Assembly: GCA_902779675.1 (NCBI GenBank)
Contig: CACZCK010000012.1
Coordinates: 16,556-80,555, forward strand
DNA length: 64,000 nt
From: an uncultured Coriobacteriaceae bacterium
GTDB taxonomy: Bacteria > Actinomycetota > Coriobacteriia > Coriobacteriales > Atopobiaceae
Direction of reading: 5' to 3'
The notes under the pieces are model-generated. The model was not told the DNA's origin. It ran no database searches and saw nothing but the letters and a program-made list of their open reading frames with translations. How positions within the stretch are numbered: the first letter of the stretch is position 1; the number at the start of each line of letters is the position of its first letter. The translations under genes and the position numbers were made by a program. This document shows, piece after piece, positions 1-64,000 of this stretch.

Positions 1-38
1 GGACACTCACGTGGTTCGAATCCCCTGCACCTTCCCCA
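1..38 (+). tRNA. 3' end of a tRNA-like RNA gene (partial)
   Basis: The first bases contain a T-arm core (GGTTCGAATCC, positions 13-23) followed by a run that looks like an acceptor strand and ends in CCCCA. This is the expected layout of a tRNA 3' end cut by the window edge. The T-stem pairs poorly, so the isoacceptor, and whether this is an ordinary tRNA, cannot be decided. The body of the gene lies outside the window. Confidence 0.4.
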
Positions 39-48
39 GACATGAAAA

Positions 49-68
49 GAGCCCCATCGCTGGGGCTC
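49..68 (-). terminator. Rho-independent terminator after the tRNA-Ser pair
   Basis: An 8-bp perfect stem (GAGCCCCA/TGGGGCTC) with a 4-nt loop is followed on the minus strand by TTTT. It lies just downstream of the minus-strand tRNA-Ser genes and would end their transcript. Confidence 0.7.
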
Positions 69-79
69 ATACTTACCAA

Positions 80-170
80 TGGCGGAGGAGGAGGGATTCG
101 AACCCTCGTACCCCGTGAAGGGGTAAACGGTTTTCGAGACCGCCGCATTCAACCACTCTGCCACCCCTCC
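80..170 (-). tRNA. tRNA-Ser(CGA)
   Basis: The minus strand folds as a class II tRNA: acceptor GGAGGGG/CTCCTCC, discriminator G, encoded CCA, T-loop TTCGAAT, and a long variable arm. The anticodon loop CTCGAAA gives anticodon CGA (reads UCG). A GC-rich hairpin spacer separates it from the upstream tRNA-Ser(GGA), so the two are probably one transcript. Confidence 0.93.
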
Positions 171-214
171 GTAAGGGTGACGCGGCGCCCTGATGAGGAC
201 GCCGCGGGAAGTTC

Positions 215-305
215 TGGCGGAGAGTCTGGGATTTGAACCCAGGATACGCTTTCGGCGTATACACGATTTCCAATCGTGCTCCTTCGGCCACTCGGACAAC
301 TCTCC
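215..305 (-). tRNA. tRNA-Ser(GGA)
   Basis: The minus strand folds as a class II tRNA with acceptor GGAGAGT pairing ACTCTCC, discriminator G and encoded CCA. The T-loop is TTCAAAT and the long variable arm is built on a TACGC stem. The anticodon loop TTGGAAA gives anticodon GGA (reads UCC/UCU). It is the first member of a two-gene tRNA-Ser unit. Confidence 0.93.
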
Positions 306-497
306 GTGAAATCGCAGAGGTAAGTATACAGGACTTGCGCGAAAAATGCACGAAGTATTGTTGGCGCAGAATCATCACATGTTCTGCGTGGCACGGACGA
401 AGACGGGCCGCCGCCCCTGTCCTGGCCGTCAAACCGCCACCACACCTCGCTGCCTGCGCTACCATGGGGTCCCACCCCACAAAGAAGGAGCGACCCC

Positions 498-1280
498 TTG
501 TTGCCCGACCTGTTTGCCAGCCAGAGCCCCACCCTCACCTCGGTGCCCGTGCCCGTGTGGCTCGACCTGCTCGCCGTGGTGGTCGGATCGCTCTCGGGCC
601 TGCTCTACGCCCGCGAGCGCCACCTCGACCTGGTGGGCTACGTCGGTCTGGCAATCCTGTGCGGCCTGGGCGGCGGGCTGGTGCGCGACACCATCATGCA
701 GGTGGGCGACGTCTACATGCTGCGCTCCAAGTGGGCCATCGTGCTGTCGGTTGCCACCGGGCTGATCGGGTTCCTCTTTCCCTCGTCCATCTCGGCGCAT
801 CCGCACTTCATGGAGTGGGTCGACATCCTGTCGGTGGGATTGTTTGCCGCGGCGGGCGCCGACAAGGCCATCCTCTACCGTCTATACCCCATACCCGTGA
901 TTATGATGGGCACCATCACCGGCGTGGGTGGCGGCATGATGCGCGACATCTTCTTGGGCGAGGTGCCCAACATCTTCAAACGCAGCAACTGGTACGCCCT
1001 GTGCGCCATCGCGGGTTCGGCGGTCTACTATCTCTTTGTCGTGGTGCTTGGCGTGCACAAGGGGTGGGCTGCCGTGGTGAGCGTGCTGGTCACCATGCTG
1101 CTGAGGCGCATCAGCCTGCACTATGACCTCTACTCCCCCGCCGACGTGGACCTCTCGCCCGCCGTCAGGCAGACGGCGCGCCAGGTGGCGGACGCCGCAC
1201 GCGAGGCGACCTCCAACGAGACCGAGCATGCGCGCCAGCAGTACGAGCGCAGGCGCGAGAAGCGCACTGCCCGCCGTTGA
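498..1280 (+). CDS. UPF0126 (TRIC/glycine-transporter-like) membrane protein
   Basis: A 260-residue integral membrane protein with two copies of the UPF0126 domain. The signature GxGGGxxRD appears twice, as GLGGGLVRD at about residues 56-64 and GVGGGMMRD at 142-150. Hydrophobic segments give six to seven membrane helices, followed by a basic, Arg-rich cytoplasmic tail from about residue 200. Family members form trimeric cation channels (TRIC type) or have been linked to glycine transport; the substrate here is unknown. The start is a TTG at 498, preceded by AAGAAGGAG with 7 nt spacing; a second TTG follows directly. It stands alone on the plus strand, convergent with typA. Confidence 0.85.
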   Translation: MLPDLFASQSPTLTSVPVPVWLDLLAVVVGSLSGLLYARERHLDLVGYVGLAILCGLGGGLVRDTIMQVGDVYMLRSKWAIVLSVATGLIGFLFPSSISAHPHFMEWVDILSVGLFAAAGADKAILYRLYPIPVIMMGTITGVGGGMMRDIFLGEVPNIFKRSNWYALCAIAGSAVYYLFVVVLGVHKGWAAVVSVLVTMLLRRISLHYDLYSPADVDLSPAVRQTARQVADAAREATSNETEHARQQYERRREKRTARR

Positions 1281-1291
1281 TCCCTACAAGA

Positions 1292-1318
1292 AAGAAGCCC
1301 CCGAGGTCGGAGGCTTCG
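1292..1318 (-). terminator. Terminator of typA
   Basis: A stem GAAGCC...GGCTTC, with an inner CCG/CGG pairing, is followed on the minus strand by TTTCTT just past the typA stop. It also lies just after the convergent UPF0126 gene, but the T-run favours typA. Confidence 0.65.
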
Positions 1319-1321
1319 TCG

Positions 1322-3160
1322 CTACTTCTTTACCAGGCCGTGGCGCACGTTCCACTTGCGGCGCTCAATGTCGGACAGGATGCGCTTGCGCAGGCGGATG
1401 TTCTTGGGCGTGATCTCGACCAGCTCGTCATCCATGATGTACTCCAGCGCCTCCTCCAGCGTGAAGGTGCGCGGAGGCGTGAGCTGTACGGCGATGTCAG
1501 CCGTGCTGGAGCGCTGGTTGCCCAGGCTCTTGGTGCGGGCGATGTTGACCACCATGTCGCCGGGCTTGCTGCGCTCGCCCACCAGCATGCCCTCGTAGCA
1601 CTCGGTGCCAGGCTCAACAAACAGCGCACCGCGCTCCTGCAGGGTGCCTAGCGCATAGGCAACGGCCTTCTCGGTAGACATGCTGATCATGGCGCCGTTC
1701 TGGCGGCTGCCGATGTCGCCGGCAAAGGGGCCGTACTCCAGGAAGGTGTGGTAGAACACGGCCTCGCCGTGCGTGACGTTGAGGATGCGGTTCTTGAGAC
1801 CCATGATGCCGCGGGTGGGGATCTTGAACTCGAGGTGGGTCTGCGTGATGCCGGCCTCCATGTTGGTCATGGTGCCGCCGCTGTTGCCAAAGACCTCGAT
1901 GACCTTACCGGAGTACTCGCTGGGGCACTCCACCACAGCCTGCTCGACAGGCTCCATGCGCTCGCCGTTGGGCCCCTTCTTAAACAGCACGCGCGGGCGG
2001 CCCACCTGGAACTCGTAGCCCTCGCGGCGCATCTGCTCCATGAGCACGGAGAGGTGCAGGATGCCGCGGCCGGCCACCTCGACGCCGGTCTTGTCGGCCA
2101 GCTCCTCGATGCGCATGGTCACGTTGTTCTCGGCCTCCTGGTCGAGGCGCTCCTTGAGCTGGCGGCCTCCCACAATGTCACCATCGCGGCCCACGAGCGG
2201 GCTGGTAGATGCCTCGAACACGACAGCCAGCGTGGGCGGGTCGATCTCAATGGGGTCCAGCTCCACGGGGTTGTCGGGGTCGGTGTAGACGTCGCCGATA
2301 TCGGTGGAGTCGATACCCACCACGGCGCCGATGTCACCGGCGCTCACCTCGTCGCACTCCTTGCGGCCAAGGTAGTCGAAGGTGAACAGCTGCTTGACCT
2401 GGCTCATGGCGCGGCTGCCGTCGTTCTTGACCACCAGGATCTTGTCGCCCTGGTGAATGGTGCCGGAGAAGACGCGACCGATGCCGATGCGGCCCACATA
2501 GCTGGAGTGGTCGATGGTCACGCACTGCATGGCCAAGGGGCCGTCCACGTCCACGTCGGGTGCGGGCAGCTCCTCGACGATCATGTCGAGCAGCGGGTAC
2601 ATGTCCTGGCCACCGTCATCGGGGTCGAGGCGGGCAAAGCCGTTGACCGCAGAGGCGTACACGACGTGCTCCATGGCAAACTCGAGCTGGTCGTCGTCGG
2701 CACCGAGGTCCATCATCAGGTCGAGCGAGTCGTTGAGCGCCTTCTCGGGGTTGGCGCCGTCGCGGTCGATCTTATTGATGACCACCATGATACGCAGGCC
2801 GCACGCGATGGCGTGAGAGAGCACGAAGCGCGTCTGGGGCATGGGGCCCTCAGCCGCGTCGACCAGCAGCAGCGCGCCGTCGGCCATCTTGAGCACGCGC
2901 TCCACCTCGCCGCCAAAGTCGGCGTGACCTGGAGTGTCGATGACGTTGATCTTGACGCCCTGGTAGCTGATGGAGATGTTCTTGGCCAGAATGGTGATGC
3001 CGCGCTCGCGCTCCTGATCGTTGGAGTCAAGGACGCGCTCCTGCACCTGCTGGTTCTCGCGGAAGGCACCTGACGCCTTGAGCATCTGGTCTACCAGCGT
3101 AGTCTTGCCATGGTCGACGTGCGCGATGATGGCGATGTTGCGAATGGATTCCTGGAGCAT
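1322..3160 (-). CDS. typA: Ribosome-associated translational GTPase TypA/BipA
   Basis: A 612-residue GTPase of the elongation-factor superfamily. It acts on the ribosome and helps 50S assembly and stress adaptation in other bacteria. GTPase motifs are intact: P-loop AHVDHGKTT (13-21), switch I RERGITI (51-57), DTPGH (75-79) and NKIDR (129-133). EF-G-like domains and the TypA-specific C-terminal domain follow, and the length matches the family. The ATG is preceded by AGGAGAGG about 8-11 nt upstream. The gene is monocistronic, with a terminator downstream and a 280-bp intergenic stretch holding a long palindrome upstream. Confidence 0.97.
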   Translation of the reverse strand: MLQESIRNIAIIAHVDHGKTTLVDQMLKASGAFRENQQVQERVLDSNDQERERGITILAKNISISYQGVKINVIDTPGHADFGGEVERVLKMADGALLLVDAAEGPMPQTRFVLSHAIACGLRIMVVINKIDRDGANPEKALNDSLDLMMDLGADDDQLEFAMEHVVYASAVNGFARLDPDDGGQDMYPLLDMIVEELPAPDVDVDGPLAMQCVTIDHSSYVGRIGIGRVFSGTIHQGDKILVVKNDGSRAMSQVKQLFTFDYLGRKECDEVSAGDIGAVVGIDSTDIGDVYTDPDNPVELDPIEIDPPTLAVVFEASTSPLVGRDGDIVGGRQLKERLDQEAENNVTMRIEELADKTGVEVAGRGILHLSVLMEQMRREGYEFQVGRPRVLFKKGPNGERMEPVEQAVVECPSEYSGKVIEVFGNSGGTMTNMEAGITQTHLEFKIPTRGIMGLKNRILNVTHGEAVFYHTFLEYGPFAGDIGSRQNGAMISMSTEKAVAYALGTLQERGALFVEPGTECYEGMLVGERSKPGDMVVNIARTKSLGNQRSSTADIAVQLTPPRTFTLEEALEYIMDDELVEITPKNIRLRKRILSDIERRKWNVRHGLVKK

Positions 3161-3345
3161 GATGGATGCCTCTCCTGCTGATGGTCAGGCCGTTTGGCCG
3201 ATTTTTCCTTGCAAAGTGTAGCAGCAGGATTGAGCGGATTGCCGCACGGGCACCCGCTTCACGGATGAACCAGAGTCGGACGAGTTCGAGTGAGCCTCCA
3301 GGCTGGCCTTCGTTACCTCGAAAGCGCTTAATGTCCAAAAAATCC

Positions 3346-3407
3346 GGCAATAAGGCGATTGCGGGGCGTTGGTGTCATCACGAACGCCCCGCAATCGCCT
3401 TATTGCC
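3346..3407. repeat. Long perfect inverted repeat (25-bp arms), REP/MITE-like
   Basis: Arms at 3346-3370 and 3383-3407 are perfect reverse complements around a 12-nt spacer. They begin GGCAATAAGGCGATTGCGGG and end at CGTT. Weaker symmetry continues outward through A/T-rich tracts to TGTCC and GGACA, so the whole palindrome is about 90 bp. It lies between typA and the end of a hypothetical gene, and both arms are GC-rich at the centre. No gene is associated with it. Confidence 0.9.
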
Positions 3408-3439
3408 CGAAAATTCGGACAATAAGCCCACTTAGACCG

Positions 3440-3892
3440 TCACAGCAGCGGGTCGAGCTCGCCTGCGGGGGCAGGGTCCGTCCATGCGAGCCCATCGCCG
3501 GTGCCGCGCCCTTGGAACAGCGAATAGCCCGAGTAGCTGTGGTAACCCTTCTCACCAAACTCGAGGATCAGCGCATCCTGAAAGGCGCCATCCTCGTCGG
3601 CGACGGCCCCCTCGTAGCAGAGCGCATAGCGCACCGGACGCTCGATGCCTGCCTCACCGTCACCGCCCTCGCGCGCAAGGCGACGGACGCAGGCGCGACC
3701 CGCCTCGAGGCACTGTTCGGCGCCGTCGTCAGAGAACTCGTAGCTGGCAACCGTACCGGCGGCATCCTCCACGGCCAGCAGCACGTTGACCGCAGACCCC
3801 TCGGCCACGCGATCAAGGCCGTCGGCCAAGAGCTCTGCGGCCAGGGCATCGAGACGCTCGGACACGCCCTCACGAAGCTTCTTAGCAGCCAT
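3440..3892 (-). CDS. Hypothetical protein, 150 aa
   Basis: I do not recognise this family. The protein is soluble, with no signal peptide or membrane segment. It begins with a basic helix (MAAKKLREGVSERLDALAAE) and ends with an aromatic, glycine-rich tail. Acidic and hydrophobic segments alternate as in a small alpha/beta domain. The ATG at 3892 is chosen because AAGGAAGG lies 5 nt upstream; an in-frame ATG at 3913 has no comparable site. It is the last minus-strand gene of the sugar block, 50 bp after rmlC, so it may be co-transcribed, but nothing in the protein links it to sugar metabolism. Confidence 0.7.
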   Translation of the reverse strand: MAAKKLREGVSERLDALAAELLADGLDRVAEGSAVNVLLAVEDAAGTVASYEFSDDGAEQCLEAGRACVRRLAREGGDGEAGIERPVRYALCYEGAVADEDGAFQDALILEFGEKGYHSYSGYSLFQGRGTGDGLAWTDPAPAGELDPLL

Positions 3893-3943
3893 GTCGCCTT
3901 CCTTGCCTCCCATACCCGCCCGCCCGGCGGAGCGATGCGGTCC

Positions 3944-4525
3944 TTACGCCAAGTCTCCCAGGCACGGATGTCTCTGGTCCTTCTCCGAAAGCACGAGCTT
4001 GCTGGGATCAAAGACGTCGTCGCCCTCGAGCGGAGGCCACTCGATTCCGATGGCCGCGTCGTTCCACATCAGGCCGCCCTCGTCGTTGGGATGGTAGACG
4101 TCGTCGCACTTGTAGCAGAACTCGGCGACGTCCGACAGCACCAGGAAGCCATGGGCAAAGCCGCGCGGAATGAAGAGCTGACGACGGTTCTCCGCCGAGA
4201 GGATCGCACCCTCCCACGTCCCATACGTGGGACTACCAGGACGAAGGTCGACCGCAACATCGAAGACCGTGCCCGACACCACGCGCACGAGCTTGGATTG
4301 GGGGTGCTCGATCTGGAAGTGCAGGCCGCGCAGCACGCCCTTGGTACTGGAGCTCTGATTGTCCTGCACGAACTCCACGTCGATGCCACCAGCCTCAAAG
4401 TCGGGCCGCTTGTAGGTCTCCATGAAGTAGCCGCGCTCGTCGCCATAGCTCTTGACGTCGACGATGACGACTCCCTCGATGGAGGTGCGCGTAAAGGTGA
4501 AATTGCCCGACGTGATCTGATCCAT
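3944..4525 (-). CDS. rfbC: dTDP-4-dehydrorhamnose 3,5-epimerase family (RmlC)
   Basis: A 193-residue cupin epimerase. The family inverts C3 and/or C5 of dTDP-4-keto-6-deoxyhexoses. Landmarks are DERGYF (29-34), the RGLHFQ block with the catalytic His near 69, a VDLR segment near 92-95, IPRGFAHGF (119-127), and the catalytic Tyr region CYKCDDVY near 137-144. Length is normal. rmlA, rmlB and rmlD are not in the window. Next to a 2,3-dehydratase, it could epimerise a dideoxy-ketosugar instead of the rhamnose precursor; sequence alone does not separate these roles. A 144-bp gap separates it from the upstream dehydratase gene, so it may have its own promoter. Confidence 0.9.
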   Translation of the reverse strand: MDQITSGNFTFTRTSIEGVVIVDVKSYGDERGYFMETYKRPDFEAGGIDVEFVQDNQSSSTKGVLRGLHFQIEHPQSKLVRVVSGTVFDVAVDLRPGSPTYGTWEGAILSAENRRQLFIPRGFAHGFLVLSDVAEFCYKCDDVYHPNDEGGLMWNDAAIGIEWPPLEGDDVFDPSKLVLSEKDQRHPCLGDLA

Positions 4526-4669
4526 GCGTGTCTCCCTACAAGGTGCGGTAGGTCTGCGAAACCTTTTTGATTGTACGACAAGGTATGGAAGGGATGCGGG
4601 AGCGACGCCGCCTCGGGCCTTGCGCGTGCGGCCGCTCGTACAGGCGCGGCGCCCCTGTCCCTTCCGTCC

Positions 4670-6058
4670 CTACAGCTGCAACAGCGTCAGGAGGTTGCGC
4701 AGCTGGATGTTGAGGCAGTTGCTGTACTGGACCATGTCGTTGAGCGTGCGGTAGTCGACCCAGAAATAGCCGTCCGGCAGGACGCCCAGCTCGTGCTCGG
4801 TCACCTCGATGATGGCATTGCGGTTCTGTTCGTGATAGAAGCGACCGCCCTCCTCGGAGAGCAGTACAGAGCACAGCACACCCTCACCACGCTCGAGCTT
4901 CGAGAGGTACAGGGCCTCCACCACATCCGTTTCCAGCTTGGGGCTCGTAGGCTCCAGCTGGATGCTCGGCGAGACCTCAGCGCAGTCGAAGCTGCCAATC
5001 TCGTGGCGAATGCGCACCAAGAACTCGCGCACGCCGTCCCGCACACGTGTGAACAGCCCCAGCACCATCACACCGTTGGCCGCAACCAACGGCTGCTCCC
5101 AATACTGAACCTCACGCTCCTCTATCTCGATGCGACAGTAGATGACGCGGTAGTCAAAGGGTGTGCGGCAAGCTATCTCGCGTGGGCGCAACTCCCAGCT
5201 CTTCATGCTCTTCAACGGAACCAGCCGATGCGTCGTAGGCAGGAACATCTTGACGTCATTGAGCTTGTTGAACACGCGATGCAAGGTGTCGGACTTCCTG
5301 GGACCGAACATCGACGCAAAGAGCGCCTTGTCGGCAAAAAGTTCCTCGATGCTCTGCAGCTCGTTCTCCTCGAGGAGATCGCTGTCGAAAGGTATGCCCG
5401 ACAGCACCGTGCGCGTGTCCATGTTGACCACGTTGTCACGCTTCATGAGCTCTTTGATCTGTCCGAGGGTCATCCACTTGTGCGAGGGAATCACCTCGAT
5501 TTCCTCGTCCACCAGGATGATGATGTTGCGGTTGCGCTTCTTGTAGAAGCGTGATGCCTGTTCGGACTGCACCTGATCGACGATGATGGGGTAACGAGCC
5601 GAGTTCTCGAAGTACGAGAGGTACGCAGGGGCCTTGCCGCCATGCATGCGCGTGAAGTTGCTCTTGGTAGCCTGCACTGTCGGGGACAGCTGGATGGTGT
5701 TCACGTTACCCGGCTCGATCTTGGCTTGCATCAGGAAGTTGAGCACTCCGCCTATCTTCTTGCAGATGATGCCCAGATAGCCGATCTCGGGCTGCAGGAT
5801 GACCGGCTGTTCGCGAACGATGTGATCGTCCTCTATCTCCTGGTAGCCTGCCACCTGAAAGAAGCTGCGGCTCTTGTTGCGAATGTAGCCGGTCTTCTCG
5901 TCGTAGAACCAGAATCCGTTATACGAGAAGTCCACCTGCTGGATGTTGACCTGCAGGTTCCTGCTGCGAAACGCAAGCCAATCCTCGATCTCGTCCATGG
6001 TGCTCGCGGTACCCTGCGTGTTGGCCCACGACTCGATAATGTCCAGCTGTATGCTCAT
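4670..6058 (-). CDS. NDP-hexose 2,3-dehydratase (EvaA/TylX3-type)
   Basis: A 462-residue, two-repeat protein of the NDP-hexose 2,3-dehydratase family. The family removes the C2 hydroxyl of NDP-4-keto-6-deoxyglucose, the first committed step to 2,6-dideoxysugars. The diagnostic EPGN...QLSPTVQATKSNFTR...HGG block lies at about 115-140. A degenerate second copy (about 350-375) contains SPSIQLEPT. The start ATG at 6058 is preceded by GGAAG and sits 12 bp after the upstream oxidoreductase stop; the open frame runs further upstream without family similarity. Such enzymes are best known from antibiotic clusters; here the neighbours point to a surface glycan. Confidence 0.87.
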   Translation of the reverse strand: MSIQLDIIESWANTQGTASTMDEIEDWLAFRSRNLQVNIQQVDFSYNGFWFYDEKTGYIRNKSRSFFQVAGYQEIEDDHIVREQPVILQPEIGYLGIICKKIGGVLNFLMQAKIEPGNVNTIQLSPTVQATKSNFTRMHGGKAPAYLSYFENSARYPIIVDQVQSEQASRFYKKRNRNIIILVDEEIEVIPSHKWMTLGQIKELMKRDNVVNMDTRTVLSGIPFDSDLLEENELQSIEELFADKALFASMFGPRKSDTLHRVFNKLNDVKMFLPTTHRLVPLKSMKSWELRPREIACRTPFDYRVIYCRIEIEEREVQYWEQPLVAANGVMVLGLFTRVRDGVREFLVRIRHEIGSFDCAEVSPSIQLEPTSPKLETDVVEALYLSKLERGEGVLCSVLLSEEGGRFYHEQNRNAIIEVTEHELGVLPDGYFWVDYRTLNDMVQYSNCLNIQLRNLLTLLQL

Positions 6059-6069
6059 GCTCTTCCGTC

Positions 6070-7044
6070 TCACGCGTGTCGGGCGATACTCCTGACGTCC
6101 TCCACCAGCCTCGCTTGCCGAAGTATGCCCTCGTAGGACCGCTCCCGCTCGTCGGGGTCGCTCACCTGTGTCACAAAGGCGGCAATGGACTTCTCGAAGT
6201 GCGCGTCTGCTCGCATCTCGATGTCGCTGACGCCCGCATTGGTCTGGACGAGCGCGTGCGGCACGAAACCCGTTGGAGCCGTGAACACGCGGTCGGTGGT
6301 CAGCGTTCCGGTGCTCCCCCACACCTCCATGCGGCATCGATACCCGCAGTCCATGCCGAAGCCGCCCTGGAAGACCAGCCCCTCGTCATTGACCAAGGTG
6401 ACCGACCCCACCATGTCGACCTCGTAGCCCGGCAGAGAACGCAGCTCTGCGGCCTCGACACGTGCTGTCGGCCCGAGTAGGAGCGTCGCCAACTTGATGA
6501 CGTAACCGCCTGCATCGAGCAGTGCGCCGCCCCCCAGCTCGCGCAGGTAGCGGAAGTCGTTGGCGGCACGTAGGGGAAAGCCGAAGTCCGCGCGATACAG
6601 CCGAACGTCACCCACGACGCCCTCGTCCAGCAGACCAGCAATGTCCTCGAGCTGGGCGTGGTACTGGAACATGTAGTTCTCATGCAAAGCAAGTCCACGC
6701 TCACGAGCCTCCCGCACCAGACGCTCGCTGTCTGCAAGCGTCGTTGTGGAGGGCTTCTCGACCAGCACGTGCTTGCCCGCCTCAAGCGCACGCGAGGCCC
6801 ACTGGCAATGCAGCGCTGGCGGCTGGGGAACATAGACCGCGTCCAGGTCGGGACGGGCGAGCAAGTCCTCGAAGCTCATCTCCACCTCCAAGGGCCACTG
6901 TTCGGTGAACGAGGCGACTCGAGCCTGATCGTACGCCTCGGCAATCACCACGGCCTCTATGCCATCAACGTTTGCAATCGCCGGCATAAAGCGATTGCGC
7001 GCGATGTCGGAGCAGCCAAGGATGCCCAGCCTCAGGGACGCCAT
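6070..7044 (-). CDS. Gfo/Idh/MocA oxidoreductase, probable NDP-hexose 3-ketoreductase
   Basis: A 324-residue NAD(P)-dependent oxidoreductase. It has a Rossmann dinucleotide motif GILGCSDIARNRF (7-19), the family EKP motif (96-98), and a C-terminal substrate domain with LLDAGGY. Members such as KijD10/TylC1 reduce the unstable 3-keto product made by NDP-hexose 2,3-dehydratases. Its place directly upstream of such a dehydratase makes that role the likeliest, by inference. The start overlaps the stop of the upstream aminotransferase gene by one base (TGATG), so translation is probably coupled. Confidence 0.87.
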   Translation of the reverse strand: MASLRLGILGCSDIARNRFMPAIANVDGIEAVVIAEAYDQARVASFTEQWPLEVEMSFEDLLARPDLDAVYVPQPPALHCQWASRALEAGKHVLVEKPSTTTLADSERLVREARERGLALHENYMFQYHAQLEDIAGLLDEGVVGDVRLYRADFGFPLRAANDFRYLRELGGGALLDAGGYVIKLATLLLGPTARVEAAELRSLPGYEVDMVGSVTLVNDEGLVFQGGFGMDCGYRCRMEVWGSTGTLTTDRVFTAPTGFVPHALVQTNAGVSDIEMRADAHFEKSIAAFVTQVSDPDERERSYEGILRQARLVEDVRSIARHA

Positions 7045-8177
7045 CAGGCACCCCGAAGGACGTCATTGAGAGCACTCACCACATTGTTGGCGTCTTCGAC
7101 GGTCATGTCCGCGTACAGTGGAAGGCGCAGTACGCGCTCGCCATAGTCCTCCGTCACCGGGCAGGCCGCGGGATCGTACCCGATCTTCAGGCCCATGGGC
7201 GCGGAATGCAGCGGCACGTAACAGATGTACGGGTACATCCCCTGCTCGTTGAGGCGCGAGACGACCTGCGTGCGAATCTCACTCGTCGGGCATACGATGT
7301 TGTACATGTGACCATTGTGCGTGGCGCCCTCGGGCACGACCTGGCGCGCCAGCAGACCATCGTTCTCCAGGTCAACCAGCCCCTCGTGATAGGCATTCCA
7401 TACGGCCAGACGCTTGGCCATGATCTCGTCGTAGCGCTCGAGCTGCGCATACAGTATGGCCGCCAGCACGTCAGAGGGGAGGAACGAAGAGCCCACGTCG
7501 TGCCAGGTATACTTGTCGACCATGCCCTTCAGGACCTGGCGGCGATTGGTGCCCTTCTCGCGCAGGATCTCGGCCCTATCGAGGAAGCTCTCGTCGTTGA
7601 GCACGAGTCCGCCTCCCTCGCCCATGGCATAGTTCTTGGTCTCGTGGAAGCTGTAGCAGCCAAACTGGCCAAAGGTACCGCAGTTGCGACCCCTATAGGT
7701 GGAGCCGAACGACTGGGCGGAGTCCTCGATGATGTAGAGTCCGTACTCGCGCGCTATGGCCTCGATGGCGTCATACTCACAGGGCATGCCCGCGTAGTCC
7801 ACGGTGTAGATGGCCTTGGTCTTGGGCGTGATGAGCCCCTCGATCAGGGTCTCGTCGATGTTCATCGTGTCACGCCGGATGTCACAAAAGACCGGCTGCG
7901 CGCGACGCAGCATGAAGGCGTTGGCCGTGGAGGAGAAGGTGAAGGACGGCACGATCACCTCGTCACCTGGCTCAAGGTCGATGAGCAGGGACGCAAGCTC
8001 GAGCGCCGTGGTGCCCGACGTGGTCAGCAGCATGTTCTCGATACCCAGCAGCTCGCGCACGCGATCGTAGACCTTCATGGTATAGGGGCCGTCACCAGAC
8101 AGACGTCTCCCCTTGAGCGCGTCGACAACGTACTCTATCTCCTTGTCGGTGATGGAAGCCCGATTGAACGGAATCAT
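7044..8177 (-). CDS. DegT/DnrJ family sugar aminotransferase, WecE/RffA-like
   Basis: A 377-residue PLP-dependent enzyme closest by eye to dTDP-4-amino-4,6-dideoxygalactose transaminase. Visible features are SGDG (27-30), the PSFTFSSTANAF stretch (77-88), EDSAQ (151-155, PLP-ring Asp), the Schiff-base Lys181 in FHETKNYAMGEGG, and the REKGTNR / VDKYTWHDVGSS family blocks. It would transaminate a 4-ketosugar, here probably the product of the dehydratase/ketoreductase pair, giving a 4-amino-2,4,6-trideoxyhexose. That product is an inference. It overlaps the upstream glycosyltransferase by 4 nt (ATGA). Confidence 0.9.
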   Translation of the reverse strand: MIPFNRASITDKEIEYVVDALKGRRLSGDGPYTMKVYDRVRELLGIENMLLTTSGTTALELASLLIDLEPGDEVIVPSFTFSSTANAFMLRRAQPVFCDIRRDTMNIDETLIEGLITPKTKAIYTVDYAGMPCEYDAIEAIAREYGLYIIEDSAQSFGSTYRGRNCGTFGQFGCYSFHETKNYAMGEGGGLVLNDESFLDRAEILREKGTNRRQVLKGMVDKYTWHDVGSSFLPSDVLAAILYAQLERYDEIMAKRLAVWNAYHEGLVDLENDGLLARQVVPEGATHNGHMYNIVCPTSEIRTQVVSRLNEQGMYPYICYVPLHSAPMGLKIGYDPAACPVTEDYGERVLRLPLYADMTVEDANNVVSALNDVLRGA

Positions 8178-9247
8178 GCCCTACCCCCTACTGCAAGCTG
8201 TTCTATTGCGTCACAGATTTCTGTACGACTGTCATGATAGCGGTCATAGGTCTGAGGGCGAAGCGACTTTACCCGCTCGAGCACCACTCCCATATCCGAC
8301 AGGTCCTCCTCCTGCACGGCCACACAATGCCCACGCCCTTCGAGGATTGCCTTGGTGGCATCGTCCTCGTCGTTGGCACCGCGCATGAGCAGCGCACAGG
8401 GCTTGTGTGCCAACAGTATCTCGGCCACTGACGACCACCCGCCCTTTGCAATGACATAGTCGCTCGCAGCAACGTAGTCCGGCGTGTTGGTCATGAGCGG
8501 TGACAGGCGACTCACGTTTGGGCCGACCAACTCAACACCGTCAGTCGTCACAAAATCATACGGCAGACCGCTGACGTCGATCGCCTCGCTCAGGCGCACC
8601 GATGCGCCAACGCTCACGAATACGAGTGGCCGGTCGTGCCCCCCACGGATGTCAGCTACCTCCTTCGCGTCACTGTCACGCGAGACCAGCGAGATCGTAC
8701 GCGCATGCGGCAGCGTCTGGTCGAGCAGGGGCGAGTGCACGTCATACCACAGCACCTCGCTGGCCTGCGCGTAGAGGTCATGGTAGGGTCCCCAGAGATC
8801 TTCCCCAAAAAAGGAGCGGTACATCGACTCCCAGGTGAAGTTGCCGATGAGCAGGCTGGGGATTCCCAGCTGATGCGCTGCACCCAAGCCCCAGCAGATG
8901 ATGTCGCACACCACCACATCGGGATCAAAGGCCGCAAGAAAGGCCATCTCTCGCTCGATCATCTGCGAAAAGGAGGCGATCTCGTCTGTTACCAGCCGGC
9001 GCATGCGGGCAATGTCCGGCACCGCATGACCCTCGCTCATCACGAGACCATGCTCGTTGCAGTCCTCGTGGTACGTGATGCGCAGGTCGTCACTGGCAAA
9101 GTTGCGTCGCAGAAAGTCGCAGCGGCGCTGGTCCGACTTGATAGCCACCTGCAGGTCCGAGTGCCGGCGACCCAGCTCCCGGATGATGGGAACGTTGCGC
9201 GAGGCATGACCGTACCCGTGGTTGGTGATGTAGTACGCGATTCTCAC
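8174..9247 (-). CDS. GT-B glycosyltransferase, MurG/GT28-like
   Basis: A 357-residue soluble GT-B enzyme. The N-terminal HGYGHASRN loop (about 10-18) corresponds to the glycine-rich donor/acceptor loop of MurG and related transferases. The C-terminal half carries VSVGAS and AKGGWSSVAE (donor nucleotide-binding region), as in GT28 and macrolide glycosyltransferases. It is first in a tightly overlapping set with the aminotransferase, ketoreductase and dehydratase. It is therefore a good candidate to use the deoxyaminosugar they make. The acceptor is unknown. It has no membrane segment. Confidence 0.8.
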   Translation of the reverse strand: MRIAYYITNHGYGHASRNVPIIRELGRRHSDLQVAIKSDQRRCDFLRRNFASDDLRITYHEDCNEHGLVMSEGHAVPDIARMRRLVTDEIASFSQMIEREMAFLAAFDPDVVVCDIICWGLGAAHQLGIPSLLIGNFTWESMYRSFFGEDLWGPYHDLYAQASEVLWYDVHSPLLDQTLPHARTISLVSRDSDAKEVADIRGGHDRPLVFVSVGASVRLSEAIDVSGLPYDFVTTDGVELVGPNVSRLSPLMTNTPDYVAASDYVIAKGGWSSVAEILLAHKPCALLMRGANDEDDATKAILEGRGHCVAVQEEDLSDMGVVLERVKSLRPQTYDRYHDSRTEICDAIEQLAVGGRA

Positions 9248-9331
9248 CCAATAGCCTCCGTTGACAGAAGTCAGAACAACGCGGCAGCTACGTCTTCGGC
9301 GACTTTGCGACCCGTCGGTATGCCCTCGCGT

Positions 9332-11683
9332 TTAGAACCTGTTGTGAACGCCGTCGAGGGTATAGGAGAGCATGGCAACCTGTCCGTCAACCCACGCCCT
9401 TCTTCCATCGATCACCACGGACGTATATGAGTGAGTCGCCCCGTTGTTGACGATAGATTCCGCCTGAATTCCCATGTCCTGGAGAATCATGGTGAGGGCA
9501 TCGGTGCATCCGCCACAACTGTAGTACCCGAACGAGAACGGACCGTAAGCGTACACAAACTGGTCGGACGTGTTCCAGTCGATGGTATAACGACTCCGAT
9601 CACCGTTGCCTATGAACGCAAAGACGTACTTCGAGGCGCTGTGCACGCGGTTATAGTTGCTGTCTTTGCCCGCAGGCGCAACGCATTGCGCCACGATGGC
9701 GGCGACTTCCTTCGAGTAGGCCGTCGTGCTCTTGGAGCCTCGGGCGGGAATCTGGTGAAGGACACCATCCCACGCAACGACATACCTGTTCTTGTCGAGG
9801 GGAAGGCCCGACATAATCCTACGCGTGTCAGGGTTTACGTAGACCGTTCTGCTTGCCCCCTCCAGCAGGACGCCACCCTTGGCGAGGGCACCCTTCTGAT
9901 CGGGATCGAAGTAGAACTTCTTGCCGTTGACCGTACGGATCCCGGTGAGGTTCTTGCCCGTAGAATCCTGCAGGTACTGCTCGCCGTCGATCGTGACGAA
10001 CCCGTAGTCCTGCACCAGCAGCCACTGTTGGTTGACCGCCCCGGTCGAACGATAGGTAATCACCTTCGCACCGTTTGCCGTGGAGCTCCTGCTCACGTCC
10101 AGAACCTTGCCCGTGTCGCCATACGCGATGACATAGCGGCCATTGCCGTTGTCCTTCACGATCCAACGCGACGATTCGCCGCTCTCGACCGTACGGCCCG
10201 CGGCATATCCCAGCTCAAGATTGTCGCGAACGTTAGTGAGGTGAACAAAGCCCTGCTTGTCGTGCGTCAGCTTCCACAGCTGGTTCTTGCTACCCGAAGC
10301 GTCCCACAAGTTGACATACTTCGTCTTTGCGGAGGCGTCGAGCGTCTTGTCGACGTTCTTTGTCTCGTTCAGAGCCGTCTTGATGAAGTACGTTCCGTCT
10401 TCGATGTCATAGTAGTGGACCAGCTGCTCCGGAGCCGCCTCGAACGTCCACGACCTCCCCTGGTTTGCGGCAAGCTGCGCCTCGCGCAGCACCCCCACGG
10501 AGCCGTTCAGGTCGAACACATAGCGCCAACCCGTAAGGGCCGAGGTCAGAGAATAGCTGCCGTCTTGCTGCTGGGCGATGATCCATTGCTGGTTGCGAGC
10601 GTTCGTCTTGGCCGTCCACTGAATAATCTCGGCCCCGTCCGCCGCCTTTCCGCCCCTCACATCGAGAGCCTTGCCCGACCAAGCACTGACGATGGTTGCA
10701 TAACCGCTCGCGTCATGCGAGACCTTCCAAACCTGGTTGATGGCTGGCGTCTTGGCGTAGGCAATGATCCTCGCGCCGTTGTTGAGGGAGGCCCGCCGCA
10801 GGTCGAGGACCTTCGAGGCGTTGGATGCCGAGGCGACCAGATACAGGCCGTCGGCAAGGTCGCCTGCATGCGCTGCAGCTTCTGAGTCCAGAATGTCCTG
10901 CGTCACCTGCAGCGTCCAACGCTCGTTGGCAGCGAGCGTGGCATTGCGGCGATAGGCAATGATCTCGATGGGGTGGTCATTGACGAGAGCCTTGGCACCG
11001 TGCCGCACGTTGAGCACGTAGCTGCTATTGAGTCCCGAGGTGAAAGAGTAGGTGCCATCGTCTTCGCGAGCAACGATCCACAGCTGTCTGCGGTCCCCGG
11101 TCTCCTCCGTATCTCCCTGGACGAGCTTTGTGCCACCCTTTGCTTCTTCGATCTGGAGGTACCTTTTGCTGGCGGCGGCGCGTATGGTCACGTAGCCCCC
11201 ACCGACGTTGTGAATCTCCCACCGCTGGTTCTGCGAGACCTTCGCCTTGTAGAGAATGATCTGGGCTCCGTACTTTGTTGTCCCACCCCTCACGTCGAAC
11301 GAATACGCATCGTTGAGCGAGGTCGTGATGCAGTAGGTCCCGTCGGCCACCGTTCCCTCATGTGCGGCAGCGTATGCATCGGTTGCCTGAAGGGTGGCTT
11401 GGGCATAGAGCTCCACGGCGTCTGTTTCTTCATCTGCCGTCTGGCTCGTGTCCGCCACGACATTTGTGCTGCCGGCGTCTGACGGAGCGCCTTCTTCCGT
11501 CTCCTCGTCACCGGCATCTGGTTCCTGGGGCGCAGGCTGCTCGGCCTCATCAAGAACCATGACCTGGCCTTCGGCTTCTACCGGCAGCTGTGCAGCATCC
11601 TCCCCCATTGCCATCTGCACAGGGGCTACAGACAGGACAGCGGTGAGCACTAGCGAACTGATGATGCCCGCGTATCTCCTCAT
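9332..11683 (-). CDS. Secreted ricin-type lectin with C-terminal transglutaminase-like domain
   Basis: A 783-residue exported protein. A signal peptide (about 1-27) is followed by an acidic Glu/Asp/Thr-rich linker (about 30-95). A long array of beta-trefoil (ricin B) units comes next, with about nine QxW-type motifs such as NQRW, RQLW, NERW, NQVW, NQQW and NQLW. Then there is a YLQDSTGKNLTGIRTVNGKKFYFD segment resembling cell-wall-binding repeats (about 560-600). The last 130 residues have a transglutaminase/cysteine-protease layout: Cys726 (in GGCTDAL), His751 (THSYTSVVIDG) and Asp766 (WVDGQV). It could bind a surface glycan and crosslink or cleave wall-associated protein; the substrate is unknown. 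The RBS GGAGG is 6 nt before ATG. Confidence 0.85.
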   Translation of the reverse strand: MRRYAGIISSLVLTAVLSVAPVQMAMGEDAAQLPVEAEGQVMVLDEAEQPAPQEPDAGDEETEEGAPSDAGSTNVVADTSQTADEETDAVELYAQATLQATDAYAAAHEGTVADGTYCITTSLNDAYSFDVRGGTTKYGAQIILYKAKVSQNQRWEIHNVGGGYVTIRAAASKRYLQIEEAKGGTKLVQGDTEETGDRRQLWIVAREDDGTYSFTSGLNSSYVLNVRHGAKALVNDHPIEIIAYRRNATLAANERWTLQVTQDILDSEAAAHAGDLADGLYLVASASNASKVLDLRRASLNNGARIIAYAKTPAINQVWKVSHDASGYATIVSAWSGKALDVRGGKAADGAEIIQWTAKTNARNQQWIIAQQQDGSYSLTSALTGWRYVFDLNGSVGVLREAQLAANQGRSWTFEAAPEQLVHYYDIEDGTYFIKTALNETKNVDKTLDASAKTKYVNLWDASGSKNQLWKLTHDKQGFVHLTNVRDNLELGYAAGRTVESGESSRWIVKDNGNGRYVIAYGDTGKVLDVSRSSTANGAKVITYRSTGAVNQQWLLVQDYGFVTIDGEQYLQDSTGKNLTGIRTVNGKKFYFDPDQKGALAKGGVLLEGASRTVYVNPDTRRIMSGLPLDKNRYVVAWDGVLHQIPARGSKSTTAYSKEVAAIVAQCVAPAGKDSNYNRVHSASKYVFAFIGNGDRSRYTIDWNTSDQFVYAYGPFSFGYYSCGGCTDALTMILQDMGIQAESIVNNGATHSYTSVVIDGRRAWVDGQVAMLSYTLDGVHNRF

Positions 11684-11809
11684 GAGACACCTCCGATAGC
11701 GGCGCGCGGTCCGCTCGTAGACGGCGAGGTTATCCAGTCACATCTCTACTATTATCGTTCAATTATCCGATGGGCATACGCATTCATGGCTTCATCATAA
11801 GTCTGATTT

Positions 11810-13021
11810 TCAAGCCACATTAATCTTTACAAGATCATTAATATTATTCAATATAGCATGCATTTGATTAAGCGATTCGAAGCGAAGAAAGATGTGTCCA
11901 ATTCCTTCACTTCCGTTACGTATTTTCTTAACAGAATCACCTTCGGTTACATATATTAATGTTCGATAGATAAAAGGCTTGAGAGACCTATCTATCTCGA
12001 TTGATTGAAGAATGCCATCTTTGCATGAATGCACAACATGAGTGGCTATAAATCTATCATTGCCATCAAAAGAAGTATCATCTGGCATATCACCCATTGC
12101 ACATCGTACAGACGCTTCGACGAGATCGATACCACTGATATCGGATAGCTGTTGCGGAATGAGGTTTCCTCCCGCACGCCCACCAAGCTCGATGATATAG
12201 GGCTTGCCGCCAGGTCCCACGATGACCTCGAGGTTCATCTCGCCAAACTGGAGTCCCAGGCTGTCAACCAGTCGTTGCACCTCTTGTTTCAGCATCGCCC
12301 GAAACTCCGGCGCGAGGCTCGTCGGATAGGCCTTGCCAACGGGAACGAGCTTTGCCACGCGCTCGTCGCGCAGGCAATCCATGAGGCCCCAGAACGTGAC
12401 CTTTCCGTTCACCACGAAGATGTCTCCCCCAATAAGGTGGGGATACTCGTAGGTGAGGAACTCCTCAGCGACCAGAACGTGGTTGCGAGAATACTCGCGT
12501 GCCTTCGCAAGGGCTTCTTTCAATCCCTGGTTGCCAGACTCAATGATGGTCACGCCTTTTGACCCCGAGGAGTCGGTTGGCTTGATGATGATTGGCCGCC
12601 GAAGCCCCTCGCAGATCCGCGAGACCTCTTTGTCGCTGTCGTCTACACCAAACGAGACGGCCTGAGGACAGTTGAATCCATGCTCGCTCAGGTAGGCCCT
12701 GAATAGGTGCTTGTTGCTCAGAGTCTCTACGCTGGCAAGGGGGTTCGTCGGAAGCCCCAGCTGTTCCGCGACATACGCCGCACTTGGGAGGGCCGCATCC
12801 GAGCCGAACGAGATGACACCGTCCACATGCTCGCGTTTTGCCACCTCAAGCATGGCATCCCTGTCGGTCGTGCTCTTAAGGTAGAACACGTCCGCTTCGT
12901 ACTGTCCGGGGTTGTCGGTCAGGTAGTCGCAGAGCACCGTCCGATAGCCCAGACGCTTTGCCGCCTGTATCGCGCAAACCTGATGCTGTGCCCCACCCAA
13001 AAGTAATAACGTCTTCTGCAT
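11810..13021 (-). CDS. ATP-grasp carboxylate-amine ligase family protein
   Basis: A 403-residue ATP-grasp enzyme. It has an N-terminal Rossmann-like pre-ATP-grasp fold (LLLLGGAQHQ), a central lid IIIKPTDSSGSKGVT and VAEEFL, and metal-binding residues in FGEMNLEVIVGPGGKPYIIELGGRAGGN. Such enzymes join a carboxylate to an amine or hydroxyl through an acyl-phosphate. It resembles biotin-carboxylase-like and PurK-like ligases of glycan and natural-product loci. The start at 13021 is chosen because AGGTGG lies 6 nt upstream; ATGs at 13027 and 13042 are poorly placed. The 3' third (11810-12150) is markedly AT-richer than its neighbours. It is a paralogue of the ATP-grasp gene at 15514. Confidence 0.85.
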   Translation of the reverse strand: MQKTLLLLGGAQHQVCAIQAAKRLGYRTVLCDYLTDNPGQYEADVFYLKSTTDRDAMLEVAKREHVDGVISFGSDAALPSAAYVAEQLGLPTNPLASVETLSNKHLFRAYLSEHGFNCPQAVSFGVDDSDKEVSRICEGLRRPIIIKPTDSSGSKGVTIIESGNQGLKEALAKAREYSRNHVLVAEEFLTYEYPHLIGGDIFVVNGKVTFWGLMDCLRDERVAKLVPVGKAYPTSLAPEFRAMLKQEVQRLVDSLGLQFGEMNLEVIVGPGGKPYIIELGGRAGGNLIPQQLSDISGIDLVEASVRCAMGDMPDDTSFDGNDRFIATHVVHSCKDGILQSIEIDRSLKPFIYRTLIYVTEGDSVKKIRNGSEGIGHIFLRFESLNQMHAILNNINDLVKINVA

Positions 13022-13055
13022 GCTCATCCACCTAGACGTCAAATCTAGTTCTCTT

Positions 13056-13985
13056 TTATTGGTCTATGTTGATGCTCTCCCGCTCGATGTATTGAGGCGT
13101 TCCATTCAGGATCATCACTGCATCCCCCACATACTCGCCAAGGATTCCGAGAACAAACAGTATGAGTCCGGAAAGGAAGAGCATCAGGCAGATAATCGAA
13201 GTCCATCCTGCCGCGATGTTTGGATTGATAAGCTTTCTGATGATGGAGACGATGCCAGCAAGAAACCCGATACCAGCAGTTGTCACGCCGACTATCGACG
13301 CAATTCGCAAGGGCACCACCGAGTAGTTGAAATAGGACAGCCAGAGCCTCATGAGCTTGAGTAGGCTGTATCCAGACTCCCCGTACTCTCTCTTGTGATG
13401 CTGTATCGTAACGTTCCCTATGTTGTGGGTCGTTCTAAAGAAGAGTCCGTCAACATAGGGCTCGAAGCTCTTGCAACGTATGACCTCATCGCAGACGGCC
13501 CTCGTGATGCACCAGAAGTTGGATGACCGGACGCTCTTTGGGCGACCCAGCAACACGCGAGCGGAAACCTTGTTAAACCAACTGGTCAGGCGCTTGCCTG
13601 CTGTGTTGGTGCTCTTCTCGTACTCGCCATAGACCAGATCGTATCCCTCGGTCATCTTCTCGAGAATGGGCCTGATCTGCGATGGGTGGGTCTGCAGGTC
13701 GTCGTCCATGCCCAGTATCAGATCGCCGCGTGCGTGGTTCATGGCACACATCAAGGCGCCGTGCTGGCCGAAGTTCCGCATGAGGCTGACGCCGTGCACG
13801 CAGGGGTATAAGGTCGCCAACCGCTGGATCTCGGCATATGTCCCATCGGGCGAGCAATCGTTAACCAATACGAACTCGCACTGGTAGCCATCCATTTTGT
13901 CGAACTCGGCCATCGTCAGCTCGACTAGTTCGGCTATGGTGTGCTCAGACCGGTAGCAGGGCACGACGACCGACACCAACATCAT
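13056..13985 (-). CDS. GT2 glycosyltransferase, polyprenyl-phosphate type (GtrB/ArnC-like)
   Basis: About 309 residues. The N-terminal GT2 domain opens with VSVVVPCYRSEHTI and carries NDCSPDGT and the metal-binding DDDLQTHP. Two hydrophobic helices near the C-terminus (around residues 225-290) match the DPM1/GtrB/ArnC subgroup. That subgroup moves a sugar from a nucleotide donor to undecaprenyl phosphate at the inner membrane face. The start is at the first of two adjacent ATGs (13985), after AAGGAG; the second (13982) is also possible. It lies downstream of the divergent aminotransferase promoter region. Confidence 0.88.
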   Translation of the reverse strand: MMLVSVVVPCYRSEHTIAELVELTMAEFDKMDGYQCEFVLVNDCSPDGTYAEIQRLATLYPCVHGVSLMRNFGQHGALMCAMNHARGDLILGMDDDLQTHPSQIRPILEKMTEGYDLVYGEYEKSTNTAGKRLTSWFNKVSARVLLGRPKSVRSSNFWCITRAVCDEVIRCKSFEPYVDGLFFRTTHNIGNVTIQHHKREYGESGYSLLKLMRLWLSYFNYSVVPLRIASIVGVTTAGIGFLAGIVSIIRKLINPNIAAGWTSIICLMLFLSGLILFVLGILGEYVGDAVMILNGTPQYIERESINIDQ

Positions 13986-14267
13986 GACTCTCCTTGACAG
14001 AACGCAGGGCGGAACTCTTTGCCCCCTCAGTTTACCTGCTTCAGAACCTCGAGCCGCCCACTCCCGTCCTTCTCTCAAAATGAACCCTTTTATATCATCT
14101 GCCCGGATACTATGGCGCTTTTACATCCAGAGTCGGCGGTCTGTATTTGCAGAGAAGTCTCGTGACCTTCCGTCTTAGGCAGCCAAGGAGCGGTATCGTA
14201 TAGTCTTACGCGACGCAATCAATGAAAGTCGTATGCAATAACTGCCCATGAACTGGGAGGATAGCGG

Positions 14268-15407
14268 ATGATTCCGAAGTTGAACCCAACTGTCGAGTCG
14301 ATTCCTGAGGCTCTTTCCATATTTGTCAATCAGCTCGTCTACGACAAGAAGAGCCGTGGGGAGCGCGTCTACACGTTCTCTCTCGGAGAGGCGTTCTTCG
14401 ACATCCCGCGCTTCGAAATCGATGACGAGACCTTCCAGCGCGGCTACCACTACTCGAGCAGCATGGGACAGCCCAAGCTCCGCGAGCGGCTTGCCGACAT
14501 GTATCGTCGCAGCTATGGCGTCGTCGCCGATCCGCAGACCGAGATTCTGGTCAGTTGCGGCTCAAAGCCCATTCTGTTCATGGTGATGCAGGCCGTTCTC
14601 GAGGCCGGAGACGAGGTGCTGGTTCACGAGCCTGGCTGGCTTTCGTACAAGGAGCAGGTCAAGCTTGCGGGGGGCGTGCACGTCCCCATTCCCTACTACG
14701 ACGACATCTACGACTGGGAGAAGTACCTCACCGACCGCAGCAAGGTCATCGTCATCAACAACCCCAACAACCCCTCGGGGCAGCTCTACTCGCGCGCCGA
14801 GCTCGAGCACCTGCTGAGGGTGGCAGAGGAACACGACCTCTTCATCGTCTCCGACGAGGCCTACAGCGACTTCCTTATGCCGGGCGACTCGTTCGTCTCG
14901 ATGGCCGACGTCGATCCCACGCGCGAGCACACCATCGTGGTCAACTCGCTCTCCAAGAACATGGGGATGTCGGGATGGCGCGTGGGCTACACCATTGCCC
15001 ACAAAGATGTCATCGCCCAGCTGCTCAAGCTGAATCAGCACCTCATCACGTGTGCTGCCACCGTCTTGCAAAACTATATGGCAGACCATTTCGACGAGAT
15101 TCTCGCAGCGACGCTCCCCCAAGCCGTCGAAACCGCTCAGAAGCGCCGCAAGGTTCAAGACATTCTTGACGAGGTGGGAATCGGCTACCTCAAGGGGGTC
15201 GGCACGTTCTACTTCCTCATCGACGTGTCCTCGTACCCAGGCGAAACTGAAGAGTTGGTTCGGACCCTTCTCACGGACCACAACATAGCGACTGTCCCCG
15301 GCAGGGCCTACGGCGAATCTACGGCTGGATTCGTGCGTTTCGGCATCGGCGTCGAGTCCCTCGAAGACATCGAGAAGTGTCTCAGGGTCATCAAGTCCCT
15401 CATCTAA
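14268..15407 (+). CDS. Class I/II PLP aminotransferase
   Basis: A 379-residue fold-type I aminotransferase of the AspC/aromatic group. It contains NNPNNPSG (164-171), SDEAY (195-199) for the PLP ring, the Schiff-base Lys230 in NSLSKNMGMSGWRVGY, and a C-terminal VRFGIG with the carboxylate-binding Arg. RBS GGGAGGA is 6 nt before ATG. It is first in a six-gene plus-strand set with two ATP-grasp enzymes. It could therefore supply or modify an amino acid that those ligases attach to a glycan or lipid precursor; this is an inference. The substrate cannot be predicted. Confidence 0.9.
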   Translation: MIPKLNPTVESIPEALSIFVNQLVYDKKSRGERVYTFSLGEAFFDIPRFEIDDETFQRGYHYSSSMGQPKLRERLADMYRRSYGVVADPQTEILVSCGSKPILFMVMQAVLEAGDEVLVHEPGWLSYKEQVKLAGGVHVPIPYYDDIYDWEKYLTDRSKVIVINNPNNPSGQLYSRAELEHLLRVAEEHDLFIVSDEAYSDFLMPGDSFVSMADVDPTREHTIVVNSLSKNMGMSGWRVGYTIAHKDVIAQLLKLNQHLITCAATVLQNYMADHFDEILAATLPQAVETAQKRRKVQDILDEVGIGYLKGVGTFYFLIDVSSYPGETEELVRTLLTDHNIATVPGRAYGESTAGFVRFGIGVESLEDIEKCLRVIKSLI

Positions 15408-15513
15408 CGAGCGACGGGCGCGTCCTCGCCCGTCTCGCATGACGCATCGACCCGGGCGAGGCCACCGAAACAACCCATGCCTCTTGACCGACATACGACC
15501 ACAAGGATTTGAC

Positions 15514-16719
15514 ATGGCTCGTGTACTCATACTCCCTGGTAGCAGGTGGCAGATACAGCTCGCGCAGCGAGCGAAGGACCTCGGGCATTGGCTCTGCGTG
15601 GTCAGCCCCGAGGAGCATCCGCCCTGCGCCGACCTTGCAGACGACTTCTTCCGCAGCGACATCTTCGCCGTCGATGCCATCGAACGGCATGCTCGCGAGC
15701 ACGACATACAGGCAATCCTCTCCGACGAGTGCGACATTGCCATGCCCGTGGTAGCCGAGCTCGGCGAGAGGCTGGCCCTGCCCGCCCTCTCTGCGGAGGC
15801 TGCTGCGCTCTACACCGACAAGTCCCTGATGCGAGCCTTCTGCGACAAGCATGGCATTGGGTCCGCTGCCTACGCGGTCTGCGAGACCGAGGAGGAGGCC
15901 GTCGCGTTCCTCGATGGATTGGGAAAGTCGGCCATCATAAAGCCTCTCAACAGCAATGCCAGCCATGGCGTCTTTACGCTGCACACCAGCGATGACGTGC
16001 GTCGGCATTTCGCCGAGTCGCTTTCGTTCTCGCGTCCCAGCTCGTCTGTGCTCGTGGAGCAGTTCATAGAGGGTACGGAGTTCACGGTCGACGGCATCAA
16101 GACTCCCTACGCCCACTACACCCTCGCCGTCAGCGAGAAGCGTCACTTCGCGCACAACGAGAACATCGCGAGCGACCTCTATTTCACGCATCGCAACCCT
16201 CGCTTTGACTACGACCTGTTGAGGGCGACCAATGATGCCTTTGTCATGGCGTCACCTCTGGAGTTTGGCTTCACCCATGCCGAATACAAGTTCGAGGACG
16301 GTGCCTTCAAGCTCATCGAGATCGGCGCGCGCGGTGGTGGCAACATGATCTCGTCGGTCATCACGCAATACCTCTCGGGATATGACACCTATCGGTATCT
16401 GATCGATGCGTCTTTGGGTCAGGCCACCGACGAGGACTTCTCGATCCGTCCGGAGTACGAGAGCCGTGCGGCCATCCTCAAGTTCTTCCACACGCCGCAA
16501 GGTGGTGGCACGGTCGCACGCATGGAGGGTCTCGACTACCTCCAGAACGAGCCAGCCATCAAGGAGTTCCAGCTGAACTTCGCCGTTGGCGACCACATCG
16601 AGGATGCCAAGAGCGACTCCGCACGCATCGGTTTCTACATCGCCTGCGCCGAGACCTCGGAGCAGCTTGATGCTATCGTACGTACCGTCGACGAGCGATT
16701 CCGCATCGTTCTTGCCTAG
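15514..16719 (+). CDS. ATP-grasp ligase family protein
   Basis: A 401-residue ATP-grasp protein with the same plan as the enzyme at 11810. It has an N-terminal fold (MARVLILPGS), SAIIKPLNSNASHGVF (ATP lid), VLVEQFIEGTEFTVDG, and a metal site in FKLIEIGARGGGN. The ligand pocket is not recognisable. The ATG at 15514 follows AAGGA by about 6 nt; an upstream in-frame ATG at 15439 has no such site. It sits between the aminotransferase and a second, different ATP-grasp gene. This suggests stepwise ligation of an amino acid or organic acid during glycan modification; this is an inference. Confidence 0.85.
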   Translation: MARVLILPGSRWQIQLAQRAKDLGHWLCVVSPEEHPPCADLADDFFRSDIFAVDAIERHAREHDIQAILSDECDIAMPVVAELGERLALPALSAEAAALYTDKSLMRAFCDKHGIGSAAYAVCETEEEAVAFLDGLGKSAIIKPLNSNASHGVFTLHTSDDVRRHFAESLSFSRPSSSVLVEQFIEGTEFTVDGIKTPYAHYTLAVSEKRHFAHNENIASDLYFTHRNPRFDYDLLRATNDAFVMASPLEFGFTHAEYKFEDGAFKLIEIGARGGGNMISSVITQYLSGYDTYRYLIDASLGQATDEDFSIRPEYESRAAILKFFHTPQGGGTVARMEGLDYLQNEPAIKEFQLNFAVGDHIEDAKSDSARIGFYIACAETSEQLDAIVRTVDERFRIVLA

Positions 16720-16735
16720 GAAAGGGTGGGAGACC

Positions 16736-17881
16736 ATGAAGAGCGAGCACCTGGAAGACCTTCTGGCGGACGGCATCTCCCGCAAGTTTGCCACGTACTA
16801 CCTTGACCTGGCCATGAAGGAGTATGACAACCCAGCATACGACCCCTCGTATGTCAAATGGGCTCACGAACACGGTTTCTTGGCCGACTGCGCCTATGCC
16901 TACGACCTGAACGACGACAACGTCGAGCATTACCTGTCCGACTACGACTACTACAAGGTCTGGCCCGTCAACAACTGGACCCGTGTGTGGATCAACGACA
17001 AGCTGACGCTCAAGCAGGTCCTCGATGGGACCGAGTTCTCCGAGTTCATGCCCCGCTACTACTTCTACACCGCTCCGGAGGGGCTCAGGCGCCTGACCGA
17101 TGCGCCACAGGCACCCAAGCCCGCAACCGCAGAAGAACTCTGCGACGTGCTGAGGACGGTTGGCGAGTTTGCCTGCAAACCCTGCAACGGCACGACCTCG
17201 CTGGGGTTCGCGCATCTGGCATACCATGACGGTAGCTACCACATCGACGACCAGAGCGTCGACGCCTCGTCGATCGAACGGTTCCTCGCAGAGCACCCCA
17301 ACTACGTGTTCACCGAGTACCTGCGGCCCAGTCGCCAGTTTGCCCCCTATAGCCCGCACATCCACACCCTGCGCATCGTGACGGTCAACGAGAACGGCAT
17401 GCCTCGCATCGTGGGCGGTTACCTGCGCATCCCCAACAAGTTCTCTGGCGAGGCCAACTACATCATCATCGACAAGGACAACGCCGAGAAGTTCAACGTA
17501 TTCATCGACTTTAACGGTGAGACGGGTGCCTTCGGACCTGGCAAGCTGACTTGCGTCAACAGGTCGGTCCTGACCAACGAGCATCCCGACAACGGTCTGC
17601 CCCTCTCGGGCACCATCGAGAACTACGACGAGCTCAAGCGCATTGTGATGGGCATCGCCCAGCGTTTCAGCACCATCGAGTACATGGGCTTTGACATCGG
17701 CGTGACCGACGCGGGCTTCAAGTGCATGGAGATCAACTCTCATCCTGGCATCAAGTACATGCAGATCTTCAAGCCCATCTACGACGACCCGTTCCTTGGT
17801 GACTACTTCCACAGGAAGGTGGCGGCAATCGACGGGCTCGACGCCGAGGGCAAGCACGCTCGCAACGGCATTGCGCGATAG
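16736..17881 (+). CDS. Sugar-transfer-associated ATP-grasp protein
   Basis: A 381-residue protein of the ATP-grasp group found in polysaccharide loci. ACKPCNGTTSLGF forms the ATP loop, VFTEYLRPS the adenine/ribose strand, and THTLRIVTVN-like HIHTLRIVTVNENG a central strand. Metal ligands lie in YMGFDIGVTDAGFKCMEINSHPGI. No biochemical function is firmly set for this group; an acyl or aminoacyl ligation to a sugar is the usual guess. ATG at 16736 follows GGTGGGAG, 16 bp after the preceding stop. An upstream extension of the frame only overlaps the previous gene. Confidence 0.83.
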   Translation: MKSEHLEDLLADGISRKFATYYLDLAMKEYDNPAYDPSYVKWAHEHGFLADCAYAYDLNDDNVEHYLSDYDYYKVWPVNNWTRVWINDKLTLKQVLDGTEFSEFMPRYYFYTAPEGLRRLTDAPQAPKPATAEELCDVLRTVGEFACKPCNGTTSLGFAHLAYHDGSYHIDDQSVDASSIERFLAEHPNYVFTEYLRPSRQFAPYSPHIHTLRIVTVNENGMPRIVGGYLRIPNKFSGEANYIIIDKDNAEKFNVFIDFNGETGAFGPGKLTCVNRSVLTNEHPDNGLPLSGTIENYDELKRIVMGIAQRFSTIEYMGFDIGVTDAGFKCMEINSHPGIKYMQIFKPIYDDPFLGDYFHRKVAAIDGLDAEGKHARNGIAR

Positions 17882-17887
17882 TCGCCT

Positions 17888-18325
17888 ATGCTGACGTACA
17901 CCCACATCGCAGAAGAGGGCGAGGTCCGCAGGGTGCTGAACGCCTGTGCACCCGCGTTCCACGATCAGTCTTATAACGACCCCGAACGCATTGCGGAGCT
18001 CGCAAAGAAGTTCGCACAAGCGGCACGGGTGCTGGTTGCCTACGAGCAGGACGAACCGCGCGGCTTCTGCGCCTACTATGCCAACGACGCGCAGAGCAGA
18101 ATCGCGTATGTCTCGATGATTATCGTGGCGCCCGGCATGCAGGGGTTGAGCATTGGCTCGCATCTGCTCGAGGGCGCCATGGACGACGCCCGAACCTGTG
18201 GTATGGCGCACATGCGCCTTGAAGTGGCTTGCGACAACGAGGGGGCCGTGCGTTTCTACCATCGTCACGGATTCACCGAGGAGTCTGTGCAGGGCGACCA
18301 CTGCTTCCTCAGACGGCCGCTCTAA
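17888..18325 (+). CDS. GNAT-family N-acetyltransferase
   Basis: A 145-residue single-domain GNAT. Its acetyl-CoA-binding strand/loop is visible as IIVAPGMQGLSIGSHLLEGA (around 77-97; family pattern Q/RxxGxG/A, here QGLSIG). The C-terminal RLEVACDNEGAVRFYHRHGF is typical. It begins 6 bp after the ATP-grasp stop and so belongs to the same unit. It may N-acetylate an amino sugar or the amino acid handled by the neighbours; acceptor unknown. Confidence 0.87.
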   Translation: MLTYTHIAEEGEVRRVLNACAPAFHDQSYNDPERIAELAKKFAQAARVLVAYEQDEPRGFCAYYANDAQSRIAYVSMIIVAPGMQGLSIGSHLLEGAMDDARTCGMAHMRLEVACDNEGAVRFYHRHGFTEESVQGDHCFLRRPL

Positions 18326-18342
18326 GCTTGAGGGAGCTAAAT

Positions 18343-19965
18343 ATGCATCGTGGGCAACATTGGGCTGAGGGTAGGAAGGCCGGACGCACAGCCGAGCAAA
18401 GACTTGCAGTTGTCGTCATGCTTGTCCTCGTGGCTGCGACAGGCCTGTTCTGGTGTGCCCAGAAGAAGGGCTGGTTCTTGGACGAGGTATACACCTATGG
18501 CCTTTCCAATAGCCACTACGCCCCCTTTGTCAGAGACCTCAAGTCCGGGAACATGGTGGATGCGATCTATGACCGCACCGAACTGACCGACTACCTCTCG
18601 GTACAGGACAACGAGCGCTTCGACATAGGATCGGTTTGGTACAACCAGCAACAGGATGTGCATCCGCCCCTCTACTACCTGTTGGTCAACTTCTGTTCCT
18701 CGCTCTTTCCCGAGTCATATTCCAAATGGCTGGTACTCGTTCCAAACCTGCTGATACAACTGTTGACGGCATGCGTGCTCTTCCGCCTGCTGCTCGACTT
18801 GACTGACCGCGTAGAAACATCCATCTTCGCAACGCTGCTGTACGCGATCTCCACCACAGGCATAGAGACCGTCATCTATGCGCGCATGTACGTCCTGCTG
18901 ACACTGTTGACGGTCTTGCTTGCACTCAATCTCAACCGCTTGCTCGATGACTGGAACCTGTGGCGCGTTCTGGGCATTTCCGTTCTCATAACACTTGGCA
19001 TGCTCACGCAATACTACTTCGTGTTCTACGCCTTCTTCTCCTGTCTGGCGTGCCTGCTCGTCCTCTTGGCCAGACGCGACTTCCGCCACGCGTTGGTCTT
19101 TTGCGTGTTGGGCGTCTCGGGCGTGGCGTTGTTCGTAGTCATCTGGCCTGCGGTCATCACCCATGTGCTGACGGGCCAAGCTGGTGGCCCGTCAGGGACG
19201 GGAGTGCTCGCGAGCCTCCTTGCCTTTGGCAACTATCCCCACAAGCTCCTGATCTACGCCTATTACATCCTTAAGGGGATGCCAGTCGGCGCAGTGTTGT
19301 GGGCCTTGTCGCTGGCTAGCCTGCCAATGCTGGTGCACCTACGCAGGAAGCGCTTTCCGGATGATGCCCACATTCCGTATTCGAAGCTGTTCGTCGTGGT
19401 GGTACCCGCCTTCGTCACCTTGGTGGTGGCGGCAGTCGCATCTCCGTACGAGCATCTGCGCTACGTCTACAACGTGTGCCCTCTCTTTTTCGTCGCCTTG
19501 GGAGTGCACCTCTCTCTGCTTGAAGGCACCGCTCCGACTCGTACGCTCCGCGTGGGATTCTCGACTGCAGTCATGCTCACCCTTCTGGGGTCGGCGGTGT
19601 GGCAGCCCGAGTATCTCTACCCGCAACAGGCCACGTATGAGGCAGAACTCGCCCCATATCAGGATGACCCCTGTGTCTTCCTAGACAACAACCACATCGT
19701 TCCTCTCACTCAAGAGATTCCTCGTCTCCTGGCCTTTGACGAGGTGTATGTCACCGACGACCCCTCCTCAGAGCGTCTTGCCGACTATATCGAACAACGC
19801 GACTCGACTGACGTGGTGGTCTATGTCAGTCTGTTTGGGGAGCACGACTCGTACAACACGGGAGACGCTGCCAACACCATGGCAGAAGCGCTGGGGTACC
19901 AAGACGTCGTGCCACTCTACGCGTATGACCATGTGAGAGCCTATCTCTTGCACGAAGGAGAGTGA
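18343..19965 (+). CDS. GT-C membrane glycosyltransferase (ArnT/PMT-like)
   Basis: About 540 residues with roughly ten to twelve hydrophobic helices. A first extracytoplasmic loop carries the GT-C type acidic motif (FLDEVYTYGLSNS, around 43-55) and QDVHPPLYYLLV. These match the ArnT/PMT superfamily, which moves sugars from polyprenyl-phosphate donors outside the membrane. The C-terminal 120 residues form a soluble tail. ATG at 18343 follows GAGGGAG by about 6 nt. Together with the downstream GtrB-like GT2 it forms a classical donor-maker plus transferase pair. Confidence 0.83.
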   Translation: MHRGQHWAEGRKAGRTAEQRLAVVVMLVLVAATGLFWCAQKKGWFLDEVYTYGLSNSHYAPFVRDLKSGNMVDAIYDRTELTDYLSVQDNERFDIGSVWYNQQQDVHPPLYYLLVNFCSSLFPESYSKWLVLVPNLLIQLLTACVLFRLLLDLTDRVETSIFATLLYAISTTGIETVIYARMYVLLTLLTVLLALNLNRLLDDWNLWRVLGISVLITLGMLTQYYFVFYAFFSCLACLLVLLARRDFRHALVFCVLGVSGVALFVVIWPAVITHVLTGQAGGPSGTGVLASLLAFGNYPHKLLIYAYYILKGMPVGAVLWALSLASLPMLVHLRRKRFPDDAHIPYSKLFVVVVPAFVTLVVAAVASPYEHLRYVYNVCPLFFVALGVHLSLLEGTAPTRTLRVGFSTAVMLTLLGSAVWQPEYLYPQQATYEAELAPYQDDPCVFLDNNHIVPLTQEIPRLLAFDEVYVTDDPSSERLADYIEQRDSTDVVVYVSLFGEHDSYNTGDAANTMAEALGYQDVVPLYAYDHVRAYLLHEGE

Positions 19966-19967
19966 GA

Positions 19968-20909
19968 ATGCACATTGCAGTAGTTGTGCCCTGTCATAAC
20001 GAAGAAGACTCCATCCCACACTTCGTGAATCGTATGACGTCGGTGGAACGTGACCTCACTCCATGGCTCACCGAACCAGTATCCTACGTTCTGGTCAATG
20101 ACGGCTCTACTGACGGCACGCTCGCGTGCATGCGAGAGCTCAACAAGCGGAACGATCGCTGGCACTACATCTCCTTCTCGCGTAACTTTGGCAAGGAAGC
20201 TGGCCTGCTCGCAGGCATGCGCATGGCCTTGGAGCTCGGGAGCACGCATGTCGCGGTTATGGATGCAGATCTTCAAGACCCTCCTGAGCTCTTGGTGCAG
20301 ATGTGCGAACGCATTGATGGGTCAGAGTTCGACGCCGTTGCCGCCTATCGCAAGACGCGTGAAGGCGAACCTCCCATTCGCAGCTGGTTCGCGCACAGAT
20401 TCTATGACTTCATAAACAAGGTCTCAGAGACTACGATGCGTGACGGGGCACGCGACTTTCGCCTGATGACTCGACGCATGGTGGAAGAGATCTGTGCCCT
20501 ACCCGAGGTTGGCCGGTTCTCGAAGGGCCTCTTCATGTGGGTTGGCTTCAAGACGGACTGGCTGGGCTATGACAACGTCGAGCGCGAGTTCGGTACCACC
20601 TCATGGAACTTCCTTGGACTTGTTCACTACGCCATTGATGGCATCTTGGCGTTCTCCATCTGGCCCCTCGAAGCAATCTCGGTCATTGGTGTGGCTCTTT
20701 CAGCCCTATCGCTGTTCTTCCTGCTGTTCATATTTATACGCGCGCTTCTGTTTGGTGATCCGGTAGCTGGTTGGCCTTCGCTGATCTGTGTCGTCACCCT
20801 GCTTGGCGGCGTGGAGATCCTTGGCATTGGCACCATCGGACTGTATCTCTCCAAGGTTTATTCCGAAGTAAAGAAGCGCCCAAACTATATCGTCGACGAG
20901 CAAAGATAG
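19968..20909 (+). CDS. GtrB-like undecaprenyl-phosphate glycosyltransferase (GT2)
   Basis: About 313 residues. GT2 domain: IAVVVPCHNEEDSI (3-16), VNDGSTDGT, VMDADLQDPPEL (metal-binding DAD), and KTREGEPPIRSWFAHRFYDFINK, the juxtamembrane amphipathic helix typical of GtrB/Ppm. Two C-terminal membrane helices follow. The protein should charge undecaprenyl phosphate with a sugar for the GT-C transferase encoded just upstream. ATG at 19968 is preceded by AAGGAG 7 nt away, 2 bp after the upstream stop; a GTG at 19962 is the alternative. It ends the plus-strand unit, with a strong terminator 50 bp later. Confidence 0.92.
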   Translation: MHIAVVVPCHNEEDSIPHFVNRMTSVERDLTPWLTEPVSYVLVNDGSTDGTLACMRELNKRNDRWHYISFSRNFGKEAGLLAGMRMALELGSTHVAVMDADLQDPPELLVQMCERIDGSEFDAVAAYRKTREGEPPIRSWFAHRFYDFINKVSETTMRDGARDFRLMTRRMVEEICALPEVGRFSKGLFMWVGFKTDWLGYDNVEREFGTTSWNFLGLVHYAIDGILAFSIWPLEAISVIGVALSALSLFFLLFIFIRALLFGDPVAGWPSLICVVTLLGGVEILGIGTIGLYLSKVYSEVKKRPNYIVDEQR

Positions 20910-20960
20910 CTCGCCTCACGTTCTTCCCATCCTTTCGAGGCCACCGCTCTCGATGACAAA

Positions 20961-20999
20961 GAAGCCGGGTCAACGAGCGTGTCTCGTTGACCCGGCTTC
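20961..20999. terminator. Convergent terminator, 17-bp perfect stem
   Basis: Arms at 20961-20977 and 20983-20999 (GAAGCCGGGTCAACGAG and its complement) enclose a 5-nt loop. TTCT follows on the plus strand and TTTGTC on the minus strand. It separates the plus-strand glycan unit from the convergent lectin/L,D-transpeptidase gene and may serve both. Confidence 0.88.
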
Positions 21000-21021
21000 T
21001 TCTAGCGCTCGTTTGAGCTAA

Positions 21022-23835
21022 CTAGTGCATGATTCGAACCATGCTGGCTGGAATGCTCGCGCAGGTGTTCGTGTAGCTAATCTCAGCTCGAGGACGTGAC
21101 CACACACGCGTGTACCTCGGCATATTGTGATAGACCCAGCTTGCGTGCGCCCTGGTGAGTCTGATGCAGCCGTGCGAGATGCGCTTGTTCATCTGGCTTG
21201 CCTCCGACGACCCGTTGATCGTCGAGTGAATCGCCCAGACGCCGTTAAGGAAGTATCCGTAGGTTGCACCTGAGTAACCAGGCAGATCGACGCTCTTACC
21301 GTACACTCCAGCCGACATCGTCAGCGGCTCGCCGTCATTGTACTGCTCGCCTGCGCCGTCACCCAGCCTGAAGGCGCCCCTAAAGCTGCAGCTCTTACCG
21401 TCGTCGCCAGGCATGCCAGTTGCGCACTCCCAGTCGTGGATGGGTTCCCAAGCACCAGCCTTACCCTTAAAGATCAGGAAGCGCGGCTTATCGGTATAGA
21501 TTGCAATCAGGTACTTGGTCATGCTCGACATGTTCTTGATGTCGTTGTAGAGCACCCATGCCTGCGAGCTCGTCGTGATCTGCTTGCCGCTCTTGAAGTA
21601 GCTCATGACATTCTTGTACTTGGCCCAGCCAGTCGATCCGACAAGCTTCCAGCTCTGACGCGCCTCGCGGCTAGCCGTGTCGTCGGTTACCTGAGTCGCC
21701 GTGCTACCCGTGCCAACCGTGGAGTTTCCTGTGATGTCCAGCGCCTTCTTGGTGCCATTGTTGATCAGCTTGACAAACCCACCGTCGGCGATGCCGGCAG
21801 TCCAGACCTGATTCTTGTCTCCACTCTTGTACGTCTGCTGGACCACGCTGCTTCCAGAGACGGCAAGCACCTTGCCGGACTTGAGATTGGTAATGATGTA
21901 TCCACCGCTTACCTGCTCGACAATGAACTTCTGGTTGTCGCCGTTATTGTCCTTATAGACATTGATCTTGGTGCCAGCCGTTGTCGATCCCTTTGGGTTG
22001 TCCAAGGCAACGCCACTCAGCCTGGCATCGATCTCGACAAGACCCGTCTTGAGGACGATGCCCGTCTTGATGGGAGTCACCGTCTTGCTTGCACCGCCAA
22101 GCACGTGACCGTCAATGACGCTCTTGATCTTATAGGAACCGCTATGCCAGACGATCTGCCACGTATCGTTCTCGCTCGCCGCGGTCGCATGATTGCCCTG
22201 CTGGGTCACGCTGCCCTGCTGGGTCACGTCCGTACTGGGCACGTAGTTGATCCAACCGCCAGACGAAGCCGTGCGGATGCGCCAGAGGTCCGTGCCACCA
22301 GCAGAGACGAGCTCGAAGCGCTGGTTCAGTGCGTTGTTATCCTTGTAGAACGAGAGCTTTGCTCCGTTCGCCGTCGATGCCTTGCTCACGTCCAGCACCT
22401 TGTTGTTGGCATCCTTGATTTTGTAGATGCCGGGCGCCAGCAGTGCTGAGCGGATGAGCGTAAACGAGTTGTTGGCGCGCCCATTGTTCTGTGCGCCAGT
22501 CAGGTTGGTTCCATTGCTGGCAGTCGACTCAGAGGCGGCGCCAAGGGAAAGGCCAGTCATCTTGTTCACGAGGGTGTAGCTGCCGTCAGCGTTCTTGCGC
22601 ACGCTCCACAGCTGGTTGTCCTTGCCAGAATACGTCCACTGGATGACGTTGGTACCGGGCAGGATGGAGCCACCACGAACGTCAAGGACCTTGTTGGTGC
22701 CCATGATCCACACGGAGTAGAAGCCATTGCCCTCGTACTGCAGGTAGACGTCCTGATGGGGCTTCCCGTTCTGCTCATACACCCAGACGTTCGCACCATT
22801 GGTCGTAAGGGCCCTGCGAATCTCAAGTGCCAGGTTGGTGCTTGGCACCTTCACCCGATACTTTCCCTCAAGAGTGGTCTCTCCACCACTTACGGCTTCA
22901 CGGGCAGTGTCGACCAGATAGAAGCTCTGGTTGCCCTTGGGAGTGGTGCTGCGCGTATACGTGATGAACTCGGAGCGCTTCTCGGGCTTGCCGCCGCGAA
23001 CGTCGAGCGCCTTGGCGTTGTCGAGATAGGTAATGGTGGCGTCGCTGAGACTCTGCTGAAGGCCCTGGGGGACCATCTGAAGTCCGTTGCCATAGCTCGT
23101 ACTGTTGGTCACGAATGCCCACAGCTGAGAGGCGAGGCCTTCGACCAACTTGGACAGATAGATCAGACCCCTGTCCTTGGTGGCGGTGAGCGCCAGGGTG
23201 CGATCGCTGTCGGGCATGATGGTGTACCAACCAGACTCGGTCTTGGCGATGTGCCACTTCTGGTTGTCGTTGCCGTTGTAAGTCCACGTGATCAGCTTGG
23301 CGCCCTCGCGCACACTACCCTGTGCATCCAAGACGAGACCAGCAAGACCAGTCTTGTCGGTAGCGGCGAGGCCAGCCTCGATGACATAGGTTCCCTCGGT
23401 CACTTCTTGGCTTCCCTCGGGAAGGGCGGGAGCATCGTCGGATGCGGTTGTCAGCGTGCGCTCGTCGTCCTTGGCAACAGTCGTGACCTCGGTAGCATCC
23501 TCGGCCTCCACAGGAGCATCCTGCTTCGCATCTGCTACCTGATCTGTCGCCTGATCCGTTTCCTCGTCCTCCAGGGCATCGACGGAATCGCCAGTCACCG
23601 CAACGGTCTCGTCTTGATCCGTCGCATCGATCAGAGCCTCGTCCTCGCTGACCGTCTCGGTCTCGGGCGCGACGTCGTTGTTGTCAGAAACAGATGCAAG
23701 CTGTTCGATCTGCTCTTCGGGCAGCCCTTCTTCGGCGAGGGCGGTACTGGGCAACATGACAATTCCCATACCGAGCGAACAGACGGTAACAGTCGCCAGA
23801 ACGCCCCTCTGCCACCATTTGAAACATGAGCGCAT
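21022..23835 (-). CDS. Secreted ricin-type lectin fused to an L,D-transpeptidase (YkuD)
   Basis: About 937 residues. A signal peptide (KWWQRGVLATVTVCSLGMGIVMLP...ALA) is followed by a Glu/Asp/Thr-rich acidic linker to about residue 140. Around eleven beta-trefoil repeats follow with QxW-like motifs (NQKW, SQLW, NQLW, NQRF, NQKF, NQVW, RQSW). A C-terminal YkuD domain carries the catalytic His870 (WAIHSTING) and SHGCIRL with Cys890. L,D-transpeptidases make 3-3 peptidoglycan crosslinks or attach proteins to peptidoglycan. The start at 23835 is preferred because GGTGG is 5-6 nt upstream; ATGs at 23850 and 23889 are weaker. It shares its lectin architecture with the gene at 9332. Confidence 0.92.
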   Translation of the reverse strand: MRSCFKWWQRGVLATVTVCSLGMGIVMLPSTALAEEGLPEEQIEQLASVSDNNDVAPETETVSEDEALIDATDQDETVAVTGDSVDALEDEETDQATDQVADAKQDAPVEAEDATEVTTVAKDDERTLTTASDDAPALPEGSQEVTEGTYVIEAGLAATDKTGLAGLVLDAQGSVREGAKLITWTYNGNDNQKWHIAKTESGWYTIMPDSDRTLALTATKDRGLIYLSKLVEGLASQLWAFVTNSTSYGNGLQMVPQGLQQSLSDATITYLDNAKALDVRGGKPEKRSEFITYTRSTTPKGNQSFYLVDTAREAVSGGETTLEGKYRVKVPSTNLALEIRRALTTNGANVWVYEQNGKPHQDVYLQYEGNGFYSVWIMGTNKVLDVRGGSILPGTNVIQWTYSGKDNQLWSVRKNADGSYTLVNKMTGLSLGAASESTASNGTNLTGAQNNGRANNSFTLIRSALLAPGIYKIKDANNKVLDVSKASTANGAKLSFYKDNNALNQRFELVSAGGTDLWRIRTASSGGWINYVPSTDVTQQGSVTQQGNHATAASENDTWQIVWHSGSYKIKSVIDGHVLGGASKTVTPIKTGIVLKTGLVEIDARLSGVALDNPKGSTTAGTKINVYKDNNGDNQKFIVEQVSGGYIITNLKSGKVLAVSGSSVVQQTYKSGDKNQVWTAGIADGGFVKLINNGTKKALDITGNSTVGTGSTATQVTDDTASREARQSWKLVGSTGWAKYKNVMSYFKSGKQITTSSQAWVLYNDIKNMSSMTKYLIAIYTDKPRFLIFKGKAGAWEPIHDWECATGMPGDDGKSCSFRGAFRLGDGAGEQYNDGEPLTMSAGVYGKSVDLPGYSGATYGYFLNGVWAIHSTINGSSEASQMNKRISHGCIRLTRAHASWVYHNMPRYTRVWSRPRAEISYTNTCASIPASMVRIMH

Positions 23836-24020
23836 TTGTCCACCAATCATACAATCCAAACCAATTGCATAGTTTGTAGATGATAACACTCGCTATGCCC
23901 TTGACCTTGCGTTCTTACTTCCCGTTCATCAGTTGCGAAGAAAGCAACCACAAATCTTGACGAATTCGAGCGCTTTGTTGCAGAAGCCACTGTAGAAGTG
24001 CCACCTTTGGCACGCATTCG

Positions 24021-24959
24021 TCAAAGTGTCGCGAAGGTGAGCGCCTCGCCGAGGTTACGCAGAGCACCGTGCTTCCAGGCATCACAGCGACCGAGGCCGA
24101 CAAGACGCTCGAGAGCCGAAGCGTCCCTGAGAGAGAGGTACGTATCGACCATCTGAGACTCCGTCGTCCCCAGTCGATCGCCAAACACGCGCCTGAACTC
24201 CTCCACCTGGGCGAAGGTGGCGCGGGCCGTGTCGCGCTTCTGATCCAGCGCAGCCAAGGCGCGCGCGACGGTAAAGCGATCGGCTCCCACTGAATTGTCT
24301 CCGTGCTGTCGATACGAGATCGTTGCCCGATCGAGATGGATTACCTCCCCAAAGGCAGCCACCACCAACGAGGCCCACCAGTCATGCATGATGAGGGCGT
24401 CTTCGTTCACCGTCTCCTGACAGAGCTCGAGCGCTGGGGCGTTGAGCATCATGGTGCAGCCCGTCACAACGCACGATGCGAGGAAATACCCCATGGTGAG
24501 CTTCGAGGCATCCATCCCCGAGTACGAAAGGAAGGAAGGCGACAGTTGCGCGAGGTTCTGGTCGACCACGCGCAGGTCGGTGCAGACCAGCAACGGCTTG
24601 CCCACGCGAATCTGCTCATAGTTGCGCATCGCGACCAGCGTGAGCTCGACCTTGTCCTCGTCCCACACGTCATCCTGGTCGCACGTCATCACATAGTCGG
24701 CTGTCGACAGCCTTATGAGCGCCATGAAGTGCCTCTTGGCACCTCCGTACCTTTCGCCATCCAACACCACATGTATTCGCTGGTCCATTGCCTCATACTC
24801 GCGAAGGATGGCAAGGGACCCGTCGCTCGAGCAGTCATCCGACACCAGAAGCTCCCAATGGCCGTAGGTCTGGTTTCTGATTGACTCGATCTGCTCGCGC
24901 AGATACTGCTCGCCGTTGTAGACGGCCATGAGAATCTGCACACAGGGGTTATCTACCAC
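24021..24959 (-). CDS. GT2 glycosyltransferase, rhamnosyltransferase-like
   Basis: About 312 residues. The N-terminus reads VQILMAVYNGEQYLREQI, followed by SDDCSSDGS and TCDQDDVW (metal-binding DQDD). The central MHDWWASL resembles rhamnosyltransferase-type GT2 enzymes (H-D-W-W motif). It is soluble. No ATG precedes the conserved start, so the GTG at 24959 is proposed; it overlaps the upstream gene by 11 nt, with GGTGG about 6 nt before it. The specific sugar is unknown. It is the second-last gene of the long minus-strand glycan series. Confidence 0.87.
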   Translation of the reverse strand: MVDNPCVQILMAVYNGEQYLREQIESIRNQTYGHWELLVSDDCSSDGSLAILREYEAMDQRIHVVLDGERYGGAKRHFMALIRLSTADYVMTCDQDDVWDEDKVELTLVAMRNYEQIRVGKPLLVCTDLRVVDQNLAQLSPSFLSYSGMDASKLTMGYFLASCVVTGCTMMLNAPALELCQETVNEDALIMHDWWASLVVAAFGEVIHLDRATISYRQHGDNSVGADRFTVARALAALDQKRDTARATFAQVEEFRRVFGDRLGTTESQMVDTYLSLRDASALERLVGLGRCDAWKHGALRNLGEALTFATL

Positions 24960-25965
24960 GTCTTCCCACCATTCCGTAAAGGTCGAGAGCAAGGGCGAAG
25001 AGGTGGCGGTGACGCGCGAAGAGCCACACCGCCAACCTGTTTGCAAGGGCATCGCCAGTCGGGTGGCGCGGGCTCGCATAGGGCTCGCCCCTCCATCCTG
25101 GAAAACGGTCGTCGAGCCAAGCTGCATAGTGCCGCAGGTTTTGTCGCGCCAGCAGGCGTCCGTCTCCGGCACAGGTGAACAGCAGGAACCACGTGACCAG
25201 CCTCACGAAGTAATGACACACGATGGTCGGAGGCACGATGCCGCGTCGGTCCAGTTCTCCGAGGATGTCATTCATCGTCGCCTCGAAGCGCAGCCCCTCC
25301 GAGCGGCGCTGCTTGGTATTGGACACGCTTTCCGTGTTGTAGAACCAGTTGTAGCCTGCGGTCGGCACGATGGCGACCCTCTCTGCCAACAGGATGGACG
25401 GCAGCGTGAAGAAGAGGTCCTCGTCGATGTTGGTGGGCAGGAAGCGGAAGCCTTCGCGTCGTACGAAATCGCTGCGGTAGAGCTTGGCCCATGCGGCCTC
25501 CACCAGATACGGAGCCCATTCGTCGCCCTCATGGGGGACGGCCTCGAAGAGCACCTTCCCATCCTGCGTGGGACGACGATACCCACCGCACACGACCTCG
25601 GCTCCCGTAGATAGGGCCGCATCGACGAAGGCCTCCAGCAGGCCGAGGTCAAGCCAGTCGTCGTTGTCGAGGAAGCACAGGTATTCGCCTTCGGCGAGCT
25701 CTATCGCCCGATTTCGCGCTGCCGCAGCACCCGCATTCGCCTGATGCTCGACCAGCACCTGCGGATGAAGCTCGGCATAGGTGTCGAGCAGGGCGGCGCT
25801 TCCGTCACGCGACCCGTCGTCGACTGCCACCACCTGCACGTTCTCGTATGTCTGCTGCAACACGCTGTCCAGACAGCGGGCCAGGTAGCGTTCCGCGTTG
25901 TACACGGGAATGAGGACTGACACCAAAGGCCTTTGGGATGCCGCAGCTCTCTCGTCGGTCTTCAT
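24949..25965 (-). CDS. GT2 glycosyltransferase
   Basis: About 338 residues. The GT-A domain reads VSVLIPVYNAERYLARCL (15-32), DDGSRDGS and FLDNDDWLD (metal-binding DND). AKLYRSDFVRREGFRF and PTNIDEDLFF follow, typical of the EpsJ/WaaB-like GT2 family. The C-terminal 90 residues are basic and helical. ATG at 25965 is 2 bp before the end of the upstream gene's stop region and follows GGCGG; longer in-frame extensions lack family similarity. Substrate unknown. Confidence 0.88.
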   Translation of the reverse strand: MKTDERAAASQRPLVSVLIPVYNAERYLARCLDSVLQQTYENVQVVAVDDGSRDGSAALLDTYAELHPQVLVEHQANAGAAAARNRAIELAEGEYLCFLDNDDWLDLGLLEAFVDAALSTGAEVVCGGYRRPTQDGKVLFEAVPHEGDEWAPYLVEAAWAKLYRSDFVRREGFRFLPTNIDEDLFFTLPSILLAERVAIVPTAGYNWFYNTESVSNTKQRRSEGLRFEATMNDILGELDRRGIVPPTIVCHYFVRLVTWFLLFTCAGDGRLLARQNLRHYAAWLDDRFPGWRGEPYASPRHPTGDALANRLAVWLFARHRHLFALALDLYGMVGRRGR

Positions 25966-25967
25966 GT

Positions 25968-27419
25968 CTACCGCCAAGGTCCGCCGGCCAGGATGCCACC
26001 GATGTGTTCGGGAACGATCCAATGCACCGCCACAAAGCAGAACAGTGCCACATATGCCACCGCAAACAGGATGAGGGCGGCCGTTCCCGCCTTCCTCAAG
26101 GCCCTGCCGGCCCCCTCCTGCAGGTACAGACCGCTGCCTACGGCATCCATTCCGGATCCAACCACCAACGCAAGGGGAAGAAGCGCACCCATGAGATAAC
26201 GGCCCTGGGGCTGATAGTCCGACGCCCAGGAATAGTAGACGGCAAAGGCGAAGACGACCAGCCCGCACACCGCCAGGGCACAGCGCACCGCTGCGCGTCC
26301 GTCATAGCGCCTTCCCCTGACAAGGTGGATCGGCGCGACGATCGCGCAAGCCGCTATGGCGCCCCGATAGGCCAGGTAGACCTTGGGCGACAGCCATGTG
26401 GTCATGTAGCCAAAGCACCCTATGAAGCTCTTGACGGTCTGATCGAGCCAGCTGCCATCAGAGACGTTGCGCACCAGTTCGAGCGGGCTCACACCACTGC
26501 TGCGCAGTGTGGACTTCACGCTTGGCTTGAGCCAATCGACGGCATACTGCTCCGACATGGCCGACGAGGTCGCACGTCCAAACAGGTCGCCATCGTACAG
26601 CAGGTAGTTTCGCGCAAAGAACCAACCGCCCACCGCAAGGGCAACCACCGTGATGAGCACCGCATGGCCCCATAGCTGGCGCCTTGTCATCTCATTCGCG
26701 CCGAGCGCGCGGCGAGCCGTGGCAAAGTACACGGCCACCGAGGCCAGCAGGTAGATATAGGTAAAGTAGTAGCTGAGGGCACACACGCCCAGGCCTATGG
26801 CCAACAAAAGGCACGACGGCACATCCCAGCGACGTTCGATGCCCACAAGCCAGGCATGGATGATGAGTGCCGTGGCAAACACCTCCATGGCGTCTTGGTT
26901 CAGATACGACCCGAGGAACACCACCTGCGGCAACAAGCCGACAAACAGCGCCAGACAATAGGGCGCAAGGGGACTGTCGAAGACCCTCTTGCCAATCTTC
27001 TCGCACAACAGCGTCGTTCCCGCCATGAACAGGGCGGACGGAAAGCGCGCCGCCACGATGAGTGCCTCCTCTGACATCGTGACCAGGCTCACCAGGCGTA
27101 TGAACACAAACGAGAGAAGCGAGGCGCCATAGGGCGTAAAGGCGTACGAGGTACCCCACCAAGGGTTTCGAATCTCGGGGTCGGTACCTATCGGCAGCTT
27201 TCCATGCTCGAAGATGTAGAAGGGTATCGGCAGGCGCATGTACTCGTCGGGCGCATGGTCTATGGGCAGTCTCGTGCTCCACAGCAGGCACAAGGCAAGC
27301 GTGAGGAAGGGGATAACATAGTCCACGTAGCGATGCCTGGCCAAGAAGGCGGCCAGAGATCCTGCCGGCGAGACCTCTCTGCCGTCGCGGGTAGCCATAT
27401 GTCGTATGTGCTTTGTCAT
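25968..27419 (-). CDS. DUF2142-type polytopic membrane protein (GT-C-like)
   Basis: A 483-residue membrane protein with about eleven hydrophobic helices. The first external loop carries PIDHAPDEYMRLPIPFYIFEHGKLP, with the acidic pair typical of GT-C enzymes. The late YQPQGRYLMGALLPLAL block is the hallmark of DUF2142. The family is thought to include lipid-linked-sugar-dependent glycosyltransferases; direct evidence for this one is absent. No clear ribosome-binding site is seen at either ATG (27419, 27398). Its stop is 2 bp before the next GT2 gene. Confidence 0.8.
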   Translation of the reverse strand: MTKHIRHMATRDGREVSPAGSLAAFLARHRYVDYVIPFLTLALCLLWSTRLPIDHAPDEYMRLPIPFYIFEHGKLPIGTDPEIRNPWWGTSYAFTPYGASLLSFVFIRLVSLVTMSEEALIVAARFPSALFMAGTTLLCEKIGKRVFDSPLAPYCLALFVGLLPQVVFLGSYLNQDAMEVFATALIIHAWLVGIERRWDVPSCLLLAIGLGVCALSYYFTYIYLLASVAVYFATARRALGANEMTRRQLWGHAVLITVVALAVGGWFFARNYLLYDGDLFGRATSSAMSEQYAVDWLKPSVKSTLRSSGVSPLELVRNVSDGSWLDQTVKSFIGCFGYMTTWLSPKVYLAYRGAIAACAIVAPIHLVRGRRYDGRAAVRCALAVCGLVVFAFAVYYSWASDYQPQGRYLMGALLPLALVVGSGMDAVGSGLYLQEGAGRALRKAGTAALILFAVAYVALFCFVAVHWIVPEHIGGILAGGPWR

Positions 27420-27516
27420 AGGTAGCGATCTTGTCTCCGTATGGGGCCAACCGAAACCGCGAGCACTCGCATCGGATAGCCAGTCCTTAGCTTGACGGCA
27501 GACCCCCGTTGCGGTT

Positions 27517-27533
27517 GCGCCGAACTTCGGCGC
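27517..27533 (-). terminator. Possible hairpin after DegT aminotransferase gene
   Basis: An 8-bp perfect stem GCGCCGAA/TTCGGCGC with a 1-nt centre lies 9 bp past the aminotransferase stop. No T-run follows on either strand, so it may be an mRNA-stabilising hairpin or a processing site instead of a terminator. Confidence 0.35.
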
Positions 27534-27541
27534 CTTGCCTG

Positions 27542-28654
27542 CTAGTGCCGCGCCGTCTCCAACACGATGTCACAGATGCGGTCGACGTCCTCGAGGGCCA
27601 GGTCCGCATACATCGGCAGCGTGAGCACCCTGTTGGCGATGTCTGCGGCGATCGGCGTGGCAGACGAGTCAAAACGACCCTCATAGCACGAGAAGTCCGT
27701 CGTCAGGGGATAGAAGTACTTGCGTGCATGGATGTCCTGGGCCATCAGGGCGTTATAGACCTCGTCACGCGTACGACCGAAGGAGTCGCCAAAGACCACG
27801 GGCATGTAGGCATAGTTGGAAGTCACGCCTTGCGCCGGCTTGCTCAGGCGCAGGCCTTCCGCGTTCTCCAGCCGCTCCCAGTAGCGCTCTGCGACAACCC
27901 TTCGCTTGGCAAGCTCGTCGTCCAGATGACGCAGGTTGCAGATGCCCATAGCCGCCACAAACTCGTTCATCTTGGCGTTGCCACCCACGTATTCGCAGGT
28001 CTCCACACCTGTAATGCCAAAGTTCTTCCACTGGTCCAGGCGCACGCGCAGGGTTGGGTCGGCAAAGCACACCGCACCCCCCTCGATGCTGTTGAAGGCC
28101 TTGGTGGCATGGAACGAGAACATCGAGGCGTCGCCAAAGGTTGCGGCGGAGACGCCGTCGCGCCGCACGCCAAACGCATGCGCCGCGTCGTAGATGACCT
28201 TCAGCCCATGGCGAGCGGCGATCTCTTCGATGGCAGTGGTGTCGCACAGGTTGCCATACACGTGCACGGGCACGATGGCGCAGGTATCCTCGTCGATCAG
28301 GTCCTCGATGAGCGACGGGTCCATGGTGTAGTTGTCCGGAGTGATGTCACAAAACACCGGCTCCAGGCCCTTGCGGACGATGGCGTGCGTCGTGGAGGCA
28401 AAGGTATAGGGCGTGGTGATCACCTTGCCGTGCAGCTCCATGGCCTCCAACACGCACTCGAGGGCCTGGTGGCCGTTGACAAAGAGAGCAATGTCGTCGA
28501 CCTCCAGATATGCCTCAAGAGCCCGCTCGAATTCCTGGTGCTTCTCGCCCATATTGGACAGCCAGTGCGTCTCCCACAGCCTCTTGATCTCGTCCACGTA
28601 CTCCTCGAAGGGAGGCATGGACGAACGCGTAACTAGGATGGTGTCATGTGCCAT
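27542..28654 (-). CDS. DegT/DnrJ family sugar aminotransferase (FdtB/VioA-like)
   Basis: A 370-residue PLP enzyme. It shows the sugar-aminotransferase pattern LFVNGHQALE (57-66), TTPYTFASTTHAI (80-92), PVFCDITPDNYTMD, VPVHVYGN, DAAHAFG (156-162, PLP-ring Asp156), and Schiff-base Lys185 in FSFHATKAFN. It differs from the WecE-like enzyme at 7044, so the locus encodes two distinct sugar aminotransferases. By look it is closest to enzymes acting on dTDP-3-keto- or 4-ketohexoses. It begins 3 bp after the flippase stop, with GAGGGGG as RBS inside the flippase 3' end. Confidence 0.9.
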   Translation of the reverse strand: MAHDTILVTRSSMPPFEEYVDEIKRLWETHWLSNMGEKHQEFERALEAYLEVDDIALFVNGHQALECVLEAMELHGKVITTPYTFASTTHAIVRKGLEPVFCDITPDNYTMDPSLIEDLIDEDTCAIVPVHVYGNLCDTTAIEEIAARHGLKVIYDAAHAFGVRRDGVSAATFGDASMFSFHATKAFNSIEGGAVCFADPTLRVRLDQWKNFGITGVETCEYVGGNAKMNEFVAAMGICNLRHLDDELAKRRVVAERYWERLENAEGLRLSKPAQGVTSNYAYMPVVFGDSFGRTRDEVYNALMAQDIHARKYFYPLTTDFSCYEGRFDSSATPIAADIANRVLTLPMYADLALEDVDRICDIVLETARH

Positions 28655-28657
28655 AAC

Positions 28658-30127
28658 TCAGGCCCCCTCTCGTGTACGCCCAAGTCTACCCGCACGAAGC
28701 GTGGAGACGAGGTAGGAGAGTTCTTCGACATGGAAGAGCCATGCCAGAGCAAGGTAAGCGATGGCCATGGCAAGGGCCTCGACAAAAACGAGCAGGAGGC
28801 CATCGAGGCCTGTGAGGCTGACGGTATGGGCAAGGGCCGAGGCGGCGGCAGCCAGCACGAACGCAGGTGCGATATCGCGAACCTGCTCGAGGTAGGAGTA
28901 GCCGATCACGCGCTTGTTGGGATAGGCGTTGATGAAGGTGGATGCGACGCCCACAAAGATGTAGCCGGCTACGATACCCACTAGGTCGCCCACCACAAAC
29001 GCCATGAACAGCAGCGTGACAAGCCCAACGGTCTTCTTGATCACCTCGAGGCGAAGGAACAGGTCGCTGCGCCCCATGCCGTTAAGTACCTGCAAGTTGG
29101 TCGTATGGATGGGAAGCAGCATGTAGATGATGCAGTACATCTGCAGGAAGGGCACGCTGGGAAGCCATTTCTCGCCCAGCAGAACCAGCACCAACGGCCG
29201 AGCGACAAGGGCGAAGGCGGTCATGGCGGGCACGATGAAGAACGTCGACGTCTTCAGGCCGCGCCGTGCCAAGGCCTTGACCCGTGCCGCATCGTCTTGC
29301 ACGCGAGAGACCGCAGAGAGCACCACCGGCTGGATGGATCCATCGAGAATCAGGCCAAGTGCCTGCGGATAGCGCTTGCCCTGCGTCACATAGCCAAGGT
29401 CGGTCTTGGTAAAGACGCGTCCGATGATGAGATCGGACAGGCTCTGGTAGCCTTGGTCAAGGAGTCCCGAGGCCAGCAGCTTCCACCCAAATCCAAAGAG
29501 CGTGCGCGCCCTGACGGGATCGAACACCAAACGGGGCTTCCATGGTATCTGGAAGGCAAGCACCACCGATTTGACCAGCTGGAAAAGCACCTGCTGGACC
29601 ACCAGGGCCCAGATGCCCACCCCAGCCATAGCCGAGGCGATGCCACCCGCACCCGATATCAGCGCCGCAAGGACGGTGGCGCGGAAGGTCTTCTCGAACT
29701 CGAGGTTTCGCGCAACGATCGCCTCTTGGGTGGCATTGTAGGCGTTGATGAGGAGCACCACTGTCAGGCCCCGCAGGGGCCACACGATCGCCGGCGCACG
29801 ATAGAAGTCCGCGACAGCGGGCGCGGTTACGAAGATTCCCGCATAGAGTGCCAGAGAGATGGCCAGGCTCATCCAAAAGACCGTTGAGTAGTCCCTTTCG
29901 TCTGCCTCGCTTGCCTGCACGATGGCCGTGTTGAGTCCTGACTGGACAAACACGTTGCCGATGTTGACGAACACGACCATGATGGCCAACAGGCCAAATT
30001 CCTCGGGCGAGAGGATGCGCGCCATCACGACTTGGACGACCAGCTGGATGACCGACGAGCCTCCCTGCTCGAACAGCTTCCAGAAGAACGATGTAAACGC
30101 CTTTTCCTTCAAGCTTTGCTTTGCCAT
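28658..30127 (-). CDS. Polysaccharide flippase, Wzx/MOP superfamily
   Basis: About 489 residues with 12 to 14 predicted helices. The N-terminal KAFTSFFWKLFEQGGSSVIQLVVQVVMARIL and SPEEFGLLAI segments are typical of lipopolysaccharide O-unit/teichuronic-type exporters of the MOP superfamily. FSDLIIGR-like SLSDLIIGRVFTKTDLGYVTQGKRYP is the central family block. It should flip an undecaprenyl-pyrophosphate-linked repeat unit. ATG at 30127 follows GAGG by 5 nt; an upstream extension of the frame is Arg-rich and unlike the family. No Wzy polymerase is obvious nearby unless one of the large membrane proteins fills that role. Confidence 0.9.
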   Translation of the reverse strand: MAKQSLKEKAFTSFFWKLFEQGGSSVIQLVVQVVMARILSPEEFGLLAIMVVFVNIGNVFVQSGLNTAIVQASEADERDYSTVFWMSLAISLALYAGIFVTAPAVADFYRAPAIVWPLRGLTVVLLINAYNATQEAIVARNLEFEKTFRATVLAALISGAGGIASAMAGVGIWALVVQQVLFQLVKSVVLAFQIPWKPRLVFDPVRARTLFGFGWKLLASGLLDQGYQSLSDLIIGRVFTKTDLGYVTQGKRYPQALGLILDGSIQPVVLSAVSRVQDDAARVKALARRGLKTSTFFIVPAMTAFALVARPLVLVLLGEKWLPSVPFLQMYCIIYMLLPIHTTNLQVLNGMGRSDLFLRLEVIKKTVGLVTLLFMAFVVGDLVGIVAGYIFVGVASTFINAYPNKRVIGYSYLEQVRDIAPAFVLAAAASALAHTVSLTGLDGLLLVFVEALAMAIAYLALAWLFHVEELSYLVSTLRAGRLGRTREGA

Positions 30128-30158
30128 GCAGACCTCGTCGGTTGGGGTTTCTTCGAAC

Positions 30159-31157
30159 CTACAGCCTACAGTAGATGCGGTAGGCCAAGGTGTGGAGCGG
30201 ACGCATGTATGTGTAGAGGAACGAGTCGATGCGCGCCGGCAGGCTCTCCGTGGCAAACGTCTCCGGCCAGTGTGACCTGAGCTGCCGGTAGTCGCGTATG
30301 TCCTTGCAGAACTCGTAGTCCATACGGTCGATGCCGCGTAGCACGGCATCGTGGAAACGACCGTCGGTGGCATCGTCGAGCGTCTTCAGCAGCGTGACGC
30401 GAGCGTCGTGCCGACGCTGTGCCACGGCGCGCATGTCGTCGCTCATGAGCGAGGTGCGATTGACCGAACTGCCCGCCATAAAGCGGTAGGCGCTCATGAT
30501 GCGGTCCAGATAGTACAGACCTCCCTCGTAGGTGGCCATGAAGGTCATGACCTTCTGGTCCCCGTCGGCGGCAAGCGCCCTCTGGGGCGACTGAAGATAG
30601 GCGGCAAAGGCATCACGACGCACAAAGATGCTATTGGTCGAGAAGCACTGCACGTGCGTGATCACGTCGTCCGGGTCCACGTTGCAGTCGCGCTCGTAGA
30701 ACCGCTTGACCGAGAGGCGCTTACCCGAGCTCGCCTGCACGTTCTCGTTGGCATGAACGCATCCGGCCAACGAGGGGTCCGCCTCCATGACGTCGAACTG
30801 ACGCTGGAGTTTGGTGGGGTCGGTAAAGTAGTCGTCTCCCTCGCACAGGGCAAGGTAGCGTCCACGCGCCTTTGGGAACAGGAAGCACTCGATGGGCATG
30901 TTGCCTTGCGAGTACTGGTTCTGGTCGTGGGTAATCGCCTGTATGCGGTCGGGGTAGCGTTCCTGATAGGAGAGCGCAATGTCCGCGGTTCCGTCAGTCG
31001 AGCAGTCATCGTTGACCAGAATCTCGAAGGGAAAGGAGGTCTCCTGCGCCAGAAAGCTCTCCAGTGCCTGGGCGATGTACGGTTCTTGGTTATAGGTAAT
31101 GCACAACACGCTCACCAAGGGTTCGCTGTCATGACATGTGTTTGTCTCTCGATCCAT
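30159..31157 (-). CDS. GT2 glycosyltransferase
   Basis: A 332-residue GT2 enzyme. It has LVSVLCITYNQEPYIAQALES (14-34), VNDDCSTDGT and LCEGDDYFTDP (metal-binding EGDDYW-type motif). The HANENV and QCFSTNSIFVRR segments follow, as in capsule and teichoic glycosyltransferases. No membrane helices. ATG at 31157 is 11 bp after the preceding stop with AGGGAAG upstream; a GTG at 31160 is possible. Confidence 0.88.
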   Translation of the reverse strand: MDRETNTCHDSEPLVSVLCITYNQEPYIAQALESFLAQETSFPFEILVNDDCSTDGTADIALSYQERYPDRIQAITHDQNQYSQGNMPIECFLFPKARGRYLALCEGDDYFTDPTKLQRQFDVMEADPSLAGCVHANENVQASSGKRLSVKRFYERDCNVDPDDVITHVQCFSTNSIFVRRDAFAAYLQSPQRALAADGDQKVMTFMATYEGGLYYLDRIMSAYRFMAGSSVNRTSLMSDDMRAVAQRRHDARVTLLKTLDDATDGRFHDAVLRGIDRMDYEFCKDIRDYRQLRSHWPETFATESLPARIDSFLYTYMRPLHTLAYRIYCRL

Positions 31158-31170
31158 CACGTGCACTTCC

Positions 31171-33231
31171 CTACGCAGCGGCATCAATCTGATACAGACG
31201 CATATCTCCCTCGGACAAGACCACGGTAAATCCGGGGGTATCGTCACGCACGGCATTGACGCCAGCCCATTCCTTCTGGCGATACCCTAGGTCCAGAACC
31301 GACCCATCTTCGTTGACGCCATTCTTTCCATCGCCTTGGTCAAGCTGCAAGAGATAGCCAATGTTCTGCTCGCGCACCTGCTTCTGCATCTCTTCGTTGC
31401 TGTCGAGCTCGTTGATGGATGCCTTGAGCTCCTTGCCCACCTTGCCTGGGTCCATGGCGTACTGCCGATACATCACATCGATGTCGTACACGGAGTAGGC
31501 AAACACACTGCCATCGAAGGGCATGTTGATGACCCTCTTGCCCTCGGGCACCACCTTGTGTACTTCTTTGAGAAAGGCCATCTCGTCGGAGGTGAGTGTC
31601 GCCCACTCGTACTGTTCGACATCATACGTGGTCACAAAGTTGTATCGCACCGTATCGAACGCGTACACGCGATACCCCCACCATATGAACTCGAAGGGGT
31701 AGTAGTTGTAGATAAGCATCAGCGCCGTCAAGATGACCGTGACCGTCTTGGCCAAAGGACCAGCGACGCGTCGGACGCTCTTGCGCTGGGAATGGGCTCC
31801 CTCGATTGGTTCTCGACGGCAAAGGGGCCATGTGACCACACGCAGAAGAGTATCGGCACCGACTGCAATGAGAGGTACGGCAAAGACGCACACCACACAC
31901 GCTAGACGCCAGTAGTCGGCATACCAGAATCCCGCGATAATGTTCTTGGCGACGCCAGGCACGCCGTCTGCCACCACGAAGATGGCAGCGATCATCAGAT
32001 AGGAGAGCGTCAGCCAGCGTCGCTCGTTGTCAGGCAGAAGGACGAATCCACCAATGATGACCAGGCCGCCAATGAGAAAGTGAAGCCTTCGTATAACGAA
32101 GTTGAGGGCAAGGGTCCACTTGATGGACTCAATGACATCGTTCTTTGCCAGACGCTTGTACCACACCACATTATGCAGGGGTGGAGCATAGACAAGAGCC
32201 ATCCAGATGGCTGCGAAGGTAAGAAGCAAGACAAGCTCCGCCGCAATGCCTGCCTTCAGTCCATGCTTCTCCGTCACGCGCCGGCGGCATTGGTTCATGC
32301 AGAAGGGAATGAGAAAGACGCCGCACGAGAAGATGGCATTGGGCTGCAGGAGGGCCAGCGCCACCCCGCCAAGAAGAAACGCAATCACGCAGGACAGGGC
32401 ATCGGAGACACCACGTGCGTCACCAAGCAGTCGTACGAACAGCGCCGCCACGACAGGCATCACGACAAACGACGCCATGTTGGGAAACATCGGTCCGTAC
32501 AGCATGATGCGCCAAGGGAAGAAGGCTATGGACATACAGAAGAGCGCGCCGAGTAGGACGCGGCGGCGGGAATCGGAGAACAGGGTGGCCAGCAGCATGA
32601 CACAGGAGAGCGGATACACGACCGCCGTGAAGGCCGCGTTCGTCGCATTCTCTGCAATTGGCGTGCTAGCGCCGGTCGCATTGCCAGCCATGGCAGCTAT
32701 GCCATGCCATGCCGAGGGATAAAATCCCCCGGTGAACGATGAATAGTCCCTCGTGTTCATGAACGTGGTGATGTGGGTCAGATGCCACGCATTGTCATAG
32801 TTCTGCACGAAGGAGTCGGGTGTCACCAGGCTGTTGACGAACACGAAGAACGTCAATCCCATTCCCGTCAGAAGGGCAAACGCGAGGGCGAGGGCAATCG
32901 CAGGCAGCTCGATCCCAAACGGAAGGGTCATCCGTTCCGTCAGCTCATCCGAAACGGAGAGGGCTGCGCATGGCTTTGCCTTTGCCAACCGTTCTGCCAG
33001 GAACAAGACGCACCCCGTCGCCGCAACGGGCAGCGCCAGACTCGTCCAGCCACACGCCACGCCACGCTTGGCATAGAGGATTGCCATGACCGCATAGAGA
33101 GCCGTGCTCACCATGGGTGCAAGCATGATGCTCACCCATCGATCGGCACGCAGGCCACGCGCCACAAGATAGCCCGGTACCAGCAGAAAGGCCACCGCAC
33201 ATGCCATCGTTGCATAGAAGGTTACCCACAT
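31171..33231 (-). CDS. Large polytopic membrane protein (DUF6541-like)
   Basis: A 686-residue membrane protein with 12 or more hydrophobic helices in the first 480 residues. A soluble extracytoplasmic-type C-terminal domain (about 530-686) follows, rich in charged residues. The loop DSFVQNYDNAWHLTHITTFM carries D and H residues placed as in GT-C enzymes, and FYPSAWHG follows. The layout resembles the DUF6541 family from actinobacterial glycan loci. It could be the membrane glycosyltransferase or polymerase of this locus; this is an inference. The ATG has no strong RBS. Confidence 0.72.
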   Translation of the reverse strand: MWVTFYATMACAVAFLLVPGYLVARGLRADRWVSIMLAPMVSTALYAVMAILYAKRGVACGWTSLALPVAATGCVLFLAERLAKAKPCAALSVSDELTERMTLPFGIELPAIALALAFALLTGMGLTFFVFVNSLVTPDSFVQNYDNAWHLTHITTFMNTRDYSSFTGGFYPSAWHGIAAMAGNATGASTPIAENATNAAFTAVVYPLSCVMLLATLFSDSRRRVLLGALFCMSIAFFPWRIMLYGPMFPNMASFVVMPVVAALFVRLLGDARGVSDALSCVIAFLLGGVALALLQPNAIFSCGVFLIPFCMNQCRRRVTEKHGLKAGIAAELVLLLTFAAIWMALVYAPPLHNVVWYKRLAKNDVIESIKWTLALNFVIRRLHFLIGGLVIIGGFVLLPDNERRWLTLSYLMIAAIFVVADGVPGVAKNIIAGFWYADYWRLACVVCVFAVPLIAVGADTLLRVVTWPLCRREPIEGAHSQRKSVRRVAGPLAKTVTVILTALMLIYNYYPFEFIWWGYRVYAFDTVRYNFVTTYDVEQYEWATLTSDEMAFLKEVHKVVPEGKRVINMPFDGSVFAYSVYDIDVMYRQYAMDPGKVGKELKASINELDSNEEMQKQVREQNIGYLLQLDQGDGKNGVNEDGSVLDLGYRQKEWAGVNAVRDDTPGFTVVLSEGDMRLYQIDAAA

Positions 33232-33267
33232 AGTTGCACTGCCTCATCTCATAGCGATCACTGTGCC

Positions 33268-33298
33268 AGATGCCACGGCAAAGCCGCCGACGGCATCT
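33268..33298. other. Intergenic hairpin
   Basis: Arms AGATGCC/GGCATCT with an inner CGGC/GCCG pairing form a stem-loop in the 115-bp gap between the GT2 gene at 33347 and the large membrane-protein gene. There is no T-run, so termination is uncertain. Confidence 0.4.
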
Positions 33299-33346
33299 CG
33301 TTCATTATGGACCAGAGAGTCCGACACGCACCTTGCAAGCGTCTTC

Positions 33347-34138
33347 TCAACCATTACTGCGCTGACCACGCGCGTACACCACGTTGATCAGGCGCGCCAC
33401 GGGAGCGGGCCAGAACCGCATGAGCATGGCAAGGTCTTCCTTCGTCCTGGTGTTGTCGCGGATGAGGTTCGAGGTCTCCGATTCCTCATGAATGCGATGG
33501 TGCATCAGAATCTCGGGACTGTACACGAACGATCCGTCCATCCTCGAGAAGCGCTCCCAGGCATCCCAATCGAGATTGCTCTTCATGCCACTCGTAAAGG
33601 GAGGCGTGGGCAGAAGGTCCATGTTGAGCGTGACCGACGGACAGCAGATCGAAGAACCCAGCGAGAGGATGGACCGCCTGACGAAGCTCGACGAGGTCGA
33701 CCGTCTCCTTTTCATGGGTCGCAACAGCATGCGTTTGATGCGCAGCAGCTGATTGTCGTCGACCGTAGCCCCATCCCGAAGCTCGCCGTAGTTGCTGAAG
33801 AAGATGAGCGGGTTCTGGGCCTGATTCATTTCCTCAAGCATGACCTGGGCATATCTTGGCTCATAGGTGTCGTCCTGATGGGCGATGGTCACAAGCGGCG
33901 TGCTCGCCCGGCTTACGGCATGATTCCAGTCGCGTGCGATACCCGATTCCTCGCCACTCTCGTAGAGGGGCAGGCCAAAGTCATCCGCAACCTTGCGAAT
34001 GCTGTCATTCGGCGTCGATGTGGCCATGATGACGATGCTCTTTGCGGTCTGCGCCATCAGCGAAGAAACGCACTCCCCCAGATAGGGGCTCTCACCATAT
34101 GCACAGACAACAAAGGTGTGATCGGTGGTGTCAAACAA
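33347..34138 (-). CDS. GT2 glycosyltransferase
   Basis: About 263 residues. THTFVVCAYGESPYLGECVSS (about 6-26) is the donor loop, IMATSTPNDS follows, and IAHQDDTYEPRY carries the metal-binding HQDD. A basic stretch near 135-150 (RRRSTSSSFVRR) is unusual but in frame with the WDAWERFSR and HHRIHEESET motifs. TTG at 34138 is the likely start: TAGGAG precedes it by 7 nt and it begins 10 bp after the DUF2304 stop. The nearest in-frame ATG lies inside the upstream gene. Substrate unknown. Confidence 0.82.
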   Translation of the reverse strand: MFDTTDHTFVVCAYGESPYLGECVSSLMAQTAKSIVIMATSTPNDSIRKVADDFGLPLYESGEESGIARDWNHAVSRASTPLVTIAHQDDTYEPRYAQVMLEEMNQAQNPLIFFSNYGELRDGATVDDNQLLRIKRMLLRPMKRRRSTSSSFVRRSILSLGSSICCPSVTLNMDLLPTPPFTSGMKSNLDWDAWERFSRMDGSFVYSPEILMHHRIHEESETSNLIRDNTRTKEDLAMLMRFWPAPVARLINVVYARGQRSNG

Positions 34139-34148
34139 GGGAGGGCTC

Positions 34149-34529
34149 CTAGCGAGACTCGTCTTGGTCGGAGCCGTTCGTCTCATCCGTATGAGACGTG
34201 TCACCCACATCCATCAGCGCAAGCTCCTGCGTCAGCTCGTCAACCCGGTTCTTGAGAAGGGATATCTCAGCAGAGTCGCTGAACACCTTGACGAACAGAA
34301 ACCCCACGACGCAGAAGAAGACGAAGTTGCTCGGTGACTGAAAGCCCAGGATGTGTGAGAAGGCGATTGCCAGCTCGGGAACGGCAGCCACCACCATCAT
34401 GACGACAGAGGACACGACCCAGAAGATGGAGTCCACCATGAGGATCTTGTCCTTCTTGATCTTGTTGACCACCATAAGCATGGCGACAAGGGCACCGCAG
34501 AGAAGAAGTAAGCGCTGTTGCAAGGGCAT
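34149..34529 (-). CDS. DUF2304 family small membrane protein
   Basis: A 126-residue protein with three to four hydrophobic helices. A KIKKDKI turn after helix 1, PELAIAFSHILGFQSPSNFVFF, and a C-terminal coiled-coil/charged tail (ISLLKNRVDELTQELALMD) match DUF2304. These proteins are regularly encoded beside DPM1-like GT2 enzymes and probably form a membrane complex with them. ATG at 34529 follows AGGAG by 5 nt and lies 8 bp after the GT2 stop. Confidence 0.88.
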   Translation of the reverse strand: MPLQQRLLLLCGALVAMLMVVNKIKKDKILMVDSIFWVVSSVVMMVVAAVPELAIAFSHILGFQSPSNFVFFCVVGFLFVKVFSDSAEISLLKNRVDELTQELALMDVGDTSHTDETNGSDQDESR

Positions 34530-34537
34530 GGGAACTC

Positions 34538-35221
34538 CTATCTGAACCACTGGAAGAGCAGGATAGATAGGCATGTCCTGCTCATGTAGGTGATAATGCT
34601 GGTGATGTTGAGGTAGCTCTCGCCGCCCTGGCGGTCCTGCATCTCGGCAGGAATCTCGACCACCTTGCCGCCACGGCGCAGCACGAGCGCCACCGTATCG
34701 GGCTCAGGAGCAAAGTCGAAGCGCTTTGCGAACTGTTCGATCATGGAGCGGTTGTACATACGCATGCCGCTCGTGGGATCGGTGATACGTGTCCCGGTGG
34801 TGGCGGCGATAAGGCTCGAGATGAGTTTTGACCCCATGCCACGGGGACCCTCGGGAGATCGCGTGCCATCAAGAAAACGGGAGGCGATGACGATGTCCGC
34901 GTCCTCTTGCTCGAGGACCTGCGCCATCGCGGGTATGTACTCGGGAAGGTGCTGCCCGTCGGCATCGAACTGCACGACCGCATCGTAGTCGTTGCGGTAG
35001 GCATACTTCATCCCCGTACGGAAGGCGCTTGCCAGACCAGTGTTGATGGCCAGGTTGATACCAGACGAGCCAAGACCTGCAACGATGGCGCCCGTCGAAT
35101 CCTTTGACCCATCATTCACCACGACATAGTCAATGTCGGGACACGTGGCAGCCAGCTTGGCGAGGGTGTCATTCAGACACTCTTCCTCGTTGTACGCAGG
35201 TATGACAGCAAGAACTTTCAT
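34538..35221 (-). CDS. GT2 glycosyltransferase, dolichyl/polyprenyl-phosphate sugar synthase type
   Basis: About 227 residues, a single GT2 domain: VLAVIPAYNEEECLNDTL (3-20), VVNDGSKDST, QFDADGQHLPEYI (metal-binding DAD), and the family block DPTSGMRMYNRSMIEQFAKRFDFAPEPD. It has no C-terminal membrane helices, so membrane attachment probably comes from the neighbouring DUF2304 protein. It should load undecaprenyl phosphate with a sugar. ATG at 35221 has a weak GGAAG upstream; ATGs further upstream extend into non-homologous sequence. Confidence 0.9.
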   Translation of the reverse strand: MKVLAVIPAYNEEECLNDTLAKLAATCPDIDYVVVNDGSKDSTGAIVAGLGSSGINLAINTGLASAFRTGMKYAYRNDYDAVVQFDADGQHLPEYIPAMAQVLEQEDADIVIASRFLDGTRSPEGPRGMGSKLISSLIAATTGTRITDPTSGMRMYNRSMIEQFAKRFDFAPEPDTVALVLRRGGKVVEIPAEMQDRQGGESYLNITSIITYMSRTCLSILLFQWFR

Positions 35222-35406
35222 TGCGCACGCTTCCCAGCATCGGTGAGGCACCATCAAGACATTCCCAAGCGATCGCCCACATCGCTTGCAGAACACATAC
35301 TAACAGTATTCGCGCAGGATGAAGCCGCCCTCCATCCCATCATCGCAGCGAGCGGCACGCCCACGGGTCGCAGCACCCCGCCACGGCCCCGTTTGGCTTC
35401 GCCTCG

Positions 35407-35760
35407 TCACTGCAGGCCAAGCGAGTAGATGACGATTCCCAAAAGGATGAGGGCGAGCGCACACTTCTTCTGGGTACCGACCCTCTCATGAAAGATGGTC
35501 ACTCCAAAGAACGTGACGTAGAGGTAGCCCATGGCATCGAGGATGGGACCCATGGAAAGGGGAATCCCCTTATAGGCAAACACGGAGAGCAACGTCGCCG
35601 CGAAGAACATGGCGTAGGCAATGATAACCCGTGGATTGAGATACTCCTGCCACACGCTATCGTAGTGGCGCTGGGCGCTCTTCTTTAGGAGTACCTGCGA
35701 GATGGCGCTGATGAAGCCGCCCAACAGGCAGAGTGACACATAGGCAAAGGTACGACTCAT
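35407..35760 (-). CDS. Four-helix EamA/SMR-like transporter subunit (ArnE/F-like), second of a pair
   Basis: A 117-residue protein with four predicted membrane helices. Its N-terminal helix includes GGFISAISQVLLKKSAQ and helix 4 LALILLGIVIYSLGL. GPILDAMGYLYVTFFGVTIFHERV matches half-size EamA proteins. Its start codon overlaps the stop of the first subunit by 4 nt (ATGA), so the two are translationally coupled. Paired half-size EamA proteins such as ArnE/ArnF flip undecaprenyl-phosphate sugars across the membrane. Confidence 0.82.
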   Translation of the reverse strand: MSRTFAYVSLCLLGGFISAISQVLLKKSAQRHYDSVWQEYLNPRVIIAYAMFFAATLLSVFAYKGIPLSMGPILDAMGYLYVTFFGVTIFHERVGTQKKCALALILLGIVIYSLGLQ

Positions 35761-36146
35761 CGAACAGCTTCCCCTTCGGCAGAGGAACCGTCGTCGTCAC
35801 GCGCCGTGGCAAAGAGCACCACGCCTGCAAGGACCACCGCCGCGCCAAGCAGCTTGATGGGACTCAGATGCTCCTGGAAGATGATGCGTCCCCAAATGAG
35901 ACCCCACACGAGCGTCACCGCCTTGTTGGCGTAGGCCGTGGTGAGAGGCATGCGCTTGATGACCTGCTGCCACACGATCGCATAGACGCCAAGAAGCGCG
36001 ATGGAGGCTCCGTAGATGAGTATGAACCGCCAACTCATGAATGGCTGTGCCGCGGCAAGCTTGCTGCAGACGCTGCTGAGGGAATAGACGGCGAGCATCG
36101 CATGAAGCGCAACATACGCGAGGGTCATACTTGTCTTTTGTTCCAT
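35757..36146 (-). CDS. Four-helix EamA/SMR-like transporter subunit, first of a pair
   Basis: A 129-residue protein with four predicted helices: AYVALHAMLAVYSLSSVCSKLAA, SWRFILIYGASIALLGVYAI, AYANKAVTLVWGLIWGRIIFQEHL and KLLGAAVVLAGVVLFA, then a short acidic tail. It likely forms a heterodimer with the next gene product to flip a lipid-linked monosaccharide made by the GT2 at 34538. ATG at 36146 follows a G-rich GGGGGTG; the open frame upstream runs into tRNA-linked sequence and is not coding. A terminator hairpin (36167-36188) sits only 20 bp upstream of this start. Confidence 0.82.
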   Translation of the reverse strand: MEQKTSMTLAYVALHAMLAVYSLSSVCSKLAAAQPFMSWRFILIYGASIALLGVYAIVWQQVIKRMPLTTAYANKAVTLVWGLIWGRIIFQEHLSPIKLLGAAVVLAGVVLFATARDDDGSSAEGEAVR

Positions 36147-36166
36147 GCAGACACCCCCATATGAAA

Positions 36167-36188
36167 AGCGCCTCATTTCTGAGGCGCT
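36167..36188 (-). terminator. Strong terminator directly upstream of the glycan operon start
   Basis: A 9-bp perfect stem AGCGCCTCA/TGAGGCGCT with loop TTTC is followed on the minus strand by TTTT. The T-run ends about 17 nt before the ATG of the first EamA gene. It would stop tRNA transcripts, and it may also act as an attenuator for the downstream glycan genes. Confidence 0.85.
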
Positions 36189-36194
36189 GTACGA

Positions 36195-36309
36195 TCTGGT
36201 GGAGATGAAGGGGCTCCCGCGCCATCTCCGACGGCGCTCCCAGGCCTCGCTGCGCTCGGCCCGCGACGCTCGCGCGTCGCGACCTTGCGGTTCGAGCCCA
36301 TGCACCTCC
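36195..36309 (-). repeat. Degenerate copy of the tRNA-Ala 3' end with inverted second copy
   Basis: Positions 36195-36216 repeat exactly 22 bp of 36350-36371, the 3' acceptor/T-arm end of the functional tRNA-Ala plus flank. A degenerate inverted copy (GGTTCGAGCCC...CACCTCC) lies at 36289-36309. Between them is a 7-bp GCGACGC/GCGTCGC hairpin (36263-36280). No intact cloverleaf can be formed, so this is a remnant or tRNA-derived element, not a working tRNA. Confidence 0.75.
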
Positions 36310-36322
36310 GCGCCCTACGAAA

Positions 36323-36342
36323 GTGCCCCATTGCTGGGGCAC
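36323..36342 (-). terminator. Terminator of tRNA-Ala
   Basis: An 8-bp perfect stem GTGCCCCA/TGGGGCAC with loop TTGC is followed on the minus strand by TTTC, 9 bp after the tRNA-Ala CCA end. Confidence 0.78.
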
Positions 36343-36351
36343 CGGCTGTTC

Positions 36352-36427
36352 TGGTGGAGATGAAGGGGCTCGAACCCTCGGCCTCAGGCTTGCAAAGCCC
36401 GCGCTCTCCCAGCTGAGCTACATCCCC
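36352..36427 (-). tRNA. tRNA-Ala(UGC)
   Basis: The minus strand gives a 76-nt cloverleaf with acceptor GGGGATG/CATCTCC (one mispair/wobble), discriminator A, encoded CCA, T-loop TTCGAGC and D-arm GCTCAGCTGGGAGAGC. The anticodon loop TTTGCAA gives anticodon TGC. Confidence 0.95.
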
Positions 36428-36437
36428 ATATGTTCGT

Positions 36438-36482
36438 AATAACCGCCCCAGCGGCGACTCGGCTAGCGCTGGGGCGGTTATT
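36438..36482. terminator. Hairpin between tRNA-Ile and tRNA-Ala
   Basis: A stem of about 15 bp (AATAACCGCCCCAGC and its complement) with a 14-nt GC-rich loop separates the two tRNAs. It probably separates or processes their transcripts; T-runs are short. Confidence 0.65.
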
Positions 36483-36492
36483 CACAAAGAAG

Positions 36493-36569
36493 TGGTGGGC
36501 CTGACAAGGTTCGAACTTGTGACCTCCCGGTTATCAGCCGGACGCTCTGACCAACTGAGCTACAGGCCC
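36493..36569 (-). tRNA. tRNA-Ile(GAU)
   Basis: The minus strand forms a 77-nt tRNA with a perfect acceptor GGGCCTG/CAGGCCC, discriminator A, encoded CCA and T-loop TTCGAAC. The anticodon loop CTGATAA gives anticodon GAT. No rRNA genes are near, although this Ile/Ala pair often lies in rRNA operons. Confidence 0.95.
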
Positions 36570-36739
36570 AACGCGAGAATTAATAGTACACAAGCCCAAA
36601 GAGTTGGTCAAGGACTTTTTTGAAAAAAATGGTGAGCAATCTCGGTGCACCGTTTGTCCTGTTTTGCAGATTGACAGATGACACACGACGGCTTGCGGGT
36701 ATCATGCCCACGTACCCACTTGCGAGAACGGAGCTCCGC

Positions 36740-37237
36740 TTGGTGCGCATGGAGATTCAGACTGTGGTAATCGGGGGTCTGCAGATGCCCTCTCTCGTCG
36801 TGCTCAAGCGTCATGGCGACGATGAGCAGGAGATCCATCTGCCCATCCGCATCGGGCCCATCGAGGCCGCAGCCATCACCTCGGGCATCGAGGACCACCC
36901 CAAAAAGCGTCCGCTCACCCATGACCTCATGAGCCAGGTGATTGACGCCCTTGGCGCGCGGCTGACCTCCGTCAGCATCGTCGATGTGCGCGGCACCACG
37001 TTCTATGCGACGCTGCAGCTTGTCGGAGCCGACGGTACGCGCACCGACCTCGACTGCCGCCCATCCGACGCGATTGCGCTCGCCGTACGGCGCGGCGTGC
37101 CCGTCTACGCGCGCGAGCAGGTGGTCGACACCGCTACGATGCCCGACTTCCAAAAGGTGAAGAAGGCCACCGAGGAGCAGGAACTCCAGGCCTTCCACGA
37201 CTTTGTCGAGGGGCTCAGCCCCGAGGACTTCTCTTAA
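36740..37237 (+). CDS. Bifunctional nuclease (BFN/DUF151) domain protein
   Basis: About 165 residues. The domain begins QTVVIGGLQMPSLVVLKRH and carries LPIRIGPIEAAAI, RPLTHDLMSQVIDALGARLTSVSI and DCRPSDAIALAVRRGVPVYA, the conserved core of the BFN/DUF151 family (like Thermotoga TM0160). Its biochemical role is poorly defined; a bifunctional DNase/RNase activity has been reported for a plant member. TTG at 36740 is proposed because GGAG is 6 nt upstream; GTG at 36743 and ATG at 36749 are alternatives without a good RBS. The C-terminal 30 residues are acidic and outside the core. It is convergent with gyrA. Confidence 0.85.
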   Translation: MVRMEIQTVVIGGLQMPSLVVLKRHGDDEQEIHLPIRIGPIEAAAITSGIEDHPKKRPLTHDLMSQVIDALGARLTSVSIVDVRGTTFYATLQLVGADGTRTDLDCRPSDAIALAVRRGVPVYAREQVVDTATMPDFQKVKKATEEQELQAFHDFVEGLSPEDFS

Positions 37238-37282
37238 TCCGACGCTCCCGCGCCAAGAAACAAAGAGTCCTTGTTATGACAA

Positions 37283-37313
37283 ACGGGGCGGAAGGAACTT
37301 CCTTCCGCCCCGT
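37283..37313. terminator. Convergent terminator between BFN gene and gyrA
   Basis: A 14-bp perfect stem (ACGGGGCGGAAGGA and complement) with a 3-nt loop lies 24 bp past the gyrA stop and 46 bp past the BFN stop. It is suited to both transcripts. Confidence 0.82.
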
Positions 37314-37336
37314 ACTTGTCAGTGATTCCAGCGACG

Positions 37337-40138
<2,802 letters not shown>

Positions 40139-40205
40139 ATCAATCCTTCAAGAGCGGTTGAGTGTCTGCCGTGTATTTCTCAGTCGAGACATCTAGCCTC
40201 ATGGG

Positions 40206-40304
40206 GCCTTTCGTCTTCGTCCCTCGCGACCTCTGAGCAGAGACACACTCACGACTCCGATACCCATGCGAGCGAAGCGTGAGCGAGGGACGAAGACGAA
40301 AGGC
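40206..40304. repeat. 22-bp perfect inverted repeat between gyrB and gyrA
   Basis: Arms at 40206-40227 and 40283-40304 are exact reverse complements, beginning GCCTTTCGTCTTCGTCCCTC. They are separated by 55 bp and fill most of the 180-bp gap between gyrB (upstream on the minus strand) and gyrA. No strong T-run follows. It could fold as a long intergenic mRNA stem that sets the gyrB/gyrA ratio or mediates processing. Confidence 0.88.
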
Positions 40305-40318
40305 TTCGCCCGTGCAGG

Positions 40319-42271
40319 TTAGATGTCCAGGAACCTCACGTCCTTCGCGTGCGTCTGGATGAAGGTCCTGCGCTTCTCCACCTGGTTGCCCATGAGATTT
40401 GCCACCGCGCGGTCGGCGGCCATGGCGTCGTCGATGGTCACCTTGAGCATGATGCGGTTCTTGGGCTCCATGGTGGTGGCCCACAGCTGCTCGGGGTCCA
40501 TCTCGCCCAGGCCCTTGTAGCGCTGCACCGTGTACTTGGTGGAATCCTCGTACTTGGCCGCCTCGATGGCCAGCTCCTCGTCGGTATAGAGGTACTTGCC
40601 ACCCTTCTTGCCCTTGGGCTTGAGCTGGTACAGCGGGGGCTGTGCCACGTAGATGTAGCCCGCGTCGATCATGGGCTTCATGAAGCGGTAGAAGAAGGTG
40701 AGCAGCAGGATGCGGATGTGAGCGCCGTCGACGTCGGCATCGGTCATGATCACGATCTTGTGGTAGCGGGCCTTGGAGATGTCGAACTCGGGACCGATGC
40801 CCGTGCCGATGGCCGTGATCAGCGAGGTGATGGTGTCGGACGACAGGGCGCGATGCTCCTGCACGCGCTCGACATTGAGAATCTTGCCGCGCAGGGGCAG
40901 GACCGCCTGGATGGAGCGGTCGCGGGCCATCTTGGCCGAACCACCTGCGGAGTCGCCCTCTACGATGAAGAGCTCAGTCATCTCGGCGTCGCGCACCGAG
41001 CAGTCGGCGAGCTTACCGGGCAGGCTCGCGCTCTCGAGCAGCCCCTTGCGACGGGTGGCCTGGCGCGCCTTCTGGGCGGCCATGCGTCCCTTGGCGGCCT
41101 GGTTGGCCTTCTTGAAGATCTCCTTGGCCTGGTTAGGGTGCTCCTCGAGGTATTCGGCCATGCCCTGAGCCACCACCTTGTTGGTGAGGGTGCGCATGTA
41201 GGAGTTGCCCAGCTTGGCCTTGGTCTGTCCCTCGAACTGCGGATCGGGGAGCTTGACCGAGATGACAGCCGTCATTCCCTCGCGGATGTCGTCGCCGGTG
41301 AGGTTGGCTTCCTTCTCCTTGAGGAGCTTATGGCTGCGGGCGTAGTCGTTGATGGTCTTGGTGACCGCCGCGCGGAAGCCCTCGAGGTGCATGCCGCCCT
41401 CGTCGGTGTAGATGTCGTTGGCAAAGCTCATGACCGTGCCCGAGAACGAGGTGTTCCACTGCAGGGCCACCTCGACCTCGCCCTTCTGGTCAGCTGGCGC
41501 GTCGGGCGCGGAGGTGCCGTTGATGTAGACGGGGTTGCGGTCCATGCCGGGCAGGACGGTCTTCTCCTCGTTAAGGAACTTGACGAAGTCGATGATGCCG
41601 CCGGAGTAGCAGAACTCCTCCACGCGCGGCTGCAGCTCGCGCTCGTCGATGAGCGTGATCTTGAGGTTCTTGTTGAGGAAGGCCGTCTCCTGCAGGTGGT
41701 CGTGCAGGGTGTCGAAGTCGTAGTTGGTGGTCTCGAAGATCATCTCGTCGGGCCAGAAGGTGATGGAGGTGCCGGTGGCCTTGCTCTTGCCCACCTGCTC
41801 CATCTTGCGGACCGTCTTGCCGCGGCTGAACTCCATCTCATAGATGCCACCATCACGCTTGACGCGTGCGATGAGCTTCTTGGAGAGGGCGTTGACCACG
41901 CTGACGCCCACGCCGTGCAAGCCGCCCGACACCTTGTAGGCGTCGTTGTCAAACTTGCCGCCGGCATGAAGCACCGTCAGCACGACCTCGAGGGTGGGGA
42001 TGCGCTTCTGCGGGTGGCGTGCCACCGGAATGCCGCGGCCGTTGTCCTCGACGGTCACGGAGTTGTCGGGGTGTACCGTCACCTTGATGCGCGTGCAGAA
42101 GCCCGCCATGGCCTCGTCCACCGAGTTGTCGACGACCTCCCACACCAGATGGTGGAGGCCCGACGCGCTGGTGGAACCGATGTACATGCCCGGGCGCTTG
42201 CGTACGGGATCGAGTCCCTCGAGCACCTTAATGCTCGAAGCCTCGTAGGAGTTGTTGTTCTTCTTTGCCAC
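40319..42271 (-). CDS. gyrB: DNA gyrase subunit B
   Basis: A 650-residue GyrB with the ATPase domain at the N-terminus: GLDPVRKRPGMYIG, EVVDNSVDEA (ATP-binding Asn), DNGRGIPV and GLHGVGVSVVNALS. The TOPRIM domain contains EGDSAGGSA and DADVDGAHI, and the C-terminus contains QRYKGLGEM. All family signatures are intact and the length is typical of Gram-positive GyrB. It lies directly downstream of dciA on the minus strand and upstream of gyrA, with its own 216-bp leader region. Confidence 0.97.
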   Translation of the reverse strand: MAKKNNNSYEASSIKVLEGLDPVRKRPGMYIGSTSASGLHHLVWEVVDNSVDEAMAGFCTRIKVTVHPDNSVTVEDNGRGIPVARHPQKRIPTLEVVLTVLHAGGKFDNDAYKVSGGLHGVGVSVVNALSKKLIARVKRDGGIYEMEFSRGKTVRKMEQVGKSKATGTSITFWPDEMIFETTNYDFDTLHDHLQETAFLNKNLKITLIDERELQPRVEEFCYSGGIIDFVKFLNEEKTVLPGMDRNPVYINGTSAPDAPADQKGEVEVALQWNTSFSGTVMSFANDIYTDEGGMHLEGFRAAVTKTINDYARSHKLLKEKEANLTGDDIREGMTAVISVKLPDPQFEGQTKAKLGNSYMRTLTNKVVAQGMAEYLEEHPNQAKEIFKKANQAAKGRMAAQKARQATRRKGLLESASLPGKLADCSVRDAEMTELFIVEGDSAGGSAKMARDRSIQAVLPLRGKILNVERVQEHRALSSDTITSLITAIGTGIGPEFDISKARYHKIVIMTDADVDGAHIRILLLTFFYRFMKPMIDAGYIYVAQPPLYQLKPKGKKGGKYLYTDEELAIEAAKYEDSTKYTVQRYKGLGEMDPEQLWATTMEPKNRIMLKVTIDDAMAADRAVANLMGNQVEKRRTFIQTHAKDVRFLDI

Positions 42272-42487
42272 GTTGCTCCTAACTCGCCTATTGCTGCGGG
42301 CGGGTGGCTCCCGCCCATCGGTCCCGTGCGAGCCGCGCGGCGCGACTGCGGGACCACTCGTGCACCGGACCGCAGAGGTCCAGCAACGTTCAATTCTACT
42401 CCATGAGGGACTATTGCTTCAGGCCTCAGGCAAACAGGGGTGTCAAAAAGCGCCTAGACTTCACGTAACGCCCTCAGAGGCCCAAAT

Positions 42488-43027
42488 TTAGCGTTCTTCT
42501 GCGTTTTTGGTACCTTGGAGCTTTTCGCGGCGCAGCGAGAGCGTCACGGCCTTAGAAACGCTCTCCCTCAGACTCTCGGGCAGGTCGCAGACCAGCTCCT
42601 CAACCCGCTGACGCTCCGCCTCGTCGAGCGCAGGCAGCTCTGTAGGCGCGGTGGAACGCCTCTCGCGGGGTGCGTCGGTACTGCGGCGGGGCTTGCGGGA
42701 GATCAGAAACTCGATGCCCGACGCCTCGAAGCCGATGTTTGCCAGGCGCGCCAGATAGAGATCCTTGTTGACGCCAAAGTCGGTGGCCATGGCATGAGAG
42801 TCCACATACACGCCCAACACGGGCGCCGCACCCCTGACGCGCGAGGCCTTGAGGAACACGCCCATGGTGTGACGGCGCTCGCGGTCGCCGTTGGCGCGGT
42901 ACCACGCGGTGGCTGCCCGCTGGTTTGCCGTCATGTGTGGGGCAAGCCTGTCGTCGAGTACCTCACGCATGATTCCGCCGACGCTCTCTGGGCGGGTCTC
43001 GCCAAACTCCATCTCCCAGCTATCCAC
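42488..43027 (-). CDS. dciA: DUF721/DciA-family protein
   Basis: A 179-residue protein with the DUF721 core (VGGIMREVL, APVLGVYVDSHAMATDFGVNKDLYLARL). Extended basic and acidic segments follow. DciA proteins load the replicative helicase DnaB in bacteria lacking DnaC/DnaI. The gene sits between recF and gyrB, the usual actinobacterial place. Its start overlaps the recF stop by 8 bp, so the pair is probably translationally coupled. Confidence 0.85.
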   Translation of the reverse strand: MDSWEMEFGETRPESVGGIMREVLDDRLAPHMTANQRAATAWYRANGDRERRHTMGVFLKASRVRGAAPVLGVYVDSHAMATDFGVNKDLYLARLANIGFEASGIEFLISRKPRRSTDAPRERRSTAPTELPALDEAERQRVEELVCDLPESLRESVSKAVTLSLRREKLQGTKNAEER

Positions 43028-44108
43028 CGTAGCTCACCACCTCGGAGGCCGCGAGCAACTCGGGCGGGAAGTAGCCGAGGTTGGTGGTGGTCACCACCGT
43101 CTGGATCCCCTCCTGGACGAAGCTCACCACGGCCGCGCGGCGGCGCTCGTCAAGCTCGCTCATCACGTCGTCCAGAAGCAGCAGTGGCTGCTCCCCCAGG
43201 ATCTCGGCGCTCAGCTCTACCTCCGCCATCTTCCAAGCAAGTACCACCGAGCGCTGCTGACCCTGCGACCCATAGGTGCGTGCGTCGCGGCCATCCAACG
43301 CAAACGAGATGTCGTCACGGTGCGGGCCCACAAGCGTCTGCTGGCGCCGCAGATCATCGGCGCGGCCAGTCCCCAGGCGCTCGAGGAAGCGAGCCGTGAG
43401 CTCGTCTCGACCCATGCCCGGCACGTCGTCGCCGAGTGAGCACTCGTACGTGCACGTCAGGCGCTCGCCGTCACAGATGCGCGCGTACACCTCGCACACC
43501 TTGGGTACCAGGCGCTCAAAGAGCCGCAGGCGCGCGAGCAGCAGCGTGGCACCTCCCAGCGCGACCGAGGCATCCCATGCGTCGAGCAAAGCCAGGTTGG
43601 GCTGCTCCTCCTTGAGAAGGCGGTTGCGCTGTTCCACTGCCCGCTGGTAGGCTGCCAGCACCTTGGCGAAGCCCCGGTTGGCCTGACGCCCAAAGGAGTC
43701 CAGTTCCTCGCGCCGCTGCGAGGCACCGCGCTTGACGAAGGCCAGGTCGTCGGGGTTAAAGAGCACCGACATCAGGCTCTCGGGGACGTCGGCCGACTGG
43801 CAGGGCTTGCCGTTGCGGCGGAACTTGCGTCGCGAGCCCTCCACCAGGCACGAGACGTCCACCACGCGTCCGTCTCCACGCAGGTGCACGGTCGCCTTGG
43901 CGCTCTCGCACCCCTCTCGCACCAGCTGCACCGGGCGCGGCTTGCGGAAGGAGGCCCCCGCCGTGAGCAGCTGGAGAGCCTCCACGGTATTGGTCTTTCC
44001 CACGGCGTTGCGCCCGTGCAGGACGGTCATGCCTGGCGAGAAGGCTATGTCACGTTGCTCGAAGTTGCGCCAGTCGCGCAACTCGAGCGTGCTCACGAGC
44101 AGGCCCAC
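43020..44108 (-). CDS. recF: DNA replication and repair protein RecF
   Basis: A 362-residue SMC-like ATPase. It has Walker A GRNAVGKT (32-39), signature YGSQGQQRSVVLAWKMAE, and Walker B with LLLLDDVMSELD. RecF binds gapped DNA with RecO and RecR and loads RecA. It begins 3 bp after the dnaN stop and overlaps dciA, forming a dnaN-recF-dciA unit. Length is normal. Confidence 0.97.
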   Translation of the reverse strand: MGLLVSTLELRDWRNFEQRDIAFSPGMTVLHGRNAVGKTNTVEALQLLTAGASFRKPRPVQLVREGCESAKATVHLRGDGRVVDVSCLVEGSRRKFRRNGKPCQSADVPESLMSVLFNPDDLAFVKRGASQRREELDSFGRQANRGFAKVLAAYQRAVEQRNRLLKEEQPNLALLDAWDASVALGGATLLLARLRLFERLVPKVCEVYARICDGERLTCTYECSLGDDVPGMGRDELTARFLERLGTGRADDLRRQQTLVGPHRDDISFALDGRDARTYGSQGQQRSVVLAWKMAEVELSAEILGEQPLLLLDDVMSELDERRRAAVVSFVQEGIQTVVTTTNLGYFPPELLAASEVVSYGG

Positions 44109-44111
44109 GTC

Positions 44112-45221
44112 CTACATCCGCACCGGCATCAGCAGGTAGAGGTAGTTGATCTTGCCGTACGACTTGAAGATTGCCGGCTGCATGGAACCCTGTAGCTCGA
44201 GCGTCAGCTCGTCGGTGCCGGCCACGGCGTTGACGCAGTCGAGCACGTAGTGGAAGTTGAGCGCGATGGACATGCTGTTGCCCTCGATGTCGGCATCGAG
44301 CATCTCCGACGACTCGCCCCGGTCGGGAGATGACGCGGAGAGACCCATGAGATGGCCGTCCACGTCGGCGTCGAGGCGCACCGACGGGTTGGACGACGCG
44401 ATGACCGACACGCGCTTGAGCGCCGCGCCAAACTGCCCGGAGTCGAGCTTGACCGACGTGTTGCAGTTGGACGGCAGCAGCTGGCGGTAGTTGGGGAAGT
44501 TACCCTCGATCTTGCGGGTGACGTAGGTGGTGTTGCCAAACACGAACACCACCTGGCTCTCGGTGGTACCCACCAGGATCTGGTCGGTCATCGACGGCGA
44601 CGAGAGCACATCGTGGAAGGTAGCGCCGGGAACGATCGTCACAAAGGCCTCGTCGGTCGAGGAGGTCTCCACGTTGGAGTCGCAGACGGCCAGACGGTAG
44701 GAGTCGGTGGCCACCAGGCGGATGGTGTTCTCCTCGACGGAGAGCAGTACGCCCTGCAGGATGGGACGTGAGGTGTCGCGCGAAGTGACCTTGTACACCT
44801 TGTCAACCATCTCGGAGAGCAGCGCGCTGGGCAACTCGATGGAACGCTCGAGTGCGAAGGCTGGGAACTCCGGGAAATCACTCGCGTCGAGGGTGTTGAG
44901 GCGGAAGCGCGACTTGTGGCACGAGATCTCGACCACGCGCGAGCCTTGAGCCATGTCGAATGCCACCGCGGCGTCGGGCAGGGTCTTGACGATGCTGGTG
45001 AGGACCTTGCCCGAGACGACGGTCTCGCCCGGCTCCTCCACGTTGGCGGCAATGCGATGGCGGATGGAGATGGTGAGGTTGGCCGTCTGGAACTCGAGGG
45101 TGCCCTCCGCGGCCTTGATGTAGATGCCCGAGAGGTATGGGAGGGTCGAGTTGGTGGCCATGCCCTTGGATACCACAAGGAGCGCCTTGGCGAGAGACGA
45201 CTGGCTGACGGTGAACTTCAT
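44112..45221 (-). CDS. dnaN: DNA polymerase III beta subunit (sliding clamp)
   Basis: A 369-residue clamp monomer with three repeats of the clamp fold. Conserved landmarks include MKFTVSQSSLAKAL at the N-terminus, FPEFP, EGNFPNYRQLLPS, and the C-terminal YLLMPVRM with the P-V-R-hydrophobic ending that lines the partner-binding cleft. It sits downstream of dnaA with a 232-bp AT-containing gap. RBS GAGGGAG precedes the ATG. Confidence 0.97.
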   Translation of the reverse strand: MKFTVSQSSLAKALLVVSKGMATNSTLPYLSGIYIKAAEGTLEFQTANLTISIRHRIAANVEEPGETVVSGKVLTSIVKTLPDAAVAFDMAQGSRVVEISCHKSRFRLNTLDASDFPEFPAFALERSIELPSALLSEMVDKVYKVTSRDTSRPILQGVLLSVEENTIRLVATDSYRLAVCDSNVETSSTDEAFVTIVPGATFHDVLSSPSMTDQILVGTTESQVVFVFGNTTYVTRKIEGNFPNYRQLLPSNCNTSVKLDSGQFGAALKRVSVIASSNPSVRLDADVDGHLMGLSASSPDRGESSEMLDADIEGNSMSIALNFHYVLDCVNAVAGTDELTLELQGSMQPAIFKSYGKINYLYLLMPVRM

Positions 45222-45453
45222 GTTGCTCCCTCTTCTCTTCTTATATAGATATATAAAGACTAATAAAGTTGGTAAGTGCTGTCGAAATGTTCAAAGACGG
45301 ACAAACGGGCAGGTCGATGGGCCTTGTCTCGGGTGTCAGATAGCCGTGGCCAATCAACACCCGTCAACACTGCCCTCTCTGTCGAAAACTTTCTCAACAT
45401 CGAAACGGTACTTTTCGAAAGGTTTCGAAAGTTCATCAACAGAGTTTTGCACA
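45222..45453. other. dnaA-dnaN intergenic region, candidate origin element
   Basis: An AT-rich stretch at 45240-45268 (TTATATAGATATATAAAGAC and following) could serve as an unwinding element. It is followed by many DnaA-box-like motifs: TGTCGAAAT at 45280-45288, TGTCGAAAA at 45380-45388, TTCTCAACA near 45390-45398, and TCATCAACA near 45433-45441. The region also must hold the dnaN promoter. It is a candidate for part of oriC. Confidence 0.5.
45380..45388 (-). promoter_or_regulatory. DnaA-box-like site TTTTCGACA
   Basis: It matches the E. coli consensus TTATCCACA at 7 of 9 positions. The same nonamer recurs twice upstream of dnaA, which supports it as the local DnaA recognition form. Confidence 0.5.
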
Positions 45454-46974
45454 TCAGGTTGCATCCGCGATTTGGTCGCGCAGCGTCTCGATGCGGTCGT
45501 GGAAGATGCGGTCGCGCTTGCGGAAGTCATCGACCCAGGCGATGCTGTGCTTGACGGTGGCGTGTGTGCGCCCACCAAACTTCTTGCCAATCTCGGCGAG
45601 GGTGTTGTCGGTGAGCTCGCGCGTGAGCCAGATGCCCACGTGGCGCGCCTCCATCAGCTCCTTGTTGCGCTTGGACCCAATGAGGTCGTTGTGTCCCACG
45701 TCGTAGAACTTCTCCACTTGGCGCTGGATGTGGTCGACGGTCACGATGCGCTGGCCGGTGGGCCACTTCTGGCTGGCCACCTCGATGATGTCGGCGCGGG
45801 TGATCTCCTGGCCCGCTCGCTCGCGGCGGTTTGCCTGCATGAGGCACGATTGCACGAAGCCCTCGATGACCCTGATGTTGGTTCCTGCGCGCTCGGCCAT
45901 CAGGCGTCTCATCTCGTCGGGGATGGTGCCGGCCACTCCCTCGACGTGCTCGTCGACGGCATCCTGGCGCATGCGGTCGTAGAAGGCGTTGATGAGGTTG
46001 AGCTTGAGCTCGTAGTCGGGCACCTGGATGGAGACCGACAGGCCGGAGTCCATGCGCGAGGTGTCGCGCTCGTCGAACTTGCTCTCACCCATGCCCAGCT
46101 GCGAAGGCGAGCGGTCGGCGGCCAGCACGATCTGCTTGTTGTGGCTCATCAGCGTGTTGAACGTCTTGAAGAAGAAGCGGATGGTGCCGCCGGCGGTCAT
46201 CATGTTCTGGATGTCGTCGATGATGAGGACGTCGACGTTCTGGTAGCGGGCGGTCATGTTGCTCGACGCCGAGGCGCTGGTGCGGTCGGTGGCAGCCATG
46301 ACGTATTCGTCCACGAAGTCGGCGGCCGCGCGGTAGATGCAGGTGCGCGAGGGATCGTTCTTGGCGATGTAGTTCTGGATGGCCCGCAGCAGGTGCGTCT
46401 TGCCCAGTCCGCTCTTGCCATAGATGAACAGGGGGTTGTAGCTGCTGTTGTCGCCGTTGGCCACCTGCTTTGCCGCCTCGAGGGCGTAGCGGTTCTCCTC
46501 GCCCGCGACAAAGCGCTCGAACGTGAGGCGCGAGTCGTTCTCGGTGATCATGTCGCTCATGCGCTCGACGTAGGCAGCCTCCTCACTCATGGCGGGTTGC
46601 ATGGCACGCGTGGGCACGGGTGCCGGCGCGGGCTGGGGCTCGGAGGTGACCTCGCTCAGGCGCGTGAGCTCCTCAGGTGAAACCTCGCTTGCGACGCGCA
46701 CCGTGCGGGTGTCCTTAACGAGGTCGACAACCAGTGCCAGGTGCTGGAAGGATGCCTGCTCGAGGCACTCCTCGACGATGTGAGCGTGCTGGGTGACCTT
46801 GCGCTGTGCAAAGCCGAGAGTCGTCGAGACATGGAAGGTCTCGTCGTCCATCGATGTGGGCACGCAGCTCTCTATCATGGCAACGACCGAGCGGTTGACG
46901 TCATCCCGCGCGGAGAGCAGCGCCATGACGTCCTCCCAGAGCAGGGCGGCGTCAGAATCTTGTGAGGATGCCAT
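45454..46974 (-). CDS. dnaA: Chromosomal replication initiator DnaA
   Basis: A 506-residue initiator. Domain I covers about 1-100 and is followed by a Pro/Ala-rich linker (about 110-130). The AAA+ domain has Walker A GKSGLGKTH (186-194), Walker B VLIIDDIQ, and sensor motifs. Domain IV has the DnaA signature region reading GGRTHATVKHS where most bacteria have GGRDHTTV(I/L)HA. The Asp and the first Thr of the base-reading D-H-T triplet are therefore replaced by Thr and Ala, while His is kept. RBS GGGAGGA is 5 nt before ATG; the promoter at 47014-47041 is overlapped by a DnaA-box-like site. Confidence 0.97.
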   Translation of the reverse strand: MASSQDSDAALLWEDVMALLSARDDVNRSVVAMIESCVPTSMDDETFHVSTTLGFAQRKVTQHAHIVEECLEQASFQHLALVVDLVKDTRTVRVASEVSPEELTRLSEVTSEPQPAPAPVPTRAMQPAMSEEAAYVERMSDMITENDSRLTFERFVAGEENRYALEAAKQVANGDNSSYNPLFIYGKSGLGKTHLLRAIQNYIAKNDPSRTCIYRAAADFVDEYVMAATDRTSASASSNMTARYQNVDVLIIDDIQNMMTAGGTIRFFFKTFNTLMSHNKQIVLAADRSPSQLGMGESKFDERDTSRMDSGLSVSIQVPDYELKLNLINAFYDRMRQDAVDEHVEGVAGTIPDEMRRLMAERAGTNIRVIEGFVQSCLMQANRRERAGQEITRADIIEVASQKWPTGQRIVTVDHIQRQVEKFYDVGHNDLIGSKRNKELMEARHVGIWLTRELTDNTLAEIGKKFGGRTHATVKHSIAWVDDFRKRDRIFHDRIETLRDQIADAT

Positions 46975-46996
46975 TGGTCCTCCCGGCTCGAATCAA

Positions 46997-47005
46997 TGTT
47001 GAAAA
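46997..47005 (-). promoter_or_regulatory. DnaA-box-like site TTTTCAACA
   Basis: It lies in the dnaA leader, downstream of the -10 element, and is a 7/9 match to TTATCCACA. It could contribute to autorepression of dnaA. Confidence 0.5.
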
Positions 47006-47013
47006 GGCACTCC

Positions 47014-47041
47014 ATTATATGTCGAAAAGTACCCTTGCCAA
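47014..47041 (-). promoter_or_regulatory. dnaA: dnaA promoter (TTGGCA-16-TATAAT)
   Basis: On the minus strand a perfect -10 TATAAT (47014-47019) lies 16 nt from TTGGCA (47036-47041). The whole spacer is filled by a TTTTCGACA box (47020-47028) and flank. This arrangement fits DnaA-mediated autoregulation. Confidence 0.75.
47020..47028 (-). promoter_or_regulatory. DnaA-box-like site TTTTCGACA in the dnaA promoter spacer
   Basis: The same nonamer occurs at 45380 and 47049. It abuts the -10 element of dnaA, so binding would block RNA polymerase. Confidence 0.55.
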
Positions 47042-47048
47042 GACCCTT

Positions 47049-47057
47049 TGTCGAAAA
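47049..47057 (-). promoter_or_regulatory. DnaA-box-like site TTTTCGACA upstream of dnaA promoter
   Basis: A third identical nonamer, 8 bp upstream of the -35 element, 29 bp from the neighbouring copy and in the same orientation. Confidence 0.5.
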
Positions 47058-47142
47058 ACTCGGAGAAGGGAATCACGTGTCTTGGCAGATGGACGTGCTT
47101 GATTGGAGTGAATGAGCTACAGGGTAGCGGGTGCGCGGCGGG

Positions 47143-48207
47143 CTACCCGATGCCGAGATAGATGCGGCCCGCCGTGGTGAGACGCCGCTTCTGCCCGCCT
47201 TGCTTGCTGATGAGGCCCTGCGCCTCGAGCTGCGACAGCTCGCGCGACCAGGTGGACTCGGACAGCGTCCAGGCTGCGTTGAGGTCGCGCGGGCCTACTG
47301 ACTCGTGAGTCATGAGGTACTGCAGCGCAAAGCCACCGCGCTCGCTGACGCTGGGACCCGCCTGAGGTTGCTGGGGTGGGTAGCCGGCTGGCTGTGCGTA
47401 TGGCTGCTGGGGCCACGGTTGTGCGTAGGGCTGCGGCATGGCAGGCTGGCCAAAGGGCGCTTGCTGGTAGCCGTAGGAAGGCTGCGCGTAGGTGCCCGCT
47501 GCCGCACCCCAGGGCTGTTGTGGCGTGGCCATCGCCGGTGGCATACCCTGCGGCGTCTGCCACTGATTGGGTGCCGCCTGCTGGTAACCCTGCATGACAG
47601 GGGCGCTGAGCTGCTCATTTGCTACCACTTCAGCGTGGGCGAGCGAGACGGTGACCACCGTGCCGTTATGTATGTTGTCCTCGACGGTCAGAGAGCCGCC
47701 CTTGTCGCGCAGCCACTGCTGGGCGTAGGGCAAACCCGATCCGACCCCCCTGATGTAGCGCTTCATCTCGCTGGTGGCCGACGAGGTCCCGTACTCCAGA
47801 GCCCGTTCCTTGTCCTGGATGCCAGGACCTTGGTCCGAGAAGCGGATGGTGTTGCCCCCATCGAGGATCGAGACGGTGGGCTCCATGAAGTACGCGTGGA
47901 TGAGGTTTTCGACTACCTCGCGGATGACGGTGAAGGGGATGGAGCCACCCTGTTCGTTTGCCAGCTTGGTAACGGTGGCGGTTATCTCCTCGAGATACGA
48001 GCGGATGTCCTTGGGTTCGATCACCACCACGCGCGGGGCCGCTGCGGCGTCGTCGTACACGGCGATGCGTGCCGGATTGGTCACCACCAGGGCGTGCGCA
48101 CCGCTGGAGGTGTCTTTGTCACCGTTCTCGACGAACGGGTAGAACGACTCCGCCACGTTAGGACCTTTCAACAACATTTCACCGAGTGATGAAAACTTGC
48201 GAAACAT
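47143..48207 (-). CDS. GHKL ATP-binding protein with Pro/Gln-rich linker and C-terminal winged helix
   Basis: About 354 residues. Residues about 60-200 form a histidine-kinase-like ATPase: N box FTVIREVVENLIHAYF, G1 FSDQGPGIQD, and G2 IRGVGSGLPYAQQWL. There is no phospho-acceptor domain. A long linker (about 215-295) rich in Pro, Gln, Tyr and Ala follows. The last 60 residues (YLMTHESVGPRDLNAAWTLSESTWSRELSQLE...) look like a winged helix. It lies between dnaA and rpmH, the usual origin gap. It could be an ATP-dependent DNA-binding regulator; the function is unknown. ATG at 48207 is tentative: the in-frame ATG at 48249 overlaps DnaA-box-like sites, and no start has a good RBS. Confidence 0.75.
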   Translation of the reverse strand: MFRKFSSLGEMLLKGPNVAESFYPFVENGDKDTSSGAHALVVTNPARIAVYDDAAAAPRVVVIEPKDIRSYLEEITATVTKLANEQGGSIPFTVIREVVENLIHAYFMEPTVSILDGGNTIRFSDQGPGIQDKERALEYGTSSATSEMKRYIRGVGSGLPYAQQWLRDKGGSLTVEDNIHNGTVVTVSLAHAEVVANEQLSAPVMQGYQQAAPNQWQTPQGMPPAMATPQQPWGAAAGTYAQPSYGYQQAPFGQPAMPQPYAQPWPQQPYAQPAGYPPQQPQAGPSVSERGGFALQYLMTHESVGPRDLNAAWTLSESTWSRELSQLEAQGLISKQGGQKRRLTTAGRIYLGIG

Positions 48208-48226
48208 GCTTGCATCTCGTGCAAGG

Positions 48227-48257
48227 TTTTCAACAGGTGGTGAACACATGTTGATAA
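48227..48257. promoter_or_regulatory. Pair of DnaA-box-like sites (TTTTCAACA, TTATCAACA)
   Basis: TTTTCAACA (48227-48235, plus strand) and TTATCAACA (48249-48257, minus strand; 8/9 match to the E. coli box) are in opposite orientation just upstream of the GHKL gene. They are the best-matching boxes in the dnaA-rpmH interval. Confidence 0.5.
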
Positions 48258-48578
48258 CTGCAAAAACGATAATGCTGAGCAGTCAGGTAAGCATACCACT
48301 GCCAAGCTTGCTGCAAGAAAGCTTTCATATGCTCTCGCAAGATTTGGGAGGTTTGCAAGGGTTTTAGATCCCTGGCGGATTCAATAGCGTATTAGTAGCC
48401 GCTGGGAGCGACTGGCCATGAGGTCCCGCGAAACCGCCTTGTGTAGTTGGCAGACGGGCAGCCAGATATATGCCCATCCTCACAAAGATTCCATTGACAC
48501 GCAGGTAGAGAGAACCCTACAATCTTAGGGCTTGACTCTATTTGCTTGACGTTTATATCTCTTTTGGAGGTTGACATT
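48250..48578. other. rpmH leader / candidate origin interval
   Basis: 329 bp without a convincing gene. It holds one strong DnaA-box-like site at its left end and the rpmH promoter at 48494-48523. No strongly AT-rich unwinding tract is apparent between them. It may be part of a bipartite origin with the dnaA-flanking sites. Confidence 0.45.
48494..48523 (+). promoter_or_regulatory. rpmH: rpmH promoter (TTGACA-18-TACAAT)
   Basis: A consensus -35 TTGACA (48494-48499) and -10 TACAAT (48518-48523) with an 18-nt spacer lie 55 bp before the rpmH ATG. A second TTGACT at 48532 with a TATATC-like -10 may be an extra promoter. Confidence 0.75.
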
Positions 48579-48713
48579 ATGAAGCGTACGTACCAGCCTA
48601 ACAAGCGCAAGCGTGCCAAGACCCACGGCTTCCGCGCCCGCATGGCCACCAAGGGTGGTCGCGCCGTCCTGTCCCGTCGTCGTGCCAAGGGCCGCAAGAG
48701 GCTGACCGTCTAG
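48579..48713 (+). CDS. rpmH: 50S ribosomal protein L34
   Basis: A 44-residue, very basic protein starting [20 protein letters not shown] and ending in a KGRKRLTV motif, matching L34. RBS GGAGG is 8 nt before ATG. It is the first gene of the conserved rpmH-rnpA-yidD-yidC-jag set, and 7 bp separate it from rnpA. Confidence 0.97.
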
Positions 48714-48720
48714 GCTTCGT

Positions 48721-49053
48721 ATGGAGACCATCAAGTCCAAACAAGATTTTGGGCGGGTCTTCTCTGGTGGCAAGCGAGCCAACCACCGGCTCGTCCGCAT
48801 GACAGTTTTGAGACTCAACGAAGGCGGCCCAGCACGAGTCGCCTTCGTTGCGCCTAAGAGACTGGGAAATGCGGTCTTTCGGAACCGTTGCAAGCGCGTG
48901 TTGCGCGAGGCTGCCCGCGAGGCGGGCTTCCCGCGTGAAGGGTTCGATGTCATCCTCTTTGCGACACAGGGCACGCATGACGCCCATCCGCATGAGGTCG
49001 CGCAGGCCATCGGTTCTGTGATGGGAAGGTTCGACAAGAACAAGGGTCAGTGA
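48721..49053 (+). CDS. rnpA: Ribonuclease P protein component
   Basis: A 110-residue basic protein that binds the RNase P RNA and helps mature tRNA 5' ends. The signature [15 protein letters not shown] (RNR motif) near residues 60-74 is intact, and [10 protein letters not shown] at the N-terminus is typical. It overlaps no neighbour; yidD begins 7 bp later. Confidence 0.96.
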
Positions 49054-49060
49054 GGCAAAC

Positions 49061-49270
49061 GTGAAGCGCCTGCTTATGGCAGCAATTCGGTGGTATCAGA
49101 GGTACCTCTCGCCGCTGCTGGGCGCCCATTGCATCTACACACCCACTTGCTCGGCCTACGCGCTCGAAGCCATCAGTCGCTATGGAGCTCTGAGAGGTAC
49201 ATGGCTTGCGGTCAAACGCATTGCCAGGTGCCATCCCTTCCACGAGGGTGGGTACGATCCCGTGCCCTGA
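49061..49270 (+). CDS. yidD: Membrane protein insertion efficiency factor YidD
   Basis: A 69-residue protein with the YidD pattern: [61 protein letters not shown], including the conserved C-x-Y-x-P-x-C-S-x-Y and CHPFHxGGxDPVP blocks (short motifs only need be matched). It works with YidC in membrane protein insertion. The start is GTG at 49061, with GAGGCAAAC upstream. Confidence 0.95.
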
Positions 49271-49290
49271 CATAACGCCACGGAGGAACC

Positions 49291-50049
49291 ATGTGGGATT
49301 GGTTTGTATCATTTCTTACGCTCGTGCTCGAGGCACTGGCAGGCGCGGTTGGTGACTGGGGTCTTGCGGTCATTATCCTGACCTTTATCATCCGCCTGCT
49401 CATCATGCCTCTCATGACCAAGTCGACTGCGTCGACGGCAAAGATGCAGGTCCTGCAGCCCAAGCTTCAGGAGATTCAGGAGCGCTACGCTGACGATCCC
49501 GAGCGTCAGATGGCCGAGATGCGCAAGTTCCAGGCGGAGAACAACTTCAATCCGCTTGGTGGTTGCCTGCCCATGTTCCTGCAGATGCCGGTCTTCTTTG
49601 CGCTGTTCACCGTTGCGCGCAATGTTCCGGCCGACGCATCCTTCTTCAACATCATGCCGTCTATCTCCATGTCGGTGAGCCAGGCTGTCTCGCAGCTCGG
49701 ATTCCCCGGTGCGCTGGTCTATCTGATCTTTGACGTGGGCTTTGGTGCCATGACGCTCGCGCAGATGCTCATCAACGTCAAGAACGTGCCCGAGGAGCAG
49801 CGCCAGCAGAACATCATGATGGGCGTCATGATGGGCGTCATGATGGTGTGGTTCGGTTGGTCGGTTCCGGCCGCCGTCCTCCTGTATTACGTAACTTCCG
49901 CCATCTGGCAGGTCATTCAGCAGCAGGTTGTGACCAAGCGCGTGACGGAGAGGGTCAAGGCGGAGACCGAGGCCAAGATGGCCAATCAGCCCGCTGAGAT
50001 CAACGTTGTCCGCAAGGAGCGCAAGCCGCGTCCCAAGAAGAAGGGCTAA
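49291..50049 (+). CDS. yidC: Membrane protein insertase YidC
   Basis: A 252-residue YidC/Oxa1 insertase of the short type, without the large periplasmic domain of Proteobacteria. Five hydrophobic helices are visible. The hydrophilic-groove Arg lies in TFIIRLLIMPL, the coiled cytoplasmic loop is KLQEIQERYADDPERQMAEMRKF, and the FNPLGGCLPMFLQMPVFFAL block is conserved. The basic tail RKERKPRPKKKG likely touches the ribosome. No lipobox is seen. RBS GGAGG is well placed. Confidence 0.96.
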   Translation: MWDWFVSFLTLVLEALAGAVGDWGLAVIILTFIIRLLIMPLMTKSTASTAKMQVLQPKLQEIQERYADDPERQMAEMRKFQAENNFNPLGGCLPMFLQMPVFFALFTVARNVPADASFFNIMPSISMSVSQAVSQLGFPGALVYLIFDVGFGAMTLAQMLINVKNVPEEQRQQNIMMGVMMGVMMVWFGWSVPAAVLLYYVTSAIWQVIQQQVVTKRVTERVKAETEAKMANQPAEINVVRKERKPRPKKKG

Positions 50050-50080
50050 GGCGGTCGATTGCCTGATGAGGAGGTGCATC

Positions 50081-50653
50081 ATGGAGGACGAGCGCACGCT
50101 CACTCCTGAAGACGCCGTCACGGTAGAAGACGACGAGTTTGCTCAGATTCGCGCACACTTCGAGAGCGGCGTGAGCCTGAATGACAACGAGATCGACCAG
50201 GTAGCCGATGCCGCCATCACCTATGTGCGCGACATTCTTGGCTACTTTGGCGAGAAGAAGATCTCAATCGACGAGTACGAGGGAGACGAGGGTGAACTTA
50301 TCCTCGATATCTCAGGTGGTGACCTTGCGGTCTTGATTGGCCGCCATGGGCGTACCCTTGACTCGCTCCAGATGATAGTTTCATCTTTTATGAGCAACAA
50401 GCTCAAGTTCCACTATCCCATCGTGATTGACATCGAGGGATATAAGAGCCGGCGCAAGGACAAGCTCATCAATCTTGCCAACAGTGCAGCAGCCCGTGCA
50501 AAGCGCCAGCGTGGCCGCGTTGCACTCGCTCCCATGAATGCGTACGAGCGCCGTATTGTGCATCTTGCCCTGCTTGACGATGTCGACGTGACAACGCACT
50601 CCGAGGGAGAGGATCCCGAGCGTCGCGTGGTGATTACTTACGTCCGTTCGTAG
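50081..50653 (+). CDS. khpB: RNA-binding protein KhpB/Jag (KH and R3H domains)
   Basis: A 190-residue protein with an acidic N-terminus. A Jag-type KH domain has GxxG in LIGRHGRTLDSLQ (about residues 85-97), and a C-terminal R3H domain has APMNAYERRIVHLAL. KhpB binds many RNAs with KhpA in other Gram-positives and affects cell division and elongation. The ATG at 50081 is chosen for its GAGGAGGTG Shine-Dalgarno; upstream in-frame codons overlap yidC. Confidence 0.93.
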   Translation: MEDERTLTPEDAVTVEDDEFAQIRAHFESGVSLNDNEIDQVADAAITYVRDILGYFGEKKISIDEYEGDEGELILDISGGDLAVLIGRHGRTLDSLQMIVSSFMSNKLKFHYPIVIDIEGYKSRRKDKLINLANSAAARAKRQRGRVALAPMNAYERRIVHLALLDDVDVTTHSEGEDPERRVVITYVRS

Positions 50654-50676
50654 GCGCGCGCAACATAGCAAGAGTC

Positions 50677-50706
50677 AAAGGGGAGAGCTCAGGCTCTCCC
50701 CTTTTT
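50677..50706 (+). terminator. Terminator of the rpmH-khpB operon
   Basis: A 9-bp perfect stem GGGGAGAGC/GCTCTCCCC, flanked by AAA/TTT, with a 4-nt loop and a TTTTT run. It lies 24 bp past the khpB stop. Confidence 0.93.
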
Positions 50707-50902
50707 GCGTATGTGGGTGCGCGCGGGTGCGGCGATACACACTGAGAGTCCCACGAGTAATGTTCGCCCACATTTAGCATGAATGATTTGCTCAGCAAGA
50801 CCACTGAGGTGAGTGTGTAGCTGCTGTCTATCGATGATGACGCGTGGCTGTATTATTTATACTGACAAGAACCTTTGAGACACAGACTTTTGACGAGGCA
50901 TC

Positions 50903-51640
50903 ATGATTTGTTCGGAGACATACCTTGAGCTACTCGAGTCCTACCTCGACGAGTACGGCATCGAAACGACGAACGAGCAGCGGCGCCTGTTGCTGACGCA
51001 TCTGGACCTAGTGGTCGAGAAGAACAAGGTCATGAACCTCACGCGTATTCTTACACCTGAGGATGCCGTACAGAGACATGTAGTTGACTCGCTTCTCATC
51101 CTCCCGTCAGTCAAGAAGTGTGAGTTGTCTCGTAGACAATCTTTTGTTGACATTGGCACCGGAGCGGGCTTCCCAGGCGTACCGCTTGGCATAGTCACAG
51201 ACTACGAAGGACTTCTCATCGATTCCGTCGGCAAGAAGATCAGTGCCGTCAACGAGTTTGTGAGAGATCTCGGTCTGACTGAACGACTTAAGGCAGAGTC
51301 AATCCGGGTTGAGGATCTGGCACGATCCAACTATGCATCCTATGACCTCGTTGTTGCCCGAGCCGTGGCCGATCTCGGTGTCCTTGTTGAGTATGCCTCG
51401 CCGCTCCTCAAGCAAGGAGGTCACTTGGTTGTGTCAAAGGCACGTATCGGTGATGATGAGGTACGGCGAGGAACTGGTACGGCGGAGCGCACCGGCATGA
51501 AGTATGTTTCACGTGAAACGTATGAGCTGCCTGAAGATGCCGGGCATCGTGAGATTCTGACATATGTACGCGAGGGCAAGTCTCAGGTCAAGCTGCCACG
51601 GCAGACGGGAATGGCCAAGCACAAGCCGTTGGTTTCTTAG
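50903..51640 (+). CDS. rsmG: 16S rRNA (guanine527-N7)-methyltransferase
   Basis: A 245-residue SAM-dependent methyltransferase with LTRILTPEDAVQRHVVDSLL and the SAM loop FVDIGTGAGFPGVPL, then VVARAVADL, as in RsmG/GidB. Loss in other bacteria gives low-level streptomycin resistance. The gene has its own leader after the khpB terminator. Its 3' part contains a parS site (51505-51520) that encodes VSRET, a pattern common in this gene across Gram-positives. Confidence 0.95.
   Translation: MICSETYLELLESYLDEYGIETTNEQRRLLLTHLDLVVEKNKVMNLTRILTPEDAVQRHVVDSLLILPSVKKCELSRRQSFVDIGTGAGFPGVPLGIVTDYEGLLIDSVGKKISAVNEFVRDLGLTERLKAESIRVEDLARSNYASYDLVVARAVADLGVLVEYASPLLKQGGHLVVSKARIGDDEVRRGTGTAERTGMKYVSRETYELPEDAGHREILTYVREGKSQVKLPRQTGMAKHKPLVS
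51505..51520. other. parS site 1 (inside rsmG)
   Basis: TGTTTCACGTGAAACG, 15/16 match to the palindromic ParB-binding consensus TGTTTCACGTGAAACA. Confidence 0.95.
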
Positions 51641-52097
51641 TATTCTTGTTGACATCACTTCAACACTGAGCGATCTCACTGAGTGCAGGTCAGACATTGG
51701 TCAAGCATACTCATTTGGACACACGGTCTTACCTGCAATCAAAGATTGTGAGATTGTCGGTAAGCGATGAGTCTTAAACGAGTAATGGACTGTCATAACA
51801 CTAATGGAAGTATGTGACGCAAATTGACGTGCATCTCCGAAGATAGTTGATTGTCAACAAGGCTCACTTCAATTCGAAGTCTGAGAGCAAGATAGTGCCA
51901 ACAGATTGTTCAACGCATATCTCAAATGACGGTTGGAGCGAATTTGTGCTTGAGAGTTCTATACCGATTGGTTTACAAGGAGCTGAAGAGTATCACAGAT
52001 TGAGATAGATACCGAAAACAGAGAACGGGTCGTATTCGTTTAAGTCTCGCTGCACTTTGGCTCTGTTATGAATCCGCACAACGAGTGAGTGAACCAC

Positions 52098-52113
52098 TGT
52101 TTCACGTGAAACA
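52098..52113. other. parS site 2
   Basis: TGTTTCACGTGAAACA, perfect 16/16 consensus. Confidence 0.97.
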
Positions 52114-52234
52114 AGAAGCTAGAGACAGTTTCGGACTACTCAGACGATAAACACATCAGAGCCCGATGGATACGCGAGGTACGTTGCGTCATAGAGTGCA
52201 AGATGAAGTGTACTAATCAAAACATGCCTGAGAG

Positions 52235-52250
52235 TGTTTCACGTGAAACA
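52235..52250. other. parS site 3
   Basis: TGTTTCACGTGAAACA, perfect 16/16 consensus. Confidence 0.97.
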
Positions 52251-52270
52251 AACAAATCCATGATGTGAGA

Positions 52271-52286
52271 GGTTTCACGTGAAACG
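52271..52286. other. parS site 4
   Basis: GGTTTCACGTGAAACG, 14/16 match; 20 bp from site 3. Confidence 0.93.
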
Positions 52287-52352
52287 TAAATTGCAGACGT
52301 ATCTAAAGCGGACTCTTTAACAAGATTCATTAGATTCAAATAAGAGCGTGGG

Positions 52353-52368
52353 CGTTTCACGTGAAACA
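52353..52368. other. parS site 5
   Basis: CGTTTCACGTGAAACA, 15/16 match; about 60 bp before the parA start, so ParB bound here may also influence parA transcription. Confidence 0.95.
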
Positions 52369-52427
52369 ATAGTCTATGATGGAATAGCCAAACGAACAGA
52401 GACAAAACGAGGCAGTTTGGAGGCATA

Positions 52428-53228
52428 GTGGGCTATTTGGATGTAAAACGCGCTAATCCCCTTAAGAAGACAAAGGTTCTTGCTGTCATCAACCAAAAAG
52501 GCGGCGTGGGTAAGTCTACGACGGTGGTAAACCTGTCAGCGGCACTTGGAGAAAGCAAGAAGAAGATCCTTGTCGTCGATCTTGACCCCCAAGGGAACAC
52601 GTCAAGTGGATATGGCATCGAAAAGGAGGAGCTCGAGGCCGATGTGTATGATGCTCTCCTCAACGATACGCCCATCGAGGACTTGATTGTCGACACATGT
52701 GAGCAGAGAGTCTTTGCAGTGCCAGCGACAATTCAGCTTGCGGGTGCCGAGGTCGAGTTGGTTAGCGTCGATGGCCGTGAGCATAAGCTCAAAGAGATTC
52801 TAGACACCGTCAAGGAGCACTTTGACTATGTCTTTATCGACTGCCCTCCATCTCTTGGTCTTCTTACTATCAATGCCTTAGTTGCAGCCGATGAACTGCT
52901 TATACCAATCCAGTGCGAATTCTACGCGTTGGAGGGTGTTAGCAAACTCCTTGAGTCGATGCGCATGGTCAAGAATCGCCTCAATCCCGATCTTGAGATA
53001 TTTGGCGTCCTTCTGACCATGTACGACAGCAGGACAACGCTTTCAAAGCAGGTTGCCGAGGAAGTACAGTCGTACTTTGGCAAGAAGGTGTTCAAGACCA
53101 TCATCCCGCGTAATGTGAAACTGTCGGAGGCTCCAAGTCATGGACTCCCAGTAACGCAATATGCGCGGATCAGCAAAGGTGCGCAGGCATACGTCAAACT
53201 TGCAAAGGAAGTGATTCGTCGTGGCTAG
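52428..53228 (+). CDS. parA: Chromosome partitioning ATPase ParA (Soj)
   Basis: A 266-residue deviant Walker A ATPase. KGGVGKST (24-31) has the signature Lys, Walker B is YVFIDCPPSLGLLT, and DLDPQGNTSSG is conserved. ParA binds DNA as an ATP dimer and, with ParB-parS, moves origins apart. A short basic N-terminal extension (about 15 residues) precedes the core. GTG start with GGAGG 6 nt upstream. Its end overlaps parB by 8 bp. Confidence 0.97.
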   Translation: MGYLDVKRANPLKKTKVLAVINQKGGVGKSTTVVNLSAALGESKKKILVVDLDPQGNTSSGYGIEKEELEADVYDALLNDTPIEDLIVDTCEQRVFAVPATIQLAGAEVELVSVDGREHKLKEILDTVKEHFDYVFIDCPPSLGLLTINALVAADELLIPIQCEFYALEGVSKLLESMRMVKNRLNPDLEIFGVLLTMYDSRTTLSKQVAEEVQSYFGKKVFKTIIPRNVKLSEAPSHGLPVTQYARISKGAQAYVKLAKEVIRRG

Positions 53229-54108
53229 AAAGACAGGTTTGGGCAAGGGTCTCAACTCGCTAATGGGTGGAGCCGATGCCGAGGTCTCCGGCGCTATCGT
53301 ACCGGATACCGTACTCCCCCTCGATGATATCCGCCCCAACAAGGGCCAGCCGCGCAAGAACTTTGACGAGCAGGCCCTTGAGGAACTTGCCGACTCAATA
53401 AAGCAGAATGGCGTGCTACAACCGATTCTGGTCCGCAAGAAGGGACAAAAGTACGAGATCGTAGCAGGCGAACGCCGCTATCAGGCCTCCAAGAAGGCTG
53501 GCATGACGGACATCCCTGTGGTTGTCAAGGATATCAGTGATGAGGACGTCTTCAAGCTTGCTCTCATCGAGAATCTCCAGCGCTCTGATCTTGACCCCAT
53601 CGAGGAGGCACAGGGTTTCAAGACCCTCATCGACAAGAGCGGCATGACTCAGGCACAGCTCGGCCAGGCTCTCTCCAAGTCTCGTCCTGCCATTGCCAAT
53701 GCACTTCGTCTGTTGGATCTTCCCAAGGAGGTTCAGCAGATGATGTCTGAGCGTAAGCTCACAGCTGGTCATGCTCGTGCGATTCTTGCCGTACCGAGCG
53801 AGGAAGGGCGAATCAAGCTTGCCCAGAAGGTCGTTGATGACGGTTTGACGGTCAGACAGACAGAAACCCTTGCACCACTGTTTTCTGACATGGATAGGCA
53901 ACCTCCCAAGCGTGTGCCAACGCCACAGTCCTACAAGCGGGCTGCTCGTCAGCTGCGTCTCGCTCTTGATACCAACGTCAAGGTCAAGAGGCTGAGGAAC
54001 AAGAACAAGATTGAGATCGAATTTGCAACAGAGGAGGACCTCGCTCGTTTGGTCGAACAACTGAGTAAGGTTGCAATGGGCGGAGGTGACCAGCATGAGG
54101 ATGCTTAA
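53221..54108 (+). CDS. parB: Chromosome partitioning CTPase ParB (Spo0J)
   Basis: A 295-residue ParB. It starts ARKTGLGKGLNSLMGG (ParA-stimulating N-terminus). The CTP-binding domain has IRPNKGQPRKNFD, the arginine-patch box GERRYQA, and LIENLQRSDLDPIEEA. The HTH parS-reading domain carries MTQAQLGQALSKSRPAIANALRLLDLP. The C-terminal dimer domain follows. The box normally reads GERRxR; the last Arg is Gln here. GTG start overlaps parA. Five cognate parS sites lie just upstream. Confidence 0.97.
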   Translation: MARKTGLGKGLNSLMGGADAEVSGAIVPDTVLPLDDIRPNKGQPRKNFDEQALEELADSIKQNGVLQPILVRKKGQKYEIVAGERRYQASKKAGMTDIPVVVKDISDEDVFKLALIENLQRSDLDPIEEAQGFKTLIDKSGMTQAQLGQALSKSRPAIANALRLLDLPKEVQQMMSERKLTAGHARAILAVPSEEGRIKLAQKVVDDGLTVRQTETLAPLFSDMDRQPPKRVPTPQSYKRAARQLRLALDTNVKVKRLRNKNKIEIEFATEEDLARLVEQLSKVAMGGGDQHEDA

Positions 54109-54349
54109 GCGGCTGCGTAACGATGCCATCGCGCTTGTGGTGCTCTGTGCGGCAGGATACGTTGCGTATCAGGTCCTGCTCGACGACGAGGCCAAGGAGG
54201 GGGTCAAGTCGTTAGTGAGGACGGTCACCGACTCCTATCAGCAGTTGAGCAATCTGGTCAACGACCATATCGGAACCATCATGGACGAAGACGTGGTGGT
54301 TCAGAACAAGGTCCAGATCATGAATGCATGGGCTGACCTGGGGTTCTGA
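54095..54349 (+). CDS. Small single-pass membrane protein downstream of parB
   Basis: An 84-residue protein. A basic N-terminus (MRMLKRLRND) is followed by one membrane helix (AIALVVLCAAGYVAYQVLL) and an acidic, soluble tail of about 55 residues. I do not recognise a family. It overlaps the parB 3' end by 14 bp and has GGAGGTGA as RBS, so it is translated from the parAB transcript. The inside-positive topology puts the tail outside the membrane. Confidence 0.8.
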   Translation: MRMLKRLRNDAIALVVLCAAGYVAYQVLLDDEAKEGVKSLVRTVTDSYQQLSNLVNDHIGTIMDEDVVVQNKVQIMNAWADLGF

Positions 54350-54384
54350 TAAATAGAACAATTGTTCGTATAACGCGAAATAGG

Positions 54385-54416
54385 GGAGGGGAGGCTGTCA
54401 TAGTGGCCTCCCCTCC
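54385..54416. terminator. Convergent terminator, parB unit / rlmN
   Basis: An 11-bp perfect stem GGAGGGGAGGC/GCCTCCCCTCC with a 10-nt loop lies between the convergent genes. Confidence 0.8.
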
Positions 54417-54422
54417 TGATTA

Positions 54423-55484
54423 CTAACGTGAGATACGCTGCTTGAGCTGGCCGCAGGCCGCGTCGATGTCCTGGCCGCGCGACTGGCGGATGGTGGCCTC
54501 GACGCCGACGTTGGCAAGGCGTCGAACGAACTCGCCAGCACGTGCGTCGGACGACGGCTGGAAGCGCGAGCCCTTGACCTCGTTGAGCTTGATGATGTTT
54601 ACATGTGCGAGGTTGTCGCGGCAGAAGTCACACAGGGCTCCCAGCTCGTCCTCTGTGTCGTTGACGCCGCGGATGAGGGCATACTCGTACGTGGGACGTC
54701 GTCCCGTCTTATCGACGTACTCCCCCATGACCTCGTAGAGGTGAAGCAGCGAGTACTTGCGTACGCCCGGCATGAGCGCGTTGCGCGTGCGCTGGACCGC
54801 CGAGTGGAGCGACACCGCGAGGGTAAACTGCTCGGGCTCGTTGGCAAAGCGCTTGATGGCTGGGATAACGCCGCAGGTAGAGACCGTAATGTGACGCGCG
54901 CCAATGCCGAGGCCGTCGGGGGAGTTGAACTTGCGCATGGCCGCGAGCGTCGCGTCGTAGTTCATGAAGGGCTCGCCCTGGCCCATGAGCACAACGCTGG
55001 TGACGCGCGTATCAAAGTCGTCACGCACATGCATGACCTGGTCGTAGATTTCGCCCGACGTGAGGGAGCGCGCGAGTCCAGCCGCTCCGGTGGCGCAGAA
55101 GGCGCAGCCCATGGCACAGCCTGCCTGCGACGAGACGCAGACGGCGAGCTTGCCACCAGAGGGCATGCCCACACACTCGACGGTCGTGCCATCGCCGTAT
55201 TGGAGCAGGTACTTGCGGCTGCCATCCTCGGAAACCTGGCGCGCCACCTGCTTGACACCACCAAGAGTGAATCGCTCGGAAAGCTGGCTGCGCAGTGCCT
55301 TGGGCAGGTTGGTCATGTCGTCGAACGACGACGCCCCTTTCTCCCAGACCCACTCCTGGATCTGCTTGGCACGAAACGCGGGCTGTCCGAGCTCTTTGAG
55401 CGTCTCGGCAAGCTGGCCCTGCGTGAGGGTGCGAAGGTCGGTCAGCTCCGACGCGTCGCGGGGAAGGTTTCTGGCATCTTGCAT
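54423..55484 (-). CDS. rlmN: 23S rRNA/tRNA adenine-C2 methyltransferase RlmN
   Basis: A 353-residue radical-SAM enzyme that methylates C2 of A2503 in 23S rRNA and A37 in some tRNAs. The CxxxCxxC cluster is C123/C127/C130 (AGCAMGCAFCATG). The methyl-carrying Cys is C344 in DIDAACGQL near the C-terminus. Length and the GQGEPFMNYD motif are typical. Monocistronic on the minus strand, divergent from ddl. Confidence 0.96.
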   Translation of the reverse strand: MQDARNLPRDASELTDLRTLTQGQLAETLKELGQPAFRAKQIQEWVWEKGASSFDDMTNLPKALRSQLSERFTLGGVKQVARQVSEDGSRKYLLQYGDGTTVECVGMPSGGKLAVCVSSQAGCAMGCAFCATGAAGLARSLTSGEIYDQVMHVRDDFDTRVTSVVLMGQGEPFMNYDATLAAMRKFNSPDGLGIGARHITVSTCGVIPAIKRFANEPEQFTLAVSLHSAVQRTRNALMPGVRKYSLLHLYEVMGEYVDKTGRRPTYEYALIRGVNDTEDELGALCDFCRDNLAHVNIIKLNEVKGSRFQPSSDARAGEFVRRLANVGVEATIRQSRGQDIDAACGQLKQRISR

Positions 55485-55594
55485 GTTTTCTGCCCTCTTC
55501 TATGTCAACAAATCCACGTGGGGTACCATCTACCAGTGGACATATGGCTCATCACGTGAGTCTATCGTAAGCGTAACCGCAAAGGAGCCGCACC

Positions 55595-56548
55595 ATGGTG
55601 GCAAACGACATAACAAACTGCAAGGTCGCCGTTCTGGCAGGAGGATGGTCCGACGAGCGCGAGATTTCGTTGAGCTCTGGCGCTGCGTGCAAGAAAGCCC
55701 TGCTCAAGGCTGGTTTTGCAGACGTGGAGCTGTTCGATGTCGCCGAGGACGGCTTTGTGGCAAAGATGGCCGCGGGCAATTTTGACGTGGCCTTTGTCGC
55801 CATGCACGGCCACTATGGCGAGGACGGCTGCGTGCAGGGCCTGCTCGAGGTTCTCCATGTGCCCTACACGTTCTCTGGCGTGTTGGCATCGGCCATGGGT
55901 ACCGCCAAGGACGTTGCCAAGATCATGTATCGCAACGCAGGCGTCCCCACGCCCGAGGGCGAGCGCGTGGCGCCGGGCGTCATGCCCAGCCAGGACGAGC
56001 TCGATGCGATGGTCGCCCGCCTCGGCCTGCCGATCTTTGTTAAGCCAGCCGGCAATGGCTCAAGCTACGGCATCACTAAGGTCACCGATGCCGCTCAGCT
56101 TGCCGAGGCCATTGCCGTGGCAGGTGCCAAGGGCGATGCCGTGCTCGTTGAGCAGTGCATCGAGGGCACCGAGATAACCGTGCCGGTACTGGGCAACGAT
56201 GACCCCGAGGCGCTGCCCATCGTCGAGATCGTGACGGGCGCCGAGTTCTACGACCTCAAGGTCAAGTACGAGCCGGGCGAGCTGCACCACGTCATTCCCG
56301 CTCGACTCGACCCGCAGACCTACGCAAAGGCCCAGGAGCTGGCCGTGCGCGCACACAAGGCCCTGGGATGCCGTGGTGTGTCGCGCAGCGACTTCATCGT
56401 GACTGCCGAAGGCAAGCCCTACATCTTGGAGACCAACACCATTCCTGGCATGACCGAGACGAGTCTGCTGCCCGACTCTGCCCGTCATGCTGGTATCGAG
56501 TTCCCGCAGCTCTGCAAGCGCATCGTCGAGCTCGCCCTGCAGGGGTAG
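55595..56548 (+). CDS. ddl: D-alanine-D-alanine ligase
   Basis: A 317-residue ATP-grasp enzyme of peptidoglycan precursor synthesis. It has VAVLAGGWSDEREISLSSG, MHGHYGEDGCVQGLLE, VKPAGNGSSYGITKV, and an omega-loop FYDLKVKYEPGE with the Tyr that marks D-Ala (not D-lactate) specificity. SRSDFIVTAEGKPYILETNTIPGMTETSLLP provides the metal and dipeptide site. Start ATG at 55595 has AAAGGAG 7 nt upstream. Divergent from rlmN. Confidence 0.95.
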   Translation: MVANDITNCKVAVLAGGWSDEREISLSSGAACKKALLKAGFADVELFDVAEDGFVAKMAAGNFDVAFVAMHGHYGEDGCVQGLLEVLHVPYTFSGVLASAMGTAKDVAKIMYRNAGVPTPEGERVAPGVMPSQDELDAMVARLGLPIFVKPAGNGSSYGITKVTDAAQLAEAIAVAGAKGDAVLVEQCIEGTEITVPVLGNDDPEALPIVEIVTGAEFYDLKVKYEPGELHHVIPARLDPQTYAKAQELAVRAHKALGCRGVSRSDFIVTAEGKPYILETNTIPGMTETSLLPDSARHAGIEFPQLCKRIVELALQG

Positions 56549-56571
56549 GAGTCAACGCATACGTGCTCTCA

Positions 56572-56603
56572 CGAAGGTGGCACACGCAGGTGGGCCACCT
56601 TCG
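56572..56603 (+). terminator. Terminator of ddl
   Basis: A 10-bp stem CGAAGGTGGC/GCCACCTTCG with a 12-nt loop lies 24 bp past the ddl stop; the T-run is weak. Confidence 0.65.
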
Positions 56604-56647
56604 CTCAATAAGAACCGGTTTGTAAACGCATGAGGACAGGCACAGAC

Positions 56648-59587
56648 ATGGCACAGCCGCAGGCACAGGACCTTCTTGGGCAGCTTCTGCTGCCCACCAC
56701 GCCCGCATCCGTGCGCGCGCAGTACATGACGCTCGCGCAACGCGCCGCGCAGCACGACTTTGGCCCGCTCGAGGAGGACATGGTGGTGCTCGACACCGAG
56801 ACCACGGGCCTTTCGTTCAGGGACTGCGAACTCATCGAGATCGCTGCTGCGCGCATCAGCGGAAAGCAGGTCGTGGATCGGTTCCGTACCTTCGTGAACC
56901 CCTCCAAGCCCATTCCTAACGAGATCCAGCAGCTCACGGGCATCCGCGCGGTCGACGTGGCGGGTGCTCCCTCGGCCATCGATGCCGTCGCCCAGCTGGC
57001 TGACTTTGTTGCCGGCTCGCCTGTCCTTGCCCACAACGCCACCTTCGACCGCACCTTTGTGGAGAAGGTTCCTGGTGGCAAGGACGTGAGCGATGTCTGG
57101 ATCGACACGCTCTCGCTCTCGCGTATGGCGCTGCCGCTGTTGAGATCACATCGGCTATCCGACATGGCGGCGGCCTTTGGCTGCGACAGTGTGACGCATC
57201 GCGCCATGGACGACGTGGACGCACTGTGCGGCATGTGGCCGATCATGCTCATGGGTCTGTGTGACCTGCCCGCCGGGCTTCTTGACGTACTGAGCGGGAT
57301 GCATGAGGAGGTGGACTGGCCCTTTAGGCCCATTCTGTCGTATCTGGCTACCGAACAGGGGCAGGTCCAATTCTCTCTGAAGGCCGTACGTCACGAGCTC
57401 ATTGCAAACGCGGGCTGGCATACGCGCTCCGATGCTGCCGAGGCCGAAGGGCCGCTGGTTGCGCCAACCGCAGAGGAGGTCGCAGACGCCTTCGCGCCTG
57501 ACGGGCTGGTGGCCAGCATGTACGACGTCTATGAGCGCCGTCCGGAGCAGGAGGCCATGGCGCAGGAGATCCGCAAGGCACTTGAGAGCAACACCCACCG
57601 CGCCATTGAGGCGGGTACGGGTGTGGGCAAATCGATGGCCTATCTCGTTCCTGCGGTCAAGTTTGCCCAGCGTAACGGCATTACCATTGGTATCGCGACC
57701 AAGACCAACGCCCTTACTGACCAGCTGGTCTCCCATGAGCTGCCTGCCCTGGACGCGGCCCTGCCCAACGGTGTGGCCTTCATGAGCCTCAAGGGCTACG
57801 ATCACTATCCCTGTCTCAATCGCCTGCAGCGCTCTCTCGTGGCGGAGCTCCCACTCGACCGCATCGCGTCGGGCTATGGGGCAGAGTCTGCCGCTTGCGA
57901 CATGCTCACGGCTATTGCGGTGACCTACGCCTCCGTCTGCCAGACGGCTGAGGGCGACCTCGACACGCTGGGCATTCGCTGGCGTTTTGTGCCACGCGGC
58001 ATGCTGACCACCACACCGTCGGAGTGCCAGCGCACTCGGTGTCCGTTCTTTCCCAACGAATGCATGGTGCATGGTGCACGCCGCCGCGCGAGTTGTGCCG
58101 ACATCGTGGTTACCAACCACTCGCTGCTGCTGCGCAACGTGATGGCAGACGGGCGCATCCTGCCTCCCATCAGGCATTGGATCGTGGACGAGGCCCATGG
58201 CTTCGAGTCTGAGGCACGGCGACAGTGGGCCGTGGAGGTCACGGGCGACGACGTGCGCGCATCGTTCGAGAAACTCGGTGGTGTCAAGACGGGTGCCATT
58301 CATACGCTGTTTGGCCAGCTGAGTGGCCGTGAGGGGGCAACGCTGCCAACACGGCTGCTCACCAAACTCGCCGCCTCGGCCTCGCGTGCTACGGTCTCGA
58401 CGGCAGACGTGTTTGAGACCCTTCACGAGCTGGGAAGCGTTGCCGGTCCCAGCGGTGGCTACGACAACCAGACGCTCTGGATTGACGACACCGTGCGTCA
58501 GTCGCCCGCGTGGGCCGGTCTCTCTGAAGCTATGCTGCGCGCCATCGAGCGGCTCGACGAGGCGGCCAAGGACGCCGCAGAGGCGACCGAGGCCTTGACC
58601 GACGTTGCGCCGCAGCTGGGAGGCGACCTCAAGGAGTCGACAGGCTTCCTCGTTACGCTCCGTGACGCGCTCTCGCTGATAGATGCGGGCGAAGATCACA
58701 CATACGTCTATTCGGCGCGCCTCTCGCGCCGCCGTCGCGACATGAGTTCCGAGGCACTCGTGGCCGAGAAGGTGGACGTGGGCAGCGATCTGGCGACCCG
58801 CTGGCTGCCCGAGATGATGAGCGTGACCTTTACGTCAGCAACCATGGCCGTGGGATCGTCGTTCGAGCACTTCGATCATGCCGTGGGCCTCGACCAGCTG
58901 GAGAGGGAGGCACATCGGTCGCTGCATCTCAACTCGAGCTTCGACTTTGACCGCAACATGAGTGTGGTGGTGTGCCGTGACATGCCGGCACCCGGCTCGC
59001 GCGACTACCTCTCCGCGCTAGAAGACCTGCTCTATGACGTGCATAGAGCCATGGGTGGCTCGGTTCTGACGCTGTTCACCAACCGCCGCGAGATGGAGCT
59101 GGTGCACAACGCCCTGGCACCGCGCCTGGCTGCCGTGGGATTGCAGGTCGACTGCCAGGAGCGTGGATCTTCGCCGCGCAGGCTGCGTGAGCGCTTCATG
59201 GCCGACGAGAGCCGCTCGCTGATGGCGCTCAAGTCGTTCTGGGAGGGTTTCGACGCTGCGGGCGACACGCTGCGTTGTGTGGTCATACCCAAGCTGCCCT
59301 TTGCGAGTCCTAACGACCCGCTGGTGCGTGAACGCGACCTGCGCGAGGACCGCGCCTGGTGGCGCTACTCGCTTCCCGAGGCCGTGCTCTCGGTCAAGCA
59401 GGCAGCCGGGCGTCTCATTCGCACCGGTACGGACGCGGGCATCGTGGTGTTTGCCGACTCGCGCGTGGCCACCAAACGCTATGGTCAGCAGTTCGTGCGC
59501 TCCATGCCCAGCAGTACGTGCATGCAGCTCGAGCGTGCCAACGTCGGTCGCTTCATCGAGACGTGGCGGTCTACCCGCAGGCGATAG
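56648..59587 (+). CDS. dinG: DnaQ-like exonuclease fused to DinG/XPD-type helicase
   Basis: About 979 residues. An N-terminal DEDD exonuclease has VVLDTETTGLSFRDCELIEI, LAHNATFDRTF and HRAMDDVDAL (ExoIII-type). It is followed by an XPD-family helicase: Walker A GTGVGKSMAYLVP, four or more cysteines suited to an Fe-S cluster between motifs I and II (YPCLNR..., CQRTRCPFFPNEC), DEAH (VDEAHGFE), and motif VI QAAGRLIRTGTDAG. This exonuclease-helicase layout is known from Gram-positive DinG. Start at 56648 is preferred over 56630 on RBS grounds, but neither is strong. It probably acts in DNA repair. Confidence 0.92.
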   Translation: MAQPQAQDLLGQLLLPTTPASVRAQYMTLAQRAAQHDFGPLEEDMVVLDTETTGLSFRDCELIEIAAARISGKQVVDRFRTFVNPSKPIPNEIQQLTGIRAVDVAGAPSAIDAVAQLADFVAGSPVLAHNATFDRTFVEKVPGGKDVSDVWIDTLSLSRMALPLLRSHRLSDMAAAFGCDSVTHRAMDDVDALCGMWPIMLMGLCDLPAGLLDVLSGMHEEVDWPFRPILSYLATEQGQVQFSLKAVRHELIANAGWHTRSDAAEAEGPLVAPTAEEVADAFAPDGLVASMYDVYERRPEQEAMAQEIRKALESNTHRAIEAGTGVGKSMAYLVPAVKFAQRNGITIGIATKTNALTDQLVSHELPALDAALPNGVAFMSLKGYDHYPCLNRLQRSLVAELPLDRIASGYGAESAACDMLTAIAVTYASVCQTAEGDLDTLGIRWRFVPRGMLTTTPSECQRTRCPFFPNECMVHGARRRASCADIVVTNHSLLLRNVMADGRILPPIRHWIVDEAHGFESEARRQWAVEVTGDDVRASFEKLGGVKTGAIHTLFGQLSGREGATLPTRLLTKLAASASRATVSTADVFETLHELGSVAGPSGGYDNQTLWIDDTVRQSPAWAGLSEAMLRAIERLDEAAKDAAEATEALTDVAPQLGGDLKESTGFLVTLRDALSLIDAGEDHTYVYSARLSRRRRDMSSEALVAEKVDVGSDLATRWLPEMMSVTFTSATMAVGSSFEHFDHAVGLDQLEREAHRSLHLNSSFDFDRNMSVVVCRDMPAPGSRDYLSALEDLLYDVHRAMGGSVLTLFTNRREMELVHNALAPRLAAVGLQVDCQERGSSPRRLRERFMADESRSLMALKSFWEGFDAAGDTLRCVVIPKLPFASPNDPLVRERDLREDRAWWRYSLPEAVLSVKQAAGRLIRTGTDAGIVVFADSRVATKRYGQQFVRSMPSSTCMQLERANVGRFIETWRSTRRR

Positions 59588-59595
59588 CTGATCGC

Positions 59596-61560
59596 TTACG
59601 CGAAGTTTGCATCAAGCAGGTCACGCGCATAGGTCTGCGTGTCTCGGGCCAGTTGGCGATCGTTGACATGGACCGTTCCCGCGCAGGCGGCGAGGTGCGC
59701 CGCAAGCCACGTGCCGCCGTAGTGGGGGATGCGCACCGTGGTGCCGCTGTTGTCCCGTGTCACCAGCTGCAGCCCGTCCCAGTGGAAGAGGTCGAGGTAG
59801 CGCTCGTCCGCAAAGTGGGCCAAGACGAGCGTGGCCGTTGTGTCGCCAGTCTTTGGCATACGCGTTTCTGCAGCTATCTGGCTCAGTGAGCTCATACGGT
59901 CGATGCGGAAGACGCGCCGTCCGCGGCGGTCGAGGTCGAACGCGTCGAGATACCAGCAGTCGTCGCCGCGGCGCACCAGCTGTGGCATGACGCGTCTTGT
60001 GCTCTGGGGGCCGCCCGTCACCGGGTCGTAGCAGAACGAGAGACCATTACCGTCGACAATGGCCTGCGAGCAGGCCCTGAGCGTGGCCGAGTCGGAAGCG
60101 GAGCTGGGTGCTTCGAGGGACTGTGCGATGTCGTCTGCCGAGAAGGTGGGTGCGGCGTAGGACGCGTTGAGGGTCTGGACCAGCGGATCTGTGTCATCCA
60201 CGCCCAGCTCGGACAGCGCGGCGCGCAACGCGATGGTCTCGGACCGAGTGAGGCGCACGCGGCGGGCGCTGAGCTCGGCCCCCTCCATGAGCGATACCTC
60301 CCCGTCGTCGTCACTGAGGATGACGGGCAGATAATCGATGGACTCGCCACTGCCGAGGGAGACGAGCGCGATGAGGTGGCGCGCCTCGTCGTAAGAGACG
60401 CCGAGAGTTGAGGCGATGTTCTGCGCCGTGATGATCTCGCCCTCGTTGGTGAGGCTGGTTGCCAGTGCCACGAGTTGTCGTGCCACCGAAACGCTGCCGG
60501 TGCGCCCGGGGCGACGGGCACGGATCGTCTGCTGTACCGCGTCACCCTTGTCAACGAGCTGCTGATCGTAGATGTCGGTCTCGGCAGCCTTGACCAAAAG
60601 GTCCCGGCGGACCTGGACGACCTCGTCTGGGCCTAGGGGCGTGACGCCGGCCCCGATAGCCCAGGAAGCCAGGGCAGCTGCGTCGCTGTACGGCACCTCC
60701 CAGACGCACTGTCCGTCGGGCTCTGCCACCGTTCCGTGTGTGGAAACAGCTCTGCTCACCTGCTTGTTTACTGGCTCGGTCAACTCGATGCGCGCTGTGC
60801 CGCAGGCGTCGCCCATCTGGAAGGGGAGACGCTCGAAGTCGTTGACCGAGAAGTCGAGGGGGATGCGATAGCTGATGCGCGGCAGCTCGCGCGCCTTCTC
60901 GAAGCGGTCGAGTCGGTAGGTTCGGATGGAGTCGGGCACGAGCGTCCCGTCCCTCTCGACGCGGCTGGCCACGAAGTAGGTGTGCCCACGCAGGCCAAAG
61001 GAGCCGAGGATGGCCAGGGTGCGGTCGCTGGTCTTTCCGGTGGCATCGGTGTAGGTAACAGCCGCGGCGTGGTGATGACTGAGACAGCCCACCAGCGTGG
61101 AGAGCAGCTTGTGCTCGCCCGGGGTGGTCTGGTCTGTCTGCGTCACGACGGACCCACGGTACATGCGCGAGATCTTGGCCAGCGCCATACGAAGCTCGTC
61201 ACGGTAGGGAAATGCCTGGTCAAAGGCCATGTCGTGGCACAGAATGTAGAGCATGCGCGCGTCCTTGGCACTCAGCCCCTCTCCCTGCACGTAGGAGGTC
61301 CGCTCGTCCACCTGCCAGAGGGTGTCGTCGTCGGTGGAGCCAGCCTCCCTGATGACCAGGCCAAAGGTGGCAAGCAGCTCACGGTCGCGCAGGAACTGCC
61401 GTTTGAAGGAGCTCGGGTCGAGCTCGGGGTAGAGGTCTGCGCGTATGGACGAGGACGAGACAGGCTTGCTGCTGCCAAAGAACTTGACGGCAAGTGTCAG
61501 CACGCGTGCGGCGCGCAGGTCGTCGCCGGTCATTTTGAGATACGAGTCGTGCTTGGCCAT
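59596..61560 (-). CDS. PafB-PafC-like fused regulator with two WYL modules
   Basis: About 654 residues made of two tandem modules. Each has a winged helix, a WYL domain and a WCX-like C-terminal domain. Module 1 spans about 1-310 (RAARVLTLAVKFFG..., YTDATGKTSDRTLAILGSFGLRGHTYFVASR), module 2 about 320-654 (SVARQLVALATSLTNEGEIITAQNIASTLGVSYDEARHLIALVSL..., FDLDRRGRRVFRIDRM). Separate PafB and PafC form a DNA-damage activator in mycobacteria. The single-chain version here probably plays a similar ligand-sensing transcription role; this is an inference. ATG at 61560 follows GGAGG by 5 nt. It is convergent with the DinG gene. Confidence 0.85.
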   Translation of the reverse strand: MAKHDSYLKMTGDDLRAARVLTLAVKFFGSSKPVSSSSIRADLYPELDPSSFKRQFLRDRELLATFGLVIREAGSTDDDTLWQVDERTSYVQGEGLSAKDARMLYILCHDMAFDQAFPYRDELRMALAKISRMYRGSVVTQTDQTTPGEHKLLSTLVGCLSHHHAAAVTYTDATGKTSDRTLAILGSFGLRGHTYFVASRVERDGTLVPDSIRTYRLDRFEKARELPRISYRIPLDFSVNDFERLPFQMGDACGTARIELTEPVNKQVSRAVSTHGTVAEPDGQCVWEVPYSDAAALASWAIGAGVTPLGPDEVVQVRRDLLVKAAETDIYDQQLVDKGDAVQQTIRARRPGRTGSVSVARQLVALATSLTNEGEIITAQNIASTLGVSYDEARHLIALVSLGSGESIDYLPVILSDDDGEVSLMEGAELSARRVRLTRSETIALRAALSELGVDDTDPLVQTLNASYAAPTFSADDIAQSLEAPSSASDSATLRACSQAIVDGNGLSFCYDPVTGGPQSTRRVMPQLVRRGDDCWYLDAFDLDRRGRRVFRIDRMSSLSQIAAETRMPKTGDTTATLVLAHFADERYLDLFHWDGLQLVTRDNSGTTVRIPHYGGTWLAAHLAACAGTVHVNDRQLARDTQTYARDLLDANFA

Positions 61561-61781
61561 GAGGCCCTCCGATGCTGGGATTGGGTGATGCCCTATGAGC
61601 ATAGTACCCCGACAGTATCAAAGAGAAAGGTGAAAGAGGTCGTGCGGCGAGAGTCTGCGCGCGGCGCCATGCTCGTGCGTTTGGGTTTATAAGCACGCTA
61701 TATGCGGGCACAAAGGGCACCTCTCGGCGTATACTGGAAGGATGAATGCCCATACACGCAACCGCTAGACGAGGTACTCAC

Positions 61782-64000
61782 ATGGCGACTACGCGCGACT
61801 ATACGGATTATCTCAACGACCAGGTCGACATTGCCCCGGTCAACAGCCAGGAGGAGGTTCAGGCCGCCGAGATCATCGAGCGCCTGTTCGTCCAGCATGG
61901 GCTCGAGACGCAAGTCCAGGAGTTTGACGCCCCCACCATGTCGGGTCTCTCCACCCGCGTGTATCTCATTGTGCTATTTGTGGGCATGCTGCTCTCGGGC
62001 TTTTTGGGCACTCCCGTAGGAGTCGTGGGCCTGATTCTGGTGGCTGTTGCGTTCGTGCTGCTCCTGCTGGCACGCAACGGCAACGATCTGCTCGCCTCCG
62101 TCGGGCCGCAGGTCAGGAGTCAGAACGTCATTGGCGTGCATCGGGCGACGGGCCCCAACGTGATCAAGGGCGCCCGACCCATCGTGATCATCGCCCACTA
62201 CGACACTCCACGCGAGAACTTCCTCAACGGCCCGCAGCTCGCAAAGTGGCAGCCGCTCATCAAGCGCCTGAGCTGGCCGCTGTCCATCGCGGTGCTGGCG
62301 ATGGCTCTCTTGCAGGTTATTCCCATCATTCCGGTGCCGGCGCGCCACGTGTTCTGGGTTCTTGGTGTATTGGCCGCTCTGCCCCTGCTGCTGCTTGGGG
62401 CATCGTCCATCTACGAGCGCTTTGCCGCCTGCACCACCGGTGCCAACGACAACAAGGCGTCCGTCGCGGCGATGCTCGGTGTGCTCGACATGGTGCGTCC
62501 CGGCCCCGACGCCGCAAAGGAGTGGGCGGCGACCCATCCCAAGAGCGTGCGTCGCACGCTCGAGTCTGACCTCGGCCCCGAGGACGACATCTACGATGAC
62601 GAGGGCTGGGAGGACGAACTCGACGGCGAGGAATATGGTGCGCAGGACGAGTACGAGGACCTGCCTGCCGAGGAGGGCAGCTTCGAGGAGCAGCCCTACG
62701 AGGACGAGTATCCGGCAGACGAGGGCTACGACGCTCGGGACGACTACGAGGAGCTGTCCGCCGAGGGCTACGACGAGTCCGAAGACCAGTACGTGCCCGA
62801 GACCATAGCGCGTCCCGCACAGAAGAGGGCACCTGCGGTCGACGAGTATGGTCTCGAGTCTCCCGCCACGGTGCGTCGTGGTGTCGCAGTGCTCGAGAGC
62901 CTGCAGGTGCTTCCCGAGACGTGTGAGATCGTATATGAGAACCTCACGCCGCGTGACGAGATGATCGAGCGCCTGGAGGCCTCTGGTGTCGAGCCGTTTG
63001 CCACCGAGGAAGAAGAGCTTGGTGGCGTGAGCGCCGTAGGCGCGCGCGTGGAAGGTGTGCTTGCCGGTGTTCGCGACGGCTTCATGAATCTGGTGACAAC
63101 GATTCGCGACTTCTTTGCCGGTCTCATCTCCCGCTTTACCAGTGGTGAGGATGAGCTTCTGGAGGACGAGGACTCAGATAGCGGCCATGCCGAGGTCGAG
63201 GTCGTCGACGCGCTTACCTACGACGAGGAGTATGACGCCGAGGACTACGAGGAGCTGGACGAGTACGCAGACACTGACTCTGTGGAGGGTGCGTACGACG
63301 AGCAAGAGCCTCTCGAGGAGGGGGTCTACGAAGGCGAAGAGGGCGACCTTGCTGCCGACGAGTACTACGAGGATGAGGAAGACTACGACGACGAGTATCT
63401 CGACGAAGAAGACCTCGATGTCCCCGTGGCCGACTTCGAGACGATCGATGACGAAGAGCCCGAGAACGACATGTACTACGAGGACGAGCCCATGGGCTAC
63501 GACCTCGAGCCCACGCCCGGGCCCGAGCCTGTGAACTACGACCCTCTGCCCGAACCCGTCACGTCTGATGCGGAACCTGAGGTTGTTTCCCGCCTCGATG
63601 CGGAGCCCGAGGCCCAGCCTGATCCTGAGACGCCTTCGTTTCCCGAACCCACCCCATTCGGCTTTAGCGTGACCACCGATGCGGTTGAGACCCCCTACGA
63701 GGCGGCGACCATCGACGTCGAGGAAGAGCGCGCCAGCCTGCCAACACGGGACGTGCCGGAGGAGGTCTCCATCCTTCCCGAGCAGCCCCTGCCGATGGCT
63801 GAGGTTGTCGAGCCGGAGGAGCAGCTTGAAGTGTCGTCGTTTGGAGAGGCACCCCTCCCGCTTGACGAAGACGATGATGCTGCAAATGCGGATCCCGTGG
63901 CAGATGCGCAGGCAGCCGAGGATGCCCTCTGGACGCCGACGGACGTTGCCGAGGAGGATGTGCCGACCGACGAGCTCGAGCAGGTCGCAGAGGTGGTGGA
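61782..64000 (+). CDS. Membrane M28-type peptidase-like protein with very acidic insertion (5' part)
   Basis: The frame is open from 61782 to the window edge (739 codons). An N-terminal soluble segment is followed by two hydrophobic helices (about 66-110), an M28-like metal motif AHYDTPRENF (His139, Asp141), a second pair of helices (about 160-210), and GANDNKAS (Asp223), matching the second M28 ligand block. The rest is a long low-complexity region, rich in Asp, Glu and Tyr and later Pro. A short hydrophobic/basic island (about 400-445) interrupts it. Remaining metal ligands are not clear; they could lie in LPETCEIVYEN (about 385) or beyond the window. RBS GAGG is 9 nt before ATG. Confidence 0.75.
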   Translation, partial: MATTRDYTDYLNDQVDIAPVNSQEEVQAAEIIERLFVQHGLETQVQEFDAPTMSGLSTRVYLIVLFVGMLLSGFLGTPVGVVGLILVAVAFVLLLLARNGNDLLASVGPQVRSQNVIGVHRATGPNVIKGARPIVIIAHYDTPRENFLNGPQLAKWQPLIKRLSWPLSIAVLAMALLQVIPIIPVPARHVFWVLGVLAALPLLLLGASSIYERFAACTTGANDNKASVAAMLGVLDMVRPGPDAAKEWAATHPKSVRRTLESDLGPEDDIYDDEGWEDELDGEEYGAQDEYEDLPAEEGSFEEQPYEDEYPADEGYDARDDYEELSAEGYDESEDQYVPETIARPAQKRAPAVDEYGLESPATVRRGVAVLESLQVLPETCEIVYENLTPRDEMIERLEASGVEPFATEEEELGGVSAVGARVEGVLAGVRDGFMNLVTTIRDFFAGLISRFTSGEDELLEDEDSDSGHAEVEVVDALTYDEEYDAEDYEELDEYADTDSVEGAYDEQEPLEEGVYEGEEGDLAADEYYEDEEDYDDEYLDEEDLDVPVADFETIDDEEPENDMYYEDEPMGYDLEPTPGPEPVNYDPLPEPVTSDAEPEVVSRLDAEPEAQPDPETPSFPEPTPFGFSVTTDAVETPYEAATIDVEEERASLPTRDVPEEVSILPEQPLPMAEVVEPEEQLEVSSFGEAPLPLDEDDDAANADPVADAQAAEDALWTPTDVAEEDVPTDELEQVAEVV

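Follow-up and report, generated by a model that had tools for sequence, protein, structure and literature searches.

The window analysed here is a 64,000-nucleotide stretch from a 2.9 Mb Atopobiaceae genome whose closest named relative is the MAG UBA1367. It contains a surface-glycan locus of ~31 kb (~4.7–35.3 kb of the window) that is encoded nearly entirely on the minus strand and adjoins the gyrA, gyrB, recF-type, dnaN and dnaA genes, with tRNA-Ala and tRNA-Ile genes (36352–36569, minus strand) between the locus and gyrA. Inside the locus lies a plus-strand island (14268–20909) of six intact open reading frames, designated A–F. Both of its flanks, 4670–14078 and 21022–35296, carry glycan and surface genes on the minus strand. 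The features relevant to this analysis are:

4670..7044, minus strand, NDP-hexose 2,3-dehydratase and GFO/IDH reductase (PF03559, PF01408), predicted to yield the sugar in 2-deoxy form
7044..8177, minus strand, WecE-type dTDP-4-amino-4,6-dideoxyhexose transaminase (NF008687, 494 bits, cut-off 375; TIGR02379, 457 bits, cut-off 435)
11810..13042, minus strand, second LAL-type ATP-grasp (ATP-grasp Pfams, LAL_C2 weak); its family, ATPg3, is the most frequent direct neighbour of C homologues
13056..14078, minus strand, GtrB/PgfS/ArnC-like GT2 (NCBIfam hits under cut-off)
14268..15407, plus strand, A, class I (AspAT-like) PLP aminotransferase, 379 aa (PF00155, 211 bits)
15514..16719, plus strand, B, L-amino-acid-ligase (LAL)-type ATP-grasp, 401 aa
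16736..17881, plus strand, C, sugar-transfer-associated ATP-grasp (ATPgrasp_ST, PF14397), 381 aa
17888..18325, plus strand, D, GNAT acetyltransferase, 145 aa (PF00583, 67 bits)
18343..19965, plus strand, E, GT-C-like polytopic membrane protein, 540 aa (hydropathy, DE and HPPLYYLL motifs)
19968..20909, plus strand, F, GtrB/PgfS-like GT2 with two C-terminal TM segments (PF00535)
20959–21001, either strand, hairpin, probable bidirectional terminator
28658..30373, minus strand, Wzx-type flippase, also part of this glycan locus (PF13440)

After trimming, the likely starts are ATG at 15514 (B), 16736 (C), 18343 (E) and 19968 (F), and the intergenic gaps are 106 (A–B), 16 (B–C), 6 (C–D), 17 (D–E) and 2 nt (E–F). 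The original prediction of six closely spaced genes, inverted relative to the surrounding glycan genes, is borne out by the reading frames, the gaps and the strands of the flanks. A strong terminator was also thought to close the island. The hairpin is real, with 19-bp perfect arms (20959–20977/20983–21001) and an MFE of −37.5 kcal/mol (z −5.9). It was not called by the terminator consensus scan because its T-run lies within the stem. Since it is located between F and a convergent gene it may serve both strands, and it is probably a bidirectional terminator. A scan of 10–24 kb of the window against Rfam gave no match. The product of the convergent gene (21022–23889, minus strand) combines ~eight lectin repeats of the ricin type with an L,D-transpeptidase (YkuD) domain at its C-terminus, and may be a wall-crosslinking enzyme that binds glycan and is linked to this locus. 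A second ricin-repeat protein is encoded at 9332–11683.

The aminotransferase A was considered as a housekeeping AspAT or core gene, which was rejected as 138 of 140 genomes of the family lack a match at E≤1e-60. Among the 140 Atopobiaceae genomes a near-orthologue was found only in G123, and A is confined to the two Atopobiaceae that have near-orthologous B, C and D.

Domain content and fold both place B in the LAL family; its ligase activity is predicted. It matches PF18603 (LAL_C2), a domain shared with the L-amino acid ligases, at 53.8 bits (cut-off 29.4) and PF13535 (ATP-grasp_4) at 36 bits (cut-off 27). The structural model (pLDDT 93) has a full-length LAL fold, with a VIA Z of 39.4 to the LAL BL00235 (3vot; 377 residues, rmsd 2.6), 32.3 to RizA (4wd3) and 31–32 to BacD/YwfE. 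However, identity to these ligases is only ~17–19%, and B sits in a glycan locus.

C matches PF14397 at 63 bits (cut-off 31.4), as do 25/25 of its homologues. Residues K148, E194, R213, D320, E332 and N334 are invariant across these 25 proteins, and putative catalytic roles were assigned to them by motif position (Lys, Glu, Arg, Asp and ExN). The model of C (pLDDT 86) matched the ATP-grasp core of RimK, tubulin tyrosine ligase (TTL) and cyanophycin synthetase at Z ~11. Because the TM-scores are low (0.3–0.4), with ~12–17% identity, the likeness is limited to fold class. Searches of PDB sequences with C or a C profile gave no significant match. PF14397 enzymes are annotated merely as "sugar-transfer associated", and no characterised member was found in the searches made; literature searches on "sugar-transfer associated ATP-grasp" and on Coriobacteriia glycans found nothing on point. 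The kept ATP-grasp residues, the domains and the models suggest that both B and C are intact enzymes of the amide-forming ATP-grasp type. Some of the more distant ATPgrasp_ST proteins also contain a fused nucleotidyltransferase-like domain (weak Pfam match). Two of ~1000 aa (L073 7952–11104 and L076 6815–9790) carry this domain at the N-terminus, followed by two ATPgrasp_ST-like regions of which the first is apparently degenerate.

Thirty-one neighbourhoods bearing a C homologue, the window itself excluded, were tabulated to examine which genes recur beside C. The original prediction had called for such a search of C together with homologues of B, and a LAL-type ATP-grasp was indeed near C in 22/31 neighbourhoods, commonly on the same strand and within 250 bp (absent in 9/31). 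Ten Atopobiaceae genomes contain C as well as LAL hits at E≤1e-15, and 15/15 of these hits are within 10 kb of C; from genome size, we estimate the chance of a LAL hit falling so near C at about one in a hundred. A Wzx flippase and a DesI-type DegT protein were each near C in 17/31 neighbourhoods, and a WecE-type 4-aminosugar transaminase in 13/31 (absent in 18/31). The other island genes are rare beside C (A in 2 neighbourhoods, D in 1, F in 1 and E in 0). F had been taken as the GtrB-like partner, but the minus-strand gene 13056–14078, not F, represents the GtrB-like GT2 type found repeatedly in the vicinity of C (12/31 neighbourhoods). Another PLP-type protein (cluster 9) lies beside C and LAL ATP-grasps in 8 neighbourhoods (L036 4626–5609, L029 8666–9748 and six others). 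Its L029 member has no Pfam or NCBIfam match, and a relationship to DegT (hhalign probability 22%) is only suggestive.

Genes A–C were found together in two other places. In the closest relative (L025/L027) identity to the window is 86% for A, 75% for B, 74% for C and 51% for D, with the D orthologue directly after C. Here A is separated from B by an ATP-grasp and a GT2 gene, both on the minus strand; therefore A need not be co-transcribed with the rest. The second carrier is a Bacteroidales MAG (L026) in which the order is DegT, an A-like gene (30% identity), B (47%), an RraA-like aldolase and C (53%), within a capsule-like (CPS-like) cluster of 41% GC. The aldolase (9211–9969) is a possible source of a branched 2-oxo acid on which A could act. 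Thus the aminotransferase and two ATP-grasp ligases, proposed earlier as a functional core, recur as A-B-C(-D) in two Atopobiaceae and as A-B-C in the Bacteroidales MAG. In the tree of C, the window, UBA1367 and Bacteroidales sequences form one 100/100 clade apart from the other Coriobacteriales homologues (~40–46% identity). Since C occurs in just 1/393 Bacteroidales genomes, lateral transfer is the simplest reading, suggesting that A-B-C spread laterally. Contamination of the MAG is an unlikely origin for the match, as GC is 36–45% throughout versus ~58%. A search of 395 Bacteroidota genomes for further B returned a single distant protein, and a search for more cassettes on plasmids returned only remote haloarchaeal ATPgrasp_ST proteins, with B absent.

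Neither E nor F is present in the other two carriers, and the pair belongs to a module separate from A–D. E is multi-spanning and has a GT-C-like loop (WFLDEVYTYG...HPPLYYLL). Pfam gave nothing above cut-off for this protein, even with the E-value limit relaxed to E<10, so its assignment to GT-C is provisional and comes from its membrane topology and this loop. Homologues of E were found only in G041 and G132, apart from A–D and in loci without C; the G041 locus (L062 6665–15566) holds five in tandem, far from the C of that genome. The closest NCBIfam model to F is PgfS (NF047588, 275 bits), and a homologue with 59% identity is present in G091. E and F resemble the Pgf system of Streptococcus mutans (PgfS, PgfM1, PgfE, PgfM2; PMC5856776) in that F is closest to PgfS and E is polytopic like PgfM1. 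However, F falls under the 500-bit equivalog cut-off for PgfS, and the glycosylated adhesin of that system has no link to E and F here. No PgfE epimerase linked to E and F was found among the six genes or their immediate flanks.

The sugars available at the locus bear on the acceptor. The 2,3-dehydratase, GFO/IDH reductase and WecE-type genes stand in a row at 4670–8177 (minus strand), a predicted 4-amino-2,4,6-trideoxyhexose pathway, and the genome encodes a dTDP-glucose 4,6-dehydratase. Established deoxysugar chemistry and these genes imply that a dTDP-4-amino-(2),4,6-deoxyhexose is made and that its amine is a plausible acceptor, with the WecE-type transaminase (7044..8177) as the possible source of that amine.

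We propose, at a probability of about 0.5, that the glycan locus gained A–D by lateral transfer as an accessory cassette, whose function is to couple an amino acid or short peptide to a sugar of the glycan. A would transaminate a 2-oxo acid to give the amino acid used. B would activate a carboxyl group as an acyl phosphate and form an amide with an amine, the simplest candidate being the 4-amino group of the dTDP-4-amino-deoxysugar from the WecE-type transaminase. C, as a RimK/TTL-like enzyme, would add a second residue or make the amide to the sugar, and D may acetylate the free amine as a cap. The product would be built into the glycan and then flipped by Wzx. E and F would act separately as a GtrB/PgfS-type undecaprenyl-phosphate sugar transferase and GT-C unit, adding a side sugar outside the cell. 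The analysis itself establishes gene content, family membership, fold class, catalytic residues, recurrent neighbourhoods and the common clade of C; the substrates, the order of the steps, the acceptor and the target of E and F are inferred. We know of no structure of such a glycan for this organism. Several observations weaken the proposal for A–D. LAL and WecE-type genes are absent from 9 and 18, respectively, of the 31 C neighbourhoods, two minus-strand genes split A from B in the relative, and D occurs in one other locus only. With just 30% identity, the Bacteroidales A might be an AspAT-like enzyme that was recruited independently. A bolder version, which we regard as speculative and rather unlikely, is that A-B-C(-D) is a mobile cassette of Actinomycetota and Bacteroidota that makes its own dedicated amino acid and, by two ATP-grasp ligations in succession, builds a short, capped surface glycopeptide on an amino sugar without tRNA or ribosome.

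Amide formation on surface polysaccharides has a demonstrated precedent. In the Campylobacter jejuni HS:2 capsule, the ATP-grasp Cj1438C amidates capsular glucuronic acid (PMC11800379). Like C it belongs to a surface-polysaccharide locus and forms an amide on a glycan sugar, but it comes from another Pfam family, carries a fused GT2 and uses the carboxylate of GlcA; a LAL partner is not described in the available text of that report. Aravind and co-workers (PMC4431377, citing Iyer 2009) predicted operons that combine linked ATP-grasp ligases and a GNAT acting as the cap-forming enzyme. Those operons likewise have two ligases and a GNAT, with successive ligation and an acyl cap predicted, but the cases given there are R2K/CDC123-type families in conflict systems, whereas the window has PF14397 and LAL types with an aminotransferase in a glycan locus. 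In view of these two sources, the earlier statement that no described pathway has this set of genes was too strong.

The Campylobacter case also raises the question of whether C could be an amidoligase that acts on a uronic acid carboxyl, joining an amine supplied or extended by A and B to a glucuronic-type residue of the glycan. Cj1438C is a TupA-like ATP-grasp that does form such an amide (PMC11800379), and C has the conserved Arg typical of amide ligases, a feature described in PMC4431377. A uronic acid acceptor is possible since the genome encodes a UDP-sugar dehydrogenase. However, this sole dehydrogenase is on another contig, away from the glycan locus, which leaves amidation of a uronic acid as an alternative; 4-aminosugar transaminases are encoded near C instead, and the Pfam scan of C gave PF14397 with no match to the TupA ATP-grasp family. 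On this evidence we hold it to be unlikely. A LAL next to a class I aminotransferase is the layout known from bacilysin, which makes it conceivable that the product of A-B-C-D is a soluble metabolite of dipeptide type, resembling bacilysin or dapdiamide, and that these genes are in the glycan locus by chance. B matches the LAL structures strongly. Its matches to the dipeptide-synthase models are weak and far under cut-off (BacD 26.7 vs 850 bits, DdaF 49.2 vs 840 bits), the island is without an exporter or resistance gene, and genes for Wzx, WecE and GtrB-like proteins are repeatedly found next to C homologues, all of which make a soluble product distinctly unlikely.

Finally, all six genes might constitute one pathway in which F puts an aminoacyl sugar on undecaprenyl phosphate and E transfers it. 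F belongs to a Und-P transferase family, and in this genome the six genes share one strand with close spacing. Such a pathway is nevertheless improbable, as the other two cassette carriers lack E and F, E homologues occur elsewhere in loci without C, and GC3 is lower in F (0.66) and E (0.72) than in A–D (0.77–0.84). The original prediction had treated the six genes as one system and named a failure to travel together as one observation that would speak against it. E and F do not accompany A–D, and we reject the six genes as one conserved unit.

The recurrent pairing of C with LAL-type and WecE-type genes in Coriobacteriales offers a concrete substrate hypothesis for PF14397. If true, attachment of amino acids by A–D would explain amino acid decoration of surface glycans in these bacteria, with possible consequences for charge, phage receptors and host recognition.
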